From NCBI GenBank assembly GCA_027486755.1, contig JAIXOM010000047.1, positions 1-64,000 on the forward strand: a DNA stretch of 64,000 bases, given 5' to 3'. The notes below the pieces were generated by a model. That model saw only the letters and a list, made by a program, of their open reading frames with translations. It made no database searches and was not told the DNA's origin. Position 1 is the first letter of the stretch, and each line of letters starts with the position of its first letter. Positions 1 through 64,000 of the stretch are shown in pieces. The stretch comes from Comamonadaceae bacterium. Its GTDB lineage: Bacteria; Pseudomonadota; Gammaproteobacteria; Burkholderiales; Burkholderiaceae_C. The translations under genes and the position numbers were made by a program.

Positions 1-5
1 AGCAT

Positions 6-84
6 TGTGGGTGTGGGAGCGCCGCCCCGGCGCGATGCGGCCCTTGGGTCAGGCGCTGCATCGCTGCGAGGGCGCAGCTCCCAC
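6..84. repeat. REP-like imperfect palindrome, copy 1
   Basis: An intergenic element bounded by GTGGGAGC at 13-20 and its exact reverse complement GCTCCCAC at 77-84. Inner arms GCGATGC (33-39) and GCATCGC are also complementary, so the element can fold into a long branched hairpin. A near-identical second copy follows about 135 nt downstream. The GTGGGAGC core resembles REP elements of Pseudomonas and Xanthomonas; that family assignment is inference. Confidence 0.6.
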
Positions 85-140
85 CCACCCTTCAATCGTC
101 GTGTAAGGGCGCAGCTGCCCCGTCAATGGCTGGTGAGCAT

Positions 141-212
141 GGTGGGTGTGGGAGCGCCGCCCCGGCGCGATGCGGCCTTGGGTTAGGCGCTGCATCGCTG
201 CGAGGGCGCAGT
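141..212. repeat. REP-like palindrome, copy 2 (truncated right arm)
   Basis: This repeats copy 1 almost base for base (GTGGGAGC at 148-155, then the same GC-rich core and the GCATCGCTGCGAGGGCGCAG arm). The final GCTCCCAC arm is missing: the sequence changes to GTCGATCAC about 50 nt before surE. The pair fills the upstream region, and no clear sigma-70 promoter for surE is seen. Confidence 0.55.
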
Positions 213-260
213 CGATCACAGGCACCATGGCCGCCCGAGCCCGCGCCGTAGAATCACCGC

Positions 261-1019
261 ATGAAAATTCTCATCAGCAATGACGATGGCTATCAGGCCC
301 CGGGCATCGTGGCCCTGCATCAGGCGCTGAGCCAGATTGCCGATGTGGATGTGGTGGCGCCCGAGCACAACAACAGCGCCAAGTCCAATGCGCTGACCCT
401 GCATTCGCCCCTGTACGTGAACACCGCCGCCAATGGCTTTCGCTATGTGAACGGCACGCCCGCCGACTGCGTACACATCGCCCTGACCGGCTTGCTGGGT
501 TATCGGCCCGATCTGGTGGTCTCGGGCATCAACAACGGCGCCAATATGGGCGACGATACGATTTATTCAGGCACGGTGGGCGCGGCGATGGAGGCCTATC
601 TGTTCGGCATTCCGGCGATTGCGTTCTCGCAAACGGAAAAGGGCTGGGCCCATTTGGACGTGGCCGCTGCCCAGGCGCGCGCCTTGGTCGAGCATCTGCG
701 AGCCGATGTGGATACCGCGGCCCGCACCCAGGCGCCCTGGTTGCTCAATGTGAACATTCCAACTTTGCCGGCCGATCAGATCAAAGGCGTGCAGGTGGTA
801 CGCCTGGGGCGCAGACATGCGGCCGAGCGGGTGATCACCCAGACCAGCCCGCGCGGCGAGACCATGTACTGGATAGGCAGTGCCGGCCCGGCCAAAGACG
901 AAGGCGAGGGCACAGACTTTCATGCCACGCGCCATGGCCATGTTTCACTCACCCCCTTGCAGGTGGACTTGACGGAGCATGAGCGCCTGAGTTGGTGGCA
1001 GCAGCGGACCGGCGCATGA
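261..1019 (+). CDS. surE: 5'/3'-nucleotidase SurE
   Basis: SurE is a metal-dependent survival-protein phosphatase that dephosphorylates nucleoside monophosphates in the cytoplasm. The 252-residue product begins MKILISNDDG, the family signature in which the Asp pair binds the divalent metal. The conserved segments SGINNGANMGDDTIYSGTVG (about residues 89-108) and GIPAIAFS follow. Its length is normal for the family. It is the first gene of surE-pcm-nlpD; its TGA overlaps the pcm ATG (ATGA), implying translational coupling. The ATG at 261 fits the family N-terminus exactly. Confidence 0.97.
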   Translation: MKILISNDDGYQAPGIVALHQALSQIADVDVVAPEHNNSAKSNALTLHSPLYVNTAANGFRYVNGTPADCVHIALTGLLGYRPDLVVSGINNGANMGDDTIYSGTVGAAMEAYLFGIPAIAFSQTEKGWAHLDVAAAQARALVEHLRADVDTAARTQAPWLLNVNIPTLPADQIKGVQVVRLGRRHAAERVITQTSPRGETMYWIGSAGPAKDEGEGTDFHATRHGHVSLTPLQVDLTEHERLSWWQQRTGA

Positions 1020-1813
1020 CGCGTTCTGCCAAGCCCGGCGGTGGGCCGGTTGACGGTAAGCCGCCGGTGCGGCCGGGTTTTCCGGCGCGTCTTCAGACAG
1101 CAACGCCGCAGCCCAAGCCGCTCAGCCCGGCGCGGGCTGTCAAAACAACATCACCGACCGCCGGCCTGGGCATGGATTCGCAAGCGGTGCGCGCGTCTAT
1201 GGTGCGCAAGCTGGCCGCGCAAGGCATCAGTCATCCGCAGGTGCTGGCGGCGATGGGGCAGGTGGAGCGCCACCGTTTCGTTGATTCAGCCTTGGCCGGC
1301 CAGGCTTATGAAGACACGGCCTTGCCCATCGGTCTGGAGCAGACTATTTCCAAGCCCAGCGTGGTGGCGCGCATGCTCGATCTGCTGATGCAGGGCCGCA
1401 CGCAACTGGCCGGCCGGGTGCTGGAGATCGGTACCGGCTGTGGCTATCAGGCGGCGGTGCTGGCGCAATTGGCCAACGAGGTCTACAGCATGGAGCGCTT
1501 GCGGGGCCTGCACGAGAAGGCGCGCGAGAATCTGCGGCAACTGCGTTTGCCCAATTTGCATCTGCTCCTGGGTGACGGCATGCTGGGCTATCCCAAGGGC
1601 GCGCCGTATTCGGCCATCATTGCCGCTGCCGGTGGACAGGCGGTGCCTGTGGCCTGGACGGATCAGCTGGCGGTCGGCGGTCGGCTGGTCGCGCCGGTGG
1701 TCACCGCAGCCGGTACGCAGGCCCTGCTTGTGATCGATAAACAGGCCGACGGATTGCGACAAATTGTGCTCGAGGCTGTGCACTTCGTCCCCCTAAAATC
1801 CGGCGTCGATTGA
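1016..1813 (+). CDS. pcm: Protein-L-isoaspartate O-methyltransferase
   Basis: The enzyme uses S-adenosylmethionine to methylate isoaspartyl residues and start repair of damaged proteins. The core carries the substrate segment TALPIGLEQTISKPSVVARM and the SAM-binding motif VLEIGTGCGYQAAVL. The ATG at 1016 overlaps the surE stop and gives 265 residues, with a Pro/Ala-rich leader of about 52 residues ahead of the usual N-terminus. An in-frame ATG at 1172 (MDSQAVRASM) would give a canonical-length protein and is the alternative start. The surE-pcm-nlpD order is a standard proteobacterial stress cluster. Confidence 0.95.
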   Translation: MTRSAKPGGGPVDGKPPVRPGFPARLQTATPQPKPLSPARAVKTTSPTAGLGMDSQAVRASMVRKLAAQGISHPQVLAAMGQVERHRFVDSALAGQAYEDTALPIGLEQTISKPSVVARMLDLLMQGRTQLAGRVLEIGTGCGYQAAVLAQLANEVYSMERLRGLHEKARENLRQLRLPNLHLLLGDGMLGYPKGAPYSAIIAAAGGQAVPVAWTDQLAVGGRLVAPVVTAAGTQALLVIDKQADGLRQIVLEAVHFVPLKSGVD

Positions 1814-1829
1814 TGCCGAGGAACTGGGT

Positions 1830-2756
1830 TTGAACAAGTCATCACGTCTGCTTTTGCTGCTGGCTGTGCTCGCGTTGGCGGCCTGCTCATCGCGCTCCTT
1901 GCAGCGCGCACCTGTGGAAGATCGCAGCCCTCGTTCTGCGACGGTGCCCATGCCGGCAGCCGGCCCTTCCGCAGCCACAACACCACCTGCGGCGGTGCAG
2001 CCCCCGGGGGCTGGGCGCCCCGCGCCTACGGCCGAGCTGGGCAAACCCCTGCGCGGCCTGGAGAACGCCGGCAAGCCGGGGCACTACACGGTGCAGCGCG
2101 GTGACACGCTGGTGCGCATTGCCCTGGACCATGGACAGAACTGGCGCGACCTGGCGCGTTGGAACCAGATCGACAACCCGAATCTGATCGAGGTGGGTGA
2201 AGTCTTGCGGGTGGTGCCGCCCGGCGAGGCGGTGGTGGCCAGGCCCATTGCTGTGGGACCCGGTACCGTACAAGCCCAGCCCTTGCCGCCTCTGGGTCGG
2301 CCCGTCGGCCCGGCGGCGGTGGTGACGCCACCGAGTGCTGCAGCATCTACGCCTGCTGCGGTCAACCCGCCGGTGGCCGCTTCGGCCGACGATCTGCCCT
2401 GGGCCTGGCCGGCGCAGGGTCAGACGGTGGGCCTGTTTGACGAGGCCAAGAACAAGGGCATAGACATCGCGGGCAAGGCCGGCGATGCGGTGCTGGCCGC
2501 CGCCGACGGCCGGGTGGTGTACGCCGATTCGGGCCTGCGCGGCTACGGCAAGCTCATCATCGTCAAGCACAACAACACGTTTTTGACGGCCTACGCCCAC
2601 AACCAGAACCTGCTGGTCAAGGAAGAACAGCAGGTGCGCCAGGGCCAGAAGATCGCCGAGATGGGCAGCACCGACGCCGACCGCGTCAAGCTGCACTTTG
2701 AAATTCGGCGTCAGGGCAAGCCGGTCGATCCGCTTAAATTCCTGCCGCCGCGCTGA
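1830..2756 (+). CDS. nlpD: NlpD-like LysM/M23 lipoprotein (murein hydrolase activator)
   Basis: NlpD is an outer-membrane lipoprotein that activates a cell-wall amidase during division. The 308-residue protein has a lipoprotein signal ending in the lipobox LAAC (about residue 20), a Pro/Ala linker, a LysM domain (YTVQRGDTLVRIALDHG, about 87-130) and a C-terminal LytM/M23 domain. The M23 zinc ligands look incomplete (NKGIDIAGKAGD lacks the usual first His; KLHFE replaces HLHFE), as in NlpD-type activators rather than active endopeptidases. The start is TTG at 1830 after a GAGGA ribosome site; the ATG at 1813 reads into a stop. Usually rpoS follows; here it does not. Confidence 0.93.
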   Translation: MNKSSRLLLLLAVLALAACSSRSLQRAPVEDRSPRSATVPMPAAGPSAATTPPAAVQPPGAGRPAPTAELGKPLRGLENAGKPGHYTVQRGDTLVRIALDHGQNWRDLARWNQIDNPNLIEVGEVLRVVPPGEAVVARPIAVGPGTVQAQPLPPLGRPVGPAAVVTPPSAAASTPAAVNPPVAASADDLPWAWPAQGQTVGLFDEAKNKGIDIAGKAGDAVLAAADGRVVYADSGLRGYGKLIIVKHNNTFLTAYAHNQNLLVKEEQQVRQGQKIAEMGSTDADRVKLHFEIRRQGKPVDPLKFLPPR

Positions 2757-2775
2757 GCCTGCGCAAACCAGGCGC

Positions 2776-2877
2776 TCAGCTGGCATAGCCGCCCACCATC
2801 ACCAGCCACTCGCCCGTGCCCTGCACGCTGTGGTCGCTGTGGTTCATACGGATGTCGCCGATCTGGGCTGGGGGCAT
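2776..2877 (-). CDS. Possible 33-residue small ORF or gene remnant downstream of yheS
   Basis: The 133-nt gap between nlpD and yheS holds an ORF on the yheS strand. It begins with ATG at 2877, 12 nt after the yheS stop, and encodes a 33-residue peptide ending EWLVMVGGYAS. Its composition looks coding-like (GC-rich third positions; DIRMNHSDHSVQGTGEW in the middle). I do not recognise it. It could be a real small protein at the end of the dap-prmB-yheS operon or the tail of a lost gene. Confidence 0.3.
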   Translation of the reverse strand: MPPAQIGDIRMNHSDHSVQGTGEWLVMVGGYAS

Positions 2878-2889
2878 GCCCCAGCGGGC

Positions 2890-4890
2890 TCAGGCGGCCG
2901 TGGCCTGCTCGATCTGTTCGCTCAGTTGCAGCCAGCGCTCTTCCAGTTCTTGCAAGGCCTGCTCCACAGTTTTCAGGCGCTTGCCCGCCTGGGCCAGGAC
3001 CGCCGGGTCGGCGCTGGCGGCCAGCTGCTCATGCAACTGGGTCTGCTCGCTCTGCTGCGCGTTGATCTCAGCCTCGATCTGCTGCAGTTCCTTTTTTAAG
3101 GGGCGCAGCAGGGCCTGTTGCTGCTGCTGCGCCTGCTTATCCAGCTTGGCCGGGGCGCTGGTAGGGCTGGGCGCTGGGGCAGCGGAGACCGGCGCGGCCT
3201 GTGCGCTGGCTGTACTGGCAGCGCTGGCGGCACTTGCAGCGCCTGCAGCACGGGCCTGCTCGCGCTGGCGTTTGGCTTCTTCGAGCAGGTAGCGCTGGTA
3301 GTCGTCGAGGTCGCCGTCGAAGGGGGCGACGCCGCCGCGCGAGACCAGCCAGAATTCGTCGCAGACCGCACGCAGCAGGGCGCGATCATGGCTGACCAAC
3401 ATGACCGTGCCTTCAAATTCATTGAGCGCGACCGACAAGGCCTCGCGGGTGGCCAGATCCAGCTGGTTGGTCGGCTCGTCAAGCAGCAAGAGGTTGGGGC
3501 GCTGCCAGACCAGCATGCACAGCACCAGGCGGGCTTTCTCGCCGCCGCTCATGCTGCCCACAGCCTGTTTGACCATGTCGCCGCTGAAGTTGAACATGCC
3601 CAGGAAATTGCGCAGCTCCTGCTCGCGGGTTTCTTGTCCCGACAGCTTGCCGCTGGCGCTGACGGCTTTGGCCAGGGCGATCATGTGCTCGAGCGGGTTG
3701 TCGGCCGGCTTGAGCACGTCGAGCTCCTGCTGGGCAAAGTAGCCGATGTTCAGGCCTTTGCCCTCGATGAGCTCGCCGCTGGTGGGGGCCAGTGTGCCGG
3801 CAATGGTCTTGACCAGGGTGGATTTGCCCTGACCGTTGGCGCCCAAAATGCCGATGCGCTGGCCAGCGAGCACCGAGCGGTTGATGCCGCGCACGATCAC
3901 CGTGGGGTCGCCCTCGGGCGATGGATAGCCTACGCTGACATCTTGCAGGCTGAGCATGGGGTTGGGCAGGCTGGCCGGTGGTCGGAACTCGAAGCTGAAA
4001 TCGGCCTCGGCCAGCAGCGGCGCAATTTTTTCCATGCGCTCCAGCGCCTTGACCCGACTTTGCGCCTGCTTGGCCTTGCTGGCTTGGGCTTTGAAGCGGC
4101 TGATGAACTTTTGCAGGTGCGCGATTTTGTCTTGCTGCTTGGAAAACGCGGCCTGTTGCAGGCTCATTTTTTCGGCGCGCTGCTCTTCGAAGCTGGAATA
4201 GTTGCCGCTGTAGCGGTTGAGCTGGGCACCGTCGATGTGCAGGGTGACGCCGGTCACCGAATCCAAGAATTCGCGGTCATGGCTGATGACGATCATGGTG
4301 CCGGCATAGCGCTGCAGCCAGGCTTCGAGCCAGACCAGGGCGTCGAGGTCCAAGTGGTTGGTGGGCTCGTCGAGCAGCAGCAGGTCGGAGGGGCACATCA
4401 GTGCCCGTGCCAGTTGTAGTCGCATGCGCCAGCCACCAGAAAAGCTGTTGACCGGCTGATCGAGATCGGCCACGGCAAAGCCCAGGCCAAGGATCAAGGC
4501 CTGCGCTCTGGAGCGAGCGTCGTGCTCGCCGGCGTCGTACAGCGCCATATAGGCATGGGCCATGCGCTCGCCGTCGTTGCTGTCGTTGGCGGCCTGCACC
4601 TCGGCCTGCGCCGCCACCAAGTGGGTATCGCCTTCGATGACAAAGTCGGTCGCGCCCTGGCTGGTTTCGGGCATGTCCTGGGCCACCTGGGCCAGGCGCC
4701 AGGCAGAGGGCATGCTCAGGTCGCCGCCGTCCTCGTGCAAGCTGCGGTTGAGCAGGGCAAATACGGTGGATTTGCCCGCGCCATTGCGGCCGACCAGGCC
4801 GACTTTTTCGCCCGGGTTGATGGTGGTGCTGGCGCCATTGAGCAGCACCTTGGCGCCGCGGCGCAGCACCACGTTCTTGAGAATAATCAT
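2890..4890 (-). CDS. yheS: ABC-F ATPase, YheS-type ribosome-associated factor
   Basis: A 666-residue cytoplasmic ABC-F protein with two ATPase domains and no membrane segments. ABC-F proteins bind the ribosomal E site and help translation. Domain 1 has Walker A GRNGAGKST and signature FSGGWRMRLQLARAL with LLLDEPTNHLD. Domain 2 has GANGQGKST, signature SMSGGEKARL and LLLDEPTNQLD. An Ala-rich linker (about 540-575) leads to a coiled-coil C-terminus. The N-terminus (MIILKNVVLRRGAKVLLNGA) matches YheS rather than EttA or Uup. It starts 10 nt after prmB and is the last recognised gene of the dap operon. Confidence 0.9.
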   Translation of the reverse strand: MIILKNVVLRRGAKVLLNGASTTINPGEKVGLVGRNGAGKSTVFALLNRSLHEDGGDLSMPSAWRLAQVAQDMPETSQGATDFVIEGDTHLVAAQAEVQAANDSNDGERMAHAYMALYDAGEHDARSRAQALILGLGFAVADLDQPVNSFSGGWRMRLQLARALMCPSDLLLLDEPTNHLDLDALVWLEAWLQRYAGTMIVISHDREFLDSVTGVTLHIDGAQLNRYSGNYSSFEEQRAEKMSLQQAAFSKQQDKIAHLQKFISRFKAQASKAKQAQSRVKALERMEKIAPLLAEADFSFEFRPPASLPNPMLSLQDVSVGYPSPEGDPTVIVRGINRSVLAGQRIGILGANGQGKSTLVKTIAGTLAPTSGELIEGKGLNIGYFAQQELDVLKPADNPLEHMIALAKAVSASGKLSGQETREQELRNFLGMFNFSGDMVKQAVGSMSGGEKARLVLCMLVWQRPNLLLLDEPTNQLDLATREALSVALNEFEGTVMLVSHDRALLRAVCDEFWLVSRGGVAPFDGDLDDYQRYLLEEAKRQREQARAAGAASAASAASTASAQAAPVSAAPAPSPTSAPAKLDKQAQQQQQALLRPLKKELQQIEAEINAQQSEQTQLHEQLAASADPAVLAQAGKRLKTVEQALQELEERWLQLSEQIEQATAA

Positions 4891-4900
4891 GGGCGGGAAC

Positions 4901-7778
<2,878 letters not shown>

Positions 7779-7782
7779 GGTG

Positions 7783-8997
7783 TCAGGTCTTAGATTGGAT
7801 GAATTGAACGATGCGCTGGGCGGCTTCTAGGCACTCAGCGGGCTCGGCCACCAGCGCCATGCGTACCCGACCGGCACCGGGATTGTGCGGCCGGCCGTCG
7901 GGCCCGGGGGCTTCGCGCGCCAGGTAGCTGCCGGGCAAAACCACCACATTGTATTGAGCCAGCAGTTGGCGCGAGAACTCGGTGTCTGAGCCCCCAAAGG
8001 CCGCTGGCACGCCGGCCCACAAATAAAAGCCCGCGTCGGGCAGCTTGACATCCATCACCGAGGCCAGCAGCGGTGTGATCTGCTCGAACTTGGTGCGGTA
8101 CAGCGCCCGGTTGGCCACCACATGCGCCTCGTCGTCCCAGGCGGCGCGGCTGGCCGCCTGCACCACCGGACTCATGGCGCCGCCGTGGTAGGTGCGATAG
8201 AGCAAAAAGTCCTTGAGGATGTCGGCATCGCCCGCCACAAAGCCTGAACGCAGGCCCGGCACATTGCTGCGCTTGGACAAGCTGGTGAGCATGATCAAAC
8301 GCCGAAAGTCCTGGCGCCCCAATTGCCAGGCCGCCTGCAAGCCGCCCAGGGGCGCCTCGTCGCGGAAATAGATTTCGCTGTAGCACTCGTCGGAGGCGAT
8401 GACAAAACCGTAGCGGTCGCTCAGCTCGAACAATTGCTGCCATTCGCTTAAGGCCATGACCGCTCCGGCTGGATTGCCCGGTGAGCAAACATACACCAGT
8501 TGGGTGCTTTGCCAGACCTGCTCGGGCACCGCCTGCCAATCGATGCCGAAGTTGCGTGCCGGCTCGCTGGGCGCGTAGTGCAGGCGCGCGCCGGCCAGCA
8601 AGGCTGCGCCCTCGTAGATTTGATAAAACGGGTTGGGTGCGACCACGGTGGCCGGGCGGCTGGGGTCGATCACTGTTTGCGCCAGAGCAAACAGCGCCTC
8701 GCGCGAGCCGTTGACCGGCAGGACCTGCCGCGCCGCGTCGACGCTGATGCCGTAACGGCGCTGCAGCCAGCCCGCCACAGCTGCTTTGAGAGCCGGCTCG
8801 CCAGCGGTGGCAGGGTAGCTGGACAGCCCGGCCAGGTTTGCGCTCAGCGCTTGCTCAATCAGTGCCGGCGTGGCATGGCGCGGCTCGCCGATGCCCAGGC
8901 TGATGGGGCGATGCGCTGGGCTGGGTGTGACGCCGGCGTGCAACTGTCGCAGCCGCTCAAAAGGGTAGGGCTGCAGCAGCCGGAGCAAGGGGTTCAT
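7783..8997 (-). CDS. dapC: Succinyldiaminopimelate transaminase
   Basis: DapC is a PLP-dependent class I aminotransferase that makes N-succinyl-LL-DAP from the keto intermediate with glutamate as amino donor. The 404-residue product has a PLP-binding lysine segment ([17 protein letters not shown]) and the conserved aminotransferase motifs CSPGNPAG and [10 protein letters not shown]. The start is ATG at 8997 ([19 protein letters not shown]), the typical N-terminus of betaproteobacterial DapC. It leads the operon; a 247-nt gap separates it from the divergent kinase array. Substrate assignment rests on family N-terminus and the dapD/dapE neighbours. Confidence 0.94.
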
Positions 8998-9244
8998 GCC
9001 CGGATTATCGAAGATCCCTAACCAACACTGTTTTATAATTCCTTTAGGCAAATGTTTTTAACAGCTTTACCGTCTGCCTAACACCTTGTGTTGTGCGCAT
9101 GACAGCAGCTTGCAGGTCCCAGGCGCGTGCCAAGAACACTGTTTTTCAAGCTTCATCCCCCGGGAAAAATTGACAGCGCTAAGGCGGCTTGGCCTGTGGC
9201 GTTGCCTGCGGGGCGCTCAAAGCCCATCCTAGATTAGTGCCCCC
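8998..9244. promoter_or_regulatory. Divergent intergenic region between dapC and the kinase array
   Basis: This 247-nt gap is locally AT-rich at 9030-9070. On the minus strand TATAAA (9037-9032) preceded at 18 nt by TTAAAA is a plausible weak -10/-35 pair for dapC. On the plus strand a TTGACA at 9170-9175 lacks a good -10 at normal distance. No RNA gene or ORF was recognised. Confidence 0.3.
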
Positions 9245-11122
9245 ATGAGCGCACGCCTGCCCTTGGGGATGAATGCGCTGCTGCGGGGCTTGGCTTTGCG
9301 TCTGCGAGCGCTGCTGCGCAGCTTCAAGTCAGGCAGCGCAGTACCGCCAGCGATTGAGGCTGAATATTTGCGGCAGATCTACCGCAATTTGGCTGCCGGC
9401 AGTCCCATCTCGCTGGCGATGGTGGTCTATCTGGCGGCGCAGGCCGAACCCGATGCGGCTTCCCTGGTTCGTATCTGGGCTGCTCTCTACAGTATCTACA
9501 TCTGCCTGCGCTGGGCGGCCAGCTTGCTGTATCCGCGCCAGCGCGAGCCAGAGCCGCAGGAGTTGCGGCGATGGTCCATCCTGGCCGTGATCATTCAAGG
9601 GACCAGCGGATTCTTGGTGGCGATACTGGCCCTGTTTGTGTTGCCCACCCTGGATTTGTACGCCCAGATCGTGGCCTGCATGGTGGTGCTGATTTTGGTG
9701 GGCGCCACTGCCTTCAGCTTGTCGGGCCGCTGGGTCGACACCTTGGTATTTGCCCCGCCCATTTATCTGAGTTTTGCATGGCATATCTTTGGGCAAGACC
9801 ATCCCTATGCCCACGGCGTGAGCGCCTTGCCCCTGGCCTTGTTTGTGCTGCATCTGGTCTATGCCAGCAATCACCGCAAGTCGATTCTCAAGGGCTTTGA
9901 GGTGGCCAGGCGCAGCGCCGATCTGGCGCGGGAATTGCAGTTCAAGAACATTGAATATCAGGAGCTGGCCAGTGCCCGCAGCCGTCTGCTGGCCACCGTC
10001 AGCCATGACCTGCGTCAGCCGGCCCACGCCATTGGCCTGCTGTCGGAGCGGGCCCTGGCCGACAACTCCTTTGCAAGTGTCAAGGCGACCTTGCGCGATC
10101 TCAATGAATTGAGTCAGTCCCTGAGCGCCTCGCTCATCACCTTGATGGACCTGACCCGGCTGGACGCAGGCTTGGTCAAGCCGCGCATGGCAGCGGTTTC
10201 GCTGGCGCAGGTCTTGTTGCGGCTCGACGCCGAGTTTGGTGCATCGGCCCGCGCCAAGGGCTTGGTGCTGGAGGTGGAGCGTTCGCAAGCCTGGGTGCAG
10301 TCCGACCCCGTCTTGCTCCAGGGCATCTTGTCCAACCTGATTTCAAACGCCATCAAGTACACCCGCCAAGGGCGGGTGGATGTGCGGGTGATTGACAAGG
10401 GCGCCCAGCTTCAGATTGAGGTGATCGACACCGGACAAGGCATCAGTGTCGACAAGCTCGAGTTGATCTTCAAAGAGTTCGTTCGGCTCGATGCCTCGGA
10501 CTCGGGCACCGAGGGTTTGGGCCTGGGCTTGTCCATTGTGCGTCGCTATGCCAGCCTGATGTCTCATGCGCTCCATGTGCAGTCAGTGCCAGGCCAAGGC
10601 TCGATTTTTACCGTGACCCTGGCGCGGGCACAAACGCCAGAGCGGGTGGTCGAATCCTTGGCCAGTGAACCTACCGAATTGGCCGACGATCACGGCCTAG
10701 CGGGCTTGCATGTGCTGGTGATCGATAACGTCGAGCTGCTGTTGGTGAGCATGAGCAAAACCCTCAGCGGCTGGGGTTGCCAGGTGCGCTCGGCACGCAA
10801 TATGACCGAGGCCCTGCAATGCGCCAGTCAGCAGTGGCCTGATTTGGTGGTCAGCGACCACCACCTGGGCGATCGCGAGCCCAACGGCTTGGAGCTGATC
10901 AAAGGATTGCGCGAGCAGGGCGCGCGCGAAGGGCGCACGCGGCTGCCAGCGCTACTCATGACGGGCGATGTCTCCCCTCAGTTGGAGGCACAGGCCCGAG
11001 AGGCGGGGGTGCGCATTTTGCACAAGCCCGTACGCCCCAAGGTGCTGCGCGCCAGCCTGGCTGAGTTGATGCGCCGCTCCGCTCAAGCCGGGGCTGTGCC
11101 TGTCCGCCGCGCTCATGGCTGA
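9245..11122 (+). CDS. Hybrid sensor histidine kinase 1 of a four-gene paralog array
   Basis: This 625-residue inner-membrane kinase has about six N-terminal membrane segments (residues ~50-215) and a short coiled-coil. The HisKA box SHDLRQPAHAIGL carries phospho-acceptor His254; the HATPase domain has LSNLISNAIKYT, VIDTGQGI and GTEGLGLGLSIVRRYA. The C-terminal receiver has phospho-acceptor Asp538 (VVSDHHLGDREPNG) and Lys in LHKPVRP. The receiver starts LVIDNVELL, with Asn where a second acidic-pocket residue is usual. No recognisable extracytoplasmic sensor domain or DNA-binding output is present, so signal and partner are unknown. By sequence it is closest to kinase 4. It overlaps kinase 2 by 8 nt. 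Confidence 0.9.
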   Translation: MSARLPLGMNALLRGLALRLRALLRSFKSGSAVPPAIEAEYLRQIYRNLAAGSPISLAMVVYLAAQAEPDAASLVRIWAALYSIYICLRWAASLLYPRQREPEPQELRRWSILAVIIQGTSGFLVAILALFVLPTLDLYAQIVACMVVLILVGATAFSLSGRWVDTLVFAPPIYLSFAWHIFGQDHPYAHGVSALPLALFVLHLVYASNHRKSILKGFEVARRSADLARELQFKNIEYQELASARSRLLATVSHDLRQPAHAIGLLSERALADNSFASVKATLRDLNELSQSLSASLITLMDLTRLDAGLVKPRMAAVSLAQVLLRLDAEFGASARAKGLVLEVERSQAWVQSDPVLLQGILSNLISNAIKYTRQGRVDVRVIDKGAQLQIEVIDTGQGISVDKLELIFKEFVRLDASDSGTEGLGLGLSIVRRYASLMSHALHVQSVPGQGSIFTVTLARAQTPERVVESLASEPTELADDHGLAGLHVLVIDNVELLLVSMSKTLSGWGCQVRSARNMTEALQCASQQWPDLVVSDHHLGDREPNGLELIKGLREQGAREGRTRLPALLMTGDVSPQLEAQAREAGVRILHKPVRPKVLRASLAELMRRSAQAGAVPVRRAHG

Positions 11123-12929
11123 CAACCCGCTCTCCAGCAGTCCCCCGGCAAAGGCTGTGGATGAGCTGCGTTCGGGCTGGCGCGGCTGGCTGCGGCGCGC
11201 CGACCCCAGTGTGCTGGCCGAGCAGCTGAGCGTTAATTTCAGTAACTATGTCTTTAACAGCGCGGTGTCTTTGTTCATCGTGCTGTATTTGTATTTCACG
11301 GCGGTCCGCCTGCCCCCGGGCCGCTTGATTCATATGTGGGTGGCGGTGTTTTGCGCTTACTTGGTCGTGCGCATGCTCTCGGGCCTGATCTACGGAAGCT
11401 TGGCGCAGCCTAAAGGCTCGGCACTCTGGCGCTGGGAGTGGCTGCTGCTGGCCAACCAGGCTTTTTACAGCGTCATGGTGGTGGCCCTGGCCTTGGGCAT
11501 CTACCCTGAGCTCGACAGCGATGCGCAAGTGGTGGTGATGACCGGTGCCTTGCTCTTGGTGGGCTCGACTGCCTTTAGCCTGTCGGGCCATCTCAAGGCG
11601 CTGGCCCTGACCGGTCCCCCGCCTTATCTGGCGTTTGCCTGGTCGGCAGCGCAACTGAACAACCCTTACGCGCTGGGCCTGAGTGTGGTCATCGTGGCTC
11701 TGCTGGGCCTGTATGTGATGTACGCCCTCAAGCACCGGCGCAGCCTGCACCGGGGCTTCGCCCTGGCCGGGCAAATCGGCGAGTTGGCCCAACAGCTGCA
11801 GACCAAGAACGAGGAGTTGCAGGAAGTGGCTGCGGGTCGCTCGCGCCTGCTGGCCACGGTCAGCCACGACTTGCGCCAGCCTGCCCATGCCATCGGGCTG
11901 CTGACCGAGCAGGCCCTGCTCGATCCCGCCCATGTCGCCAGTCGGCAGACGCTGCGCGATTTGCACGGCTTGAGCCAATCCCTGAGCGCCTCCTTGGCGA
12001 CCTTGATGGACTTGACCCGTCTGGATGCCGGCCTGGTGCAAGCGCGCATTGCACCCCTTGCGCTGGCGCCCATACTCGAACGCCTGCAGGTCGAGTACGG
12101 GCCCAGTGCCCGGCACAAGGCTCTGCAATTGAGCGTCGCTGCCAGCAAGGCATGGGTGAAGTCTGATCCGGTCCTGCTGCATGCCATCTTGGGCAATTTG
12201 CTGGCCAATGCGATCAAGTACACCCGCCAGGGTCAGGTGCAGGTGCTGATCGAGGAGGGGGATGCGCAGATCCGGGTGGTGGTCAAGGACAGCGGTATTG
12301 GCATCGCCCCCGAACAGCTTGAACGCATTTTTCGGGAGTTCGTGCGGCTCGACAGCTCTCAGCCCGGCACCGAGGGGCTGGGCCTGGGTTTGTCCATTGT
12401 TCGCCGTTATGCGGCCTTGCTCTCGCACCGGCTTGAGGTGCAGTCGCGCCCCGACGAAGGCTCGCGTTTTGTGGTGATTCTGGAGCGGGCGCAGCCCGAT
12501 GTGCGCGCGCAGCCGCAGCTGCCTGTGGCCCAGGCCAACCACTCCCGCCTGCAGGGCTTGCGGGTCCTGGTGGTCGATAACGTCGACCTCCTGCTGACCA
12601 GCATGGAGCGCACGCTCTCGGCCTGGGGTTGCACGGTCAGCACCGCCGAGTGCCTGACCCAGGCCATGGCCCGGCAGGCCGAGCGGCCGCTGGACTTCAT
12701 CATCAGCGACTTTCACCTGGGTGACCGGGAGCCCGATGGTCTGACGGTGATTGAAACGCTGCGCTCCCTGCATGCCGGCCCGGAGCCTTTACCTGCCATT
12801 TTGCTGACCGGTGACGTGGCGCCTGAACTCGAAGCGCGGGCCGCTCAAGCGGGTGCGCAAATCATGCACAAGCCGGTGCGGCCGGCGCAGTTGCAGCGCC
12901 GCATGCTGCAACTGCTGGACGCGGCGTGA
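11115..12929 (+). CDS. Hybrid sensor histidine kinase 2 of the array
   Basis: 604 residues with the same architecture: about six membrane segments in the first ~220 residues, HisKA with SHDLRQPAHAIGLL (His251), HATPase with LGNLLANAIKYTRQGQ, KDSGIGIAPEQLERIF and GTEGLGLGLSIVRRYA, and a terminal receiver with Asp532 (FIISDFHLGDREPDG) and MHKPVRPAQL. The receiver acidic pocket again reads VVDNVDLL. It resembles kinase 3 most closely (shared ARIAP, EYGPSARHK, VSTAECLTQA and LSAWGC blocks). The ATG lies inside the end of kinase 1, so the two are likely co-translated. Confidence 0.9.
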   Translation: MADNPLSSSPPAKAVDELRSGWRGWLRRADPSVLAEQLSVNFSNYVFNSAVSLFIVLYLYFTAVRLPPGRLIHMWVAVFCAYLVVRMLSGLIYGSLAQPKGSALWRWEWLLLANQAFYSVMVVALALGIYPELDSDAQVVVMTGALLLVGSTAFSLSGHLKALALTGPPPYLAFAWSAAQLNNPYALGLSVVIVALLGLYVMYALKHRRSLHRGFALAGQIGELAQQLQTKNEELQEVAAGRSRLLATVSHDLRQPAHAIGLLTEQALLDPAHVASRQTLRDLHGLSQSLSASLATLMDLTRLDAGLVQARIAPLALAPILERLQVEYGPSARHKALQLSVAASKAWVKSDPVLLHAILGNLLANAIKYTRQGQVQVLIEEGDAQIRVVVKDSGIGIAPEQLERIFREFVRLDSSQPGTEGLGLGLSIVRRYAALLSHRLEVQSRPDEGSRFVVILERAQPDVRAQPQLPVAQANHSRLQGLRVLVVDNVDLLLTSMERTLSAWGCTVSTAECLTQAMARQAERPLDFIISDFHLGDREPDGLTVIETLRSLHAGPEPLPAILLTGDVAPELEARAAQAGAQIMHKPVRPAQLQRRMLQLLDAA

Positions 12930-12988
12930 ACTGAGGCCATCGATTCCTTCGGTACGGCCTGCGCCTTTTGCCCGAACCCCGCTCAGTC

Positions 12989-14839
12989 ATGAAGCTACCC
13001 CTCGTGCCCTTGTCCTTGCATGCCTTGAGCAGCCGCGCCGGCCGCTGGCTGCTCGACAAATGGCGCATCGCAGACCCTGACTCGCGTGCCTGGTACACCC
13101 GGGCGATCTACCTCGACTACATCTTCAACAGTGCGGTGGGGCTGTTCATCAGCCTGGCCATTTACCTGTCCTGGCCGGGGCAGCCCTGGCTCTTCCTGCA
13201 GGCCTTCATGGTGGTGTGGACGGTCTACCTGACGGCTCGCTTGGGGCTGGGCTTGATCTACGCGCGGCGTACCTCCCTGCCCGCTGGCGCCATGCCAGCC
13301 CAAACCATGCTGCGCTGGGCCCGGCTGCCCATCCTGTTTCAGGCCATCGATGGCGTCATGCTGTCCCTGCTGTGCCTGTTCATTTACCCGAGGCTCGATG
13401 AAGTGACGCAGATGGCGCTGATGGCCTCGATTTTGGTCATGGTCGGCTCGACCGCCTTCAGCCTGGCGGGGCATTGGCTGGCCATGGCGGTGTACGCGCC
13501 GCCGATTTATGCCAGCCTGGCCTGGGTCAGCTGGCAGCAGGAGCATGCATATGCCCAGGTGTTTGCGCTTTTCACGCTGGCCATGTTCGGGCTTTATGTT
13601 TTTTATGCGAGCAATCAGCACCGCACCATGAACAAGGGCTTTGAGCTGGCCAGGCTCAATGGCGAACTGGCCAGCCAGTTGCAGGCCAAGAACGCCGAAT
13701 TGCAGGAGCTGGCGACCGGCCGTGGGCGTCTGTTGGCCACAGTCAGTCACGATTTACGCCAGCCCGCCCATGCGATTGGCCTGATGACCGAGCAGGCGCT
13801 CAACGATCCGGTCTGCGAGCCTATCAAGGACACCCTGCGCGACCTGCACGGCTTGAGTCAGTCCCTCAGTGCCTCGCTGGCGACCCTGATGGACCTGACC
13901 CGGCTCGATGCTGGACTGGTGCAGGCGCGCATCGCTCCGACCCCGCTGGAGCCCCTGCTCGATAGGCTGCGGGCCGAGTACGGGCCGAGCGCCCGTCACA
14001 AGGGCTTGACGCTGACGGTGGGCAGCAGCAGCGCCTGGGTGCAGTCCGATCCGGTGCTGCTGCACGCCCTGATGGGTAATTTGCTGGCCAATGCCTTGAA
14101 GTACACCCGCCAAGGCCAGGTGCAGGTGACGGTCGAGGAGGCCGAGTCCGACCTCCGCCTGGTGGTGCAAGACACCGGCATAGGCATACCGGCCGATCAG
14201 CTTGAGCGTATTTTTCGGGAGTTTGTCAGGCTCGATGGCTCGCTGCCGGGCACCGAAGGGCTGGGCTTGGGCCTGTCCATCGTGCGGCGCTATGCCGGTC
14301 TGCTTTCCCACCAGCTTGAGGTGCAGTCGCAGCCGCAGCAGGGCTCGCGCTTTGAGGTGCACATGCAGCGGGCCCCAGCCCCGGCGCGGCTATCAGCGCA
14401 GACCGGCGCTGCTGCGGCCCAGGACGCTCGTTTGCAAGGGCTGAGGGTGCTGGCGGTCGACAATGTTGATCTGCTGCTCAAGAGCATGGAGCGCACGCTC
14501 AGCGCCTGGGGCTGCGCAGTCAGCACCGCCGAGTGCTTGACGCAGGCTCGCGCCCGCCAGTTGGAGCGGCCGCTGGATTTGGTCATCAGTGACTTTCATT
14601 TGGGCGATCGGGAGCCCGATGGTCTGGCCGTCATCGAGGCCCTGCGCGCGTCCCATACGCCGGGGCGGGCGCTGCCTGCGATCTTGCTCACCGGAGATGT
14701 GGCGCCGGAATTGGAGGCGGCGGCCGGGCGTGCGGGCGTTGTGGTGCTGCACAAGCCGGTTCGCCCTGGCGTATTGCAGCGATGCATGCTCGAGCAGCTC
14801 GATGCGGGCGAGAAACCTTCTGAGCGCTCTCACACTTAG
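12989..14839 (+). CDS. Hybrid sensor histidine kinase 3 of the array
   Basis: 616 residues from the ATG at 12989 (MKLPLVPLSLHALSSRAGRW); an in-frame TTG at 12968 is less likely. It has six-segment membrane N-terminus, HisKA SHDLRQPAHAIGLM with His254, HATPase motifs MGNLLANALKYTRQGQ, QDTGIGIPADQLERIF and GTEGLGLGLSIVRRYA, and a receiver with Asp535 (LVISDFHLGDREPDG) and Lys in LHKPVRP. The acidic pocket reads AVDNVDLL. The gene is a near twin of kinase 2. A 59-nt gap separates them, consistent with one transcript. Confidence 0.9.
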   Translation: MKLPLVPLSLHALSSRAGRWLLDKWRIADPDSRAWYTRAIYLDYIFNSAVGLFISLAIYLSWPGQPWLFLQAFMVVWTVYLTARLGLGLIYARRTSLPAGAMPAQTMLRWARLPILFQAIDGVMLSLLCLFIYPRLDEVTQMALMASILVMVGSTAFSLAGHWLAMAVYAPPIYASLAWVSWQQEHAYAQVFALFTLAMFGLYVFYASNQHRTMNKGFELARLNGELASQLQAKNAELQELATGRGRLLATVSHDLRQPAHAIGLMTEQALNDPVCEPIKDTLRDLHGLSQSLSASLATLMDLTRLDAGLVQARIAPTPLEPLLDRLRAEYGPSARHKGLTLTVGSSSAWVQSDPVLLHALMGNLLANALKYTRQGQVQVTVEEAESDLRLVVQDTGIGIPADQLERIFREFVRLDGSLPGTEGLGLGLSIVRRYAGLLSHQLEVQSQPQQGSRFEVHMQRAPAPARLSAQTGAAAAQDARLQGLRVLAVDNVDLLLKSMERTLSAWGCAVSTAECLTQARARQLERPLDLVISDFHLGDREPDGLAVIEALRASHTPGRALPAILLTGDVAPELEAAAGRAGVVVLHKPVRPGVLQRCMLEQLDAGEKPSERSHT

Positions 14840-14893
14840 ATCGTTATTCATACGATAATTTAAGGGCCGGCCCTATCGGCCTGACCTGAGCCC

Positions 14894-16729
14894 ATGCCCT
14901 CCATCGGATCCGCCCCAGCCACGGCGGGACTTGCGTCCCGAGCAATGGCTTGGGCCCGAAACGAAGACCCGGCCGCCCTCGCCGCGCACCTGCGGGCCAT
15001 CTACCGTGACTACGCCTTCAACAGTCCGCTGGTCTGTGCCATCAGCATCTATCTGTACATGGCCTGGGACGGACCCCGGCCCTGGACCTTGCTGCAAATC
15101 TGGTTTTCGTTCTGGATGGTCTACATGGCGCTGCGTTTTTGGGCCGGCTGGACTTATTCCATGCAAAAAGAGGAGGGCCGATATTCGCTGGTGACCTGGA
15201 GTCGGCTGTCGCTGTTCATCCAGTTGGTCGATGGCCTTTTTATTGCCGCACTGGCCCTGTTCATCTACCCCCAATTTGATCCCCTGGCCCAGTCGGCGGT
15301 GCTGGCTGCCAGCTTGGTGCTGGTCGGCGCCACTGCATTTAGCCTGGCCGGGCGCTGGCTGGCCGTCTGGGCTTATGCGCCCACGGTCTATCTGAGTTTT
15401 GCCTGGATGACCTGGCAGCAAAAGCACGAATACGCCCAAGGCTTTGCCTTGTTTACCCTGGGCATGTTTGTCCTGTATCTGGTTTTCGCCAGCAATCAGC
15501 GCAAGAGTCTGCACAAAGGTTTTGAGTTGGCCAAACGCAATGGCGAGTTGGCCGCTGAGTTGCAAAGCAAGAACCTGGAGTTGCGCGAGGTGGCCGCCGG
15601 CCGCAGCCGCCTGCTGGCTACGGTCAGTCACGACTTGCGCCAGCCGGCCCATGCCATCGGCTTGCTGGCTGAACGGGCCCTGGTCGACTCATCGACCGCT
15701 TCGATCAGGCAGAGCCTGCGCGACCTCAATGAATTGAGTCAGTCGCTCAGTGCCTCACTCACCACCTTGATGGACCTGACCCGGCTTGATGCCGGACTGG
15801 TCGAGCCTCGCTCCGTGCCGGTGGCTTTGGTCAACCTGCTGGCCCGCTTACAGGGCGAATTCGAACCCGTAGCCCGCAGCAAGGGCTTGCGCCTGCTGGT
15901 GCGCCCGTCTGTGGCCTGGGTGAACTCGGACCCGGTCCTGCTGTATGGTCTTTTGGCCAATTTGGTTGCCAACGCCATCAAGTACACCGCCCATGGGGCG
16001 GTTGAGTTGACGCTCAGCCCGGCTGACCGGCAGATCTGCCTTTCCGTGTCCGATACCGGTATAGGGATACATCAAGACCGGTTGGATCAGATCTTCAATG
16101 AATTCGTGCGTCTGGACGCTCGCGACTCCGGCAGAGAAGGCTTGGGCCTGGGCCTGTCCATCGTCAGGCGCTATGCACTCTTACTGGGGCACCGCCTGTC
16201 GGCGGAGTCCACGCCGGAGCGGGGCTCCCGGTTTTCGCTGTGGCTGCCCCTGTGCGAGCCGGGGCGGGATCAGGCGCGGGCCGCGCCGCAAGCTTCGCAG
16301 GAACAACTGCGGGGCCTGCGGGTGCTGGTGGTGGACAACGTTGATCTGCTGCTCAGCAGCATGGTCAAAACCCTGAGCGCCTGGGGCTGTCAGGTGTGCG
16401 CTGCGCGCAATCTGGTGGAGGCCATAGACGCCACCGGTAACCTGGAGATCGATCTGCTGATCAGCGATTACCATCTGGGCGACTTTGAGCCCAACGGCTT
16501 GCAGCTGATTCAGACCATGCGTTCGCGCGCCGTCAGAGCCATACCTGCACTGTTGATGACTGGCGATGTGTCGGCCCAGTTGGAGGCCCAGGCGCAGTTG
16601 CAGGATGTGCGCGTGGTCCACAAGCCGGTGCGGCCCCCAGTGTTGCGGGCGCAGGTCTTGGCCTTGATCGAACCGGCGGCCCAATCGCCGGAGCCCGGCC
16701 AGAGTCCTCAGGCTGTTAAGCCGGGCTGA
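14894..16729 (+). CDS. Hybrid sensor histidine kinase 4 of the array
   Basis: 611 residues, again a six-segment membrane region, HisKA SHDLRQPAHAIGLL with His246, HATPase with LANLVANAIKYTAHGA, SDTGIGIHQDRLDQIF and EGLGLGLSIVRRYA, and a terminal receiver with Asp525 (LLISDYHLGDFEPNG) and VHKPVRPPVL. The acidic pocket is VVDNVDLL. It resembles kinase 1 more than kinases 2 and 3 (RDLNELSQSLSASL and CQV-AARN blocks). The 54-nt gap after kinase 3 is AT-rich, with a GATAAT at 14854-14859, so an extra internal promoter is possible. A hairpin lies just downstream. Confidence 0.9.
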   Translation: MPSIGSAPATAGLASRAMAWARNEDPAALAAHLRAIYRDYAFNSPLVCAISIYLYMAWDGPRPWTLLQIWFSFWMVYMALRFWAGWTYSMQKEEGRYSLVTWSRLSLFIQLVDGLFIAALALFIYPQFDPLAQSAVLAASLVLVGATAFSLAGRWLAVWAYAPTVYLSFAWMTWQQKHEYAQGFALFTLGMFVLYLVFASNQRKSLHKGFELAKRNGELAAELQSKNLELREVAAGRSRLLATVSHDLRQPAHAIGLLAERALVDSSTASIRQSLRDLNELSQSLSASLTTLMDLTRLDAGLVEPRSVPVALVNLLARLQGEFEPVARSKGLRLLVRPSVAWVNSDPVLLYGLLANLVANAIKYTAHGAVELTLSPADRQICLSVSDTGIGIHQDRLDQIFNEFVRLDARDSGREGLGLGLSIVRRYALLLGHRLSAESTPERGSRFSLWLPLCEPGRDQARAAPQASQEQLRGLRVLVVDNVDLLLSSMVKTLSAWGCQVCAARNLVEAIDATGNLEIDLLISDYHLGDFEPNGLQLIQTMRSRAVRAIPALLMTGDVSAQLEAQAQLQDVRVVHKPVRPPVLRAQVLALIEPAAQSPEPGQSPQAVKPG

Positions 16730-16734
16730 GTTTC

Positions 16735-16755
16735 AGGCTGAGGAGCCCTCAGCCT
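16735..16755. terminator. Perfect hairpin between convergent genes
   Basis: AGGCTGAGG (16735-16743) and CCTCAGCCT (16747-16755) form a perfect 9-bp stem around an AGC loop, immediately after the kinase array stop and touching the stop codon of the convergent small gene. There is no T tract, so factor-independent termination is uncertain. Confidence 0.4.
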
Positions 16756-17006
16756 CATTCCTTGCCCAGAAACTGACGCAAGGCGCGCAAGCTTTCAGCC
16801 ACCCGCTCTAGCTCCATCTCGCTGGGCTCGGTCTGGCGGCGGGCGGTGGCAAAAAAGTAATGCTTCAGATAGTCGCCCAGGGCATAGAGCCCGTCTTTGG
16901 CCTGCTCGGTATCACTGTCGCACAGGATGATGGCCCGCGACACGGCGTTAAGGACGGTGTGGTGCTCGATCTGCATGGCTGGGTCCAAAATGTAACGGTA
17001 AAGCAT
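16755..17006 (-). CDS. Conserved-looking 83-residue protein of unknown function
   Basis: The 83-residue product (MLYRYILDPAMQIEHH at the start, RALRQFLGKE at the end) looks soluble and largely helical, with no signal peptide or membrane span. I do not recognise a family. An internal ATG at 16976 (MQIEHHTVLNAVSRAIILC) has a weak GGA upstream and may be the true start, giving 73 residues. It sits alone between the convergent kinase array and the divergent smc gene, so context gives no function. Codon use looks like its neighbours. Confidence 0.6.
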   Translation of the reverse strand: MLYRYILDPAMQIEHHTVLNAVSRAIILCDSDTEQAKDGLYALGDYLKHYFFATARRQTEPSEMELERVAESLRALRQFLGKE

Positions 17007-17165
17007 TATGTCTGATGCGTCGGTGGGTGCTCTAACCCTGGGGGCTCTCGGGCCATAATTGCCCCTGCTGAGTGCTTGGCCGGGCTGGAGCCGGGCGCTT
17101 GATTCTGGGTTTTAACGGGGGCTGACCATGCGCTCAAGCGCTGCCTCCTATCGATAGAGCTGTCT

Positions 17166-20100
17166 GTGCGTCTTAATTCCATCAAGCTTTCCGGTTTCAA
17201 ATCCTTCGCTGAACCGACCCATTTCATGCTGCCCGGCCAGCTGGTGGGCGTGGTGGGCCCCAATGGCTGCGGCAAGTCCAACATCATGGACGCGGTGCGC
17301 TGGGTGCTGGGCGAGAGCCGAGCCAGCGAGCTGCGCGGCGAGTCCATGCAGGACGTCATCTTCAACGGAACCACCAGCCGCAAGGCGGCCGGCCGGGCCA
17401 GCGTCGAGCTGATCTTTGACAACAGCGATCACCGTGCCGGCGGCCAATGGGGGCAGTATGGCGAGATCGCGGTCAAACGGGTGCTCAGCCGCGACGGTAG
17501 CTCGAGCTACTACATCAACAACCAGCCGGTGCGCCGGCGCGACGTGCAAGATGTGTTTCTGGGCACAGGCCTGGGCCCGCGCGCCTACGCCATCATTGGT
17601 CAGGGCACCATCAGCCGCATCATCGAATCCAAACCGGAAGAGCTGCGCCTGTTTCTGGAAGAGGCGGCCGGCGTTTCCAAATACAAAGAGCGTCGCCGGG
17701 AAACAGCCAACCGACTGCAGGACACCCGGGAAAACCTGACCCGGGTCGACGACATCCTGCGCGAGCTTAACCATCAGCTCGAGCGGCTGGAGGCCCAGGC
17801 CGAGGTGGCGGTGCGCTACAAGGACTGGCAGGCCCGGGTCACCCTCAAGCAGCAACAACTGTGGTTCATCAAGCGCGCCGAGAGCCAGTCCGACCAGCAG
17901 CGCCTGCAAACCGAGGTGGACCAGGCCAGCAACGCCTTGCAAAGCAAAATGGCCGATCTGCGCCAGATCGAGGCCGAGCTTGAGACGGTGCGTCAGGCGC
18001 ACTATGCGGCAGGCGATCAGGTCAACCAGGCCCAGGGGCGCATGTATGAGGCCAGCGCCGAAGTCGCCAAGCTGGAGGCAGAGATCCGCTATGTGCTTGA
18101 AGGCCGACAGCGGGTGGAACAGCGCTTGAATCAGCTGCGCGAGCAAGCCACACAATGGGCCACCCGCAAGGAAGATGCTGACGCCGAACTTGAGTCTCTG
18201 GCGGCTCAAAGCGAGCAGGCGCAGGAAAACGCCGAGCTTTTGAGCGCCCAGAGCGAGGAGCAGGGCGCCCAGGTGCCCACCTTGGAAGAGGCGCTGCGCA
18301 GCGCTCAGGCCCAAGCCGGCCAGCAGCGCCAGGCGGTGGCTCAGGTACAGCAGCAAATTCAGGTGCTGGCCGCTGAGCAGCGCAATATTGAAGAACTCTC
18401 ACGCAGCCTGGAGAGTCGCCGCGAGCGTTTGACGCTGGACCGCAATGCCTTGAATGCGCCCGATGAGGCCCGCTTGCTCAACTTGCAGCAGCAATTGCAG
18501 GCAGCCAGCGAGCAGCAAGCCCGCTGGCAGGCGCAGCTTGAGGAGCTGGGGGCAAGCGTGCCGGAGTTCGACCAACAGCGGCGCGACATGCAGCAGTCGA
18601 ACAACGCGGAATTGGCCCGCCAAGCCGATCTGTCGGCCCGTTTGCAGGCCCTGCGGGCCTTGCAGGACAAGGTCAAGACCGACGGCCGGCTCAGCCCCTG
18701 GCTGGCCAAGCACGGGCTGGACAGCCTGCAAGGCTTGTGGAGCCGTTTGCATGTGGAGCCCGGCTGGGAGGCGGCCCTGGAAGCGGCGCTGCGCGAGCGC
18801 TTGGGCGCCCTGGAGGTCAGCCGTCTGGACATGGTGCGCGGTTTTGCCGGTGCCGACGGCCGCGATGCGCCGCCGGCCAAGCTGGCCTTCTACAGCCCGC
18901 CGGCTGGCGCTGCGGATGCGCGCGAGAGCGGCAGCCTCAAGCCCCTGGCCGGCTTGCTGCGCCAGCATGATGCCGCCCAGGCCGCTCTGCTGGGCGACTG
19001 GCTGCACGGCGCTTTTGCGGCTGACAGCCTTGAGCAGGCGCTGGCCCAGCGCGAGCAACTGCAGCCTGGCCAGGTCTTGTATGTGCGTGCCGGCCATGCG
19101 GTGAGCCGCTACGGCGTGAGCTTTTTCGCCCAAGACTCGGAGCAGGCCGGCCTGCTGGCGCGGGCGCAGGAAATCGAAAACCTGGACAAACAATTGCGAG
19201 GCCAGTCGCTCATCGTCGAGCAATCGCGCAGCGACCTGGCCCGTGCCGAGTCGGCCTATGCCGACGCCTCGCAGCGCCTGGCCAGCGTGCGCCGCGACAC
19301 CGCCTCGGGGCAGGAACAGGTGCACGCCCTGCAGGTGGAGACGCTGCGCCTGGAGCAACTGGCCGAGCAGGCCCGCCAGCGTAGCCAGCAACTGGTTGGT
19401 GAGCTGCAGGACCTCGATGACCAACTCGAGCAATTGCAGGAGCGCCGACTGAGCGCTGAGGGCCGATTCGAGGAGCTGGACCTGCAACTGGCCGATAGCC
19501 AGGAACGTGCGGCCCAAATTGACGACAGGGTGATTGACGCCGAGCGCAAGCTTAGCCAGGCGCGCGAGCAGCAGCGCACCCTGGAGCGGCAAGCGCAGGA
19601 GGCCCAGTTCTCGCTGCGCGCCTTGTCGGCCCGGCGCGATGAGCTCAGCCGCAGCATAGACATGGCGGCCCAGCAGGCGGCAGCTTTGGTGGACGAGGAG
19701 GCGCGGGCACGGGAGGAGCTGGCCCGTCTGTCGGACGCCGCAGCGCAAGCCGGTCTGCAGGACGCCCTGGCCCTCAAGCTCGAGCGTGAAGCCGAGCTGG
19801 GCGCCAAGCGCAGCCAGTATGACGATCTGACCGCCAAGCTGCGCGCCAGCGACGAGCGGCGCCTGCAGATCGAGCGTGAGCTCGAACCCTTGCGTCAACG
19901 CATCACCGACTTGCAGCTCAAACAGCAGGCTAGCCGGCTCGGCTTTGAGCAGTACGAGCAGTTGCTGGCTGACGCTCAGGCCGACCTGGTGGCGCTGCAG
20001 GCCAGCATTGAGGACGGCGGCGTGCGTCTGCATGGCCTGCAAAGCGAAATCGATGGCCTGCAGCGTGAGATCACGGCGCTGGGTCCGGTCAATCTGGCAG

Positions 20101-20702
20101 CGCTGGACGAGCTCAGCTCGGCGCGCGAGCGCAAGGGCTTCCTCGATGCGCAAATGCGCGATTTGACCGACGCCATGACCACGCTGGAAGACGCGATCCA
20201 CAAAATTGATATGGAGACCCGCGAGCTGCTCTCGAGCACCTTCGAGACCGTCAACGGCCATTTTGGCCGTATGTTCCCGCAGTTGTTTGGCGGCGGTAAT
20301 GCCCGTCTGATCATGACCGGCGGCGAGATCCTCGACGCCGGCGTGCAGGTCATGGCCCAGCCGCCGGGCAAGAAGAACCAGACCATACACCTGCTGTCTG
20401 GCGGCGAGAAAGCCCTGACCGCGATTGCCCTGGTGTTCGCCATCTTCCAGCTCAATCCGGCGCCGTTTTGCTTGCTCGACGCGGTCGATGCGCCGCTGGA
20501 TGACTCTAACACCGAGCGCTATGCCAAGCTGGTCACTACCATGTCCAGTGAAACCCAGTTCCTGTTTATTTCGCACAACAAGATTGCCATGGAGATGGCT
20601 CAGCAGCTCATCGGCGTGACCATGCAGGAGCAAGGGGTCTCGCGCATCGTGGCAGTGGATATGGAATCGGCCCTTAACCTGGCGGAGGCAGCGCTCGCAT
20701 GA
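17166..20702 (+). CDS. smc: Chromosome segregation ATPase SMC (Walker B Glu replaced by Ala)
   Basis: SMC organises and helps segregate the chromosome as an ATP-gated ring. The 1178-residue protein has an N-terminal head with Walker A GPNGCGKSN, a long coiled coil, a hinge near residues 500-650, a return coiled coil, and a C-terminal head with signature LLSGGEKALTAIALVFAIF and Walker B PFCLLDAVDAPLDDSN. The usual motif is LDEVDA; here residue 1106 is Ala (GCG at 20481-20483), removing the catalytic glutamate. The start is GTG at 17166, matching the family N-terminus (MRLNSIKLSGFKSF). It overlaps zipA by 4 nt. A CATAAT at 17054-17059 is a possible -10. Confidence 0.96.
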   Translation: MRLNSIKLSGFKSFAEPTHFMLPGQLVGVVGPNGCGKSNIMDAVRWVLGESRASELRGESMQDVIFNGTTSRKAAGRASVELIFDNSDHRAGGQWGQYGEIAVKRVLSRDGSSSYYINNQPVRRRDVQDVFLGTGLGPRAYAIIGQGTISRIIESKPEELRLFLEEAAGVSKYKERRRETANRLQDTRENLTRVDDILRELNHQLERLEAQAEVAVRYKDWQARVTLKQQQLWFIKRAESQSDQQRLQTEVDQASNALQSKMADLRQIEAELETVRQAHYAAGDQVNQAQGRMYEASAEVAKLEAEIRYVLEGRQRVEQRLNQLREQATQWATRKEDADAELESLAAQSEQAQENAELLSAQSEEQGAQVPTLEEALRSAQAQAGQQRQAVAQVQQQIQVLAAEQRNIEELSRSLESRRERLTLDRNALNAPDEARLLNLQQQLQAASEQQARWQAQLEELGASVPEFDQQRRDMQQSNNAELARQADLSARLQALRALQDKVKTDGRLSPWLAKHGLDSLQGLWSRLHVEPGWEAALEAALRERLGALEVSRLDMVRGFAGADGRDAPPAKLAFYSPPAGAADARESGSLKPLAGLLRQHDAAQAALLGDWLHGAFAADSLEQALAQREQLQPGQVLYVRAGHAVSRYGVSFFAQDSEQAGLLARAQEIENLDKQLRGQSLIVEQSRSDLARAESAYADASQRLASVRRDTASGQEQVHALQVETLRLEQLAEQARQRSQQLVGELQDLDDQLEQLQERRLSAEGRFEELDLQLADSQERAAQIDDRVIDAERKLSQAREQQRTLERQAQEAQFSLRALSARRDELSRSIDMAAQQAAALVDEEARAREELARLSDAAAQAGLQDALALKLEREAELGAKRSQYDDLTAKLRASDERRLQIERELEPLRQRITDLQLKQQASRLGFEQYEQLLADAQADLVALQASIEDGGVRLHGLQSEIDGLQREITALGPVNLAALDELSSARERKGFLDAQMRDLTDAMTTLEDAIHKIDMETRELLSSTFETVNGHFGRMFPQLFGGGNARLIMTGGEILDAGVQVMAQPPGKKNQTIHLLSGGEKALTAIALVFAIFQLNPAPFCLLDAVDAPLDDSNTERYAKLVTTMSSETQFLFISHNKIAMEMAQQLIGVTMQEQGVSRIVAVDMESALNLAEAALA

Positions 20703-21760
20703 ACAACCTGCATCTTGCATTGGCGATACTCGGCGCGGTGGTGCTGGCCGCGGTGGTCGCCCACGGCGCCTGGACATCGCGCAAAAACCGGCCCAAGCAG
20801 GCCGACGCTGAACCCAAGCAGGCCGGCACCGTCGATCCAGCCCTCGAAACCGGCATCGGCCAGGAGCGCCGTGAGCCAGTGCTCGAGGGCGGGGCGGAGA
20901 CCGCCGACGGATTCGGCTCTCTCCCAGCGCCCAGACGCGAGGCCGAGCTTGACAGCCTGATCGACGTCATTGCGCCGATATCGATTGATGGCGTCGTCTC
21001 GGGTGAGGCGGCGCTCGCAGCTTTGCCCAGCACCCGGCGGGTCGGCACCAAGCCCTTTGCAGTCGAGGGCCTGAGTGCCGAGACGGGTTTGTGGGAGCCG
21101 CCTGCGGCCGGTCAGCGCTACAGCGCCTTCCAGGCCGGCATACAACTGGCCAATCGCATGGGGCCGATGAACCAAATCGAGTTTTCTGAATTTGTCACCA
21201 AAGCCAGGCATTTTGCCGACGCGGTCGGCGGCGAGCCCCAGTTCCCCGACATGCTCGAAGAGGTGGCGCGTGCCCGCGAGCTCGATCAGTTCGCCGGCGA
21301 GCACGATGCGCAGCTGAGCTTCACCCTGCGCGCCCGCAACGCCGCCTGGAGCCCCGGTTATGTGCAGCAGCATGCAGCGCGGCTTGGTTTTGTGGCGGGC
21401 GTGATTCCCGGGCGCATGGTCTTGCCCGGTGAGGTCGACGGTCAGCCGCCCATCCTGGACCTTTCCTTCGATCCGCAGGCGGCCCTGGCCGACGAGCCTG
21501 ACAAGTCGGCCCTGCGCGAGGTCACCCTGACGCTGGATGTGCCCCAGGTTGAGCGCGAGGACAAACCATTTGAGCGCATGTGCGAGGCGGCTTTGAGCTT
21601 GGCTGCCAGCATGGAGGGGGCGATCACCGACGCCAAGGGTAATGCGATTCGCGCCGACACCATGGAAACCATCCATGCCGATCTGCAAAAGCTCTACGAC
21701 ACGCTGCAGGCGCGCGATCTGCCGGTCGGCTCGGCGCTGTGCCGGCGCCTGTTTTCCTGA
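20699..21760 (+). CDS. zipA: Cell division protein ZipA homolog
   Basis: ZipA anchors FtsZ at the division site. The 353-residue protein has one N-terminal membrane segment (LHLALAILGAVVLAAVVAHGA), a charged and flexible linker, and a C-terminal region (about 220-345) that fits the FtsZ-binding ZipA_C domain, including the EDKPFERMCEAALSLAASM helix and a final DLQKLYDTLQARDLPVGSALCRRLFS. Betaproteobacterial ZipA proteins are divergent, so the assignment also relies on the smc-zipA-ligA order. The ATG overlaps the smc stop. Confidence 0.88.
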   Translation: MNNLHLALAILGAVVLAAVVAHGAWTSRKNRPKQADAEPKQAGTVDPALETGIGQERREPVLEGGAETADGFGSLPAPRREAELDSLIDVIAPISIDGVVSGEAALAALPSTRRVGTKPFAVEGLSAETGLWEPPAAGQRYSAFQAGIQLANRMGPMNQIEFSEFVTKARHFADAVGGEPQFPDMLEEVARARELDQFAGEHDAQLSFTLRARNAAWSPGYVQQHAARLGFVAGVIPGRMVLPGEVDGQPPILDLSFDPQAALADEPDKSALREVTLTLDVPQVEREDKPFERMCEAALSLAASMEGAITDAKGNAIRADTMETIHADLQKLYDTLQARDLPVGSALCRRLFS

Positions 21761-24464
<2,704 letters not shown>

Positions 24465-24503
24465 GTCAACGCAACCGGTAATACCTGTGCCGCGCCGCCA
24501 CAA

Positions 24504-24578
24504 GGACCGGGAGTGGGGCCGGGCCGGCGGCCAATTTAGGGACGCATGAGGTGGCCGGCCCGGCCCCACTCCCGGTCC
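24504..24578. repeat. 25-bp perfect inverted repeat between convergent def and glnD
   Basis: The arms at 24504-24528 and 24554-24578 are exact reverse complements over 25 bases, very GC-rich (GGACCGGGAGTGGGGCCGGG then CCGGC), with a 25-nt loop containing CAATTTAGGG. It sits midway between the converging def and glnD stops, so it may act as a bidirectional terminator, although no T tract is present. The arms are much longer than a normal terminator stem, and a mobile palindromic repeat is possible. Confidence 0.75.
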
Positions 24579-24602
24579 GCTCTCACCGAAGAAGCATCAA
24601 GC

Positions 24603-27227
24603 TCAAGCCCGCAGCGCCTCCAGCAACTCCGTCTCAATCGCGATCTGCGCCTTGTTCTGCTGCAGTTCCACCCCGTCAATCAGAAAGGTGTCTTCCACCC
24701 GTTCGCCCAGGGTGCTGATCTTGGCCAGCATCACGTTGATGCGGTGGCCGGCCAGCACGCGGGCGATCGAGTACAGCAGGCCGGCGCGGTCGCTGGCCGA
24801 GACGCTGAGCAGCCAGCGCTGGGCTTTTTCGTCGGGCCGCAGTTCCACCCGGGGGGCCACCGGAAAGCTCTTGACCCGCCGCGAGACCCGGCCTCGGCTG
24901 GGGTCGGGCAGGGCGCCGGGCTGGGCCAGGGTGCGGGCCAGCTCGACCTCGATCATGCCGGCCAGCTCGCGGTAATGCTCAGCCAGGTCGGGGCTGACCA
25001 CCTGGAAGGTGTCGAGAGCGAAGCCGTTGTTGGCGGTGTGGATGCGGGCGTCGAGGATGGAAAAACCAGCTTGGTCGAAATAGCCACAAATGCGGGCGAA
25101 AAGGTCGTTTTGGTCGGGGGTGTAGACCAGCACCTGCAGGCCCTCGCCGGTGGCTGAGGCCCGGGCGCGCACCATAGGGCTGGGCTGGCCCACATGGCGC
25201 GAGAGTTGGCGCGCATGCCAAGCGATGTCGGCTGCGTCGTGGCGCATGAAGTAACCGACGTCGAGCGTGTCCCACAGCGCCTTGTGCGATTCAAAGGGCT
25301 GGCTGTGCAGGGCCAGCATGGTCAGCGCTTCGCGCTTGCGCGATTCAACCTCGGCATCGGCATCGGGCGCCCGGCCGCCCAAGACCCGCAGGGTATAGCG
25401 GTACAGGTCGGCCAGCAGCTTGCCCTTCCAGGCATTCCAGACCTTGGGGCTGGTGCCGCGGATATCGGCCACCGTCAGGAGGTAGAGCGCCGTCAGGTAG
25501 CGCTCCTTGCCCACGCGCTTGGCAAAGCTGGCGATCACGTCCGGGTCGCTCAGGTCTTCCTTTTGGGCGATGCGGCTCATGCTCAAGTGCTCGGTCACCA
25601 GGAACTCGATCAGGCGGGCGTCTTCGCGGGCAATGCCATGTTGGCGGCAAAAAAGGCGCACTTCGCGCCCGCCGAGCTCGGAATGGTCGCCACCCCGGCC
25701 TTTGGCAATGTCATGAAACAGGGCGGCGATGTAGAGAATCCAAGGCTTGTCCCAGCCGGCAGCCAGCTGGGAGCAGGCCGGGTACTCGTGGGAATGCTCG
25801 GCCATAAAGAAGCGCCGTACATTGCGCAGCACCATCAGGATGTGCTGATCGACGGTGTACACATGAAACAGGTCGTGCTGCATTTGCCCGACGATGCGGC
25901 GAAACACCCAGAGGTAGCGCCCGAGCACCGAGGTCTGGTTCATCAGCCTGATCGCGTGGGTGATGCCTTCGGGCTGCAACAGGATCTGGCGAAAGGTGTC
26001 GCGGTTGACCGGGTCGCGCCTGAAGCTGCCGTTCATGGTGCCGCGGGCGTTGTAGAGCGCGCGCAGGGTACGGGCCGACAGGGCTTTGATGCCGGGCTCG
26101 GTTTGATAGACCAGGAAGGTCTGGAGAATGGCACAGGGATTTTTCAGGTACAGGTCGTCGCTGGCCACCTCAAGCTGACCGGCTTTGTCCCAGAAGTCAT
26201 CGTTGATGCGCCGCAGCGGGTAGTCGCTCGGCGCCAGTCGCTCCTCAATGCCCAGCAGCAAAATCTGGTTGAGCTGGGCCACCGCTTTGGCCGCCCAGTA
26301 GTAGCGGCGCATGAGCATCTCGCTGACCCGCATGCTGCCTTTGCGCGGCCGGCCATCGGCATCGAGCTCAGCCTGGTAACCGAAGGACTGTGCCACGCTG
26401 GTTTGCAAGTCGAACACCAAGCGGTCTTCGCGGCGGCCGGCCAGCAGGTGCAGGCGCAGCCGAATCAGGCTGAGCAGGGCCTCGTTGGCCTTGATGCGGC
26501 GCACTTCAAATTCGGTGAGCAGGCCTTGCTCGGCCATCTCGTCCCAGTTGCGGCCCAGTCCTGCCGCCCGCGCCACCCATAGGATGATCTGCAGATCGCG
26601 CAGGCCACCGGGTGACTCCTTGCAATTGGGTTCGAGCGAGTAGGGCGTGTCTTCGTATTTGGTGTGCCGCTGGCGCATCTCCAGCGTCTTGGCGACAAAA
26701 AAGGCCTGCGGATCGAGTTGCTGTGTCAGTTGCTCGAGCAGGGCCGCATATTGGCTGCGCGAGCCGGCCACGAGACGGGCTTCGAGCAGCGAGGTCTGGA
26801 TGGTGATGTCGCGCGCTGCTTCTTGCAGGCATTCGCTGGGGCTGCGAACGCTGGAGCCGATCTCTAGGCCGCAGTCCCAGCACAGGCTGATAAAGCCTTC
26901 CAGGCGCTGCTGCAGGCTCTGCCCGTCGGCACCGGTGGCACTGAGCTCGGCCCCCTCGGGCAGGAGCAGGAGCACGTCGATGTCGGAATGGGGAAACAGC
27001 TCCCCACGGCCGTAGCCGCCCACCGCAATCAGGCTGCAGCCTGCTTCAAAGCCAGCTTGCTGCCAAAGTTGCCTGAGCGTTTGGTCGGTGTGCAGGGCCA
27101 GTTTTTGCAGCAGTTTGCGCACGCCGCGCGGCGACGCGCCGGTGCCGGCTTCAGCCAGCAGCTCGGTCTTGCCCCGCCGATAGCGCTCGCGCCATTGGGC
27201 TTGCCGCTCGGGATGGGCCAGCGCCAT
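24603..27227 (-). CDS. glnD: Bifunctional [protein-PII] uridylyltransferase / uridylyl-removing enzyme
   Basis: GlnD senses glutamine and adds or removes UMP on PII proteins, controlling nitrogen assimilation. The 874-residue protein has a nucleotidyltransferase domain (GGYGRGELFPHSDIDVLLLL), a GlnD-type linker, an HD hydrolase domain (LFHDIAKGRGGDHSELGG), and two C-terminal ACT domains (GLQVLVYTPDQNDLFARICG and RWLLSVSASDRAGLLYSIAR). All parts are present and the length is typical. It starts 24 nt after map, forming the common map-glnD pair. Confidence 0.96.
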   Translation of the reverse strand: MALAHPERQAQWRERYRRGKTELLAEAGTGASPRGVRKLLQKLALHTDQTLRQLWQQAGFEAGCSLIAVGGYGRGELFPHSDIDVLLLLPEGAELSATGADGQSLQQRLEGFISLCWDCGLEIGSSVRSPSECLQEAARDITIQTSLLEARLVAGSRSQYAALLEQLTQQLDPQAFFVAKTLEMRQRHTKYEDTPYSLEPNCKESPGGLRDLQIILWVARAAGLGRNWDEMAEQGLLTEFEVRRIKANEALLSLIRLRLHLLAGRREDRLVFDLQTSVAQSFGYQAELDADGRPRKGSMRVSEMLMRRYYWAAKAVAQLNQILLLGIEERLAPSDYPLRRINDDFWDKAGQLEVASDDLYLKNPCAILQTFLVYQTEPGIKALSARTLRALYNARGTMNGSFRRDPVNRDTFRQILLQPEGITHAIRLMNQTSVLGRYLWVFRRIVGQMQHDLFHVYTVDQHILMVLRNVRRFFMAEHSHEYPACSQLAAGWDKPWILYIAALFHDIAKGRGGDHSELGGREVRLFCRQHGIAREDARLIEFLVTEHLSMSRIAQKEDLSDPDVIASFAKRVGKERYLTALYLLTVADIRGTSPKVWNAWKGKLLADLYRYTLRVLGGRAPDADAEVESRKREALTMLALHSQPFESHKALWDTLDVGYFMRHDAADIAWHARQLSRHVGQPSPMVRARASATGEGLQVLVYTPDQNDLFARICGYFDQAGFSILDARIHTANNGFALDTFQVVSPDLAEHYRELAGMIEVELARTLAQPGALPDPSRGRVSRRVKSFPVAPRVELRPDEKAQRWLLSVSASDRAGLLYSIARVLAGHRINVMLAKISTLGERVEDTFLIDGVELQQNKAQIAIETELLEALRA

Positions 27228-27251
27228 GGTCTTGGGCCTGACCGGTCTAAC

Positions 27252-28079
27252 TCAGGCGCCGGCCAGTGCTGGGGCCGAGACGAAGTCGGGCACCGCCGGG
27301 CTGCCGCTAGAGACGGTGAGCACCTCATAGCCAGTGGGGGTGACCAGCACCGTGTGCTCCCATTGGGCCGACAGGGAATGGTCGCGTGTGACGATGGTCC
27401 AGCCGTCTTTTTCTGGGCCGTCCTTGATGTCGCGCTTGCCCAGATTGATCATGGGCTCGATGGTGAAGACCATCCCGGCGCGCAGCTCTTCGAGCGTGCC
27501 GGGGCGGCCGTAATGCAGCACCTGCGGCTCTTCGTGGAACTTCTTGCCGATGCCGTGACCGCAGAACTCGCGCACGATGGTGTAGCCCTGACGCTCGGCA
27601 AAGACTTGAATGGCGTGGCCGATGTCGCCCAGTCTCACGCCGGGCTTGACCTTGGCAATGCCATGCCACATCGCCTCGTAGGTGACCTGGCACAGGCGCT
27701 TGGCCGCGATCGAGCACTCGCCCACCAGGAACATGCGCGAGGTATCGCCATGCCAGCCGTCCTTGATGGTGGTCACGTCGATGTTGACGATGTCGCCTTT
27801 TTTCAGCGCCTTGTCATTGGGAATGCCGTGGCAAACCACATGATTGACCGAGGTGCATAAGCTCTTGGGGTAGGGCGCATAGCCAGGCGGCTGGTAGCCC
27901 AGGGGTGCCGGTACCGTGCCTTGCACCTGGGTCATGTAGTCATGCGCCAGGCGGTCGATCTCGTTGGTGGTGATGCCGGGCTTGACGAAGGGGGTCAGGT
28001 AGTCCAGCACTTCGGAGGCCAGTCGGCCGGCCAGGCGCATACCAGCCGCGCCTGCCTCGTCTTTGATGGTGATGCTCAT
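27252..28079 (-). CDS. map: Methionine aminopeptidase type I
   Basis: Map removes the initiator methionine after deformylation. The 275-residue M24 enzyme shows the metal-ligand and active-site segments NIDVTTIKDGWHGDTSRMF (two Asp), GHGIGKKFHEEP (His), FTIEPMIN (Glu) and WEHTVLVT (Glu). The substrate His lies in NHVVCHGIPND. No extra N-terminal domain is present, so it is a type Ia enzyme. It lies 58 nt after a methyltransferase gene and precedes glnD. Functionally it follows Def, which is encoded on the opposite strand about 3 kb away. Confidence 0.96.
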   Translation of the reverse strand: MSITIKDEAGAAGMRLAGRLASEVLDYLTPFVKPGITTNEIDRLAHDYMTQVQGTVPAPLGYQPPGYAPYPKSLCTSVNHVVCHGIPNDKALKKGDIVNIDVTTIKDGWHGDTSRMFLVGECSIAAKRLCQVTYEAMWHGIAKVKPGVRLGDIGHAIQVFAERQGYTIVREFCGHGIGKKFHEEPQVLHYGRPGTLEELRAGMVFTIEPMINLGKRDIKDGPEKDGWTIVTRDHSLSAQWEHTVLVTPTGYEVLTVSSGSPAVPDFVSAPALAGA

Positions 28080-28137
28080 AAGCGAGGATTATCGCCGCCC
28101 AGCGACTGCTTCGCTGACCCCACCGCTCAAGCCGGGC

Positions 28138-28722
28138 TCAGGGCAGAACGTAGCGCGCTGGCTGCGAGGCCGGTATTTCACGCACGGCGGCAATGCGCTG
28201 CACAAAGCGCCCCGCACCGCCGGCTGCGTCCGGCTCGAAGCCGTCTTCAAAAGCCACCACCCGCAGCGTCGAACAGGCGCGCAGCAGCTCACCGGGCTGG
28301 AGCAAGAACTCCGGCCTTGAGGGGCGGCCTATGGTTTCCTGTCCGGCGGCAAAGGTTTCGTAAATCAGCACGCCGCCCGCGTCCACGCTCTCGATCACGG
28401 TGGGCAGCAGAGCGCGCCAAAGGTAGTTGGTCACCACCACACCGGCAAAGCGCTGGCCGTTCAGGGGCCAGCTGCTGCCTTCTATATCGGCCACCATGGT
28501 CTGGCAGTGCTCCGGCGGCAGGGCGATGACGGCCAGCGCAGCTGCGTCACGGTCTATGCCTACAACGGGATGGCCTTGCTGGACAAACCAGGCCAGATGG
28601 CGGCCCGAGCCGCAGGCGATGTCCAGCACCCGGCCCTGGCTGGGCACCAAGTGCGACCAGCGCCGAACCCAGGCACTGGCTCTGGCGGCCAGTGCAGCGG
28701 CGTCAGGGTCAGGCAGGTTCAT
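28138..28722 (-). CDS. Class I SAM-dependent methyltransferase, substrate unknown
   Basis: A 194-residue soluble protein with a Rossmann methyltransferase fold: SAM-binding motif I VLDIACGSGRHLAWF (about residues 32-46), the acidic residue after strand 2 in VVGIDRDAAAL, and VVVTNYLWRALLP at motif IV. It resembles small TehB/UbiE-like methyltransferases of unknown substrate. It begins 4 nt after a 41-residue membrane protein gene, suggesting co-expression. I would not assign a substrate. Confidence 0.85.
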   Translation of the reverse strand: MNLPDPDAAALAARASAWVRRWSHLVPSQGRVLDIACGSGRHLAWFVQQGHPVVGIDRDAAALAVIALPPEHCQTMVADIEGSSWPLNGQRFAGVVVTNYLWRALLPTVIESVDAGGVLIYETFAAGQETIGRPSRPEFLLQPGELLRACSTLRVVAFEDGFEPDAAGGAGRFVQRIAAVREIPASQPARYVLP

Positions 28723-28726
28723 GGTT

Positions 28727-28852
28727 TTAGAAGCAGGCCCAGACCTGCTCGGCCAACATCACCAGAAAGGCCGGCTGCAGATACAGCATGAAAACGCCGG
28801 CACTGAGCACGAGCAGGGCGCTCCACAGGGCGATGCGTTGCGTGCGGTTCAT
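28727..28852 (-). CDS. Small 41-residue single-span membrane protein
   Basis: A 41-residue ORF starting with ATG at 28852: a short basic head (MNRTQR) followed by hydrophobic stretches IALWSALLVLSAGVFMLYLQ and PAFLVMLAEQVWACF, and a stop 4 nt before the methyltransferase start. The positive-inside head and one or two spans are typical of small inner-membrane proteins. The spacing to both neighbours (26 nt after the MFS gene, 4 nt before the methyltransferase) supports translation. Function unknown. Confidence 0.65.
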   Translation of the reverse strand: MNRTQRIALWSALLVLSAGVFMLYLQPAFLVMLAEQVWACF

Positions 28853-28878
28853 GCGGCTTGTAGGGGATTTGATGGGGG

Positions 28879-30093
28879 TCAGGCTGGCACCGGCTTGCGC
28901 ACAATAGGCGCTTCCCGCACAGGCAGGTTGACCAGGGCCGCAAAGATGCCCAGGGCGATGGCGATGTACCAGACCATGTTGTAGCTGCCGGTCAGGTCGT
29001 ACAGGTAGCCGCCGAGCCAGACGCCCGCAAAAGAGCCGAGCTGGTGGCTGAAGAAGACCGAGCCGCTGAGCATGGACAGGTACTTGACGCCAAAGATATG
29101 GGCTACGGCAGCATTGGTCACCGGCACCGTCGACAGCCACAGCAGGCCCATGACCGAGGCAAACACATAGACGCTCCAGGGGCTCAGCGGCACCAGCAGG
29201 AAGACCGAAATGGCCACCGCGCGGGCCAGATAAATAAAGGCCAGGATCAGGCGCTTGGAGTGCTTTTGCGCCAGCGAGCCCGCCAGGTAGGTGCCGAAGA
29301 TGTTGAACAGCCCGATCAGCGCCAAGGCCATGCCGGCCACGCCAGGCTCCAGGCCCGCGTCGCGCAGGTAGCTGGGCATGTGAATGCCGATGAAGACCAC
29401 CTGAAAGCCGCAGACGAAGTAGCCCGCTGTGAGCAGCTGAAAGCTGGGGTAGCGCAAGGCCTCCTTGAGCGCCTGCCTGACCGTCTGTTCGCCCAGCCCA
29501 GCCGGCGGACCTACCTTTTCGTTGAGCCCGCGGGCCAGCGGCAGCATCAGCAGGCAGCTGACCGCCATCAGCAGCAGGGTTTGCTGCCAACCCCAGTGCC
29601 CGATCAGCCAGGCTTCGATCGGAACCAAGGCAAATTGGCCAAAGGAGCCGGCCGCGCCCACCACCCCCATGGCCCAGGCGCGTTTTTCTGGGGCGATATT
29701 GCGGCCTATGACCCCGTAGACCACCGAATACGTGGTGCCGGACTGGGCCGCACCGACCAGCAAGCCGGCGGCCAGGGTAAATTGCCAGCCCTCGGTGGCC
29801 AGCGCCATGCCGCTCAGCCCCAGCAGGTAGAGCAGGCTGCCGACCATGACGACCCGCATCGCGCCATAGCGGTCGGCCGCCATGCCCGCCACGATCCCCA
29901 ACAGGCCCCAAACCAGGTTTTGAACGCCAATGGCCACCGAAAAGGTTTCGCGCTGCCAGCCGTGGGTCTGGGTGATGGGCAGCAGCCACAGACCAAAACC
30001 GTGCCGTACGCCCATGGACAGGGTGACGATCAGGGCGCCACAGACCATGAGCTGGACCATGGGCAGGGCATCGGGGCGGGAGGCGTTGGTCAT
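28879..30093 (-). CDS. MFS transporter
   Basis: A 404-residue inner-membrane carrier with about 12 hydrophobic segments. The loop between spans 2 and 3 carries the MFS motif A form GIVAGMAADRYGAMRVVM. The N-terminal GVRHGFGLWLLPITQTHGWQ region is common in MFS carriers of the oxalate/monocarboxylate type, but the substrate cannot be read from the sequence. The start is ATG at 30093; the open frame continues 13 codons further upstream without support. It faces away from parE across a 130-nt region holding a LexA-type box. Confidence 0.85.
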   Translation of the reverse strand: MTNASRPDALPMVQLMVCGALIVTLSMGVRHGFGLWLLPITQTHGWQRETFSVAIGVQNLVWGLLGIVAGMAADRYGAMRVVMVGSLLYLLGLSGMALATEGWQFTLAAGLLVGAAQSGTTYSVVYGVIGRNIAPEKRAWAMGVVGAAGSFGQFALVPIEAWLIGHWGWQQTLLLMAVSCLLMLPLARGLNEKVGPPAGLGEQTVRQALKEALRYPSFQLLTAGYFVCGFQVVFIGIHMPSYLRDAGLEPGVAGMALALIGLFNIFGTYLAGSLAQKHSKRLILAFIYLARAVAISVFLLVPLSPWSVYVFASVMGLLWLSTVPVTNAAVAHIFGVKYLSMLSGSVFFSHQLGSFAGVWLGGYLYDLTGSYNMVWYIAIALGIFAALVNLPVREAPIVRKPVPA

Positions 30094-30160
30094 GTGTGAA
30101 ATGTAGCCATGCCCCCGGGCCTTGTCTGTCACCTAGGGCTGGGGTCGTAGACCCGGTAAA

Positions 30161-30176
30161 CTGTATATTTATCCAG
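30161..30176. promoter_or_regulatory. LexA (SOS) box in the parE / MFS divergent promoter region
   Basis: CTGTATATTTATCCAG has the CTG-N10-CAG form of the LexA operator. With flanks the match extends to AACTGTATATTTATCCAGTA, 17 of 20 positions of the gammaproteobacterial consensus TACTGTATATATATACAGTA. It lies 48 nt upstream of the parE ATG and 68 nt from the MFS ATG. A possible parE -10, TACAAT, is at 30196-30201, so the box would overlap the -35 area. Binding is inferred from the motif only. Confidence 0.6.
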
Positions 30177-30223
30177 TAAAGCTGTAGCGGCCCACTACAA
30201 TCGCCCACTTTCGCGTACCGACC

Positions 30224-32194
30224 ATGACAGCCAAGCCCAGCACAGACTATTCCGAAAGTTCCATCCGAGTCCTCAAGGGGCTCGAGCCTGTCAAGCAGCG
30301 GCCGGGCATGTACACCCGCACCGACAACCCGCTGCACATCTTGCAAGAGGTGATCGACAACGCCGCCGACGAGGCGCTGGCCGGCCACGGCAAGAAGATA
30401 CGCCTGATGCTGCACAGCGACGGCTCGGTCAGCATCGAAGACGAAGGCCGGGGCATCCCCTATGGCTTGCACCCCCAGGAGAAGGCGCCGGTCATCGAGC
30501 TGGTCTTCACCCGCTTGCATGCCGGCGGCAAGTTCGACAAGGGGCAGGGCGGGGCCTACAGCTTTTCAGGCGGCCTGCATGGGGTGGGCGTGAGCGTCAC
30601 CAACGCACTGGCCAAACGGCTGGAGGTCAGCAGCTACCGCGAGGGCCAGGTGGCGCGTCTGGTGTTTTCTGCTGGCGATGTGATCGAGCCGCTGCAGCTG
30701 CGCAAGGCCGGCGAAGGTGACCGGCGCCAAGGCACTACGGTGCGTGTCTGGCCCGACCCCAAGTACTTCGACAGTGCCGCTATCCCTCCAAATGAGCTGG
30801 TGCACCTGCTGCGCAGCAAGGCGGTGCTGATGCCCGGCGTGAGCGTCAGCCTCAGCCATGAGAAAACCCGCGAAACCCAGACCTGGCTCTACAAGGGCGG
30901 GCTGCACGACTACCTGCAGCAGACCCTCAGTGCCGACCCGGTCATTCCCATGTTCGAGGGCGAGGGCTATGCCGACGCCGCCCATGAGAGCTTTGCCGAG
31001 GGCGAGGGCGTGCAGTGGTGCGTGGCCTTTACCGAAGACGGACAGCCGGTGCGCGAAAGCTATGTCAATCTGATCCCGACCACCGCTGGTGGCACCCATG
31101 ACAGCGGCTTGCGCGAAGGCCTGTTTCAGGCCATCAAGAGCTTCATCGACCTGCACAGCCTGCTGCCCAAGGGCGTCAAGCTGATGCCCGAAGACGTGTT
31201 TGCTCGGGCCAGCTATGTGCTCTCGGCCAAGGTGCTGGACCCGCAGTTTCAAGGGCAGGTCAAGGAAAGGCTCAATTCGCGCGATGCGGTGCGCCTGGTC
31301 TCGAGCTTTGTGCGGCCCACGCTCGAGCTCTGGCTCAACCAGCACGTGGACTACGGCAAAAAGCTGGCCGAACTGGCCATCCGCGCCGCACAGACCCGCC
31401 AAAGAGCGGGCCAGAAGGTGGAAAAGCGCAAGGGCTCGGGCGTGGCGGTGCTGCCGGGCAAGCTCACCGACTGCGAGAGCAAGGATTTGTCGCTCAACGA
31501 GGTGTTTTTGGTCGAGGGCGATTCAGCCGGCGGCAGCGCCAAGATGGGCCGCGACAAGGAAACCCAGGCCATCTTGCCCTTGCGCGGCAAGGTACTCAAT
31601 ACCTGGGAGGTTGAGCGCGATCGCCTGTTTGCCAACACCGAGATCCACGATATTTCGGTGGCCATTGGCGTCGATCCCCATGGCCCAAACGACGAGCCCG
31701 ATTTAAGCGGGCTGCGTTATGGCAAGGTCTGCATCCTCTCGGATGCCGACGTTGACGGCTCGCACATACAGGTCTTGCTGCTGACCTTGTTCTTCCGCCA
31801 CTTCCCCAAGCTGATCGAGCGCGGCCATGTGTATGTGGCCCGCCCGCCGCTGTTCAGGGTGGATGCGCCGGCGCGCGGCAAGAAGCCGGCGGCCAAGGTC
31901 TACGCGCTCGACGAAGGCGAGCTCACTGCCATCCTGGACAAGCTGCGCAAGGACGGAGTGCGTGAAGGCGCCTGGGCCATCAGCCGCTTCAAGGGCTTGG
32001 GCGAGATGAGCGCCGAGCAGCTCTGGGACACCACCCTCAACCCCGATACCCGCCGCCTGCTGCCGGTCCATTTAGGCCAGCTGGACTTTGCACAAACCGA
32101 ACAGCTGATCACCAAGCTCATGGGCAAGGGCGAGGCCGGAGCCCGCCGCGAGCTGATGGAGCTGCACGGTGACAGCGTGGAAGTGGACATCTGA
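30224..32194 (+). CDS. parE: DNA topoisomerase IV subunit B
   Basis: ParE is the ATPase subunit of topoisomerase IV, which unlinks daughter chromosomes. The 656-residue protein has the GHKL ATPase domain (EVIDNAADEALAGHG, DEGRGIPYGLHP, GGLHGVGVSVTNAL), the transducer domain and the TOPRIM domain (LVEGDSAGGSAKMGRD and SDADVDGSHIQVLLL, carrying Glu and Asp metal ligands). The length is as expected for ParE rather than GyrB. It is followed after 1 nt by a lytic transglycosylase gene and then parC. A LexA-type box precedes it. Confidence 0.96.
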   Translation: MTAKPSTDYSESSIRVLKGLEPVKQRPGMYTRTDNPLHILQEVIDNAADEALAGHGKKIRLMLHSDGSVSIEDEGRGIPYGLHPQEKAPVIELVFTRLHAGGKFDKGQGGAYSFSGGLHGVGVSVTNALAKRLEVSSYREGQVARLVFSAGDVIEPLQLRKAGEGDRRQGTTVRVWPDPKYFDSAAIPPNELVHLLRSKAVLMPGVSVSLSHEKTRETQTWLYKGGLHDYLQQTLSADPVIPMFEGEGYADAAHESFAEGEGVQWCVAFTEDGQPVRESYVNLIPTTAGGTHDSGLREGLFQAIKSFIDLHSLLPKGVKLMPEDVFARASYVLSAKVLDPQFQGQVKERLNSRDAVRLVSSFVRPTLELWLNQHVDYGKKLAELAIRAAQTRQRAGQKVEKRKGSGVAVLPGKLTDCESKDLSLNEVFLVEGDSAGGSAKMGRDKETQAILPLRGKVLNTWEVERDRLFANTEIHDISVAIGVDPHGPNDEPDLSGLRYGKVCILSDADVDGSHIQVLLLTLFFRHFPKLIERGHVYVARPPLFRVDAPARGKKPAAKVYALDEGELTAILDKLRKDGVREGAWAISRFKGLGEMSAEQLWDTTLNPDTRRLLPVHLGQLDFAQTEQLITKLMGKGEAGARRELMELHGDSVEVDI

Positions 32195-32195
32195 T

Positions 32196-33122
32196 ATGCG
32201 CCTGCCCGGCCTGGCCGTCTTGCTGTGCGCCCTGACCTTGGGCGGGGCGGCGCGTGCCGAGGTCTGGGCCTGGGTTGACGAGCGCGGGGTGCCGCACTTT
32301 GCCAGCCATCAAGTCGATGCGCGTTACCAGCTCTTCTTCAAGGGCTCTGCGCCCGAGCTGCTGGTCAAGCCCATGGCAACGCCTGCGCCGACGCTTTCAA
32401 GCTCGGCGCAGCCGGCCACAGCGCTGGGAACCTTGGTGCCCGTCTCGCCTTCCGGCCCTAGAGCCGGGGCATTGACGGCCGCCGCTGCCTCCCCGCGGCC
32501 GCGGCTTTTGGGCCTGCTGGAGAACTCGCCGGGCTACAAGCGCGTCTTGCCCTTGGTGCAGGATGTGGCGCGTCAACTGGGCTTGGATGCACAGCTGATG
32601 GTGGCATTGATCGCTGCCGAATCAGGCTTTGACCCGCGTGCGGTTTCGCCCAAGGGCGCGGTTGGCTTGATGCAGCTGATGCCGGGCACCGCCGAGCGTT
32701 ATGGCGTGCGGGCCGACAGCAGCACCAGCCAGCGCGAGCGGCTGATGCAGCCCGAGACCAATGTCCGCGCCGGTGCCTTGTTTCTGCGTGACCTCTTGCT
32801 GATGTTCCCGGGCCGTATCGACCTGGTGCTGGCCGCCTACAACGCGGGCCCTGGCGCGGTCATGCGCGCCGGTCTGCGCATTCCCGACTACCCCGAGACG
32901 CAGAACTATGTGCGTACCGTGACCGAGTTGTTTGCCTACCTGCGCCCGGCCGCGCCGGCCCCGAAAGTCGAGGTGGCGGCCCTGCCGCCGCCTGTCCAGG
33001 CTCCGGCTGCCCCTGCGCCTGCTGCCACCTGGCTGTCGCCCCAGGCCGCTGATGCGGTCTCGCGCGGCATCTTGCTCGCGCCACCGGGCATACCCCTGAG
33101 CCTGCCGGCCAGCCGCGATTGA
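32196..33122 (+). CDS. Periplasmic lytic transglycosylase with DUF4124 and SLT domains
   Basis: A 308-residue exported protein likely to cleave peptidoglycan glycan strands. The signal peptide (MRLPGLAVLLCALTLGGAARA) is followed by a DUF4124-like segment (EVWAWVDERGVPHFAS), a linker, and an SLT domain with the catalytic Glu in LIAAESGFDP, then GAVGLMQLMPGTA and VLAAYNAGPGAV. A Pro/Ala-rich tail of about 60 residues follows. The ATG at 32196 is one base after the parE stop. Its place between parE and parC suggests shared transcription. Confidence 0.9.
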   Translation: MRLPGLAVLLCALTLGGAARAEVWAWVDERGVPHFASHQVDARYQLFFKGSAPELLVKPMATPAPTLSSSAQPATALGTLVPVSPSGPRAGALTAAAASPRPRLLGLLENSPGYKRVLPLVQDVARQLGLDAQLMVALIAAESGFDPRAVSPKGAVGLMQLMPGTAERYGVRADSSTSQRERLMQPETNVRAGALFLRDLLLMFPGRIDLVLAAYNAGPGAVMRAGLRIPDYPETQNYVRTVTELFAYLRPAAPAPKVEVAALPPPVQAPAAPAPAATWLSPQAADAVSRGILLAPPGIPLSLPASRD

Positions 33123-33143
33123 TTGATTTGAAATAGAAAAGCC

Positions 33144-35504
<2,361 letters not shown>

Positions 35505-35530
35505 GGCGCTGCGGCTTGCCCTGGCCCGGG

Positions 35531-35590
35531 GTGGCCTGGGGCCGCCTAGTGCCGCTTGGGGCCGCTTGGGGCCGCTTGGGGCCGCCTGCC
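35531..35590. repeat. Decamer tandem repeat downstream of parC
   Basis: Six consecutive 10-bp units: GTGGCCTGGG, GCCGCCTAGT, then three exact GCCGCTTGGG, then GCCGCCTGCC. It occupies the short parC / metallo-hydrolase gap and is not open for a meaningful protein. It is probably slippage-generated. Confidence 0.7.
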
Positions 35591-35613
35591 TTGGCCAGGC
35601 CGTGGCAGTGCAA

Positions 35614-35636
35614 AGCCACCGCACGAGGCGGTGGCT
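35614..35636. terminator. Hairpin between convergent parC and metallo-hydrolase
   Basis: AGCCACCGC (35614-35622) pairs perfectly with GCGGTGGCT (35628-35636) around an ACGAG loop, just before the convergent hydrolase stop at 35650. No T tract is present on either strand, so it is a terminator candidate only by position and stem strength. Confidence 0.45.
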
Positions 35637-35649
35637 GCAGGGCTTAGCC

Positions 35650-36768
35650 TCAGCAGCAGGCCATCATGCTGCGCTGCAGCTGCCCCAGATAGGCCCCGCC
35701 GGGCATATCAGAGTATTTCAAATTCGCAAACAAGCCGCGACGCTTTTGGTCGTTGGCGTCCGCCAATACGCGGTAGCTTTCCAAATCCTCACCGCTCAGA
35801 CCGATTTGCTCAATCGGCCGGGTGCCGTCTGAGACCAGCGCTTGGGGCTTGGCGCCCAGCATCAGGCGCGCGCCCACGCCCGCGTAGAGGTAGCGGTCGC
35901 CGAAGGCCTTGCTCATGGCCTCAAAGGCAGGCTCGCCGGTGCAATGGCCTGGGGCCACATAGGCCACCTTGTAGGTGTTCTGCATGACGTTGATGGTTTT
36001 TGCAATCTCGTCGTCTTTACTGACCACCATGTGCATGCCGCCCGAGATCATTTGTATACGCGGATCGATTTTGACCGCTGCCTCCAGGATGCGGTCGATC
36101 CCGGGGTGCGAGCAGCCCACCACCAGAACCAGCCCTTGCGGTGTTTGCAAGGCCAGCGACAACTCGCGCAACTCCAGCGTGCCGGGCTTGTCCGACACCA
36201 GGCTGATGACATGCACGCCCGGGGCCAGTTCGGTGGTTTTATCAATGAGCCGGATGTTGGCCTCGGGCCAGGCTGCGCCAAAGCGCATCACCTCCGGTGG
36301 TTTGCCGTCGTAGTAACGCATCTGGGGCGGCAGGGATTCGCTGCGGCGGTAGAAGCTGCCGGGCAGGTCGCCGCCATACACGCCGAATCCTTCCTTGGGC
36401 GCATAAATGACAACCTTGGGATTGACGCTGAGCAGATGCGCCATGCCGCCCATGTGATCGCCGTGGCGGTGCGACATCACCACCATGTCGAGCCGACTGA
36501 GGTCCGCGCCCAGGGCGCGGGCGTTGTGCGCCAGGGTCTGGCCGTTGTTGCCCGTGTCAAAGAGTATGCGCCGCCCATCAATCTCGATCAAGGCCGCGTA
36601 GCCCCAGTCCTTGATCAGATGGGTTTCGCTGCACAGGGCGTCGAACAAGATGGTGATGCGCGGCTGCGATGGGGCGGCCGCTGCTGTGGTCTGGCCCATG
36701 CTGCTGCAGCCTGCGGAAAGTACAGCCGGCGCGCTCAGCGCGGTGGCGATCAAATTGCGTCGTTTCAT
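35650..36768 (-). CDS. Exported MBL-fold metallo-hydrolase
   Basis: A 372-residue metallo-beta-lactamase-fold protein with a lipoprotein-like signal (MKRRNLIATALSAPAVLSAGC, lipobox LSAGC). The metal site motif is MSHRHGDHMGG, and other His/Asp ligands are suggested by LVVGCSHPGIDR and APGHCTGEPAF. The fold resembles the group related to dihydropteridine/RFA-P synthase-like hydrolases; the substrate is unknown. The start is ATG at 36768. The first 117 bases of the gene plus 65 upstream bases are duplicated at 38017-38198. It lies convergent with parC. Confidence 0.85.
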   Translation of the reverse strand: MKRRNLIATALSAPAVLSAGCSSMGQTTAAAAPSQPRITILFDALCSETHLIKDWGYAALIEIDGRRILFDTGNNGQTLAHNARALGADLSRLDMVVMSHRHGDHMGGMAHLLSVNPKVVIYAPKEGFGVYGGDLPGSFYRRSESLPPQMRYYDGKPPEVMRFGAAWPEANIRLIDKTTELAPGVHVISLVSDKPGTLELRELSLALQTPQGLVLVVGCSHPGIDRILEAAVKIDPRIQMISGGMHMVVSKDDEIAKTINVMQNTYKVAYVAPGHCTGEPAFEAMSKAFGDRYLYAGVGARLMLGAKPQALVSDGTRPIEQIGLSGEDLESYRVLADANDQKRRGLFANLKYSDMPGGAYLGQLQRSMMACC

Positions 36769-36833
36769 GGTGGCTCCAAAAAAACAGATAGGCACGGCTG
36801 CCGGTGAGGGGCAGGGACTGGTCAAAGTCTGAC
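36652..36833. repeat. Border repeat M, copy 1 (head of metallo-hydrolase gene)
   Basis: This 182-bp segment covers the first part of the metallo-hydrolase gene and its upstream region. It matches 38017-38198 in the same orientation at about 85-90 percent by eye, from GGTGATGCGCGGCTGCGATG to GGTCAAAGTCTGAC, with a few one-base indels. Similarity stops abruptly at both ends. Confidence 0.85.
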
Positions 36834-37312
36834 GCCCTTTACGTAATCGCGTACTCGGTTCTAACCCTGGACTCGGCCTCTGCGCCCAGGGAAATTACGA
36901 TGTTTTACAAGCCAAGACCTGCTGTCTGGCTATCGCGAACGGGAACGCGTTCATGCCGTGCAAGGCCTGCGATGTGGAGGCCCCAAATAGTCCCGGCTCG
37001 GAGGCCTTTGCACCGCTCATTCTCACGGGCAAGGCATGTATCCATTCGTAGAGGGTGGCGCACCAGCCTGGAAAAAACAGGGCAAAGATTCACAAACAGA
37101 AGGCGATTAACTCCAGTGGCTGAACTACAGTTGTTTTCGACAGTACAACCATCGACCGATTGAGCAAGCGGTGCATCCTCACCAACCCGGCTCTGGCGCC
37201 AAGCCAGTGGCACCCCCTTATTTCAAGGCTCAGACCGTACTGGCAAGCTCCGAGTCATCGGCTATTTTGCATATACGGTCTGCTTGACCAGACATCAACC
37301 TGCATATACATT
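36834..37312. other. Gene-free stretch upstream of brnT
   Basis: About 480 nt between repeat M and brnT with lower GC than its surroundings. No convincing protein is seen on either strand. Close to brnT, TGCATATAC occurs at 37268-37276 and again at 37301-37309, exactly 33 bp apart, and TTGACC (37284-37289) could act as a -35. The two motifs may be operator half-sites. Confidence 0.4.
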
Positions 37313-37588
37313 TTGAGCCTGATCACCTGGGACGAACCAAAGCGTCTGGAGAACATTCGCAAGCACAAGATCGATCTTGCGGATTTGGAACCTCTCTTCG
37401 ACTACCCGATGGTCACGGTGGAAGACTCTCGCGAGAGCTACGGCGAGTTGAGGCTGCAGAGCCTTGGCATGTGGCAGGGGCGGGTGGTCTTCCTGGTCTG
37501 GACACCGCGTGGTGAAGACACCGCGCATCTCATTTCATGCCGTTATGCCGACCGTCAAGAAACCGATGACTACTTCCAAACCGTTTAG
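37313..37588 (+). CDS. brnT: BrnT family ribonuclease toxin
   Basis: BrnT is a type II toxin with a RelE-like fold that cuts RNA and is held inactive by BrnA. The 91-residue product shows the family pattern: ITWDEPKRLENIRKHKIDL near the start, then TVEDSRESYGELRLQSLGM, GRVVFLVWTPRGEDTAHLIS and CRYADRQETDDY. No ATG lies close to the family N-terminus; TTG at 37313 (or CTG at 37319) is the likely start, while the open frame runs back to 37160 without similarity. It overlaps brnA. The pair lies between border repeats M and K. Confidence 0.8.
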   Translation: MSLITWDEPKRLENIRKHKIDLADLEPLFDYPMVTVEDSRESYGELRLQSLGMWQGRVVFLVWTPRGEDTAHLISCRYADRQETDDYFQTV

Positions 37589-37901
37589 TGCAGCCGCCAT
37601 CGCTTCGGCCAAGGCGGCTGCTGCGGAATCTGGCCATGGCAATGCCTCTAGGGTCAACTGGAGCCAAGGTGTTGTCACCCCGGGTGGTGGCGTCACTGCC
37701 ACCATCGCTGCGCTGGGTCGTACTCGCGGTCCGAACAAGAAGCCTGCAAAGGTGCAGGTCGCGATTCGACTTGACCCTGAACTCGTTGGCGCACTCAGGG
37801 CAAGCGGCCCCGGTTGGCAAACCCGTGTCAATGCTGCGCTGAAGCAATGGCTTGCGTCGCAGCCCGAAAAACGCAAGCCGCGGCGGCACGGTGCGGTCTA
37901 G
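37545..37901 (+). CDS. brnA: BrnA family antitoxin
   Basis: The 118-residue product has the ribbon-helix-helix end of BrnA antitoxins: KVQVAIRLDPELVGALRASG followed by PGWQTRVNAALKQWLAS. BrnA neutralises BrnT and represses its own operon. The N-terminal part is Ala/Lys-rich, and a Gly segment (VTPGGGVTATIAALGRTRG) lies in the middle. ATG at 37545 or 37566 could start it; both are inside brnT, which is the usual arrangement of this pair. Confidence 0.8.
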   Translation: MPTVKKPMTTSKPFSAAAIASAKAAAAESGHGNASRVNWSQGVVTPGGGVTATIAALGRTRGPNKKPAKVQVAIRLDPELVGALRASGPGWQTRVNAALKQWLASQPEKRKPRRHGAV

Positions 37902-37949
37902 CTTGTAAGGTCAGGCCTCGAAGCTGCGATCTGGCCTTGCTGCCGCTAG

Positions 37950-38016
37950 GGCTGGTGCGCCGCAGACGCTCATCGGCCCGACCCCTGCACATGCCAGCCG
38001 GCCTTGCTCTCATGGC
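37950..38016. repeat. Border repeat K, duplicated kefB tail fragment
   Basis: This 67-bp segment matches 38783-38849, which spans the last codons of kefB and the sequence after its stop, in the same orientation and with only a few mismatches (shared ACGCTCATCGGCCC and ATGCCAGCCGGCCTTGCTCT). It abuts border repeat M copy 2 at 38016/38017, with a shared GG at the junction. Confidence 0.8.
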
Positions 38017-38133
38017 GGTGATGCGCGGCTGCGATGGGCTGGCCACTGCTGCGGTCTGGCTCAAGCTGTTGCAGCTTGCGGAAAGCACAGCCGGTGCGCT
38101 CAGCGCGGTGGCGATCAAATTGCGTCGTTTCAT
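38017..38133 (-). pseudogene. Truncated 5' copy of the metallo-hydrolase gene
   Basis: Reading from ATG at 38133 gives MKRRNLIATALSAPAVLSAS and then CNSLSQTAAVASPSQPRIT, the signal peptide region of the hydrolase at 36768, with substitutions such as CSSMGQ to CNSLSQ. After 39 codons it runs into the duplicated kefB tail in a foreign frame. No metal-binding residues remain, so it is a dead fragment left by the duplication. Confidence 0.8.
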
Positions 38134-38198
38134 GGGAGCTCCTAAAAACAGATAGGCGCGGCTCCCGGTGAGGGGGCAGGAACTGGTCAAAGTCTGAC
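38017..38198. repeat. Border repeat M, copy 2
   Basis: The second copy of the 182-bp metallo-hydrolase head segment (copy 1 at 36652-36833). It carries the start codon region of the hydrolase on the minus strand and ends at GTCAAAGTCTGAC, after which the sequence becomes that of the RelE-type TA pair. Confidence 0.85.
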
Positions 38199-38264
38199 TT
38201 CGAAATTGGGCATTGTGGTGAGCTTGCGGCAGAATGAAGCCCTGCAGAACCTTGGAGCACCGCC

Positions 38265-38465
38265 ATGCCCGATGTCAAAGCCCTAGAACAAGCTGTACAA
38301 GCTCTCCCTCCCTCAGCACTGGCGCAATTCCGTCGTTGGTTTGCCGAATTCGACTCTGCCGCCTGGGACCTTCAGTTGGAGACGGATGCTTCCACCGGAA
38401 AACTTGATGCGCTGTTTGCCGAAGCTGAGGAAGACTACAAGAGTCAGCCTCACCGCTCCTTGTGA
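38265..38465 (+). CDS. Small antitoxin of a RelE-type TA pair
   Basis: A 66-residue acidic, helical protein (MPDVKALEQAVQALPPSALA, RRWFAEFDSAAWDLQLETD, KLDALFAEAEEDY). This pattern is typical of the short antitoxins encoded directly before RelE/ParE toxins of the HTxSRFW type. Its TGA overlaps the GTG start of the toxin gene. A weak TTGGGC ... CAGAAT promoter may lie at 38206-38236. Function is inferred from the partner. Confidence 0.75.
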   Translation: MPDVKALEQAVQALPPSALAQFRRWFAEFDSAAWDLQLETDASTGKLDALFAEAEEDYKSQPHRSL

Positions 38466-38725
38466 ACCACACAGCGTCTGCAAGGTTCTGGCGCTGCTAC
38501 GACGCGATGCCCGCCGAAGTCCGTGCGCTTGCGGACAAGAATTTCGAGTTACTCAAGGCTGATCCATCGTATCCGTCACTGCAGTTCAAGTTGCTAGGCG
38601 GCGGCAAAATGTATAGCGCGAGAGTCGGGCTGCACTATCGGACGCTCGGCCTGCCCCGTGAGGGTGGCATTCACTGGTTCTGGATCGGCACACATGCCGA
38701 GTACGACCGCCTTGTCGATGGCTAA
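38462..38725 (+). CDS. RelE/ParE family toxin
   Basis: An 87-residue basic protein starting at GTG 38462, overlapping its antitoxin (GTGA). It has the RelE/ParE-like pattern SARFWRCYDAMPAEVRALAD, PSYPSLQFKLLGGGKMYSAR, VGLHYRTLG and a final HWFWIGTHAEYDRLV. Such toxins typically cut mRNA or poison gyrase; which one cannot be told here. With its antitoxin it occupies the second slot between border repeats M and K. Confidence 0.8.
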   Translation: MNHTASARFWRCYDAMPAEVRALADKNFELLKADPSYPSLQFKLLGGGKMYSARVGLHYRTLGLPREGGIHWFWIGTHAEYDRLVDG

Positions 38726-38802
38726 GCTCTCGATCTAGTCAAGCGCGGGCGGCAGGCTTAAAATGGGCCGTACCGCCAATACGGCTGGTACGGGCCATAC
38801 GC

Positions 38803-40611
38803 TCATCGGCCCGGCCCCTGAACATGCCAGCCGGCCTTGCTCTCATGGCGGGCTTGGCGCTCCAGGTCGGCCTGCATCTCGCGCTCGAACTGTTCGCGGG
38901 TTTGGCGCAAGCGCTCGATGAAGCTTTCAGCGACATGCCTGTCGCTTTGCGCATGGCGCAAAAATTCCAGGGAGTGGCGCCTGAAGTTGTCGGCCAGTTG
39001 CTTGCTTTGCGTGCGATCCATGCCCAGCACCTCGAGCACGGAGCGGCCGCTGCGCAGTGAGGACTCGAACAGTTCGCGCTCCACGTGCGGCACCTGCATT
39101 TCGGCCAGTTCCATGGCGTGCCTGGCATCGCGGGCTCTGGCCACGATGCGCACATGACCATGGTCGTGCTGCAAGGTCTGGACCAGGCGATTGCATTGGG
39201 TCACGTCGTCGATGGCCACCACCATGGCCTGGGCATGTTCAATGCCTGCGGCGCGCAGCAAGTCACTCTGCGTGGCATCGCCAAAGTACACCTTGAAGCC
39301 GTAGCGCCGGGCGCTGTCGACGGTGTTGGCATCGTGGTCGATGACGGTGGGCTTGATGCCCGCGGCCATCAACAGGCGCGCCACCGTCTGGCCGTAGCGG
39401 CCAAAGCCGGCCACGATGACCGGCGGGTGCGCGTCTTCAAAGCTGTCGGCCGGACGCTCGGGTGATTTTTCGCGGCAGGCCCAGTCGAACACTTTGAGCA
39501 GCAGGGGTGTGCTGGCCATGGACAGGGCGGCCACCAGGGTCAGCAGGTCCGCCTGGCCAGCACTCAAGGCCCCCGATAGCTTGGCAGCCGACAGGACCAC
39601 AAAGGCAAATTCGCCGACCTGGGACAGCAGCAGGGCCAAAAGCAGCTTGTCGCGCCCGCGCAGGCCCAGCCATTGCGCCAGAGTCCAGATGGCCAGGGTC
39701 TTGAGCCCCACCACCAGCAGCAAGCCTGCGATCACCTGCACCGGCATGCTGACCAACAGGCCCAAGTCCATGCCCATGCCCACGGCGATGAAAAACAAAC
39801 CCAGCAGCAGGCCCTTGAAGGGCAGGATGTCGCTCTCCAGCGCGTGGCGGTACTCGCTGCTGGCCAGCAGCACGCCGGCCAGGAATGCGCCCAAGCCCAT
39901 GGACAGCCCCACCTGCCCCATGAGCGCGGCCACGCCCAACACCAAGAGCAGCGCAAAGCCGGTGAAGAGTTCGCGTACCTGCATGCGGGCCACAAAGTGC
40001 ATCACCGGGTAGGCCACATAGCGGCCCAGCAGCACCACGGCCACCACCGCACCCAGCTGCCACCACCAGGCGACCGATGCCGCAGCGGCGGGCGACGCCG
40101 AGGGCGGCGCGGCCTGGCCCAGCAGGGCGGCCAGAGCCAACAGGGGGATGGCAGCTATGTCCTGATAGAGCAGCATGGAAAAGCCATGGCGGCCCAGCGG
40201 TGCGGGCATCAGGTTGCGCTCCTGCAGCAGGGCCACCACGATGGCGGTGGACGACAGCGCCAAGGCGAGAGCGCCTATCAAGCTGGCCTGCCAGGTCCAG
40301 CCCAGCGCCCAGCCCAAGGCGCCAAGTGCTGCGGCGCACACCCCCATTTGCGCCGTGCCGCCGCCAAAGACCATGCCGCGCATGGCCCACAGGCGCTTGG
40401 GCTCGAGCTCCAGCCCGATGACAAAGAGCATGAGCACCACGCCCAATTCAGAAACATGCAGCAAGGCGGCGGGGTCGCTCACCAGCTCGAGCGCCATGGG
40501 GCCAATCACCACGCCGGCCAGCAGGTAACCCAGCACCGAGCCCAGGCCCAGGCGCACCGCCAAGGGTACGACGATCAAGGCCGCTAGCAAGAACAAGATG
40601 GCTTGGTTCAT
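38803..40611 (-). CDS. kefB: KefB/KefC-type CPA2 potassium-proton antiporter
   Basis: An inner-membrane K+/H+ exchanger gated by glutathione adducts in well-studied relatives. The 602-residue protein has about 12-13 membrane spans (residues 1-380), with conserved GVVLMLFVIGLELEPKRLW and LSSTAIVVALLQERN, then an RCK/TrkA-N domain with NAD-binding VIVAGFGRYGQTVARLL and an acidic VIDHD. The C-terminus is a long charged helix (SFIERLRQTREQFEREMQA). The choice between KefB and KefC is not certain. It overlaps the quinone-reductase-like gene by 4 nt. Its last bases are duplicated at 37950-38016. Confidence 0.9.
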   Translation of the reverse strand: MNQAILFLLAALIVVPLAVRLGLGSVLGYLLAGVVIGPMALELVSDPAALLHVSELGVVLMLFVIGLELEPKRLWAMRGMVFGGGTAQMGVCAAALGALGWALGWTWQASLIGALALALSSTAIVVALLQERNLMPAPLGRHGFSMLLYQDIAAIPLLALAALLGQAAPPSASPAAAASVAWWWQLGAVVAVVLLGRYVAYPVMHFVARMQVRELFTGFALLLVLGVAALMGQVGLSMGLGAFLAGVLLASSEYRHALESDILPFKGLLLGLFFIAVGMGMDLGLLVSMPVQVIAGLLLVVGLKTLAIWTLAQWLGLRGRDKLLLALLLSQVGEFAFVVLSAAKLSGALSAGQADLLTLVAALSMASTPLLLKVFDWACREKSPERPADSFEDAHPPVIVAGFGRYGQTVARLLMAAGIKPTVIDHDANTVDSARRYGFKVYFGDATQSDLLRAAGIEHAQAMVVAIDDVTQCNRLVQTLQHDHGHVRIVARARDARHAMELAEMQVPHVERELFESSLRSGRSVLEVLGMDRTQSKQLADNFRRHSLEFLRHAQSDRHVAESFIERLRQTREQFEREMQADLERQARHESKAGWHVQGPGR

Positions 40612-41156
40612 GGCGCTGGCCCTTCGGGGGAGGGTGCACTCAAAAATTCATCGCACCCTTGTTCAAGGGTGGTACTGGCTTGCAGCAACTCTTGCTCGGT
40701 GATGTCGTGGGCACCGTGCACCACAAAGGGCCTCCACCAATGCATGCCGCAAAAGCGAGCGGTTTGCTCGATCGGGGCCACGTAGTCGCGGAAGGGTCGG
40801 CGGTGCATCTCCCGTGGTGCATAGGCCGGGTCAGCGCCGCCGGCGCTGCAGACCCACCAGCAGGTTTTGCCCCGCAGTGCATCGCCGCCATGGCCATAGG
40901 CCCAGCCCAGGGCCAGTACCTGGTCGATCCAGTGCTTCATCAGGGAGGGCACGCTGTACCAGTAGACCGGGGTCAGCCAGACGATTTTTTGCCAGCGCAG
41001 CAAGGCCTGCTGTTCGGCATCGACGTCAATGTCGAAGTCGGGGTAAAGCTCATAGAGTGAACGCAGCTCTGCCCCTGGCTGGGCTGACAGGACTTCAAGA
41101 AGGTGCTTGATCACGCGTGACTGAGAGGGTCTGGGGTGGGCGTGGATGATGAGCAT
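40608..41156 (-). CDS. kefF: KefF/KefG-like flavodoxin-fold NAD(P)H oxidoreductase
   Basis: A 182-residue flavodoxin-fold protein beginning MLIIHAHPRPSQSRVIKHLL, with the FMN-binding and substrate segments WLTPVYWYSVPSLMKHWIDQ and GWAYGHGGDALRGKTCWW. In enteric bacteria KefF and KefG are quinone reductases that bind and activate KefC and KefB. Translational coupling to the antiporter gene (4-nt overlap) supports that role. Whether it is closer to KefF or KefG is not resolved. Confidence 0.85.
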   Translation of the reverse strand: MLIIHAHPRPSQSRVIKHLLEVLSAQPGAELRSLYELYPDFDIDVDAEQQALLRWQKIVWLTPVYWYSVPSLMKHWIDQVLALGWAYGHGGDALRGKTCWWVCSAGGADPAYAPREMHRRPFRDYVAPIEQTARFCGMHWWRPFVVHGAHDITEQELLQASTTLEQGCDEFLSAPSPEGPAP

Positions 41157-41267
41157 CAGGCTTTTAAGGCCGCATGGCGACCGGCAGAGAGAAAAAGATT
41201 AATCCTTTTGAATTATCTCTGCTGTCCTCGCCATGGGTCTTGGCTGTGACTTGTGTGCCCCCTTGCG

Positions 41268-41434
41268 CCGCGCTGGCTACCTAGGGCCCTGCTATCCATG
41301 CCGGTGCCGCAGCTTATCCAGCCGTCGACCAGCGACTAGGAAACAGGCGCCAGCCCGAGGTGTGCCAGGGTGTCCTTGACCGCGTCGGTGATTTCCGGTG
41401 CGGTCTCGATCAGGGTGCCGTCCAGGTCGAGACC
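41268..41434 (-). pseudogene. Remnant of a phosphoglycolate phosphatase (HAD) gene
   Basis: Reading the minus strand from about 41434 gives LDLDGTLIETAPEITDAVKD and then TLAHLGLAPVS, the N-terminal HAD motif region of Gph, then a TAG at 41338-41336, then SLVDGWISCGTGMD in the same frame. Sequence after about 41268 no longer resembles Gph, and a start codon is missing. It is a decayed fragment of some 55 codons. The rest of 41157-41482 holds nothing else recognised. Confidence 0.5.
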
Positions 41435-41482
41435 GCACCGCTTTCCATGCCGCGACCATCAGGCCAGCTCCATGGCTTCGCC

Positions 41483-41953
41483 TTAGGAGACCTCGACGAT
41501 CATCTCGATTTCGACGCAAGCGCCCATGGGAATCTGTGCGACGCCAAAAGCGCTGCGGGCATGGGCGCCGGCCGGCCCGAAGACGGCGCCCAGCAACTCG
41601 CTGCAGCCATTGGTGACCAAGTGCTGCTCAGTGAAGTCGGCGGTGGAATTGACCAGGCTCATGACCTTGACGATGCGTTTGACGCTGCCCAGGTCTTTGC
41701 CCTGGGCTTGCAGCGCAGCATGCAAGGTGCCCAAGAGGTCGATGGCGATTGAACGCGCGGCCAGCTTACCCTCGTCGGTGCCCATGGTCTTGCCCAACTG
41801 CCCAACCCAGGCCTTGCCGTCCTTTTTGGCGATGTGACCGCTGATGAAAATCAGCGAGCCCGTCTGCACAAAGGGCACATAGGCCGCCGCTGGTACCGCC
41901 AGGGCTGGCAGCGTGATGTCGAGGGCCTGGATTTTTTCGTAAACAGGGTGCAT
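41483..41953 (-). CDS. RidA family protein
   Basis: RidA-type deaminases hydrolyse reactive enamines and imines made by PLP enzymes. The 156-residue product from ATG 41953 (MHPVYEKIQALDITLP) has the YjgF/RidA fold features YVPFVQTGSLIFISGHIAKK, TLHAALQAQGKDLGSVKRIV and VAQIPMGACVEIEMIVEVS. It is longer than RidA proper and fits the related group with MGxDEGxxAAR. The catalytic Arg of RidA (in the RxAxxV segment) is not clearly present; the matching segment is RSAFGVAQIPMGACVEIE, so activity is uncertain. Confidence 0.85.
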   Translation of the reverse strand: MHPVYEKIQALDITLPALAVPAAAYVPFVQTGSLIFISGHIAKKDGKAWVGQLGKTMGTDEGKLAARSIAIDLLGTLHAALQAQGKDLGSVKRIVKVMSLVNSTADFTEQHLVTNGCSELLGAVFGPAGAHARSAFGVAQIPMGACVEIEMIVEVS

Positions 41954-42145
41954 GGTGATCTCTAAGACTTGATGGTTGAAAACAGCAGGGCCAGGCTTGG
42001 AGAAAATTTCGTCCGAGGTGCCCGCCTGCCTCGCTAAAATCTCGCTTTGCATTGTGCCCGTGAGTTGGGCGTTCACTGCTGCGGTCCCCGGCTTGCAGCC
42101 GCCTCTTGATGGCATTTCCCGCAGCATGGGCTGCGCTTATCGTTC

Positions 42146-42685
42146 GTGAAAACCCTCCTAGCCCTGGCCCGACAGATTGATAGCCTCAGCCGCTTCGCTT
42201 CGGTGGTGGCTTTGTGGCTGGTACTGATTTGCGCCTTGGTTTCGGCGGGCAATGCGATGTCGCGCTATGCACTGGACTTGTCGTCCAACGCCTGGCTGGA
42301 GTTGCAGTGGTATATGTTCGGTGGCACCGTGCTTCTGGGGGCGCCGCACCTGCTCAATAAGAACGGCCATATCCGTGTCGACATCATCTACGCCAAGCTC
42401 AACGACCGCCAGCGTGCCTGGCTGGACCTGGCTGGCCTACTGCTTTTCCTGCTGCCTTTTTGCTATTTCATGGTGATTTATTCCTGGCCCTGGTTCGTCG
42501 AGGCCTGGCGGATCAACGAGGTTTCGGCCAATGCGGGTGGCCTGATCCGCTGGCCTGTGAAGTTGCTGCTGCCGGTGGGCTTTGCCCTGCTCAGCCTGCA
42601 GGGCCTGTCCGAGATCATCAAAAGGGTGGCGGCCCTGCGCGGCGACATCGCCCTGGACAGCCACTACGAAAGACCCCTGCAGTAG
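42146..42685 (+). CDS. dctQ: TRAP transporter small permease DctQ
   Basis: A 179-residue inner-membrane protein with four hydrophobic segments (VVALWLVLICALVSAGNAMS, WLELQWYMFGGTVLLGAPHL, AWLDLAGLLLFLLPFCYFMV, and LLLPVGFALLSLQGLSEII), the layout of TRAP DctQ subunits. The start is GTG at 42146. dctM follows after 2 nt. TRAP systems use sodium or proton gradients to import organic acids captured by a periplasmic DctP protein, here encoded at 46489-45398. The substrate is unknown. Confidence 0.9.
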   Translation: MKTLLALARQIDSLSRFASVVALWLVLICALVSAGNAMSRYALDLSSNAWLELQWYMFGGTVLLGAPHLLNKNGHIRVDIIYAKLNDRQRAWLDLAGLLLFLLPFCYFMVIYSWPWFVEAWRINEVSANAGGLIRWPVKLLLPVGFALLSLQGLSEIIKRVAALRGDIALDSHYERPLQ

Positions 42686-42687
42686 CC

Positions 42688-44175
42688 ATGAACCCGATTG
42701 ACTTCATGGCGCCTGCGATGTTTGCCGCCCTGGTGGTGTTTTTGCTACTGGGCCTGCCGGTGGCATTTTCCCTGGCGGCTCTGGGCTTGAGCTCGGGGCT
42801 GGTGGCGATTGAACTGGGGCTGTTTCCGAACCAGTTCATGGCCAATCTGCCCTACCGGGTGTTTGGCATCCTGGCCAATGAGCTGCTGCTGTCTATTCCC
42901 TTTTTCACCCTGATGGGTGCGATTCTTGAGCGCAGTGGGCTGGCCGAGGAGCTGCTCGAAGGTTTTGCTCAGCTGTTCGGCGGCCTGCCCGGCGGCCTGG
43001 CCTATGCGGTCATCATGGTCGGCGCGATTTTGGGGGCGATCACAGGCACGGTGGCCGCTTCAGTGATCGCCATGGGGGTGATCGCCTTGCCGGTGATGCA
43101 GCGCTACGGTTACAGCCCGCGTTTGGCCACCGGGGTGATCGCTGCCTCGGGCACCATCACCCAGGTGATCCCGCCCTCGCTGGTTCTGATTGTGCTGGCC
43201 GATCAATTGGGCAAGTCGGTAGGCGATATGTACCTGGGGGCAGTCGGCCCCTCGGTGGCCCAGGTGCTGATTTTTGTGGCCTTCATCTTCGTGATGTCGC
43301 TGCTTCAGCCCAAGTCCATGCCGCCTATGCCACCTGAGGCCCGTACCTTGCGCGGCTGGGTGCTGGCTCGCAAGGTGGCGATGGGGGTGTTGCCTTCGTC
43401 GGTCCTGATCTTTGTGGTGCTGGGAACGATTTTTGTGGGTCTGGCCACGCCCACCGAGGCCGGTGCGATGGGGGTGGTCGGCGCCATTGTGCTGGCCGGC
43501 CTGCAACGGCGCCTGAATTGGGCCATGGTACGTCAGGGCATGGAGTCGACCATGGAGATCACCGTGATGGTGATCTTTATCCTGATCGGTGCGACCGTCT
43601 TTACCCTGGTGTTCCAGGGCGTCGACGGCGCAATCTGGGTCGAGCATCTGTTTACCGCTGTCGGCGCCGACGATGCGGTGACCTTCCTGATCGTGGTGAA
43701 CATCATGATCTTTGTGCTGGCCTTCTTTCTCGACTTTTTCGAGATTGCCTTCATCGTGGTGCCGCTCTTGGTGCCCATGGCCAACAAGTTGGGCATCGAT
43801 CTGATCTGGTTCGGGGTGCTGATCTGCGTGAACATGCAGACCTCCTTCATGCATCCGCCTTTTGGCTTCGCCCTGTTTTACCTGCGCGGCATTGCGCCGC
43901 CTTCAATCAAGAGCAGCGACATTTACATAGGCGCCATTCCCTGGGTGCTGCTGCAATTGCTGCTGGTGGCGGTGCTGATTTTCTTCCCCGAGATCGTCAC
44001 CGGCATGCTCGACAAAGGGCCGACAGGCGACGTCAATGCGGTGGAGATCCAGGTCGAGGAAATGCCGCCGGTGCCCAGTGCCGACACCCCAACGCCTGGC
44101 GCTTCCGGGGAGGCCGGCGGCGCGCCTGCGCTGCCGCCAGCGCCCGACCCGGCCGACTACTTCAAGAGCAAGTGA
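42688..44175 (+). CDS. dctM: TRAP transporter large permease DctM
   Basis: A 495-residue membrane protein with about 12 spans and DctM motifs (LSIPFFTLMGAILERSGLAE, ITGTVAASVIAMGVIALPVM, ASGTITQVIPPSLVLIVLAD, GLATPTEAGAMGVVGA). The subtype resembles mannitol/chloroaromatic compound TRAP permeases. It ends in an unusual Pro/Ala/Gly-rich cytoplasmic tail of about 50 residues (from VEIQVEEMPPVPSADTPT to PADYFKSK). It begins 2 nt after dctQ. A phospholipase gene follows 7 nt later on the same strand. Confidence 0.93.
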   Translation: MNPIDFMAPAMFAALVVFLLLGLPVAFSLAALGLSSGLVAIELGLFPNQFMANLPYRVFGILANELLLSIPFFTLMGAILERSGLAEELLEGFAQLFGGLPGGLAYAVIMVGAILGAITGTVAASVIAMGVIALPVMQRYGYSPRLATGVIAASGTITQVIPPSLVLIVLADQLGKSVGDMYLGAVGPSVAQVLIFVAFIFVMSLLQPKSMPPMPPEARTLRGWVLARKVAMGVLPSSVLIFVVLGTIFVGLATPTEAGAMGVVGAIVLAGLQRRLNWAMVRQGMESTMEITVMVIFILIGATVFTLVFQGVDGAIWVEHLFTAVGADDAVTFLIVVNIMIFVLAFFLDFFEIAFIVVPLLVPMANKLGIDLIWFGVLICVNMQTSFMHPPFGFALFYLRGIAPPSIKSSDIYIGAIPWVLLQLLLVAVLIFFPEIVTGMLDKGPTGDVNAVEIQVEEMPPVPSADTPTPGASGEAGGAPALPPAPDPADYFKSK

Positions 44176-44182
44176 GCCGGCC

Positions 44183-45340
44183 TTGCCGCAGCGCTTTTTA
44201 AGGACGGCAAAAGCGCCTGTCAGCCTGGCTTGCAGCGTGTTGCTTATGGCCTGTGGCCTGGCGAGCGCGCAAGCCGATCTGAGTGCTTGCACGGCGGTGG
44301 CCGACGACGGCCAGCGCCTGGCATGCTATGACCGCCTGGCGGGCCGCCAGCCGGCTGCTGGGACTGCCCCGGGGCCGGGCTCAGTGGCCTCGGTGGCCTC
44401 ATCAGTGGCTACTGAGCGGCCTGCGCTGGAAAGTAGCATTGCCCAGGCCAAGCCCGAGCCTGGGCTGTTTTCTCGTGACGCTGCCTGCCGAGACCGCCGC
44501 AGTGGAGCCTGGTCGCGGTTTTGGGAGTTGGAGCCGCAGACCGATTGCGGCACCTTTCGTTTGCGCGGCTACCGCCCCCTGAATGTCTCTTTGGTTCAAT
44601 CCGATCGGGTCAACCGCGCGCCCAGCTCTCAGGCGGCCGGTCGCAGTGCCAGCCGCAGCGCCGACTACAACAACCATGAAATGCGGCTGCAACTGTCGGT
44701 GCGCACCAAGATCGCGTCGGGGCTGCTCACCCCCGGGGATCCCGCGCGGGTCGACTCCCTCTGGTTTGCCTACAGCCAGCAGTCCTACTGGCAGCTTTTC
44801 AGTGACCAACTGTCGCGGCCATTTCGGGCCACAGACCATGAGCCCGAGCTCATCTACGTTCACCCCTTGGAGCTGAGTCTGCCCGGTTCTTGGCGCTTGC
44901 GCTACGCCGGTTTGGGGCTGGTGCATCAGTCCAACGGCCAGAGCCTGCCTCTTTCCCGAAGTTTGAACCGGGCCTACCTGATGGCAGGGGCTGACATGAA
45001 CGAGCGCTGGTTGCTCACCACCCGGCTCTGGCAGCGTCTGCCCGAGCGGGCCGAAGATGACGACAACCCGGGCGCCAGCGAAGGCATGGGCCGCGGCGAG
45101 GTGCGCCTGGGCTGGGCCGTCAACCGTGACCATGGCCTGAGTTTGACGGTGCGCCATGCCCTGCATACGGGTGGGCGCGGCTCGGTGCGACTGGAATGGT
45201 TCAGGGCCCTGGGTTCGGGCGCCGGCCAAAGCGAGCTGCGTCTGCACACCCAACTGTTCAGCGGTTATGGCGACAGCCTGAGCGACTACAACTTCCGGCG
45301 CACCGTGCTGAGCGTCGGACTGAGCTTGCTCGACTTCTGA
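44183..45340 (+). CDS. pldA: Outer-membrane phospholipase A
   Basis: OMPLA is an outer-membrane beta-barrel that hydrolyses phospholipids when the membrane is disturbed. The 385-residue protein has a signal peptide (LACSVLLMACGLASAQA), an N-terminal segment with ACTAVADDGQRLACYDRLAG, and the barrel with the active-site block GLVHQSNGQSLPLSRSLNRA (His and Ser in HQSNG, Asn in SLNRA). The C-terminus ends in aromatic F (LSVGLSLLDF). The start is probably TTG at 44183; GTG and ATG inside the signal region are alternatives. The gene lies between dctM and the convergent dctP. Confidence 0.85.
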   Translation: MPQRFLRTAKAPVSLACSVLLMACGLASAQADLSACTAVADDGQRLACYDRLAGRQPAAGTAPGPGSVASVASSVATERPALESSIAQAKPEPGLFSRDAACRDRRSGAWSRFWELEPQTDCGTFRLRGYRPLNVSLVQSDRVNRAPSSQAAGRSASRSADYNNHEMRLQLSVRTKIASGLLTPGDPARVDSLWFAYSQQSYWQLFSDQLSRPFRATDHEPELIYVHPLELSLPGSWRLRYAGLGLVHQSNGQSLPLSRSLNRAYLMAGADMNERWLLTTRLWQRLPERAEDDDNPGASEGMGRGEVRLGWAVNRDHGLSLTVRHALHTGGRGSVRLEWFRALGSGAGQSELRLHTQLFSGYGDSLSDYNFRRTVLSVGLSLLDF

Positions 45341-45350
45341 GACGGCCATG

Positions 45351-45378
45351 AAAAAGGGCCCCGCTTTGGAGGCCCCCG
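45351..45378 (-). terminator. Rho-independent terminator of dctP
   Basis: On the minus strand the sequence reads a GC-rich hairpin (GGGGGCCTCC, loop, GCGGGGCCC) followed by TTTTT, 20 nt downstream of the dctP stop. On the plus strand it also follows pldA, but without a T tract. Confidence 0.65.
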
Positions 45379-45397
45379 TCAAGCGCTCGGTGAGCGT

Positions 45398-46489
45398 TCA
45401 GAGCTTTTGGCGGCTCATGAAGTTGTCGAAGCCGGCCTCGGCCACCTTGAACCAGGCCACCTGGTCGCGCTGGAAGGCCATCATGCTCTCGTACATGCGC
45501 TTGAACGGCGCACTCTTGGCTGAGGCTTCGGCCATGAGTTCTGCATTGGCCTTGTAGCAGGCCTCCAGAATGGATTGCGGGAAGGCCCGCAGCATCGCGC
45601 CACCCTGAACCAGTCTTTTGAGGGCCACGGGGTTCAGTGCGTCGTAGCGCGCTTGACACCAGGTGTTAGCCTCGGCCGTAGCCGCGTGCAGAGCATACCG
45701 ATAGGCTTCGGGCAGGGCATCATAGGCCTTGAGGTTGACCTGAAAGCCCAGTGCCGCGCCGCCCTCATTCCAGCCGGGGTAGTAGTAGAACTTGGCCACT
45801 TTTTGCAGGTTCAGCCTTTCGTCATCGGCCGGCACGGTGAATTCACCGGCATCGATGGTGCCTTTTTCCAGGGCGGAATAAATCTCGCCGGCCGGCAACT
45901 GCTGCGCGACCACGCCCAGCTTGGTCAAGACCTGTCCGCCCATGCCGCCGGTGCGGAACTTCAGGCCCTTGAGGTCGGCGGGGCTCTTGAGCTCCTTTTT
46001 GAACCAGCCGCCCATTTGCGAGCCGGTGTTGCCGGCCAGCATGTTGATCACACCCACTTCACGGCTGAAGTCGTTGAACATCTTCTCGCCACCGCCGTGG
46101 ACCCACCAGGCGTTGTGCTGGCGGCTGTTCAGGCCAAAAGGCACGCAGGTGCCAATGGCCCAGGCCGGGTCCTTGCCGATGAAATAGTAGGGGGCGGTGT
46201 GGTTGCACTCGATGGTGCCTTTTTCCACCGCGTCGAGTACCTGCAGCGGCGGCACGATCTCGCCGGCACCGTGCACGCTGATCTGGAACTTGCCGCCCGT
46301 GATTTGGCCGACGCGGCGGGCGATCATCTCGGCGGTGCCAAACAGCACTTCGATCGCTTTGGGAAAGCTCGATGCACAGCGCCAACGGATGACATCGGTT
46401 TGCTGGGCGATGGCGGGGGCTGACAGGCTGGCAGCACCGGCTGCGACGGCGGCTGCGCCACCCTTGGTGAGGAATTCACGACGACTCAT
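45398..46489 (-). CDS. dctP: TRAP transporter periplasmic binding protein DctP
   Basis: A 363-residue substrate-binding protein exported by the Tat path (SRREFLTKGGAAAVAAGAAS). The DctP fold is shown by RWRCASSFPKAIEVLFGTAE, HGAGEIVPPLQVLDAVEKGT, the segment LKGLKFRTGGMGGQVLTKLG with the conserved acid-binding Arg, and PAGEIYSALEKGTIDAGEFT. The type resembles binding proteins paired with mannitol/chloroaromatic DctM. It lies on the strand opposite dctQM beyond pldA, so it has its own promoter. An AAGGAG ribosome site precedes the ATG. A terminator follows. Confidence 0.92.
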   Translation of the reverse strand: MSRREFLTKGGAAAVAAGAASLSAPAIAQQTDVIRWRCASSFPKAIEVLFGTAEMIARRVGQITGGKFQISVHGAGEIVPPLQVLDAVEKGTIECNHTAPYYFIGKDPAWAIGTCVPFGLNSRQHNAWWVHGGGEKMFNDFSREVGVINMLAGNTGSQMGGWFKKELKSPADLKGLKFRTGGMGGQVLTKLGVVAQQLPAGEIYSALEKGTIDAGEFTVPADDERLNLQKVAKFYYYPGWNEGGAALGFQVNLKAYDALPEAYRYALHAATAEANTWCQARYDALNPVALKRLVQGGAMLRAFPQSILEACYKANAELMAEASAKSAPFKRMYESMMAFQRDQVAWFKVAEAGFDNFMSRQKL

Positions 46490-46688
46490 GGAGCATCTCC
46501 TTCTAGGGCTTCATTTTTGTGAATGGGCGCGCCAGGCGGCGCGACACGCAAATCGATGCGGGTGCGAGTTTTTACTACAAGTTGGCAATGAATCGTCCTA
46601 GGACTGTCCATGAGGGCTCAAAGTTCACCCGGACATTCAGGTCCGTAGCGGGCGGGGCCAGTCACGGAAACAGGCCGGCCCATGGTCT

Positions 46689-47630
46689 TCAGGGTGCAGA
46701 TTCCTGTTCCACCGGTGAGACCGTCACCGCCACGCTCAAGCTGTGGCTGCTGCCGCCTTGAATGACACCGCGCAAGGGCGAAACGTCCAGAAAATCGCGG
46801 CCGGTGGCCACCCTGACGTAGTCCTGGCCCGGCATGCGATTGTTGGTGGGGTCCAGATCCAGCCAAAAGCCGGGCGGGCGTGAGCCTGCGCTGCCGGCCT
46901 CGGGTTTGCGTGCCGTTTCTGCCGCCAGGCAGTACACCGAGGCCCAGGCGTGGGAGGCGTCGCTGCCCACCAGGCGGGGCTGGCCCGGCGGTGGTGTGGT
47001 CAGCATGTAGCCGCTGACATAGCGGGCCGGCAAACCCAATGAGCGGCAGCAGGCCACCAAAATATGGGCAAAGTCCTGGCACACCCCCTTGCCCTGCTGC
47101 AGCGCCCGCAGGGCCGGCGTATTGACCTCGGTGCTTTGGCTTTCGTAGCGCATATGGGTGTGGATGCGCGTCATCAGGTCCCAGGCCGCTTCGGCCACGG
47201 GGCGGCCGGCCGGAAAACTCGGACGCGCAAATTCGGCGAAGGCCTCGTCGCGGGGGGCGCAGGGCGAGGCAAAAGCGAATTCGATGGCCGCGTCCCAGTC
47301 CGCCCCGGCCTGATACCGGCAGTGCTGGCGCAGCAACTCCCAGGCGCCGCTGGCCCGCGTGCTGAGCTCAGGCTGGGCTTGCGTGCGGACCAGCGATCGG
47401 GCGCTGACCTTCAGGCTTGCATGGCTGCTGCGCAGCGAAAAATAGCTCCGGCTGTTGCCGTAGACATCAAGCAGGCTGCGCAGGTGTGCTGGCTCCGGGC
47501 TGATCTGCAACTCGTGGCTGAGCACCTGCTGGCCTGCATCGTCCAAGGGGCGCAGGCAGCTGACATGCTGGGCGTTTTCTACCGGCGCGCTGTAGTCGTA
47601 GCGGGTTTCATGCAAGACCTGCAGCAGCAT
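46689..47630 (-). CDS. Transglutaminase-like cysteine protein of the ATP-grasp/alpha-E cluster
   Basis: A 313-residue soluble protein with an N-terminal beta domain (LQVLHETRYDYSAPVENAQH, Bact_transglu_N type) and a transglutaminase core with the triad in GVCQDFAHILVACCRSLGL (Cys), SDASHAWASVY (His) and FWLDLDPTNNRM (Asp). Such proteins may act as peptidases or amide-transferring enzymes; the substrate is unknown. It starts 9 nt after the ATP-grasp/alpha-E gene and is the last gene of a three-gene run with the DUF2126 protein. The same domain occurs at the N-terminus of that protein. Confidence 0.9.
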   Translation of the reverse strand: MLLQVLHETRYDYSAPVENAQHVSCLRPLDDAGQQVLSHELQISPEPAHLRSLLDVYGNSRSYFSLRSSHASLKVSARSLVRTQAQPELSTRASGAWELLRQHCRYQAGADWDAAIEFAFASPCAPRDEAFAEFARPSFPAGRPVAEAAWDLMTRIHTHMRYESQSTEVNTPALRALQQGKGVCQDFAHILVACCRSLGLPARYVSGYMLTTPPPGQPRLVGSDASHAWASVYCLAAETARKPEAGSAGSRPPGFWLDLDPTNNRMPGQDYVRVATGRDFLDVSPLRGVIQGGSSHSLSVAVTVSPVEQESAP

Positions 47631-47639
47631 CAGGAGTCC

Positions 47640-50183
47640 TCAAGCACCGACGCTGCGGTTTTCGCTCGCGTGGCTGAAGTGGCGGCGGCCGATTTGCTCG
47701 GACATCGCCCAGGCGCGCTGAGCCAGCGCTTGCAAGGCCTGCGTCAGAGCGACCGTATCGGGGCCGGGCTTACCCGGCGCTACCGCGGCCAGGGCCCACA
47801 GGGGTGTATCGGCCAGCGACTGCGCCAGATCCTGGTGCTGCTCGTGCAATTGACGCAAGCGCCGGCCCAGGCGTTGCATTACCCAGGCCAGCGAGCGGGG
47901 GTTATCGGTGTCAAGTACCAGCAGGTCCAGCAGCGCGCTCAGGTCGCGCCGCTGCTGAAAACGCGACTGAAAGGTGATGGTGCTGTCAAAGAGCGCCAGC
48001 AAGGCCCGGTAGCCGCCGTTGTCATGGACCGCTGCAGTGGACAGACCCCGGGCCATGGCCGAGCACAGGGTGCCCAGACGTTCAACATCACGGCCTATGG
48101 TCAGCAGGCGCCAGCCGTCGTCACGCATCATGCGATCGGACTGGGCGCCGGTGATGGCCGCCAGCCTCTGGCTGGTCGCCTCCAGCGTGCGCAAGGTTTC
48201 GCTGACCGAGTAGCCCGGCCCAGGCAGGTCGCGCTGGCGCGGACCAAGCGACTGCGCGCTGAGCAGCGCAAAGTCCTGCTGCGCCTGCACGATGGTCTGC
48301 CATTGGCTTTGCGAGAGCCGCTCGCGCACGCCAGCGGCCGCATTTTTCAGGGCCAGCAGGGTAAAGCCCAGGCTGGCCGAATGCGAGGTATCGGTGAGGC
48401 TGGCCATCAGCGCGCGCTCAAACACCCGCCGCGATTGACTGGCCGGCGGTACGCTGGGCAGCACCAGGGCGTTGTCGACAGCCACTTGGCTGAGCCAGGC
48501 CAGCAGCGCCGGTGCATTTTGGTCTTCGCCGTTGAGGCCTTGCAGCGTGAGTTGGGCCAGCCGCACAGCGTTTTCGGCCCGCTCGGTATAGCGGCCCAGC
48601 CAGAAGAGGTTTTCGGCCGAGCGGCTGCTGATGGCACTTTGGCGCTTGTGCGGGGCGGCGGCCACGCTTTGGGTTTGGGTTTGGGTTTGGGTTTGGGCTG
48701 TCACTGCCTTGGTCTGTGCAGCGCTGCTGCCCAAGACCCACACATCAGCGCTGCTGCCGCCTTGCTGCATGGAGGCAATGTTCTGGCTGCGGCTGGCCAA
48801 GCGGGCCAGTCCCCCGGGCAAGACATGCCAGGCGCCTTTGCCGTCGGACAGTGCAAAAACCCGCAGCAGCACAGAGCGCATGGCCATCACCCCCTGGTGC
48901 CAGATGGGCGTCTGGGACAGAGGCATATAGGCCTGCACGGTGTAGTCTTCGCCGGCGCGCATGATGCGGCCCGCCCATTCGTCCAGGCGCTTGCGCGGGA
49001 GTTCGCGGGCGATCACCGGGCTGTCCTGGCCGTGGCTGGGCTTGATCACGCAGCCTTGGAGCTGAGGCAGCATGGCCTGCATGGCCGCCTGTTCACCGCA
49101 CCACCATGTGGCCAGCGACGGCAGTTGTAGCGGCTGGCCCAGCAGTTCCTCGCTCAGTGCCGGCAGAAAGCCCAGCAGCGCCGGTGACTCCAGGAAGGCC
49201 GAGCCCGGCGCGTTGGCGATCAGCACATGACCTGCACGCAATACCTGCAGCAGGCCGGGTACGCCCAGGCTGGAGTCAGAGCGCAACTCCAGCGGGTCGA
49301 GAAACTCGTCATCCAGGCGCTTGAGCACGCCATGCACAGGCTCCAGGCCGGCGATGGTCTTGAGGTAAAGGCGCTCGTCGCGCACCAGCAGGTCGTTGCC
49401 TTCCACCAGGGTCAAGCCCAGGTAGCGGGCCAGGTAGGCATGCTCGAAATAGGTTTCATTGAAGGGGCCGGGCGTGAGCAGCACGATGCGCTTGGGCCCA
49501 CCACCATCTAAGGCCGGGCAGGCGGCGCGCATGCCGTCGATCAGTGCCTTGTAGGAGCCCGCCAGGCTGCGCACCCCCATAGCCTCAAAGGCCTGCGGAA
49601 ACTGCAGCGCGACACTGTTGCGGTTTTCCAGCAAGTAGCCCAGGCCGGAGGGGGCTTGCGTGCGCTGCGAGACCACCCACCATCGGCCCTCGGGGCTGCG
49701 GGCCAGGTCGAAGGCGGCAATGTGCAGATGTGAGCCCAGAGCGGGCGTCATGCCGTGGAGCGGTCGCAGGTAGCCGGGGTGACCTCTGACCAAGGCTTCG
49801 GGCAGCAAGGCTTGGCGGGTCAGGCGCTGCGCGCCATAGACATCGGCCATGATGGCCTCGAGCAGCTGGGCGCGCTGGCGCACCCCCGACTCGATTTGCG
49901 CCCAGTCAGACTCAGCGACGAGCATCGGAAACAGATCCACAGACCAGGGCCGCTGCGGGCCATCGGCATCGGCATAGACGTTGTAGGTCACGCCGTTGTC
50001 GCGAATCAGGCGCTGCAGATGGTCGCGCCGCAGATTCAGATCCTGCGCAGTCTGCGCGCCCAGATGGCGCATGAAGCTGCGCCAGGCCGGGGCAAGCCCA
50101 TCAGCAGCCGCTGCGCCAGCCACCCGACCCCTGAACTCGTCAAAATGCCCCGCCGACGCCTGCGGCGCTTGCTGCGAGCTCAT
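47640..50183 (-). CDS. Fused circularly permuted ATP-grasp and alpha-E protein
   Basis: An 847-residue protein that fuses two proteins separate in the second cluster. The N-terminal part (to about residue 470) is a circularly permuted ATP-grasp domain (TYNVYADADGPQRPWSVDLFP, GYLLENRNSVALQFPQ, LLTPGPFNETYFEHAYLARY, GCVIKPSHGQDS). The C-terminal part is alpha-helical alpha-E (SSRSAENLFWLGRYTERAEN). A (TQ)n linker from a TTTGGG repeat joins them. The domain set is a predicted peptide ligase, with product unknown. ATG 50183 is used; GTG 50219 would add 12 residues, and neither has a good ribosome site. Confidence 0.88.
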   Translation of the reverse strand: MSSQQAPQASAGHFDEFRGRVAGAAAADGLAPAWRSFMRHLGAQTAQDLNLRRDHLQRLIRDNGVTYNVYADADGPQRPWSVDLFPMLVAESDWAQIESGVRQRAQLLEAIMADVYGAQRLTRQALLPEALVRGHPGYLRPLHGMTPALGSHLHIAAFDLARSPEGRWWVVSQRTQAPSGLGYLLENRNSVALQFPQAFEAMGVRSLAGSYKALIDGMRAACPALDGGGPKRIVLLTPGPFNETYFEHAYLARYLGLTLVEGNDLLVRDERLYLKTIAGLEPVHGVLKRLDDEFLDPLELRSDSSLGVPGLLQVLRAGHVLIANAPGSAFLESPALLGFLPALSEELLGQPLQLPSLATWWCGEQAAMQAMLPQLQGCVIKPSHGQDSPVIARELPRKRLDEWAGRIMRAGEDYTVQAYMPLSQTPIWHQGVMAMRSVLLRVFALSDGKGAWHVLPGGLARLASRSQNIASMQQGGSSADVWVLGSSAAQTKAVTAQTQTQTQTQSVAAAPHKRQSAISSRSAENLFWLGRYTERAENAVRLAQLTLQGLNGEDQNAPALLAWLSQVAVDNALVLPSVPPASQSRRVFERALMASLTDTSHSASLGFTLLALKNAAAGVRERLSQSQWQTIVQAQQDFALLSAQSLGPRQRDLPGPGYSVSETLRTLEATSQRLAAITGAQSDRMMRDDGWRLLTIGRDVERLGTLCSAMARGLSTAAVHDNGGYRALLALFDSTITFQSRFQQRRDLSALLDLLVLDTDNPRSLAWVMQRLGRRLRQLHEQHQDLAQSLADTPLWALAAVAPGKPGPDTVALTQALQALAQRAWAMSEQIGRRHFSHASENRSVGA
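48668..48697. repeat. TTTGGG hexamer microsatellite inside the ATP-grasp/alpha-E gene
   Basis: Five perfect TTTGGG units. Because the unit is 6 bp, changes in number keep the frame and alter a Thr-Gln linker (read TQTQTQTQTQ on the minus strand) between the ATP-grasp and alpha-E domains. Confidence 0.8.
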
Positions 50184-50220
50184 GACCGAGCCGGTAAGGA
50201 GAGAAGTGCTGGAATCCACG

Positions 50221-50258
50221 ATTAATTAATTGGGGTCAAATTAATTGGGGTCAGAGTC
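50221..50258. repeat. Repeated AATTGGGGTCA motif
   Basis: ATTAATTGGGGTCA occurs twice at about 50224-50237 and 50241-50254, the second followed by GAGTCC. It is very AT-rich compared with surrounding DNA. The motif resembles sequences that flank REP-associated tyrosine transposases; no transposase gene is present here. Confidence 0.5.
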
Positions 50259-50282
50259 CGATTGTTGCGTTTGTTTTGAATC

Positions 50283-53200
50283 TCAGCGCTGCGCGCGCAG
50301 GTCCAGGGTAAGCGGGTACTCCTGGCTGAGTTGCTGCGGCGGTAAGACCATGGGCCCGGGGGTGTGACCGGTCTGGAAAAACCGCATCAGGCGCCTGGCT
50401 TCGGCCTCGTAGCTGTTGACCGGCAGGGTGTCGTAGTTGCGGCCCCCTGGATGAGCCACGTGGTACTGGCAGCCGCCGAGAGAGCGTTGGTTCCAGGTGT
50501 CGATGATGTCGAAGGTCAATGGCGCATGCACGCCGATGGACGGGTGCAGTGCAGACGGCGGGTTCCAGGCCTTGAAGCGCACGCCGGCCACATAGTCGCC
50601 GACGGTGCCGGTGTTTTGCAGCGGCAGCGGCCTGCCATTGACCGTGATCACATAGCGCTCGCGGTTGAGGCCTTGCAGGCGCACCTCAATGCGTTCGAGC
50701 GAGGAGTCGACATAGCGCACCGTACCGCCGGCCGAGCCTTCCTCGCCCATCACATGCCAGGGCTCGAGCGCGGTGCGCAGGCTCAGCGTGATACCGCGGT
50801 GGTGAATCTGCCCGATCAGGGGGAAACGGAACTCCAGATGCGGTTCGAACCACGCCATGGGGAAGCGGTAGCCAAACTCAGCCAGCTCGTGCAACACGTC
50901 TTCCAGGTCCATGCGCACAAAGGTCGGGAGCATGAAACGGTCGTGCAAGGCAGTGCCCCAGCGGCTCAGGCGCGGCTGTGTCGGCTTTTGCCAGAAGCGG
51001 CTGACCAGGGCCCGCAAGAGCAACTGCTGCACGATGCTCATGCGGGCATGCGGCGGCATTTCAAAGGCACGCAGCTCGAGCAAGCCCAGGCGGCCGGTGC
51101 TGGAGTCGGGCGAGTAGAGCTTGTCGATGCAAAACTCGCTGCGGTGGGTGTTGCCGGTGACGTCGACCAGGATGTTGCGCAGGGTGCGGTCGACCAGCCA
51201 GGGCGGCATCCGCTGGCCGTGCTGCTGGCGCTGCTGGGCGATCTGTTGCAGCGCGATCTCGAGTTCGCGCAACTGGTCCTTGCGCGCCTCGTCGACCCTG
51301 GGGGCCTGGCTGGTCGGACCGATGAACAGGCCTGAGAACAGATAACTGAGGCTAGGGTGGTTGTGCCAATGGGCGATCAAGCTGCCCAGCAGTTCGGGCT
51401 TGCGCAGAAAGGGGCTGTCAGCCGGCGTGGCTGCACCCAAGACAAAATGGTTGCCGCCGCCGGTGCCGGTATGGCGGCCATCGGTCATGAATTTTTCAGC
51501 TGCCAGCCGCGTTTCGTGGGCGGCCTGGTAGAGGAATTCAGTGTGCTCGACCAGCTCGCCCCAGTTGTGGGCCGGGTGGATGTTGACCTCGATCACACCC
51601 GGGTCGGGCGTGACCTGCAGCATCTGCAGGCGCGCATCGCGCGGCGGCGCATAGCCTTCGAGCACGATGCGCACGTCGAGCTCGCGCGCAGTCGCCTCGA
51701 CTGCCTCCAGCAGGGCCAGATAGTCTTCCAGCCGGCTCAGCGGCGGCATGAACACATACAGCGCACCTCTCTCGCCCTGGCGTTGGCGCTGTTCGACTTG
51801 CGCCTTGGCCGAGGGCCCGTGCGCGCGCGCGGGGTCACGCACCTCCACGCACAGCGCGGTGCGGGTGGCCAGCGATGCCGCATGGGCCGGGTCGCCCTGG
51901 TTTGCGTCCTGGCTCGGACCCTGTGTGGCCGCCCCTGCGCTGGCCCCAGCCTGCGTACCAGGTGCTGTGCCCGCTTGCCGCGCCGATTCGACGGCATGGG
52001 AGCTGCCTGTAAGGCCTGTAATCCCCGTCGCTCGATGGAGTGCAGGGTCCGCTTGGCCTGGAGCTTGGCCTCCAGCCAGGCCAGTGGCCTGCCCCGAGCC
52101 TGCTGCCGGCACCTGGGTGAGCAGCTTTGCTGGACTGGCCAGCGGCTCGCGGGGCGCGAAGGGGTCGATCTCGAAGGACTGCAGTCGGTCGGTTGCAGAC
52201 AGCCAGGGCAGGGCATCGAGCGGCAGGCGAAAGCCCATGGGCGAATCGCCGGGCAGGAGGTACATGCGCTCGTCACGGAAGAACCAGGGGCCGCTGAGCC
52301 AGCGCGGCCCGCCCTGCAGCAAGGAGGGGTCTTGCGCCTGCAGTGGCAGCACATAGCCGATCTCGGCCTGCAGACCTTGCGAGAAGACGCGGCGCAGGCG
52401 CTCGCGCTCCATCGCGTCGTCGAGCTTGGATTCGAAGGGATCCACATTGACCGGCAGCCGGCGTTCGCGCCAGAGGTAGTAGAAGGTATCTTCGTAGCCG
52501 GCGGTGATGTGGCGCCCGACCAGCCCCAGGTTCTTGGCCAAAGTTTGGGTGAAGCGGCGCGCGTCCTCGCTGCTGTAGTTGCAGTGTTCAGCCTGGCTTT
52601 CGCTGGCAAACAGAGTGGGGTCCTGCCACGCTTTTTGGCCGTCCTTGCGCCAGTAAATGGACAGAGCCCAGCGGGGCAAGGGCTCGCCCGGGTACCACTT
52701 ACCTTGACCAAAATGCAGAAAACCGCCGTCGCCATACTGCGCCCGCAGTTTGTGCACCAACTCGGTGGCATAGCGACGCTTGCTTGGCCCTAAGGCGTCG
52801 ACGTTCCATTCCGGCGCGTCCCGATTTTCAGTGGCCACGAAAGTCGGCTCGCCGCCCATGGTCAGCCGCACATCGTGGTCCTTCAGGTCCTGGTCAACCG
52901 CCTGGCCCAGGGCCAGTACTTCGGCCCATTGGGCATCGGTATAGGGCTGGGTGACCCGCGCTGACTCATGCACCCGGGTGACGGCCATGTGGTGTGAGAA
53001 CTCCACCTCGCAGCGCTCGATCGCTCCTTCGATGGGCGCAGCGCTTGAAGGCTCGGGCGTACAGGCCAGGGGAATGTGGCCTTCACCGGCAAACAGGCCC
53101 GAGGTCGGATCGAGCCCGACCCAGCCGGCACCGGGCAGGAAGACCTCGCACCAGGCGTGCAGATCGGTGAAGTCGACATCGGTGCCGCTCGGACCGTCCA

Positions 53201-53843
53201 GGGCTTTCACGTCAGCCTTGAGCTGAATCAGGTAGCCCGATACAAAGCGCGCGGCCAGTCCCAGGTGGCGCAGCAGCTGCACCAGCAGCCAGCTACTGTC
53301 GCGGCATGAGCCCGAGCGCAGCTGCAGCGTTTGCTCCGGGGTTTGCACGCCCGGCTCCATGCGGATCAGGTAGGTGATGTCTTGCTGCAGCTTTTGGTTC
53401 AGCGCGACCAGAAAGTGCACCGCGGGGCGGGCCTTGCGGTCGATTCCCTCTAAGTAGGTATTGAGCAGAGGGGTCAGGGGCTGAGCGGCCAGGTAAGGTG
53501 CGAGTTCCTGCGCCTGCGCCACTTCGTAGCGAAAGGGGATGTGTTCGGCATGCGGCTCAAGAAAAAAGTCGAAGGGGTTGTAGACCGCCATCTCGACGAT
53601 CAGGTCAACCGTCACCTTGAGCTCTCGGGTGGGGTCCGGAAAGACCAGACGCGCCTGGTGGTTGGCAAAGGGGTCTTGCTGCCAGTTGATGAAATGCTTT
53701 TGGGGCTCGACCTTGAGCGAGTACGACAACACCCGGCTGCGACTGTGTGGCGCCGGCCGCAGGCGTACCACCTGCGGTCCCAGATTCACCAGACGGTCGT
53801 ACCGATAGTGGGTGATGTGGCTCAGTGCGACATGGAGGGACAC
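50283..53843 (-). CDS. Transglutaminase-like / DUF2126 amidoligase-type protein
   Basis: A 1186-residue protein, first gene of the minus-strand cluster. The N-terminal third has Bact_transglu_N (SLHVALSHITHYRYDRLVNL) and a transglutaminase core (SGSCRDSSWLLVQLLRHLGL with Cys, FTDLHAWCEVFLPG with His, WVGLDPTSGLF with Asp). The rest is DUF2126, a putative glutamine-synthetase/GCS-like amidoligase domain (LTMGGEPTFVATENRDAPEW, EVNIHPAHNWGELVEHTEFL, GTGGGNHFVLGAA). A low-complexity Ala/Gly/Gln insert of about 90 residues (from about 585) splits DUF2126. It is expected to act with the ATP-grasp partner; the substrate is unknown. Confidence 0.9.
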   Translation of the reverse strand: MSLHVALSHITHYRYDRLVNLGPQVVRLRPAPHSRSRVLSYSLKVEPQKHFINWQQDPFANHQARLVFPDPTRELKVTVDLIVEMAVYNPFDFFLEPHAEHIPFRYEVAQAQELAPYLAAQPLTPLLNTYLEGIDRKARPAVHFLVALNQKLQQDITYLIRMEPGVQTPEQTLQLRSGSCRDSSWLLVQLLRHLGLAARFVSGYLIQLKADVKALDGPSGTDVDFTDLHAWCEVFLPGAGWVGLDPTSGLFAGEGHIPLACTPEPSSAAPIEGAIERCEVEFSHHMAVTRVHESARVTQPYTDAQWAEVLALGQAVDQDLKDHDVRLTMGGEPTFVATENRDAPEWNVDALGPSKRRYATELVHKLRAQYGDGGFLHFGQGKWYPGEPLPRWALSIYWRKDGQKAWQDPTLFASESQAEHCNYSSEDARRFTQTLAKNLGLVGRHITAGYEDTFYYLWRERRLPVNVDPFESKLDDAMERERLRRVFSQGLQAEIGYVLPLQAQDPSLLQGGPRWLSGPWFFRDERMYLLPGDSPMGFRLPLDALPWLSATDRLQSFEIDPFAPREPLASPAKLLTQVPAAGSGQATGLAGGQAPGQADPALHRATGITGLTGSSHAVESARQAGTAPGTQAGASAGAATQGPSQDANQGDPAHAASLATRTALCVEVRDPARAHGPSAKAQVEQRQRQGERGALYVFMPPLSRLEDYLALLEAVEATARELDVRIVLEGYAPPRDARLQMLQVTPDPGVIEVNIHPAHNWGELVEHTEFLYQAAHETRLAAEKFMTDGRHTGTGGGNHFVLGAATPADSPFLRKPELLGSLIAHWHNHPSLSYLFSGLFIGPTSQAPRVDEARKDQLRELEIALQQIAQQRQQHGQRMPPWLVDRTLRNILVDVTGNTHRSEFCIDKLYSPDSSTGRLGLLELRAFEMPPHARMSIVQQLLLRALVSRFWQKPTQPRLSRWGTALHDRFMLPTFVRMDLEDVLHELAEFGYRFPMAWFEPHLEFRFPLIGQIHHRGITLSLRTALEPWHVMGEEGSAGGTVRYVDSSLERIEVRLQGLNRERYVITVNGRPLPLQNTGTVGDYVAGVRFKAWNPPSALHPSIGVHAPLTFDIIDTWNQRSLGGCQYHVAHPGGRNYDTLPVNSYEAEARRLMRFFQTGHTPGPMVLPPQQLSQEYPLTLDLRAQR

Positions 53844-54053
53844 AGGGGCGGCCTTTTCAAGGTTAAAAAAAGTTGCCTAGTGGGTCTGGCAATGGTCAGG
53901 GGCAAAGGCGGGTCGCATACTCGTTGCCGAGCCGCGGGCTCAGGCTCTGCGCGCCAGTCCAGCTGGCATCAAGCAAGAGGCAGGCCATGGCCGTTCCGAG
54001 CAAGCCCACGGCTTTGAACCCTTGCTTCGACCATTGTCGCTCCAGGAGCGGAT

Positions 54054-56594
54054 GTGCAGCCCTCTTTTCCGCCAAGCGCCGCTATGCCATCGCCAGCCCC
54101 TTGGGCGCTGGGCATCGTCGCAGGCACAGCTGTGCAATTGCAGCAAGCCAGGCTCTGGCCGGATGGGGTCTATGGCGGTTTGCTGGTTTTGGCCCTGTTG
54201 GTGGCGGGACTGGCCCGGCACGGGCAAGGCTGGCCGAGGAGAGCAGGGCGGCTGGGGGTGTCCCTGCTGGCGGTCTTCGCAGCTGCGTTCTTGCTGGCCT
54301 TTGCCCAGGCTGGATGGCGCGCCGCAGCATTTCAGGCGCAGGCGCTGGCGCCTGCCCTGGAGGGACAGGACTTCGAGGTGGTGGGGCTGATTGCGTCGAG
54401 CCCGCAGCTGGACGGCCATGCAGTGCGTTTTCGGCTGGAGCTCGAGCAGGCCAGGCAGGGCGATCGCTGGGTGCGCTTGCCGCCCTTGCTCGGGCTGAGT
54501 TGGTACGCCCCGCGCCCTACCCAAGGCCGCTTGCAAGGGCTCGACGAGCCTGCCGCCGAGGAAGAGCTCGAGGCTCAGCGTCTGAGCGACGAAGCTTTGC
54601 GCCGGCCGCTGCAGGCTGGTGAGCGCTGGCGCATGACGGTGCGGCTCAAGGCGCCCTACGGCCTGCGCAACCCCCACGGCTTTGACCAGGAGTTGCACTG
54701 GTGGGAGCAGGGCGTGCAGGCCCTGGGCTATGTGCGCACGGTGGCCCGTCATGCCCCGCCTCAGCGGCTAGCTGCGGCACGCGGGCACTGGGTCGAGCGG
54801 GCCCGCCAGGCCACCCGGGCCGCCATCTTGCGCCAGCTCGAATCGAGCCCCCAGGCCGGGGTGATCGCCGCCCTGGTCATGGGCGATCAGCGGGCTATCG
54901 AGCGGGCCGATTGGGACGTGTTTCGGGCCACGGGTGTGGCGCATTTGATGAGCATCTCCGGCCTGCACATCACCATGTTCGCCTGGCTGGCCGGCGCGCT
55001 GCTCACAGCGCTGTGGCGCGCTTCTGCCCGCTATGGACCGGCCGCCTGCCTGGCGATTCCCGCCCATGTGGCTGGCGCCTGGGGCGGACTGTTGCTGGCC
55101 GCCGCCTACGCTCTGTTTTCAGGATGGGGGGTGCCAGCCCAGCGCACGGTGCTGATGCTTCTGATCGTGGTCAGCCTGCGCACCTCGGCCCGGCTCTGGC
55201 CCTGGCCGCAGGTGTGGTTGCTGACCATGGCAGCCATCTTGCTCATCGACCCCTGGGCATTGCAGCAGGCGGGCTTCTGGCTTTCTTTTGTCGCTGTGGC
55301 TCTGCTGTTTGCCAGTGATGTCGGCCAGAGCGAGGCGCGCCCTCCCGGCGATCGGGTTTTGCGCCCTGCATTGGTGCGCATCTGGCTTGCCTTGGTGCAT
55401 TTGCTGCGTGAGCAGTCGGTGATGACGCTGGCCCTGGCACCTCTGACTCTGTTGCTGTTCCAGCAGGTCTCTGTAGTGGGGCTGCTGGCCAATCTTTTGG
55501 CCGTTCCCTGGGTGACTCTGGTGGTCACGCCCGTGGCCTTGCTGGGCGTGCTTTGGCCGCCCTTGTGGAGTCTGAGCGCCTTGGCTCTTGAGGGGCTGAT
55601 GGCCCTGCTGACCCCCTTGTCTCATTGGCCTTGGGCGGTGCTGGAGCGCCCCGCTGCACCGTGGTGGTACGCTGCGGCGGGGTTGTTCGGCGGCTTGCTG
55701 CTGTTCATGCGCTGGCCCTTGTCCTTGCGGCTGCTGGGTCTGCCCCTGATGCTGCCCGTCCTGTTCTGGCAAAACCCCAAGCCTGGGCACGGCAGCTTTG
55801 AGCTCCTGGCCTTTGACGTGGGCCAGGGCACGGCGGTGCTGGTACGCACCGCTGGCCACAGCCTGCTGTATGACGCCGGGCCGCGCTACGGCCCTGGCAG
55901 CGATGCGGGGGCGCGCGTGCTGGTGCCCGCGCTGCGGGCCCTGGGCGTGCGACCCGACCTGCTGCTGCTGAGCCACAGTGATACCGACCACATCGGCGGC
56001 GCTGCAGCTGTGCTGGCCTGGTTGCCCGATCTGCCCCTGATGAGCTCATTGGCCTTCGACCACCCCTTGCTGCGCTCGGCGACCCGCCACCGGCCTTGCC
56101 GGGCCGGCCTGCGTTGGCAGTGGGATGGGGTGGATTTCGAGCTGCTGCACCCATCGGCCGAGTTTGCCGCTGGTACACGCAAGCCCAACGAGCTGAGTTG
56201 CGTGCTGCGTGTTTCAGCCGCCGCAGGGCAGGGCGCTGCCCTGCTCGCCGGTGATCTGGAGGCGCGGCAGGAGGCCGAGCTCGTCTTGCAGTCCCAGCTG
56301 CGTGCCGACGTCTTGCTTGCGCCGCACCACGGCAGCCGCACCTCCTCCTCCGATGCCCTGCTCGATGCCGTGCAGCCGCGCTGGGCCCTGGTGCAGGCCG
56401 GCTACCGCAATCGCTTTGGTCACCCCGCGCCTGAAGTGATGGCGCGCTATGCGCAAAGGGGCGTTGGCGTGATGCAATCGGCGTACTGCGGGGCAGCCAC
56501 TTGGCGCAGCGCAAGGCCTGAAAAGGTTCAGTGTGAGCGCGAGGCGGCGCCACGCTATTGGCAGCATCGGGTAGGCCCGACAGCTTTTGACTGA
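54054..56594 (+). CDS. comEC: DNA internalisation competence protein ComEC/Rec2
   Basis: ComEC forms the inner-membrane channel for transforming DNA. The 846-residue protein has an N-terminal membrane and OB-like domain, the Competence domain (VAHLMSISGLHITMFAWLAG and following spans), and a C-terminal MBL-fold domain (ELLAFDVGQGTAVLVRTAGH, LLSHSDTDHIGGAAAVL, LLAPHHGSRTSSSDALLDAV). The MBL zinc motif is HSDTDH, as in functional ComEC. The start GTG at 54054 has a CAGGAGCGG ribosome site; ATG 54084 is an alternative. It stands alone between the two amidoligase clusters. The 210 nt upstream hold no other gene. Confidence 0.95.
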   Translation: MQPSFPPSAAMPSPAPWALGIVAGTAVQLQQARLWPDGVYGGLLVLALLVAGLARHGQGWPRRAGRLGVSLLAVFAAAFLLAFAQAGWRAAAFQAQALAPALEGQDFEVVGLIASSPQLDGHAVRFRLELEQARQGDRWVRLPPLLGLSWYAPRPTQGRLQGLDEPAAEEELEAQRLSDEALRRPLQAGERWRMTVRLKAPYGLRNPHGFDQELHWWEQGVQALGYVRTVARHAPPQRLAAARGHWVERARQATRAAILRQLESSPQAGVIAALVMGDQRAIERADWDVFRATGVAHLMSISGLHITMFAWLAGALLTALWRASARYGPAACLAIPAHVAGAWGGLLLAAAYALFSGWGVPAQRTVLMLLIVVSLRTSARLWPWPQVWLLTMAAILLIDPWALQQAGFWLSFVAVALLFASDVGQSEARPPGDRVLRPALVRIWLALVHLLREQSVMTLALAPLTLLLFQQVSVVGLLANLLAVPWVTLVVTPVALLGVLWPPLWSLSALALEGLMALLTPLSHWPWAVLERPAAPWWYAAAGLFGGLLLFMRWPLSLRLLGLPLMLPVLFWQNPKPGHGSFELLAFDVGQGTAVLVRTAGHSLLYDAGPRYGPGSDAGARVLVPALRALGVRPDLLLLSHSDTDHIGGAAAVLAWLPDLPLMSSLAFDHPLLRSATRHRPCRAGLRWQWDGVDFELLHPSAEFAAGTRKPNELSCVLRVSAAAGQGAALLAGDLEARQEAELVLQSQLRADVLLAPHHGSRTSSSDALLDAVQPRWALVQAGYRNRFGHPAPEVMARYAQRGVGVMQSAYCGAATWRSARPEKVQCEREAAPRYWQHRVGPTAFD

Positions 56595-56696
56595 GGGCCC
56601 CTGGAGCAGATTGAAGGCCCTATCGCCACAGTCTGGCAAGCTCCTTGCTAAGCTACGGCCGTTCGAATCTGTCCCAAGCGCGGGGCAGGCCGCCCC

Positions 56697-58235
56697 ATGG
56701 AGAGCAAGCCGATGAGCCGAGCCCAATTTGACGAAATGCATGACAGCGCTCAAGCCGTGCGGCCCCATTACCAGGCGTTTGAGCGCTGGTTGTCGGCTCA
56801 GGCCGACGCCTTGATGCAGGCCCGCCGTGAGGAGGCGGAGATGATCTTCCGTCGGGTGGGCATTACGTTTGCCGTCTATGGTGCCAAAGACGAGGACGGC
56901 GCCGGTACCGAGCGCCTGATTCCCTTCGACCTGATTCCCCGCATCATTCCGTCCCATGAATGGCAAACCATGGAGGCAGGCCTGGTGCAGCGGGTCTGCG
57001 CGCTCAATCGCTTCATTCACGACGTCTACCATGATCAGGAGATCTTGCGCGCCGGTGTGATCCCGGTCGAGCAGGTGCTGCGCAATGCCCAGTTTCGGCC
57101 AGAGATGGTCGGGGTGCAGGTGCCTGGACAGGTTTATTCGCACATCAGTGGCATCGACATCGTGCGCGCGCCCAATGCGCAAGGCCAGGGTGAGTATTAC
57201 GTCCTCGAAGACAACCTGCGGGTCCCCTCGGGTGTGAGCTACATGATTGAAGACCGCAAGATGATGATGCGGCTCTTTCCGGAGCTGTTCGCCCAAAACC
57301 GGGTGGCACCGGTGGCCCACTATCCGGATTTGCTGCTCGAGACCCTGCGCGCCATGGCGCCCAGCGGCATGAGCGAGCCGACGGTGGTGGTGCTGACGCC
57401 GGGCATGTACAACTCCGCTTACTTCGAACACGCCTTCCTCGCCCAGCAGATGGGGGTGGAACTGGTCGAGGGGCAGGACCTGTTCGTCAAAGATGATTTT
57501 GTCTACATGCGCACCACCCGGGGCCCGCGCCGGGTCGACGTGATCTACCGCCGCATCGACGACGACTTTTTGGACCCTGAGGTCTTCCGGCCGTCATCCA
57601 CCCTGGGTTGCGCCGGCCTGCTGCGCGCCTACCGGGCCGGTAATGTAGCCATCTGCAATGCCATCGGCACGGGCGTGGCCGACGACAAGTCCATTTACCC
57701 TTATGTGCCGGCCATGATCGAGTTCTACCTCGGCGAAAAGCCGATCCTGAGCAATGTACCGACTTACCAGTGCGGGATTTCCGAGGACCTGCAGTACACC
57801 CTGGCCCACCTCAAGGACCTGGTGGTCAAGGAGGTCCATGGCGCTGGCGGCTACGGCATGTTGGTCGGGCCTGCTGCGACCCAGGCTGAGATCGAGGAGT
57901 TTCGCAAGGTGCTCTTGGCCAACCCCTCGGGCTACATCGCCCAGCCCACACTGAGCCTGTCGACCTGCCCGACCTATGTGGAGCAGGGCATCGCGCCCCG
58001 CCACATCGACCTGCGGCCCTTTGTGCTCAGCGGCAAGCAGGTGCAGATGGTGCCCGGCGGCCTTACCCGGGTGGCGCTCAAGGAGGGCTCGCTGGTGGTC
58101 AACTCCTCCCAGGGGGGCGGGACCAAGGACACCTGGATTTTGGAGGACGCCTCGGCAGATAGCGGGCAAGCGGGCGACGTCGCAGCGGCCGCCAGCGGCC
58201 CGATGATGCAGGCCCAGATGCCCACCATGCGCTGA
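56697..58235 (+). CDS. Circularly permuted ATP-grasp protein (second cluster)
   Basis: A 512-residue stand-alone homolog of the N-terminal half of the protein at 50183-47640. It shows YHDQEILRAGVIPVEQVLRN, EYYVLEDNLRVPSGVSYMIE, VVVLTPGMYNSAYFEHAFLA, DDDFLDPEVFRPSSTLGCAG, VKEVHGAGGYGMLVGPAA and the ending GSLVVNSSQGGGTKDTWILE, the standard pattern of this ATP-dependent ligase family. ATG 56697 or 56712 (MSRAQFDEMHDS) could start it. alpha-E follows after 47 nt. It may form a protein pair equivalent to the fused one. Confidence 0.92.
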   Translation: MESKPMSRAQFDEMHDSAQAVRPHYQAFERWLSAQADALMQARREEAEMIFRRVGITFAVYGAKDEDGAGTERLIPFDLIPRIIPSHEWQTMEAGLVQRVCALNRFIHDVYHDQEILRAGVIPVEQVLRNAQFRPEMVGVQVPGQVYSHISGIDIVRAPNAQGQGEYYVLEDNLRVPSGVSYMIEDRKMMMRLFPELFAQNRVAPVAHYPDLLLETLRAMAPSGMSEPTVVVLTPGMYNSAYFEHAFLAQQMGVELVEGQDLFVKDDFVYMRTTRGPRRVDVIYRRIDDDFLDPEVFRPSSTLGCAGLLRAYRAGNVAICNAIGTGVADDKSIYPYVPAMIEFYLGEKPILSNVPTYQCGISEDLQYTLAHLKDLVVKEVHGAGGYGMLVGPAATQAEIEEFRKVLLANPSGYIAQPTLSLSTCPTYVEQGIAPRHIDLRPFVLSGKQVQMVPGGLTRVALKEGSLVVNSSQGGGTKDTWILEDASADSGQAGDVAAAASGPMMQAQMPTMR

Positions 58236-58282
58236 ACCCCGCCAACACTAGACCGATATCGCCCAAGCCGCCGAGGATCACC

Positions 58283-59239
58283 ATGCTATCGCGCACCGCC
58301 GACCACCTGTTCTGGATGTCCCGCTATACCGAGCGGGCCGAAAACACCGCCCGCATGCTCGACGTCAACTATCAGACTTCGCTGCTGCCGCAGTCAACCG
58401 CCGCCGCCCAGGCCGGTTGGCTCGGCATGCTCTCCATCAGCGAGCTCAAGCAGACCTTCGCCGACAAGCATGGCCAGAGCCTGGCGCCCGCACCGGTGAT
58501 GGCCTTCATGGTCAAGGACGAGAACAACCCATCGAGCATCATTTCCTGCCTGCGGGCGGCCCGCGAGAACGCCCGCGCGGTGCGCGGCTCGCTGACCACA
58601 GAGGTTTGGGAGACGCAAAACCAAACCTATCTGGAGCTGGTGCGCATGCTGTCGCAGGGTGCGTTCGAGCGCGATCCGGCCTCATTTTTTGAGTGGGTCA
58701 AGTTCCGCTCGCACCTCTCGCGCGGGGTGACTTCAGGCACCATGCTGCAGGACGAGGCCTTCAACTTCCTGCGCATGGGCACCTTCTTAGAGCGCGCCGA
58801 CAACACCGCCCGCCTGATCGACGTCAAGTTTCATGCGGTGGAGACCGACTTTTATGGCCAGGGCACTGAGAAGGACCAGGAGCTCGACTTCTACCACTGG
58901 AGCGCGATTTTGCGCAGCGTCTCGGCCTTTGAGGTCTATCGCAAGGTCTACCGCGACGTCATCAAGCCCGAGCGGGTGGCCCAACTGCTGATCCTGCGGC
59001 CCGACATGCCGCGTTCATTGCTGGGCTGCATGAATGAGCTGATGACGAACCTGTCCATGGTCACCTCCGACCCCGCCAGCGAGACCCGGCGGCGCGCTGG
59101 CAAGCTGCGCGCCGACCTGCAATTTGCCCGCATCGACGAGATTTTGGCCACTGGCCTGCATGCGTTTTTGACGCAGTTTCTGGACCGGATCAATGAGATT
59201 GGCGCGCACATCAGCCGCGAGTTTTTGGTGCCGGCCTGA
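58283..59239 (+). CDS. Alpha-E domain protein (second cluster)
   Basis: A 318-residue all-helical protein of the alpha-E (DUF403) family, start MLSRTADHLFWMSRYTERAE with an upstream GAGGA. It shows SSIISCLRAARENARAVRGS, FNFLRMGTFLERADNTARLI and ISREFLVPA at the end. The domain is invariably linked to circularly permuted ATP-grasp proteins; its role is thought to be catalytic or scaffold in peptide synthesis but is not proven. It ends 3 nt before the convergent response regulator. The downstream transglutaminase and Anbu-type protease that often follow alpha-E in related clusters are absent here. Confidence 0.92.
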   Translation: MLSRTADHLFWMSRYTERAENTARMLDVNYQTSLLPQSTAAAQAGWLGMLSISELKQTFADKHGQSLAPAPVMAFMVKDENNPSSIISCLRAARENARAVRGSLTTEVWETQNQTYLELVRMLSQGAFERDPASFFEWVKFRSHLSRGVTSGTMLQDEAFNFLRMGTFLERADNTARLIDVKFHAVETDFYGQGTEKDQELDFYHWSAILRSVSAFEVYRKVYRDVIKPERVAQLLILRPDMPRSLLGCMNELMTNLSMVTSDPASETRRRAGKLRADLQFARIDEILATGLHAFLTQFLDRINEIGAHISREFLVPA

Positions 59240-59242
59240 GCC

Positions 59243-59959
59243 TTATTCCAGTCGGGCTTCCTTGACGGCAAAACACAGCTGGTAGCCTGTGCCCCATACA
59301 GACCGTATCAGCGCTTGCTCGGGCTGGACTGCAGTTTGCAGCTTTTTGCGAAGACGGCTGACGATGTTTTCTAAGGCGCGCTTGCTCAAGGGCTCCACGG
59401 ATTCGCCTGACTCCATCATGTCGCAGACGGTGGTGCTTTCCAGGGTGTCCTGGGCGGCGCGGGCAAACAGCAACAAGAAAGCCAGCTCCTTGGCCGTCAG
59501 GGCAATGTCCGCTTGCCCGCTGGGTGGGCGGATAAGGGCCCGTTCCCGATCCAGCAGCCACATTTGCGGCTCAGCCTGTCCACCTAGGCGCCGGCGCAGG
59601 CTCATGAGGGCCGCGAGCAATTCTTCCCCGGGCACGGGCTTGGCCAGGTAAATGTCTGCACCGCTGGCATAGCCCTTGACCCGGTCGAGCAAGGCCGATC
59701 GGGCGGTCAGCATGATGATCCCGAGAGAGGGTCTGTGGCGCTTGAGGCGCTCGGCAATATCGAAGCCGTTTTCTCCCGGCAGGTTCAGGTCCAGCACCAC
59801 TGTATCCACAGACGACAGTGGCAGCAGGTCGTCAAGCCCGCGACCGCTGTTGGCCTCCAGCACCTCACATCCATGCATGTTCAGAAACCACGCCAGCTCC
59901 TCGCGCAAGATGGCATCGTCCTCGACGATGGCCACGCGTATCCGGGGGGTCACGCTCAC
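59243..59959 (-). CDS. OmpR-family response regulator
   Basis: A 238-residue transcription factor with an N-terminal receiver (VAIVEDDAILREELAWFL; phospho-acceptor Asp in TVVLDLNLPGENGF; Lys in YLAKPVPG) and a C-terminal winged helix (ALTAKELAFLLLFARA, ALENIVSRLRKKLQ, IRSVWGTGYQLCF). It starts with GTG at 59959, which overlaps the stop of the sensor kinase by 4 nt. The kinase reading frame is interrupted, so how this regulator is phosphorylated is open. Target genes are unknown; the divergent outer-membrane protein gene is one candidate. Confidence 0.9.
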   Translation of the reverse strand: MSVTPRIRVAIVEDDAILREELAWFLNMHGCEVLEANSGRGLDDLLPLSSVDTVVLDLNLPGENGFDIAERLKRHRPSLGIIMLTARSALLDRVKGYASGADIYLAKPVPGEELLAALMSLRRRLGGQAEPQMWLLDRERALIRPPSGQADIALTAKELAFLLLFARAAQDTLESTTVCDMMESGESVEPLSKRALENIVSRLRKKLQTAVQPEQALIRSVWGTGYQLCFAVKEARLE

Positions 59960-61908
59960 CGACGTAACTCCAAGGTGAACTGCACTTGCCCTGGCGCCGC
60001 TTTGAAGTGGATACCTGCTCCCATCTTCTGGCAGATTTCGCGCACCAGGAACAGCCCCAGCCCGGTGCCCCGCACCCGCTGGGCCAAGGGGTGGCGGTAG
60101 TAGCGGCCAAAGATTTTCTCAGGGTCGGGTTGCATCTCGACGTCGACCCGGTTCCTGACCTTTAACTGCACGGTGGTTCCTGACTGGAGATCGACATCAA
60201 TGCTTGAGCCCGGCGGCGAGTGCTTGAGTGCGTTATCTAGCAAGTTGGAGACCACAAGCCTTAAAAAATCAGGCTGGCCCTCGACGCTGGCGGGCATCAG
60301 GCTTACTCGAAAACGCTGGGGCTCTGGGGTGTCGTTCACCAGATCCTGCAACAAGGCGTCCAGCTCTACCTTTGACAGTTGAGTGCCGGCCTTATCCTGC
60401 TCCAGAGCGTTCATCAGCTCGCAGCGTTCGAGCACGCTCGTCATGTCCTGGATGGAGCGTTGAATGTTGTGCAGCCTTCTGGCGCTTGCCTGCTCCTGCG
60501 CCTGCGACGGCGAAAACAGTCAGGCCAGGGCCAGTCGGATGGAAGCCAGCGGGTTCTTCAATTCATGCACCAGCATGTCGATCAGCACCTGGCGCTCGGC
60601 CAGCAGGCGCCGCTCGAAGTCTGACTGCAGGCGTGCGCGCATCAACTCATCCTGCACAGCCTGCAGCTGGGCCAGGCGCGGGCGCTGTTGCAACACCACC
60701 AGCACCAACAAAACCAGGGGGTTGACAAAATCGCTCAGCCAGGCGGCATAGCGCGCCGCGTCAAAGGCCCAGGGCGGCAGCAGAGCCAGCGAGACGACCA
60801 GCAGGATCAGGCCACCGCTGAGCGCAACTCCCCCCACCAGAATATGTCTGAAGGCGTCAGGCACGTCCTGGGTGCGCCAGGTCGCCCAGGCCAGCATCAC
60901 GGGTGTCAGCAGCAAGGCAGGTAGCATCAGTGCGTAAGTGGCCTCGCGAAAGCCCAGCAGGTTCAGGGCCACGGCCACGACCACGGTCCCATGCAGCGCG
61001 CGGCAGGCCCTGCCAAACCAGGCCGGTGGCTTGTAGGCATCGACCAGCGCTTGCGAGACCCAGACCCATAAACTCAGGCGCAGGCACACCAGTGAGTCAA
61101 AGAGCACTTGGTCTAGTTTGGGGTGGTCTTGGAGCCAGGTCAGCGCCAGCAAGCCGCTGCCCGAGGCCATGCACGCCAGAATGGTCAGGGACGACAGCAC
61201 AAAGCGGCCCATCACCCTTTGCGGGTGCAGGGCGAAGCCGATCACGCCCAGCAGTGCCACCATGGCCAGCAGGCCCAACTGCACACCGATGTCCACCCGA
61301 CCCAGGCCCTGCACGGCCTGGTCAGCCCGCCAGTGGGTTTTGACTTTCAGACCAATGGCATGGACGTTTTGGCTCTGCACCTCCAGGTACAGCAGCTGTT
61401 CCTGAGGGTGAGGCGACAAGGGAAACTCATAGCCGCCGAGGACGGCGAAGGGTTGTGAGCCGGGCAACTGGCTGCCGGCCGATTTGCGCTGCCAAAGACC
61501 ATCCGGGCTTTGCTGATGCAAATCGATGCGACCCAGAAAATGCGGTTGAACCTGGAGCGCCAGAAGCTCGGGCGTCGGCTCGCTCTGGGCGGCAATGCGT
61601 ACGCGCAGCCATCGGCTGGCCTCGCCCCAGCCCTTGCGCGGGGGCGGTTCGGCCTGCCACTGGCAGTTCAGCGCCTCAGGCAGTTGCTTGACCCTAGGGT
61701 CGGTGCAATGCTCAATCTGCCAGGTCGGTGCTGCTGCGGCAGATAGCATCCATCCCAGCCAGAGCACCAGCACCGCCAGGCCTCGCGCCAGCAGCCGAGC
61801 GGCCTTGAATGCGGCCGCATCAGCGCAGCGGTTTGCCGCCGCCGCTGGCAGGGGGAAGGAAGCAGAGATTTCTTGCACACTCTGACAATAAATATGACCT
61901 TGTTGCAC
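59956..61908 (-). pseudogene. 7TM sensor histidine kinase interrupted by one in-frame TGA
   Basis: One reading frame runs from GTG 61908 to 59956 but contains a TGA at 60522-60520. The first part (462 residues) has a signal or leader region, an extracytoplasmic beta domain (WQIEHCTDPRVKQLPEALNC), seven membrane spans (7TMR-DISM-like) and the H box VHELKNPLASIRLALA. Without a frame change, 25 codons later lies ATG 60444, beginning 162 residues with the HATPase (VSNLLDNALKHSP, GTGLGLFLVREIC). Neither piece is a complete kinase alone. A nonsense mutation, a sequencing error or stop read-through are all possible. It is translationally coupled to the regulator. Confidence 0.8.
60520..60522 (-). 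other. In-frame TGA stop separating HisKA and HATPase of the sensor kinase
   Basis: The codon order on the minus strand is CTG GCC CTG GCC TGA CTG TTT. The frame is open on both sides for hundreds of bases. A single change from GGA or CGA would create the TGA. TGA followed by C is a context known to be leaky in bacteria. No selenocysteine-type hairpin was recognised just downstream. Confidence 0.85.
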
Positions 61909-61943
61909 AATGAGCTCTTAAAGATGAGCTTGACTGGTCAGTG

Positions 61944-62801
61944 ATGCTTCGTTCATTTTCCCGACGCGAGATTTGCCTGGCGTTTGCCTTCGCTGGTGCC
62001 CTGAGCGCAAGCTGGGCTGCCGCCGAGCCCGCAGTTTCGCCGTTTTCTATCGCCTATTTCCCACAGGCTTCCCAATGGGAGTTGAGCGGGCGATTGGGTG
62101 TGCTGGCGTCGGATTACCGCACCGAATCGCGGCTGCTGCGGCACGAGGGCACCACCGTCACCGGGCTGCTCACGCCCGGTTTGCGTTGGGGCATTCTGGA
62201 CAACCTGGCGCTGGAAGTCAGTCAGCCGGTGGCTCACCGCTTCCAGGTCGACCCCTACAACCCCAACGTCGGCCCTCAGGGCCTGCGTGCGCCCACGGTG
62301 TCGGCCATACAGAGATTGGGCAAAGATCAGGCTGTGTCCTGGCGCCTGGCGGGCATGGCGCAGATCAATCCCTGGAACAACTCGGGCCTGAACCAGTGGG
62401 GCGGCTCCCTTGCAGCCGTGGTCCCAGCTGCGCCTGGCGGCCCCGCCTCGCTCACCCTGGGCGCCAGCCGCTACCCTGAGACGGGGATGTCGGTCATCAC
62501 CGCCACCGGCGCGTGGGAGCTGCCAGCAGGCCCATGGCTGTTGCAGGGCAATCTGGGGGTGTCGCAGTACAGCGCTTATGCCACCGCAGCCGCCCGCATG
62601 CAGGAGGCGCAAGGCTGGTCTGCCGGCCTGGAGGCCAGCCGTCAGGTGCGGCCCGGCCTGTGGGCGGGTCTGAGTTTTGGCGTGGCTGACCACCGCCAGC
62701 AGTTGACCACCGTACCCACAGCAAAGCTGCCGCTCGCGCTGCCGGTGTCCAACCGCACGGCCGTGCAGACGCTCACTCTGACGCTGCGGTCTTTGTATTG
62801 A
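61944..62801 (+). CDS. Probable outer-membrane beta-barrel protein
   Basis: A 285-residue exported protein with a signal peptide (SRREICLAFAFAGALSASWA, cleaved near AAAEP). The rest has alternating hydrophobic patterns typical of beta-barrels (WELSGRLGVLASDY, LRWGILDNLALEVSQPVAHR, LLQGNLGVSQYSAYATAAAR) and a C-terminal TLTLRSLY ending in Tyr, the outer-membrane insertion signal. I do not recognise a specific family. The start is ATG 61944 (GTG 61941 possible). It is divergent from the sensor kinase with a short AT-rich shared promoter region; CTGACA (61882) and CACAAT (61906) are a weak promoter pair. Confidence 0.75.
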   Translation: MLRSFSRREICLAFAFAGALSASWAAAEPAVSPFSIAYFPQASQWELSGRLGVLASDYRTESRLLRHEGTTVTGLLTPGLRWGILDNLALEVSQPVAHRFQVDPYNPNVGPQGLRAPTVSAIQRLGKDQAVSWRLAGMAQINPWNNSGLNQWGGSLAAVVPAAPGGPASLTLGASRYPETGMSVITATGAWELPAGPWLLQGNLGVSQYSAYATAAARMQEAQGWSAGLEASRQVRPGLWAGLSFGVADHRQQLTTVPTAKLPLALPVSNRTAVQTLTLTLRSLY

Positions 62802-62802
62802 G

Positions 62803-62825
62803 CGGTAGGCGCTTTCAGCCTGCCG
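62803..62825 (+). terminator. Hairpin after the outer-membrane protein gene
   Basis: CGGTAGGC (62803-62810) pairs with GCCTGCCG (62818-62825), one G:T pair, around a 7-base loop, right after the stop at 62801. It is followed by ATCTT rather than a T tract, so it is a weak candidate. Confidence 0.4.
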
Positions 62826-62882
62826 ATCTTGGGTAACGGTGGGAGCAGTCGGGGCGGTCATGTTGGCATGGGTCGCATGGGC

Positions 62883-64000
62883 TTATGCAAGCATCAGCAG
62901 GGGGTTGCCGCCCACGAGTGAGTCATAGGGAATCACGTTTTCTGCGAGGTAGAGCGCCGCCAAGGTCTGATCATGGTTCCAGACCTGGTAAGACTGACCG
63001 TACACCGTGTGCTGCCCCGCGTGGTTCCAGCCTGATTCCGTAAGCACGATCCGGTCTCCCACATTGCCATCGACTAAAAGCTGGTGACGGTTGTCCCCGG
63101 GTCCGCTTGTAAGGATGGCGTTGAAGTCGGTCAAATCAATTACGTCCCTTGCGGTGAGCTTCAGTGTGTTGTTCCCGGAGCCAGTCAGATCGACGATTTC
63201 GATGCTGCTCAGGCGGCTGCCGCCGTGCGGTGCACCCGCCGCCGGGTTGGCCGCTTCCGTCAGGTCGAGCACCAAGCCTGAGCCGCTGAGCGCCAATGTG
63301 TCGGTGCCGCTGCCGCCGTCGATGCGGGCGAGTCGATCCACATTGACTTCGCTGCCCATGGGACTTTGCAAGGCTGTGATCATGGTCTGCCCGATCACAA
63401 AGAGATCGTTACCGCTGCCGCCATAAAGCACGCTGGCGGCGGTGGCCGTGAGGCTGTCGTTGCCAGCGCCGCCCACCAGGGTTTTGGGCTGACCTGCATC
63501 GTTCAAGTTGTTATCTATGCTGTTACCCAGTTCATCGATGGCCACCTGTGCGTAGGCGCTGGCGGCGCTGCCAAAAACCAGGTGACTCCTGCCTGTGTCA
63601 AAGTCGATGATGCCGGGCGAGCCGATGATCAGGTCGGCAAGCCCGTCTCCGTCTATATCGCCTGCCGTGTTGACATAGGCGCCGGACTGCGAGCCACTTT
63701 CTTCGCCCCAAATCACAAAGCCGCCGATGCTGTAGGCCACATCGTCGAGCTCTACAACGCCACTTTGCGATTGGCCAAACACCACGTAACTCAGGCCGCG
63801 CTCCCCGTCGGCCAGGCGGGTGCCCACGATCAGGTCGGCCAGGCCGTCGCCATTGATGTCGCCGGCCGGGCCGATGCGCATGTTGCTGGCGAACTGCGAT
63901 GAGTTCGTACGCGCCCGGATGACGAGACCCTGCGACCCCAGGCTGCCCAGGTTCACATCTGTCGTTCCGGCCTGGCCGAACACCACATAGCTCTCGGCTG
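62883..64000 (-). CDS. FG-GAP / RTX repeat surface protein, partial (C-terminal part)
   Basis: The frame runs in from the right edge, so only about 370 C-terminal residues are seen. It contains integrin-like FG-GAP repeats with calcium loops (PAGDINGDGLADLIVGTRLA and TAGDIDGDGLADLIIGSPG), followed by RTX-type repeats (LVGGAGNDSLTATAASVLYG, GGSGNDLFVIG). The end is WNHDQTLAALYLAENVIPYD and NPLLMLA. RTX/FG-GAP proteins are usually large, secreted by type I systems and involved in adhesion or biofilm; the location is inferred. The N-terminus and secretion genes lie outside the window. Confidence 0.85.
   Translation of the reverse strand, partial: AESYVVFGQAGTTDVNLGSLGSQGLVIRARTNSSQFASNMRIGPAGDINGDGLADLIVGTRLADGERGLSYVVFGQSQSGVVELDDVAYSIGGFVIWGEESGSQSGAYVNTAGDIDGDGLADLIIGSPGIIDFDTGRSHLVFGSAASAYAQVAIDELGNSIDNNLNDAGQPKTLVGGAGNDSLTATAASVLYGGSGNDLFVIGQTMITALQSPMGSEVNVDRLARIDGGSGTDTLALSGSGLVLDLTEAANPAAGAPHGGSRLSSIEIVDLTGSGNNTLKLTARDVIDLTDFNAILTSGPGDNRHQLLVDGNVGDRIVLTESGWNHAGQHTVYGQSYQVWNHDQTLAALYLAENVIPYDSLVGGNPLLMLA

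Follow-up and report, generated by a model that had tools for sequence, protein, structure and literature searches.

In the window, the 64,000-nucleotide stretch of Comamonadaceae DNA analyzed here, two toxin-antitoxin (TA) pairs lie in tandem between a hydrolase gene and kefB, both framed, on one chromosome, by copies of two gene ends: the head of the hydrolase gene (M) and the tail of kefB (K). The order of the elements is M1, brnTA, K1 joined to M2, an antitoxin/ParE-like pair, and K2 within kefB (Table 1). We put the probability at roughly one half that a second allele of this site was added in tandem to the first, one end recombining through homology and the other being joined illegitimately.

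Table 1. Features of the hydrolase-kefB locus, with window positions and the basis of each assignment.
Feature	Positions	Strand	Basis or remark
MBL-fold hydrolase gene, left neighbor	35650..36768	-	Pfam Lactamase_B; 96% aa in G068
M1, hydrolase head + ~65 bp upstream, copy inside intact gene	36652..36833		repeat finder, alignment
Leader beside M1	36834..36963		single M of G068 has same neighbor; absent beside M2
Unassigned spacer	36964..37262		resemblance to ParE-like cassette no better than shuffles
brnTA cassette	37263..37901	+	left edge taken from G083
brnT toxin, TTG start	37313..37588	+	PF04365; PDB 3u97 BrnT, E=3.3e-7
brnA antitoxin, 111 aa	37566..37901	+	PF14384; 94.6% aa in G068
K1, copy of kefB tail + 3' flank	37933..38018		repeat finder, alignment
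K1/M2 junction, GG common to both	38017..38018
M2, truncated hydrolase head + upstream part	38017..38198		repeat finder, alignment
Antitoxin/ParE-like cassette + upstream region	38224..38762	+	left edge: second G068 relic; right edge: K2 start
Antitoxin of ParE-like pair, 66 aa	38265..38465	+
ParE-like toxin, 87 aa, GTG start	38462..38725	+	PF24732
Hairpin after kefB	38765..38796	-	AUUUUAAG behind hairpin on kefB strand; K1 without hairpin
K2, kefB tail + 3' flank, copy inside intact gene	38766..38851		repeat finder, alignment
kefB/kefC-like K+/H+ antiporter gene, right neighbor	38803..40611	-	94% aa in G068

The two TA pairs

BrnT matches PF04365 over the full profile (1-77 of 77; 73 bits against a cut-off of 34.5), and BrnA, encoded directly downstream with its start falling inside the end of brnT, matches PF14384 (62.9 bits against 26.1). 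Judged by domain matches and gene order, the first pair is a BrnTA type II TA system. DNA similarity between this cassette and G083:C235 spans 37263-37896.

The toxin of the second pair had been labeled RelE-type in an earlier note on this DNA, a label that has to be replaced, as the protein instead matches the Pfam family ParE_like (PF24732) at 26.4 bits, barely over the cut-off of 24.4. It has 679 relatives at E≤0.001, whereas a sequence search of the PDB gave none at E≤1. The 66-aa antitoxin yielded no Pfam or NCBIfam match; of 7 further loci with the toxin, 6 (L082, L111-L114, and L116) encode a relative of it immediately before the toxin, and in the seventh, L115, the toxin is interrupted by a stop. 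Based on the toxin domain and the small gene upstream, the second pair is a predicted antitoxin with a ParE-like toxin. Relatives of this toxin in plasmids comprise three cyanobacterial records (38-57% identical).

We consider it very improbable that the ParE-like pair is a mobile unit in its own right, with the M and K copies as by-products of its insertion. A decayed copy of the pair does sit elsewhere in the related genome G068, the pair of L111 is bracketed by a weak 38-nt repeat (76%), and that of G323 by two copies of a repeat. The latter 61-bp repeats were rejected as decisive, since they belong to a dispersed family with at least 40 matches in that genome (best 40 of 344 candidates). 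Against such an element, none of the 7 listed inverted-repeat pairs (at least 20 nt) has arms that bound either cassette in the manner of a transposon-like unit, no relative of the toxin was confirmed in phages or viral contigs, and L112, L113, L115, and L116 showed no direct repeats of at least 35 nt in their flanks (ungapped comparison of up to 1.5 kb per flank, L082 left out).

Duplicated gene ends and their junction

Both the repeat finder and alignment confirmed M and K as real local duplications, in the order that the earlier note had described. For M, 36652-36783 and 38017-38148 are 90% identical by the repeat finder, and the similarity continues after a 1-base shift (36780-36811/38144-38175, 94%; 36808-36833/38173-38198, 96%), each copy being 182 bp long; their alignment has 4 gap columns and, among the 181 ungapped ones, 16 differences. 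The K copies are 85% identical by the repeat finder; only 3 of 49 columns of the kefB-coding part vary among K1, K2, and G068, and past the kefB stop K1 and K2 agree at just 28 of 45 columns. Within its own genome, K1 matches K2 at E=1.6e-21, with the next match at E=0.11. Furthermore, a 3.25-kb query with both M and both K copies recovered its own place alone among the own-genome matches listed (best 40 of 80 first-look candidates scored, the internal M1/M2 match having no separate row). Across the window, five direct-repeat families of at least 60 nt were detected, two of them being M and K and the remaining three forming one tandem array at 9.7-16.5 kb.

As to the hairpin behind kefB, its support is weak: shuffled sequences fold equally well in 14 of 200 cases on the kefB strand and in 1 of 200 on the opposite strand, and the hairpin is missing from the output of the terminator scan. 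We also dismissed the idea that K is part of a dispersed palindrome, as K2 has just 17 bp in common with an element on five other contigs.

M and K do meet at the GG common to both, as had been proposed. The junction reads ...CTCATGGCGG joined to TGATGCGC..., and the parental sequences are ...ATGGCGGGCTTGG (kefB) and ...AAGATGGTGATGCG (hydrolase). The overlap is only 2 bp long. Such a GG is what an illegitimate join with little homology leaves, and tandem addition is favored by K1 ending in kefB sequence and M2 beginning in hydrolase sequence at this common GG; on sequence grounds, the arrangement is the expected product of one crossover between two alleles.

That two strains' versions of the locus were joined in one contig during assembly is hardly probable. 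The tandem was seen in no second genome, and a search of 5.8 billion proteins with the fused open frame over the junction gave no hit at E≤0.001 (23 candidates scored), both of which would be expected of an artefact; against this, the genome, in 64 contigs, has ratings of 100% for completeness and 0.5% for contamination, and because the copies differ by approximately 10%, they are unlikely to result from identical repeats that were collapsed or expanded.

The interval in a related genome

The hydrolase-kefB interval recurs in G068, where M and K are each present once. Its brnA is intact and its brnT is gone, and between the hydrolase gene and brnA lies an 84-bp relic of the head of the ParE-like toxin. 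The relic was found by tblastn (E=4.2e-5) and outscored all of 200 shuffles; it is nonetheless weak, being missed by a DNA search at E≤1 and a protein search at E≤1e-6. The single-copy state thus looks like the ordinary one for the interval, in which both TA families appear to have been present at some time.

The earlier note had read the locus as two alleles of a TA-exchange hotspot and had proposed a comparison with related strains. Its idea of differing TA content at one site is reasonable given the only two genomes in which the hydrolase-kefB linkage was found (brnTA and the ParE-like pair in the window, brnA and the ParE-like relic in G068), and so is a tandem joining in the window; neither an intact allele with the ParE-like pair only nor an empty site was found, and seven other hydrolase loci had no kefB in the stretches examined. 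Relatives with both pairs but no repeats had been expected to speak against that reading, and a degraded form of this is present, as G068 retains remains of both families with no M or K between them.

The G068 interval, with the relic and brnA together and M and K once each, is what might be seen if an ancestral interval held both TA pairs and was duplicated, each copy then losing a different pair. We regard this as improbable, as it needs a duplication and two clean losses, and no trace of the ParE-like cassette stands out between M1 and brnT, where an apparent match was discarded, shuffled sequences having done equally well in 38 of 200 cases on one strand and in 125 of 200 on the opposite strand.

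Conflicting histories of the copies

The M copies differ from that of G068 at 20 and 22 of 181 columns and from each other at 16, and thus are old, nearly as far from each other as from G068's, which speaks in part against the reading of the earlier note. Across the 5' flank of the hydrolase gene, 11 sites unite M1 and M2 to the exclusion of G068, compared to 4 and 2 for the other pairings. In the noncoding flank of K, by contrast, K1 and K2 differ at 17 of 45 columns and K1 and G068 at only 5 of 45; the K2 flank therefore has another history than that of K1. The site patterns of M and K thus conflict over which copies are closest and, together with the age of the M copies, leave neither tandem addition nor a preceding duplication proven.

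The main rival to tandem addition, which we judge possible though rather unlikely, is an in-place tandem duplication of M-brnTA-K whose second copy later exchanged its brnTA for the ParE-like cassette. The mutual closeness of M1 and M2 in the hydrolase 5' flank favors it, the GG join fits a spontaneous duplication, and, in one of seven comparisons of this kind, a segment of 14 bp between M2 and the antitoxin resembles the brnT region (13 positions identical, a score reached by 0 of 200 shuffles) and may be a faint trace of brnTA. However, this route needs two events, the differences between the K2 and K1 flanks are too many for a plain copy as young as M2, and no brnTA trace was found behind the ParE-like toxin (41 of 200 shuffles as good).

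Divergence from G068 at four-fold sites was 5/70 in brnA, 25/184 in the transglycosylase gene, 28/190 in the hydrolase gene, 73/329 in kefB, 25/75 in kefF, and 114/334 in parC, the last being the sole yardstick outside the block and located elsewhere in G068. Fisher tests gave p values of 0.003 for brnA versus kefB, 0.04 for hydrolase versus kefB, and 0.14 for brnA versus hydrolase, in a small number of post hoc comparisons within a single genome pair. The lower divergence of the interval genes than of parC, least in brnA, fits horizontal exchange of the block, which seems to move between lineages. Within kefB, a divergence step near codon 297, which might mark the homologous edge of a donor tract, is weak, steps of equal strength arising in 29 of 500 permutations; codons 551-600 beside K2 are low again (3 of 19 four-fold sites), and the tail does not differ from the rest of the gene at four-fold sites (p=1.0).

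A donor allele (hydrolase, ParE-like pair, kefB) was not found, and M2 is not clearly foreign, M1 and M2 being closest in the hydrolase 5' flank, opposite to K; both points count against tandem addition. Among 19 of 120 listed metagenomic hits (P0121-P0139, of which P0136 lacks the hydrolase head), no hydrolase head had M2's combination of changes; single M2 changes recur, for instance LSQ in P0126 and ASC in P0139.

Proposed tandem addition of a second allele

For tandem addition, we envisage the hydrolase-kefB interval as a site at which small TA cassettes may arrive, leave, and decay, with the two gene ends serving as homology arms. A second version of the site (M2, antitoxin/ParE-like pair, K2) would have been joined beside the resident version (M1, brnTA, K1). 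One side of the incoming DNA would have found a homologous partner, kefB being the simplest candidate, in which case M2 to part of kefB would be donor DNA, and the other side would have been joined illegitimately at K1/M2. The route could be homology-facilitated illegitimate recombination or a transformation-made merodiploid.

More speculatively, and with considerable doubt, swapping out a live TA pair may kill the recipient, so that only recombinants adding the new pair in tandem, with the old antitoxin kept, would survive. If this addiction reading is true, the copied host gene ends between the TA pairs would be the scar of an additive exchange, and the G068 state, with an antitoxin kept, its toxin gone, and the other pair decayed, would represent later decay. 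A locus with both alleles and both border copies may be a snapshot of integration, and duplicated neighbor-gene ends between TA pairs suggest themselves as a signature to be searched for across many genomes.

Comparison with known systems

A sequential displacement of modules is described for type VI secretion system (T6SS) effector-immunity modules of Vibrio cholerae, where, in the part of the source available, the new module is placed beside the old one, the old immunity gene is kept without its toxin, and homology-facilitated illegitimate recombination is proposed (PMC5361080). G068 likewise keeps brnA without brnT; the difference is that type II TA pairs rather than secreted effectors are concerned here and that both full pairs are kept in the window. 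Homology-facilitated illegitimate recombination itself is reported, in the available portion of another account, from Acinetobacter, Pseudomonas stutzeri, and pneumococcus, where, as envisaged here, one end is joined illegitimately and the other is expected to be joined through homology (PMC2884548); here, in contrast, homology on one side of the donor tract cannot be demonstrated from a single genome.

In pneumococcus, transformation-made merodiploids carry two locus versions in tandem, with duplications of ~100-900 kb formed at repeats, as far as the accessible text goes (PMC3784515). The present unit differs in being ~1 kb long, joined over 2 bp, and old. Binary capsulation in pneumococcus reportedly also involves two locus versions in tandem after transformation. 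Judged by titles and abstract starts, the literature searched held no description of tandem TA alleles between copied gene ends, and that on Polaromonas competence nothing on point.

The closest parallels among TA loci are insertion hot spots between core genes, exemplified, in the available part of the report, by Escherichia coli folA-apaH with ccdO157 and Salmonella relA-mazG with parDE, in which one gene-gene interval has differing or decayed TA content across genomes (PMC7167474). The present locus differs from these hot spots in that two unrelated TA pairs stand in tandem on one chromosome and that the same two gene ends, in copies, border either pair.

Two toxin-antitoxin pairs between duplicated borders

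The sequence from 35400 to 40800, together with a repeat search, bore out the order described in the earlier note: hydrolase (minus strand), M1, brnTA, K1 joined to M2, an antitoxin/ParE-like toxin pair (there called RelE-type) and K2 within kefB (minus strand), including the GG overlap where K1 joins M2. M1 and M2, copies of the hydrolase head and part of its upstream region, are 182 bp each, and their alignment holds 16 differences in 181 ungapped columns as well as 4 gap columns. The repeat search gave 85% identity over 86 bp for K1 and K2, copies of the kefB tail and 3' flank, which hardly differ in the kefB-coding part and agree at 28 of 45 positions past the kefB stop. Because the two copies of K are its sole significant matches in the genome, and a query with both M and both K copies found its own place alone among the matches listed there (40 of 80 candidates scored), M and K look like a local duplication rather than a dispersed repeat.

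A hairpin 3' of kefB, confined to the K2 flank and weak against shuffles on the kefB strand, is possibly the kefB terminator. K2 also has 17 bp in common with a dispersed palindromic element of approximately 60 bp on contigs C7, C26, C32, C34 and C50 of genome G000 (loci L123 and L125-L128). Elsewhere, the window contains a tandem array of four diverged units, 60-78% alike and spaced about 1.85-1.88 kb apart.

Coordinates of the features discussed
Feature	Sequence	Position	Strand
Tandem array	window	9696-16522	
Lytic transglycosylase-like gene (presumed)	window	32169-33122	
M1 (in intact hydrolase gene)	window	36652-36833	
K1	window	37933-38018	
M2	window	38017-38198	
K2 (in intact kefB)	window	38766-38851	
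Hairpin	window	38765-38796	
17 bp shared with palindromic element	window	38805-38821	
parC scar	L086 (G068)	8581-8635	-
Second ParE-like relic	L086 (G068)	9564-9763	
Direct repeats	L114 (G323)	1400-1460, 2109-2169	

Distribution of the pairs and of the interval

Both TA types are sporadic in distribution. With the own genome counted, BrnT occurs in 10 of 87 genus genomes (E<=1e-10) and the ParE-like toxin in 2 (E<=1e-6), the latter also in 7 of 399 family genomes (E<=1e-10). Own genome aside, the only near BrnT is that of comparison genome G083 (81%), the other eight being at 38-45%. Scores against Pfam models clear the cut-off comfortably for brnT and brnA, and barely for the ParE-like toxin (PF24732); the toxin has 679 relatives in the protein database (E<=0.001; top identity 89% among the best 120 listed). 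Its antitoxin matched nothing in Pfam or NCBIfam, but of 7 other loci with the toxin, 6 have an antitoxin relative directly upstream of it. In G323, the ParE-like pair lies between two direct repeats belonging to an abundant dispersed repeat (at least 40 matches listed).

Few genomes carry the hydrolase (3 of 87 in the genus, E<=1e-40; 4 of 399 in the family, E<=1e-80; own genome counted). The earlier note had proposed examining the hydrolase-kefB interval in relatives: kefB adjoins the hydrolase in one of the eight non-window loci examined for neighbours, that of G068, and is absent beside it in L090, L094, L095, L096, L003, L004 and L006 (9-16 kb of sequence per locus). G068 has a single M and a single K, between which lie, in order, an M1-type leader, about 98 bp of unassigned sequence, a relic (84 bp) of the head of the ParE-like toxin, and brnA. 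The relic, missed by DNA (E<=1) and protein (E<=1e-6) searches, was found by tblastn (E=4.2e-5; 0 of 200 shuffles as good). brnA is intact, with 94.6% amino acid identity to the window copy; brnT is absent from the interval, and no BrnT relative was found in G068 (E<=1e-10), so that the antitoxin is the only TA component left whole. Judged by this content, the simpler arrangement is one M and one K, and both TA families appear to have once occupied this interval. A second relic (antitoxin and toxin head) lies approximately 2.4 kb away, before the lytic transglycosylase gene; we take its other neighbour to be a methyltransferase-like gene.

Possible exchange of the surrounding block

Synonymous divergence from G068 (NG86) is 0.10 for brnA, 0.19 for the hydrolase, 0.20 for the transglycosylase, 0.40 for kefB and 0.56 for kefF, compared to 0.80 for parC, the sole yardstick outside the block, although parC too may have undergone replacement in one genome. 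In G068, a different contig carries parC and topoisomerase parE, and the stretch between these two genes gave no transglycosylase match; a 55-bp parC scar lies beside the hydrolase end (83.6% identity to window parC over 55 bp; 80.6% to G068's own parC over 36). The simplest reading is that a transglycosylase-hydrolase-TA-kefB block moved between lineages. The minimum at brnA fits exchange around the TA cassette, although its difference from the hydrolase is not significant (p=0.14; tests picked post hoc). In the window, a presumed lytic transglycosylase-like gene separates parC from topoisomerase IV parE; a 53.5% relative occupies the same place in G066, and no match was found there in G068 or G083.

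Origin of the tandem

With G068 as third sequence, M sites group M1 with M2 at 12, M1 with G068 at 8 and M2 with G068 at 6 positions (2 all different), a pattern suggesting three nearly equidistant sequences, M1 and M2 being slightly closer. For K, 16 sites group K1 with G068, 4 K1 with K2 and 1 K2 with G068 (2 all different); in the non-coding flank, K1 and G068 group together and K2 is distant. Judging from these site patterns, the copies did not arise recently, and no single simple history accounts for both borders, left and right, of the ParE-like cassette. This conflict is the main weakness of all models proposed.

The closeness of M1 and M2 resides almost wholly in the 5' flank (11, 4 and 2 sites, in the same order; coding part 1, 4 and 4), which favours a duplication in place, after which the second copy would have exchanged its brnTA for the ParE-like cassette; a stretch of 14 bp next to M2 that resembles brnT (none of 200 shuffles scored as well) points the same way. 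However, this sequence of events needs two steps, leaves the K2 flank unexplained and seems to us rather unlikely. We give about even odds to a single crossover, illegitimate at the K1-M2 junction, between an allele M-brnTA-K and an allele M-ParE-like pair-K, which would yield the window arrangement in one step; the join on the other side would rely on homology, either in kefB or in the hydrolase. Toward K2, divergence from G068 at four-fold sites rises near kefB codon 297 from 0.16 to 0.30 (29 of 500 permutations as strong), and is low again in the last 50 codons; a donor tract might end at this step.

Comparison with known systems

In a literature search covering titles and abstract openings, no description was met of two TA alleles standing in tandem with copies of both borders. 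Already described are TA hot spots between core genes (PMC7167474), one-sided illegitimate additions (PMC2884548), displacement of effector-immunity modules with retention of immunity genes (PMC5361080) and merodiploids made by transformation (PMC3784515).
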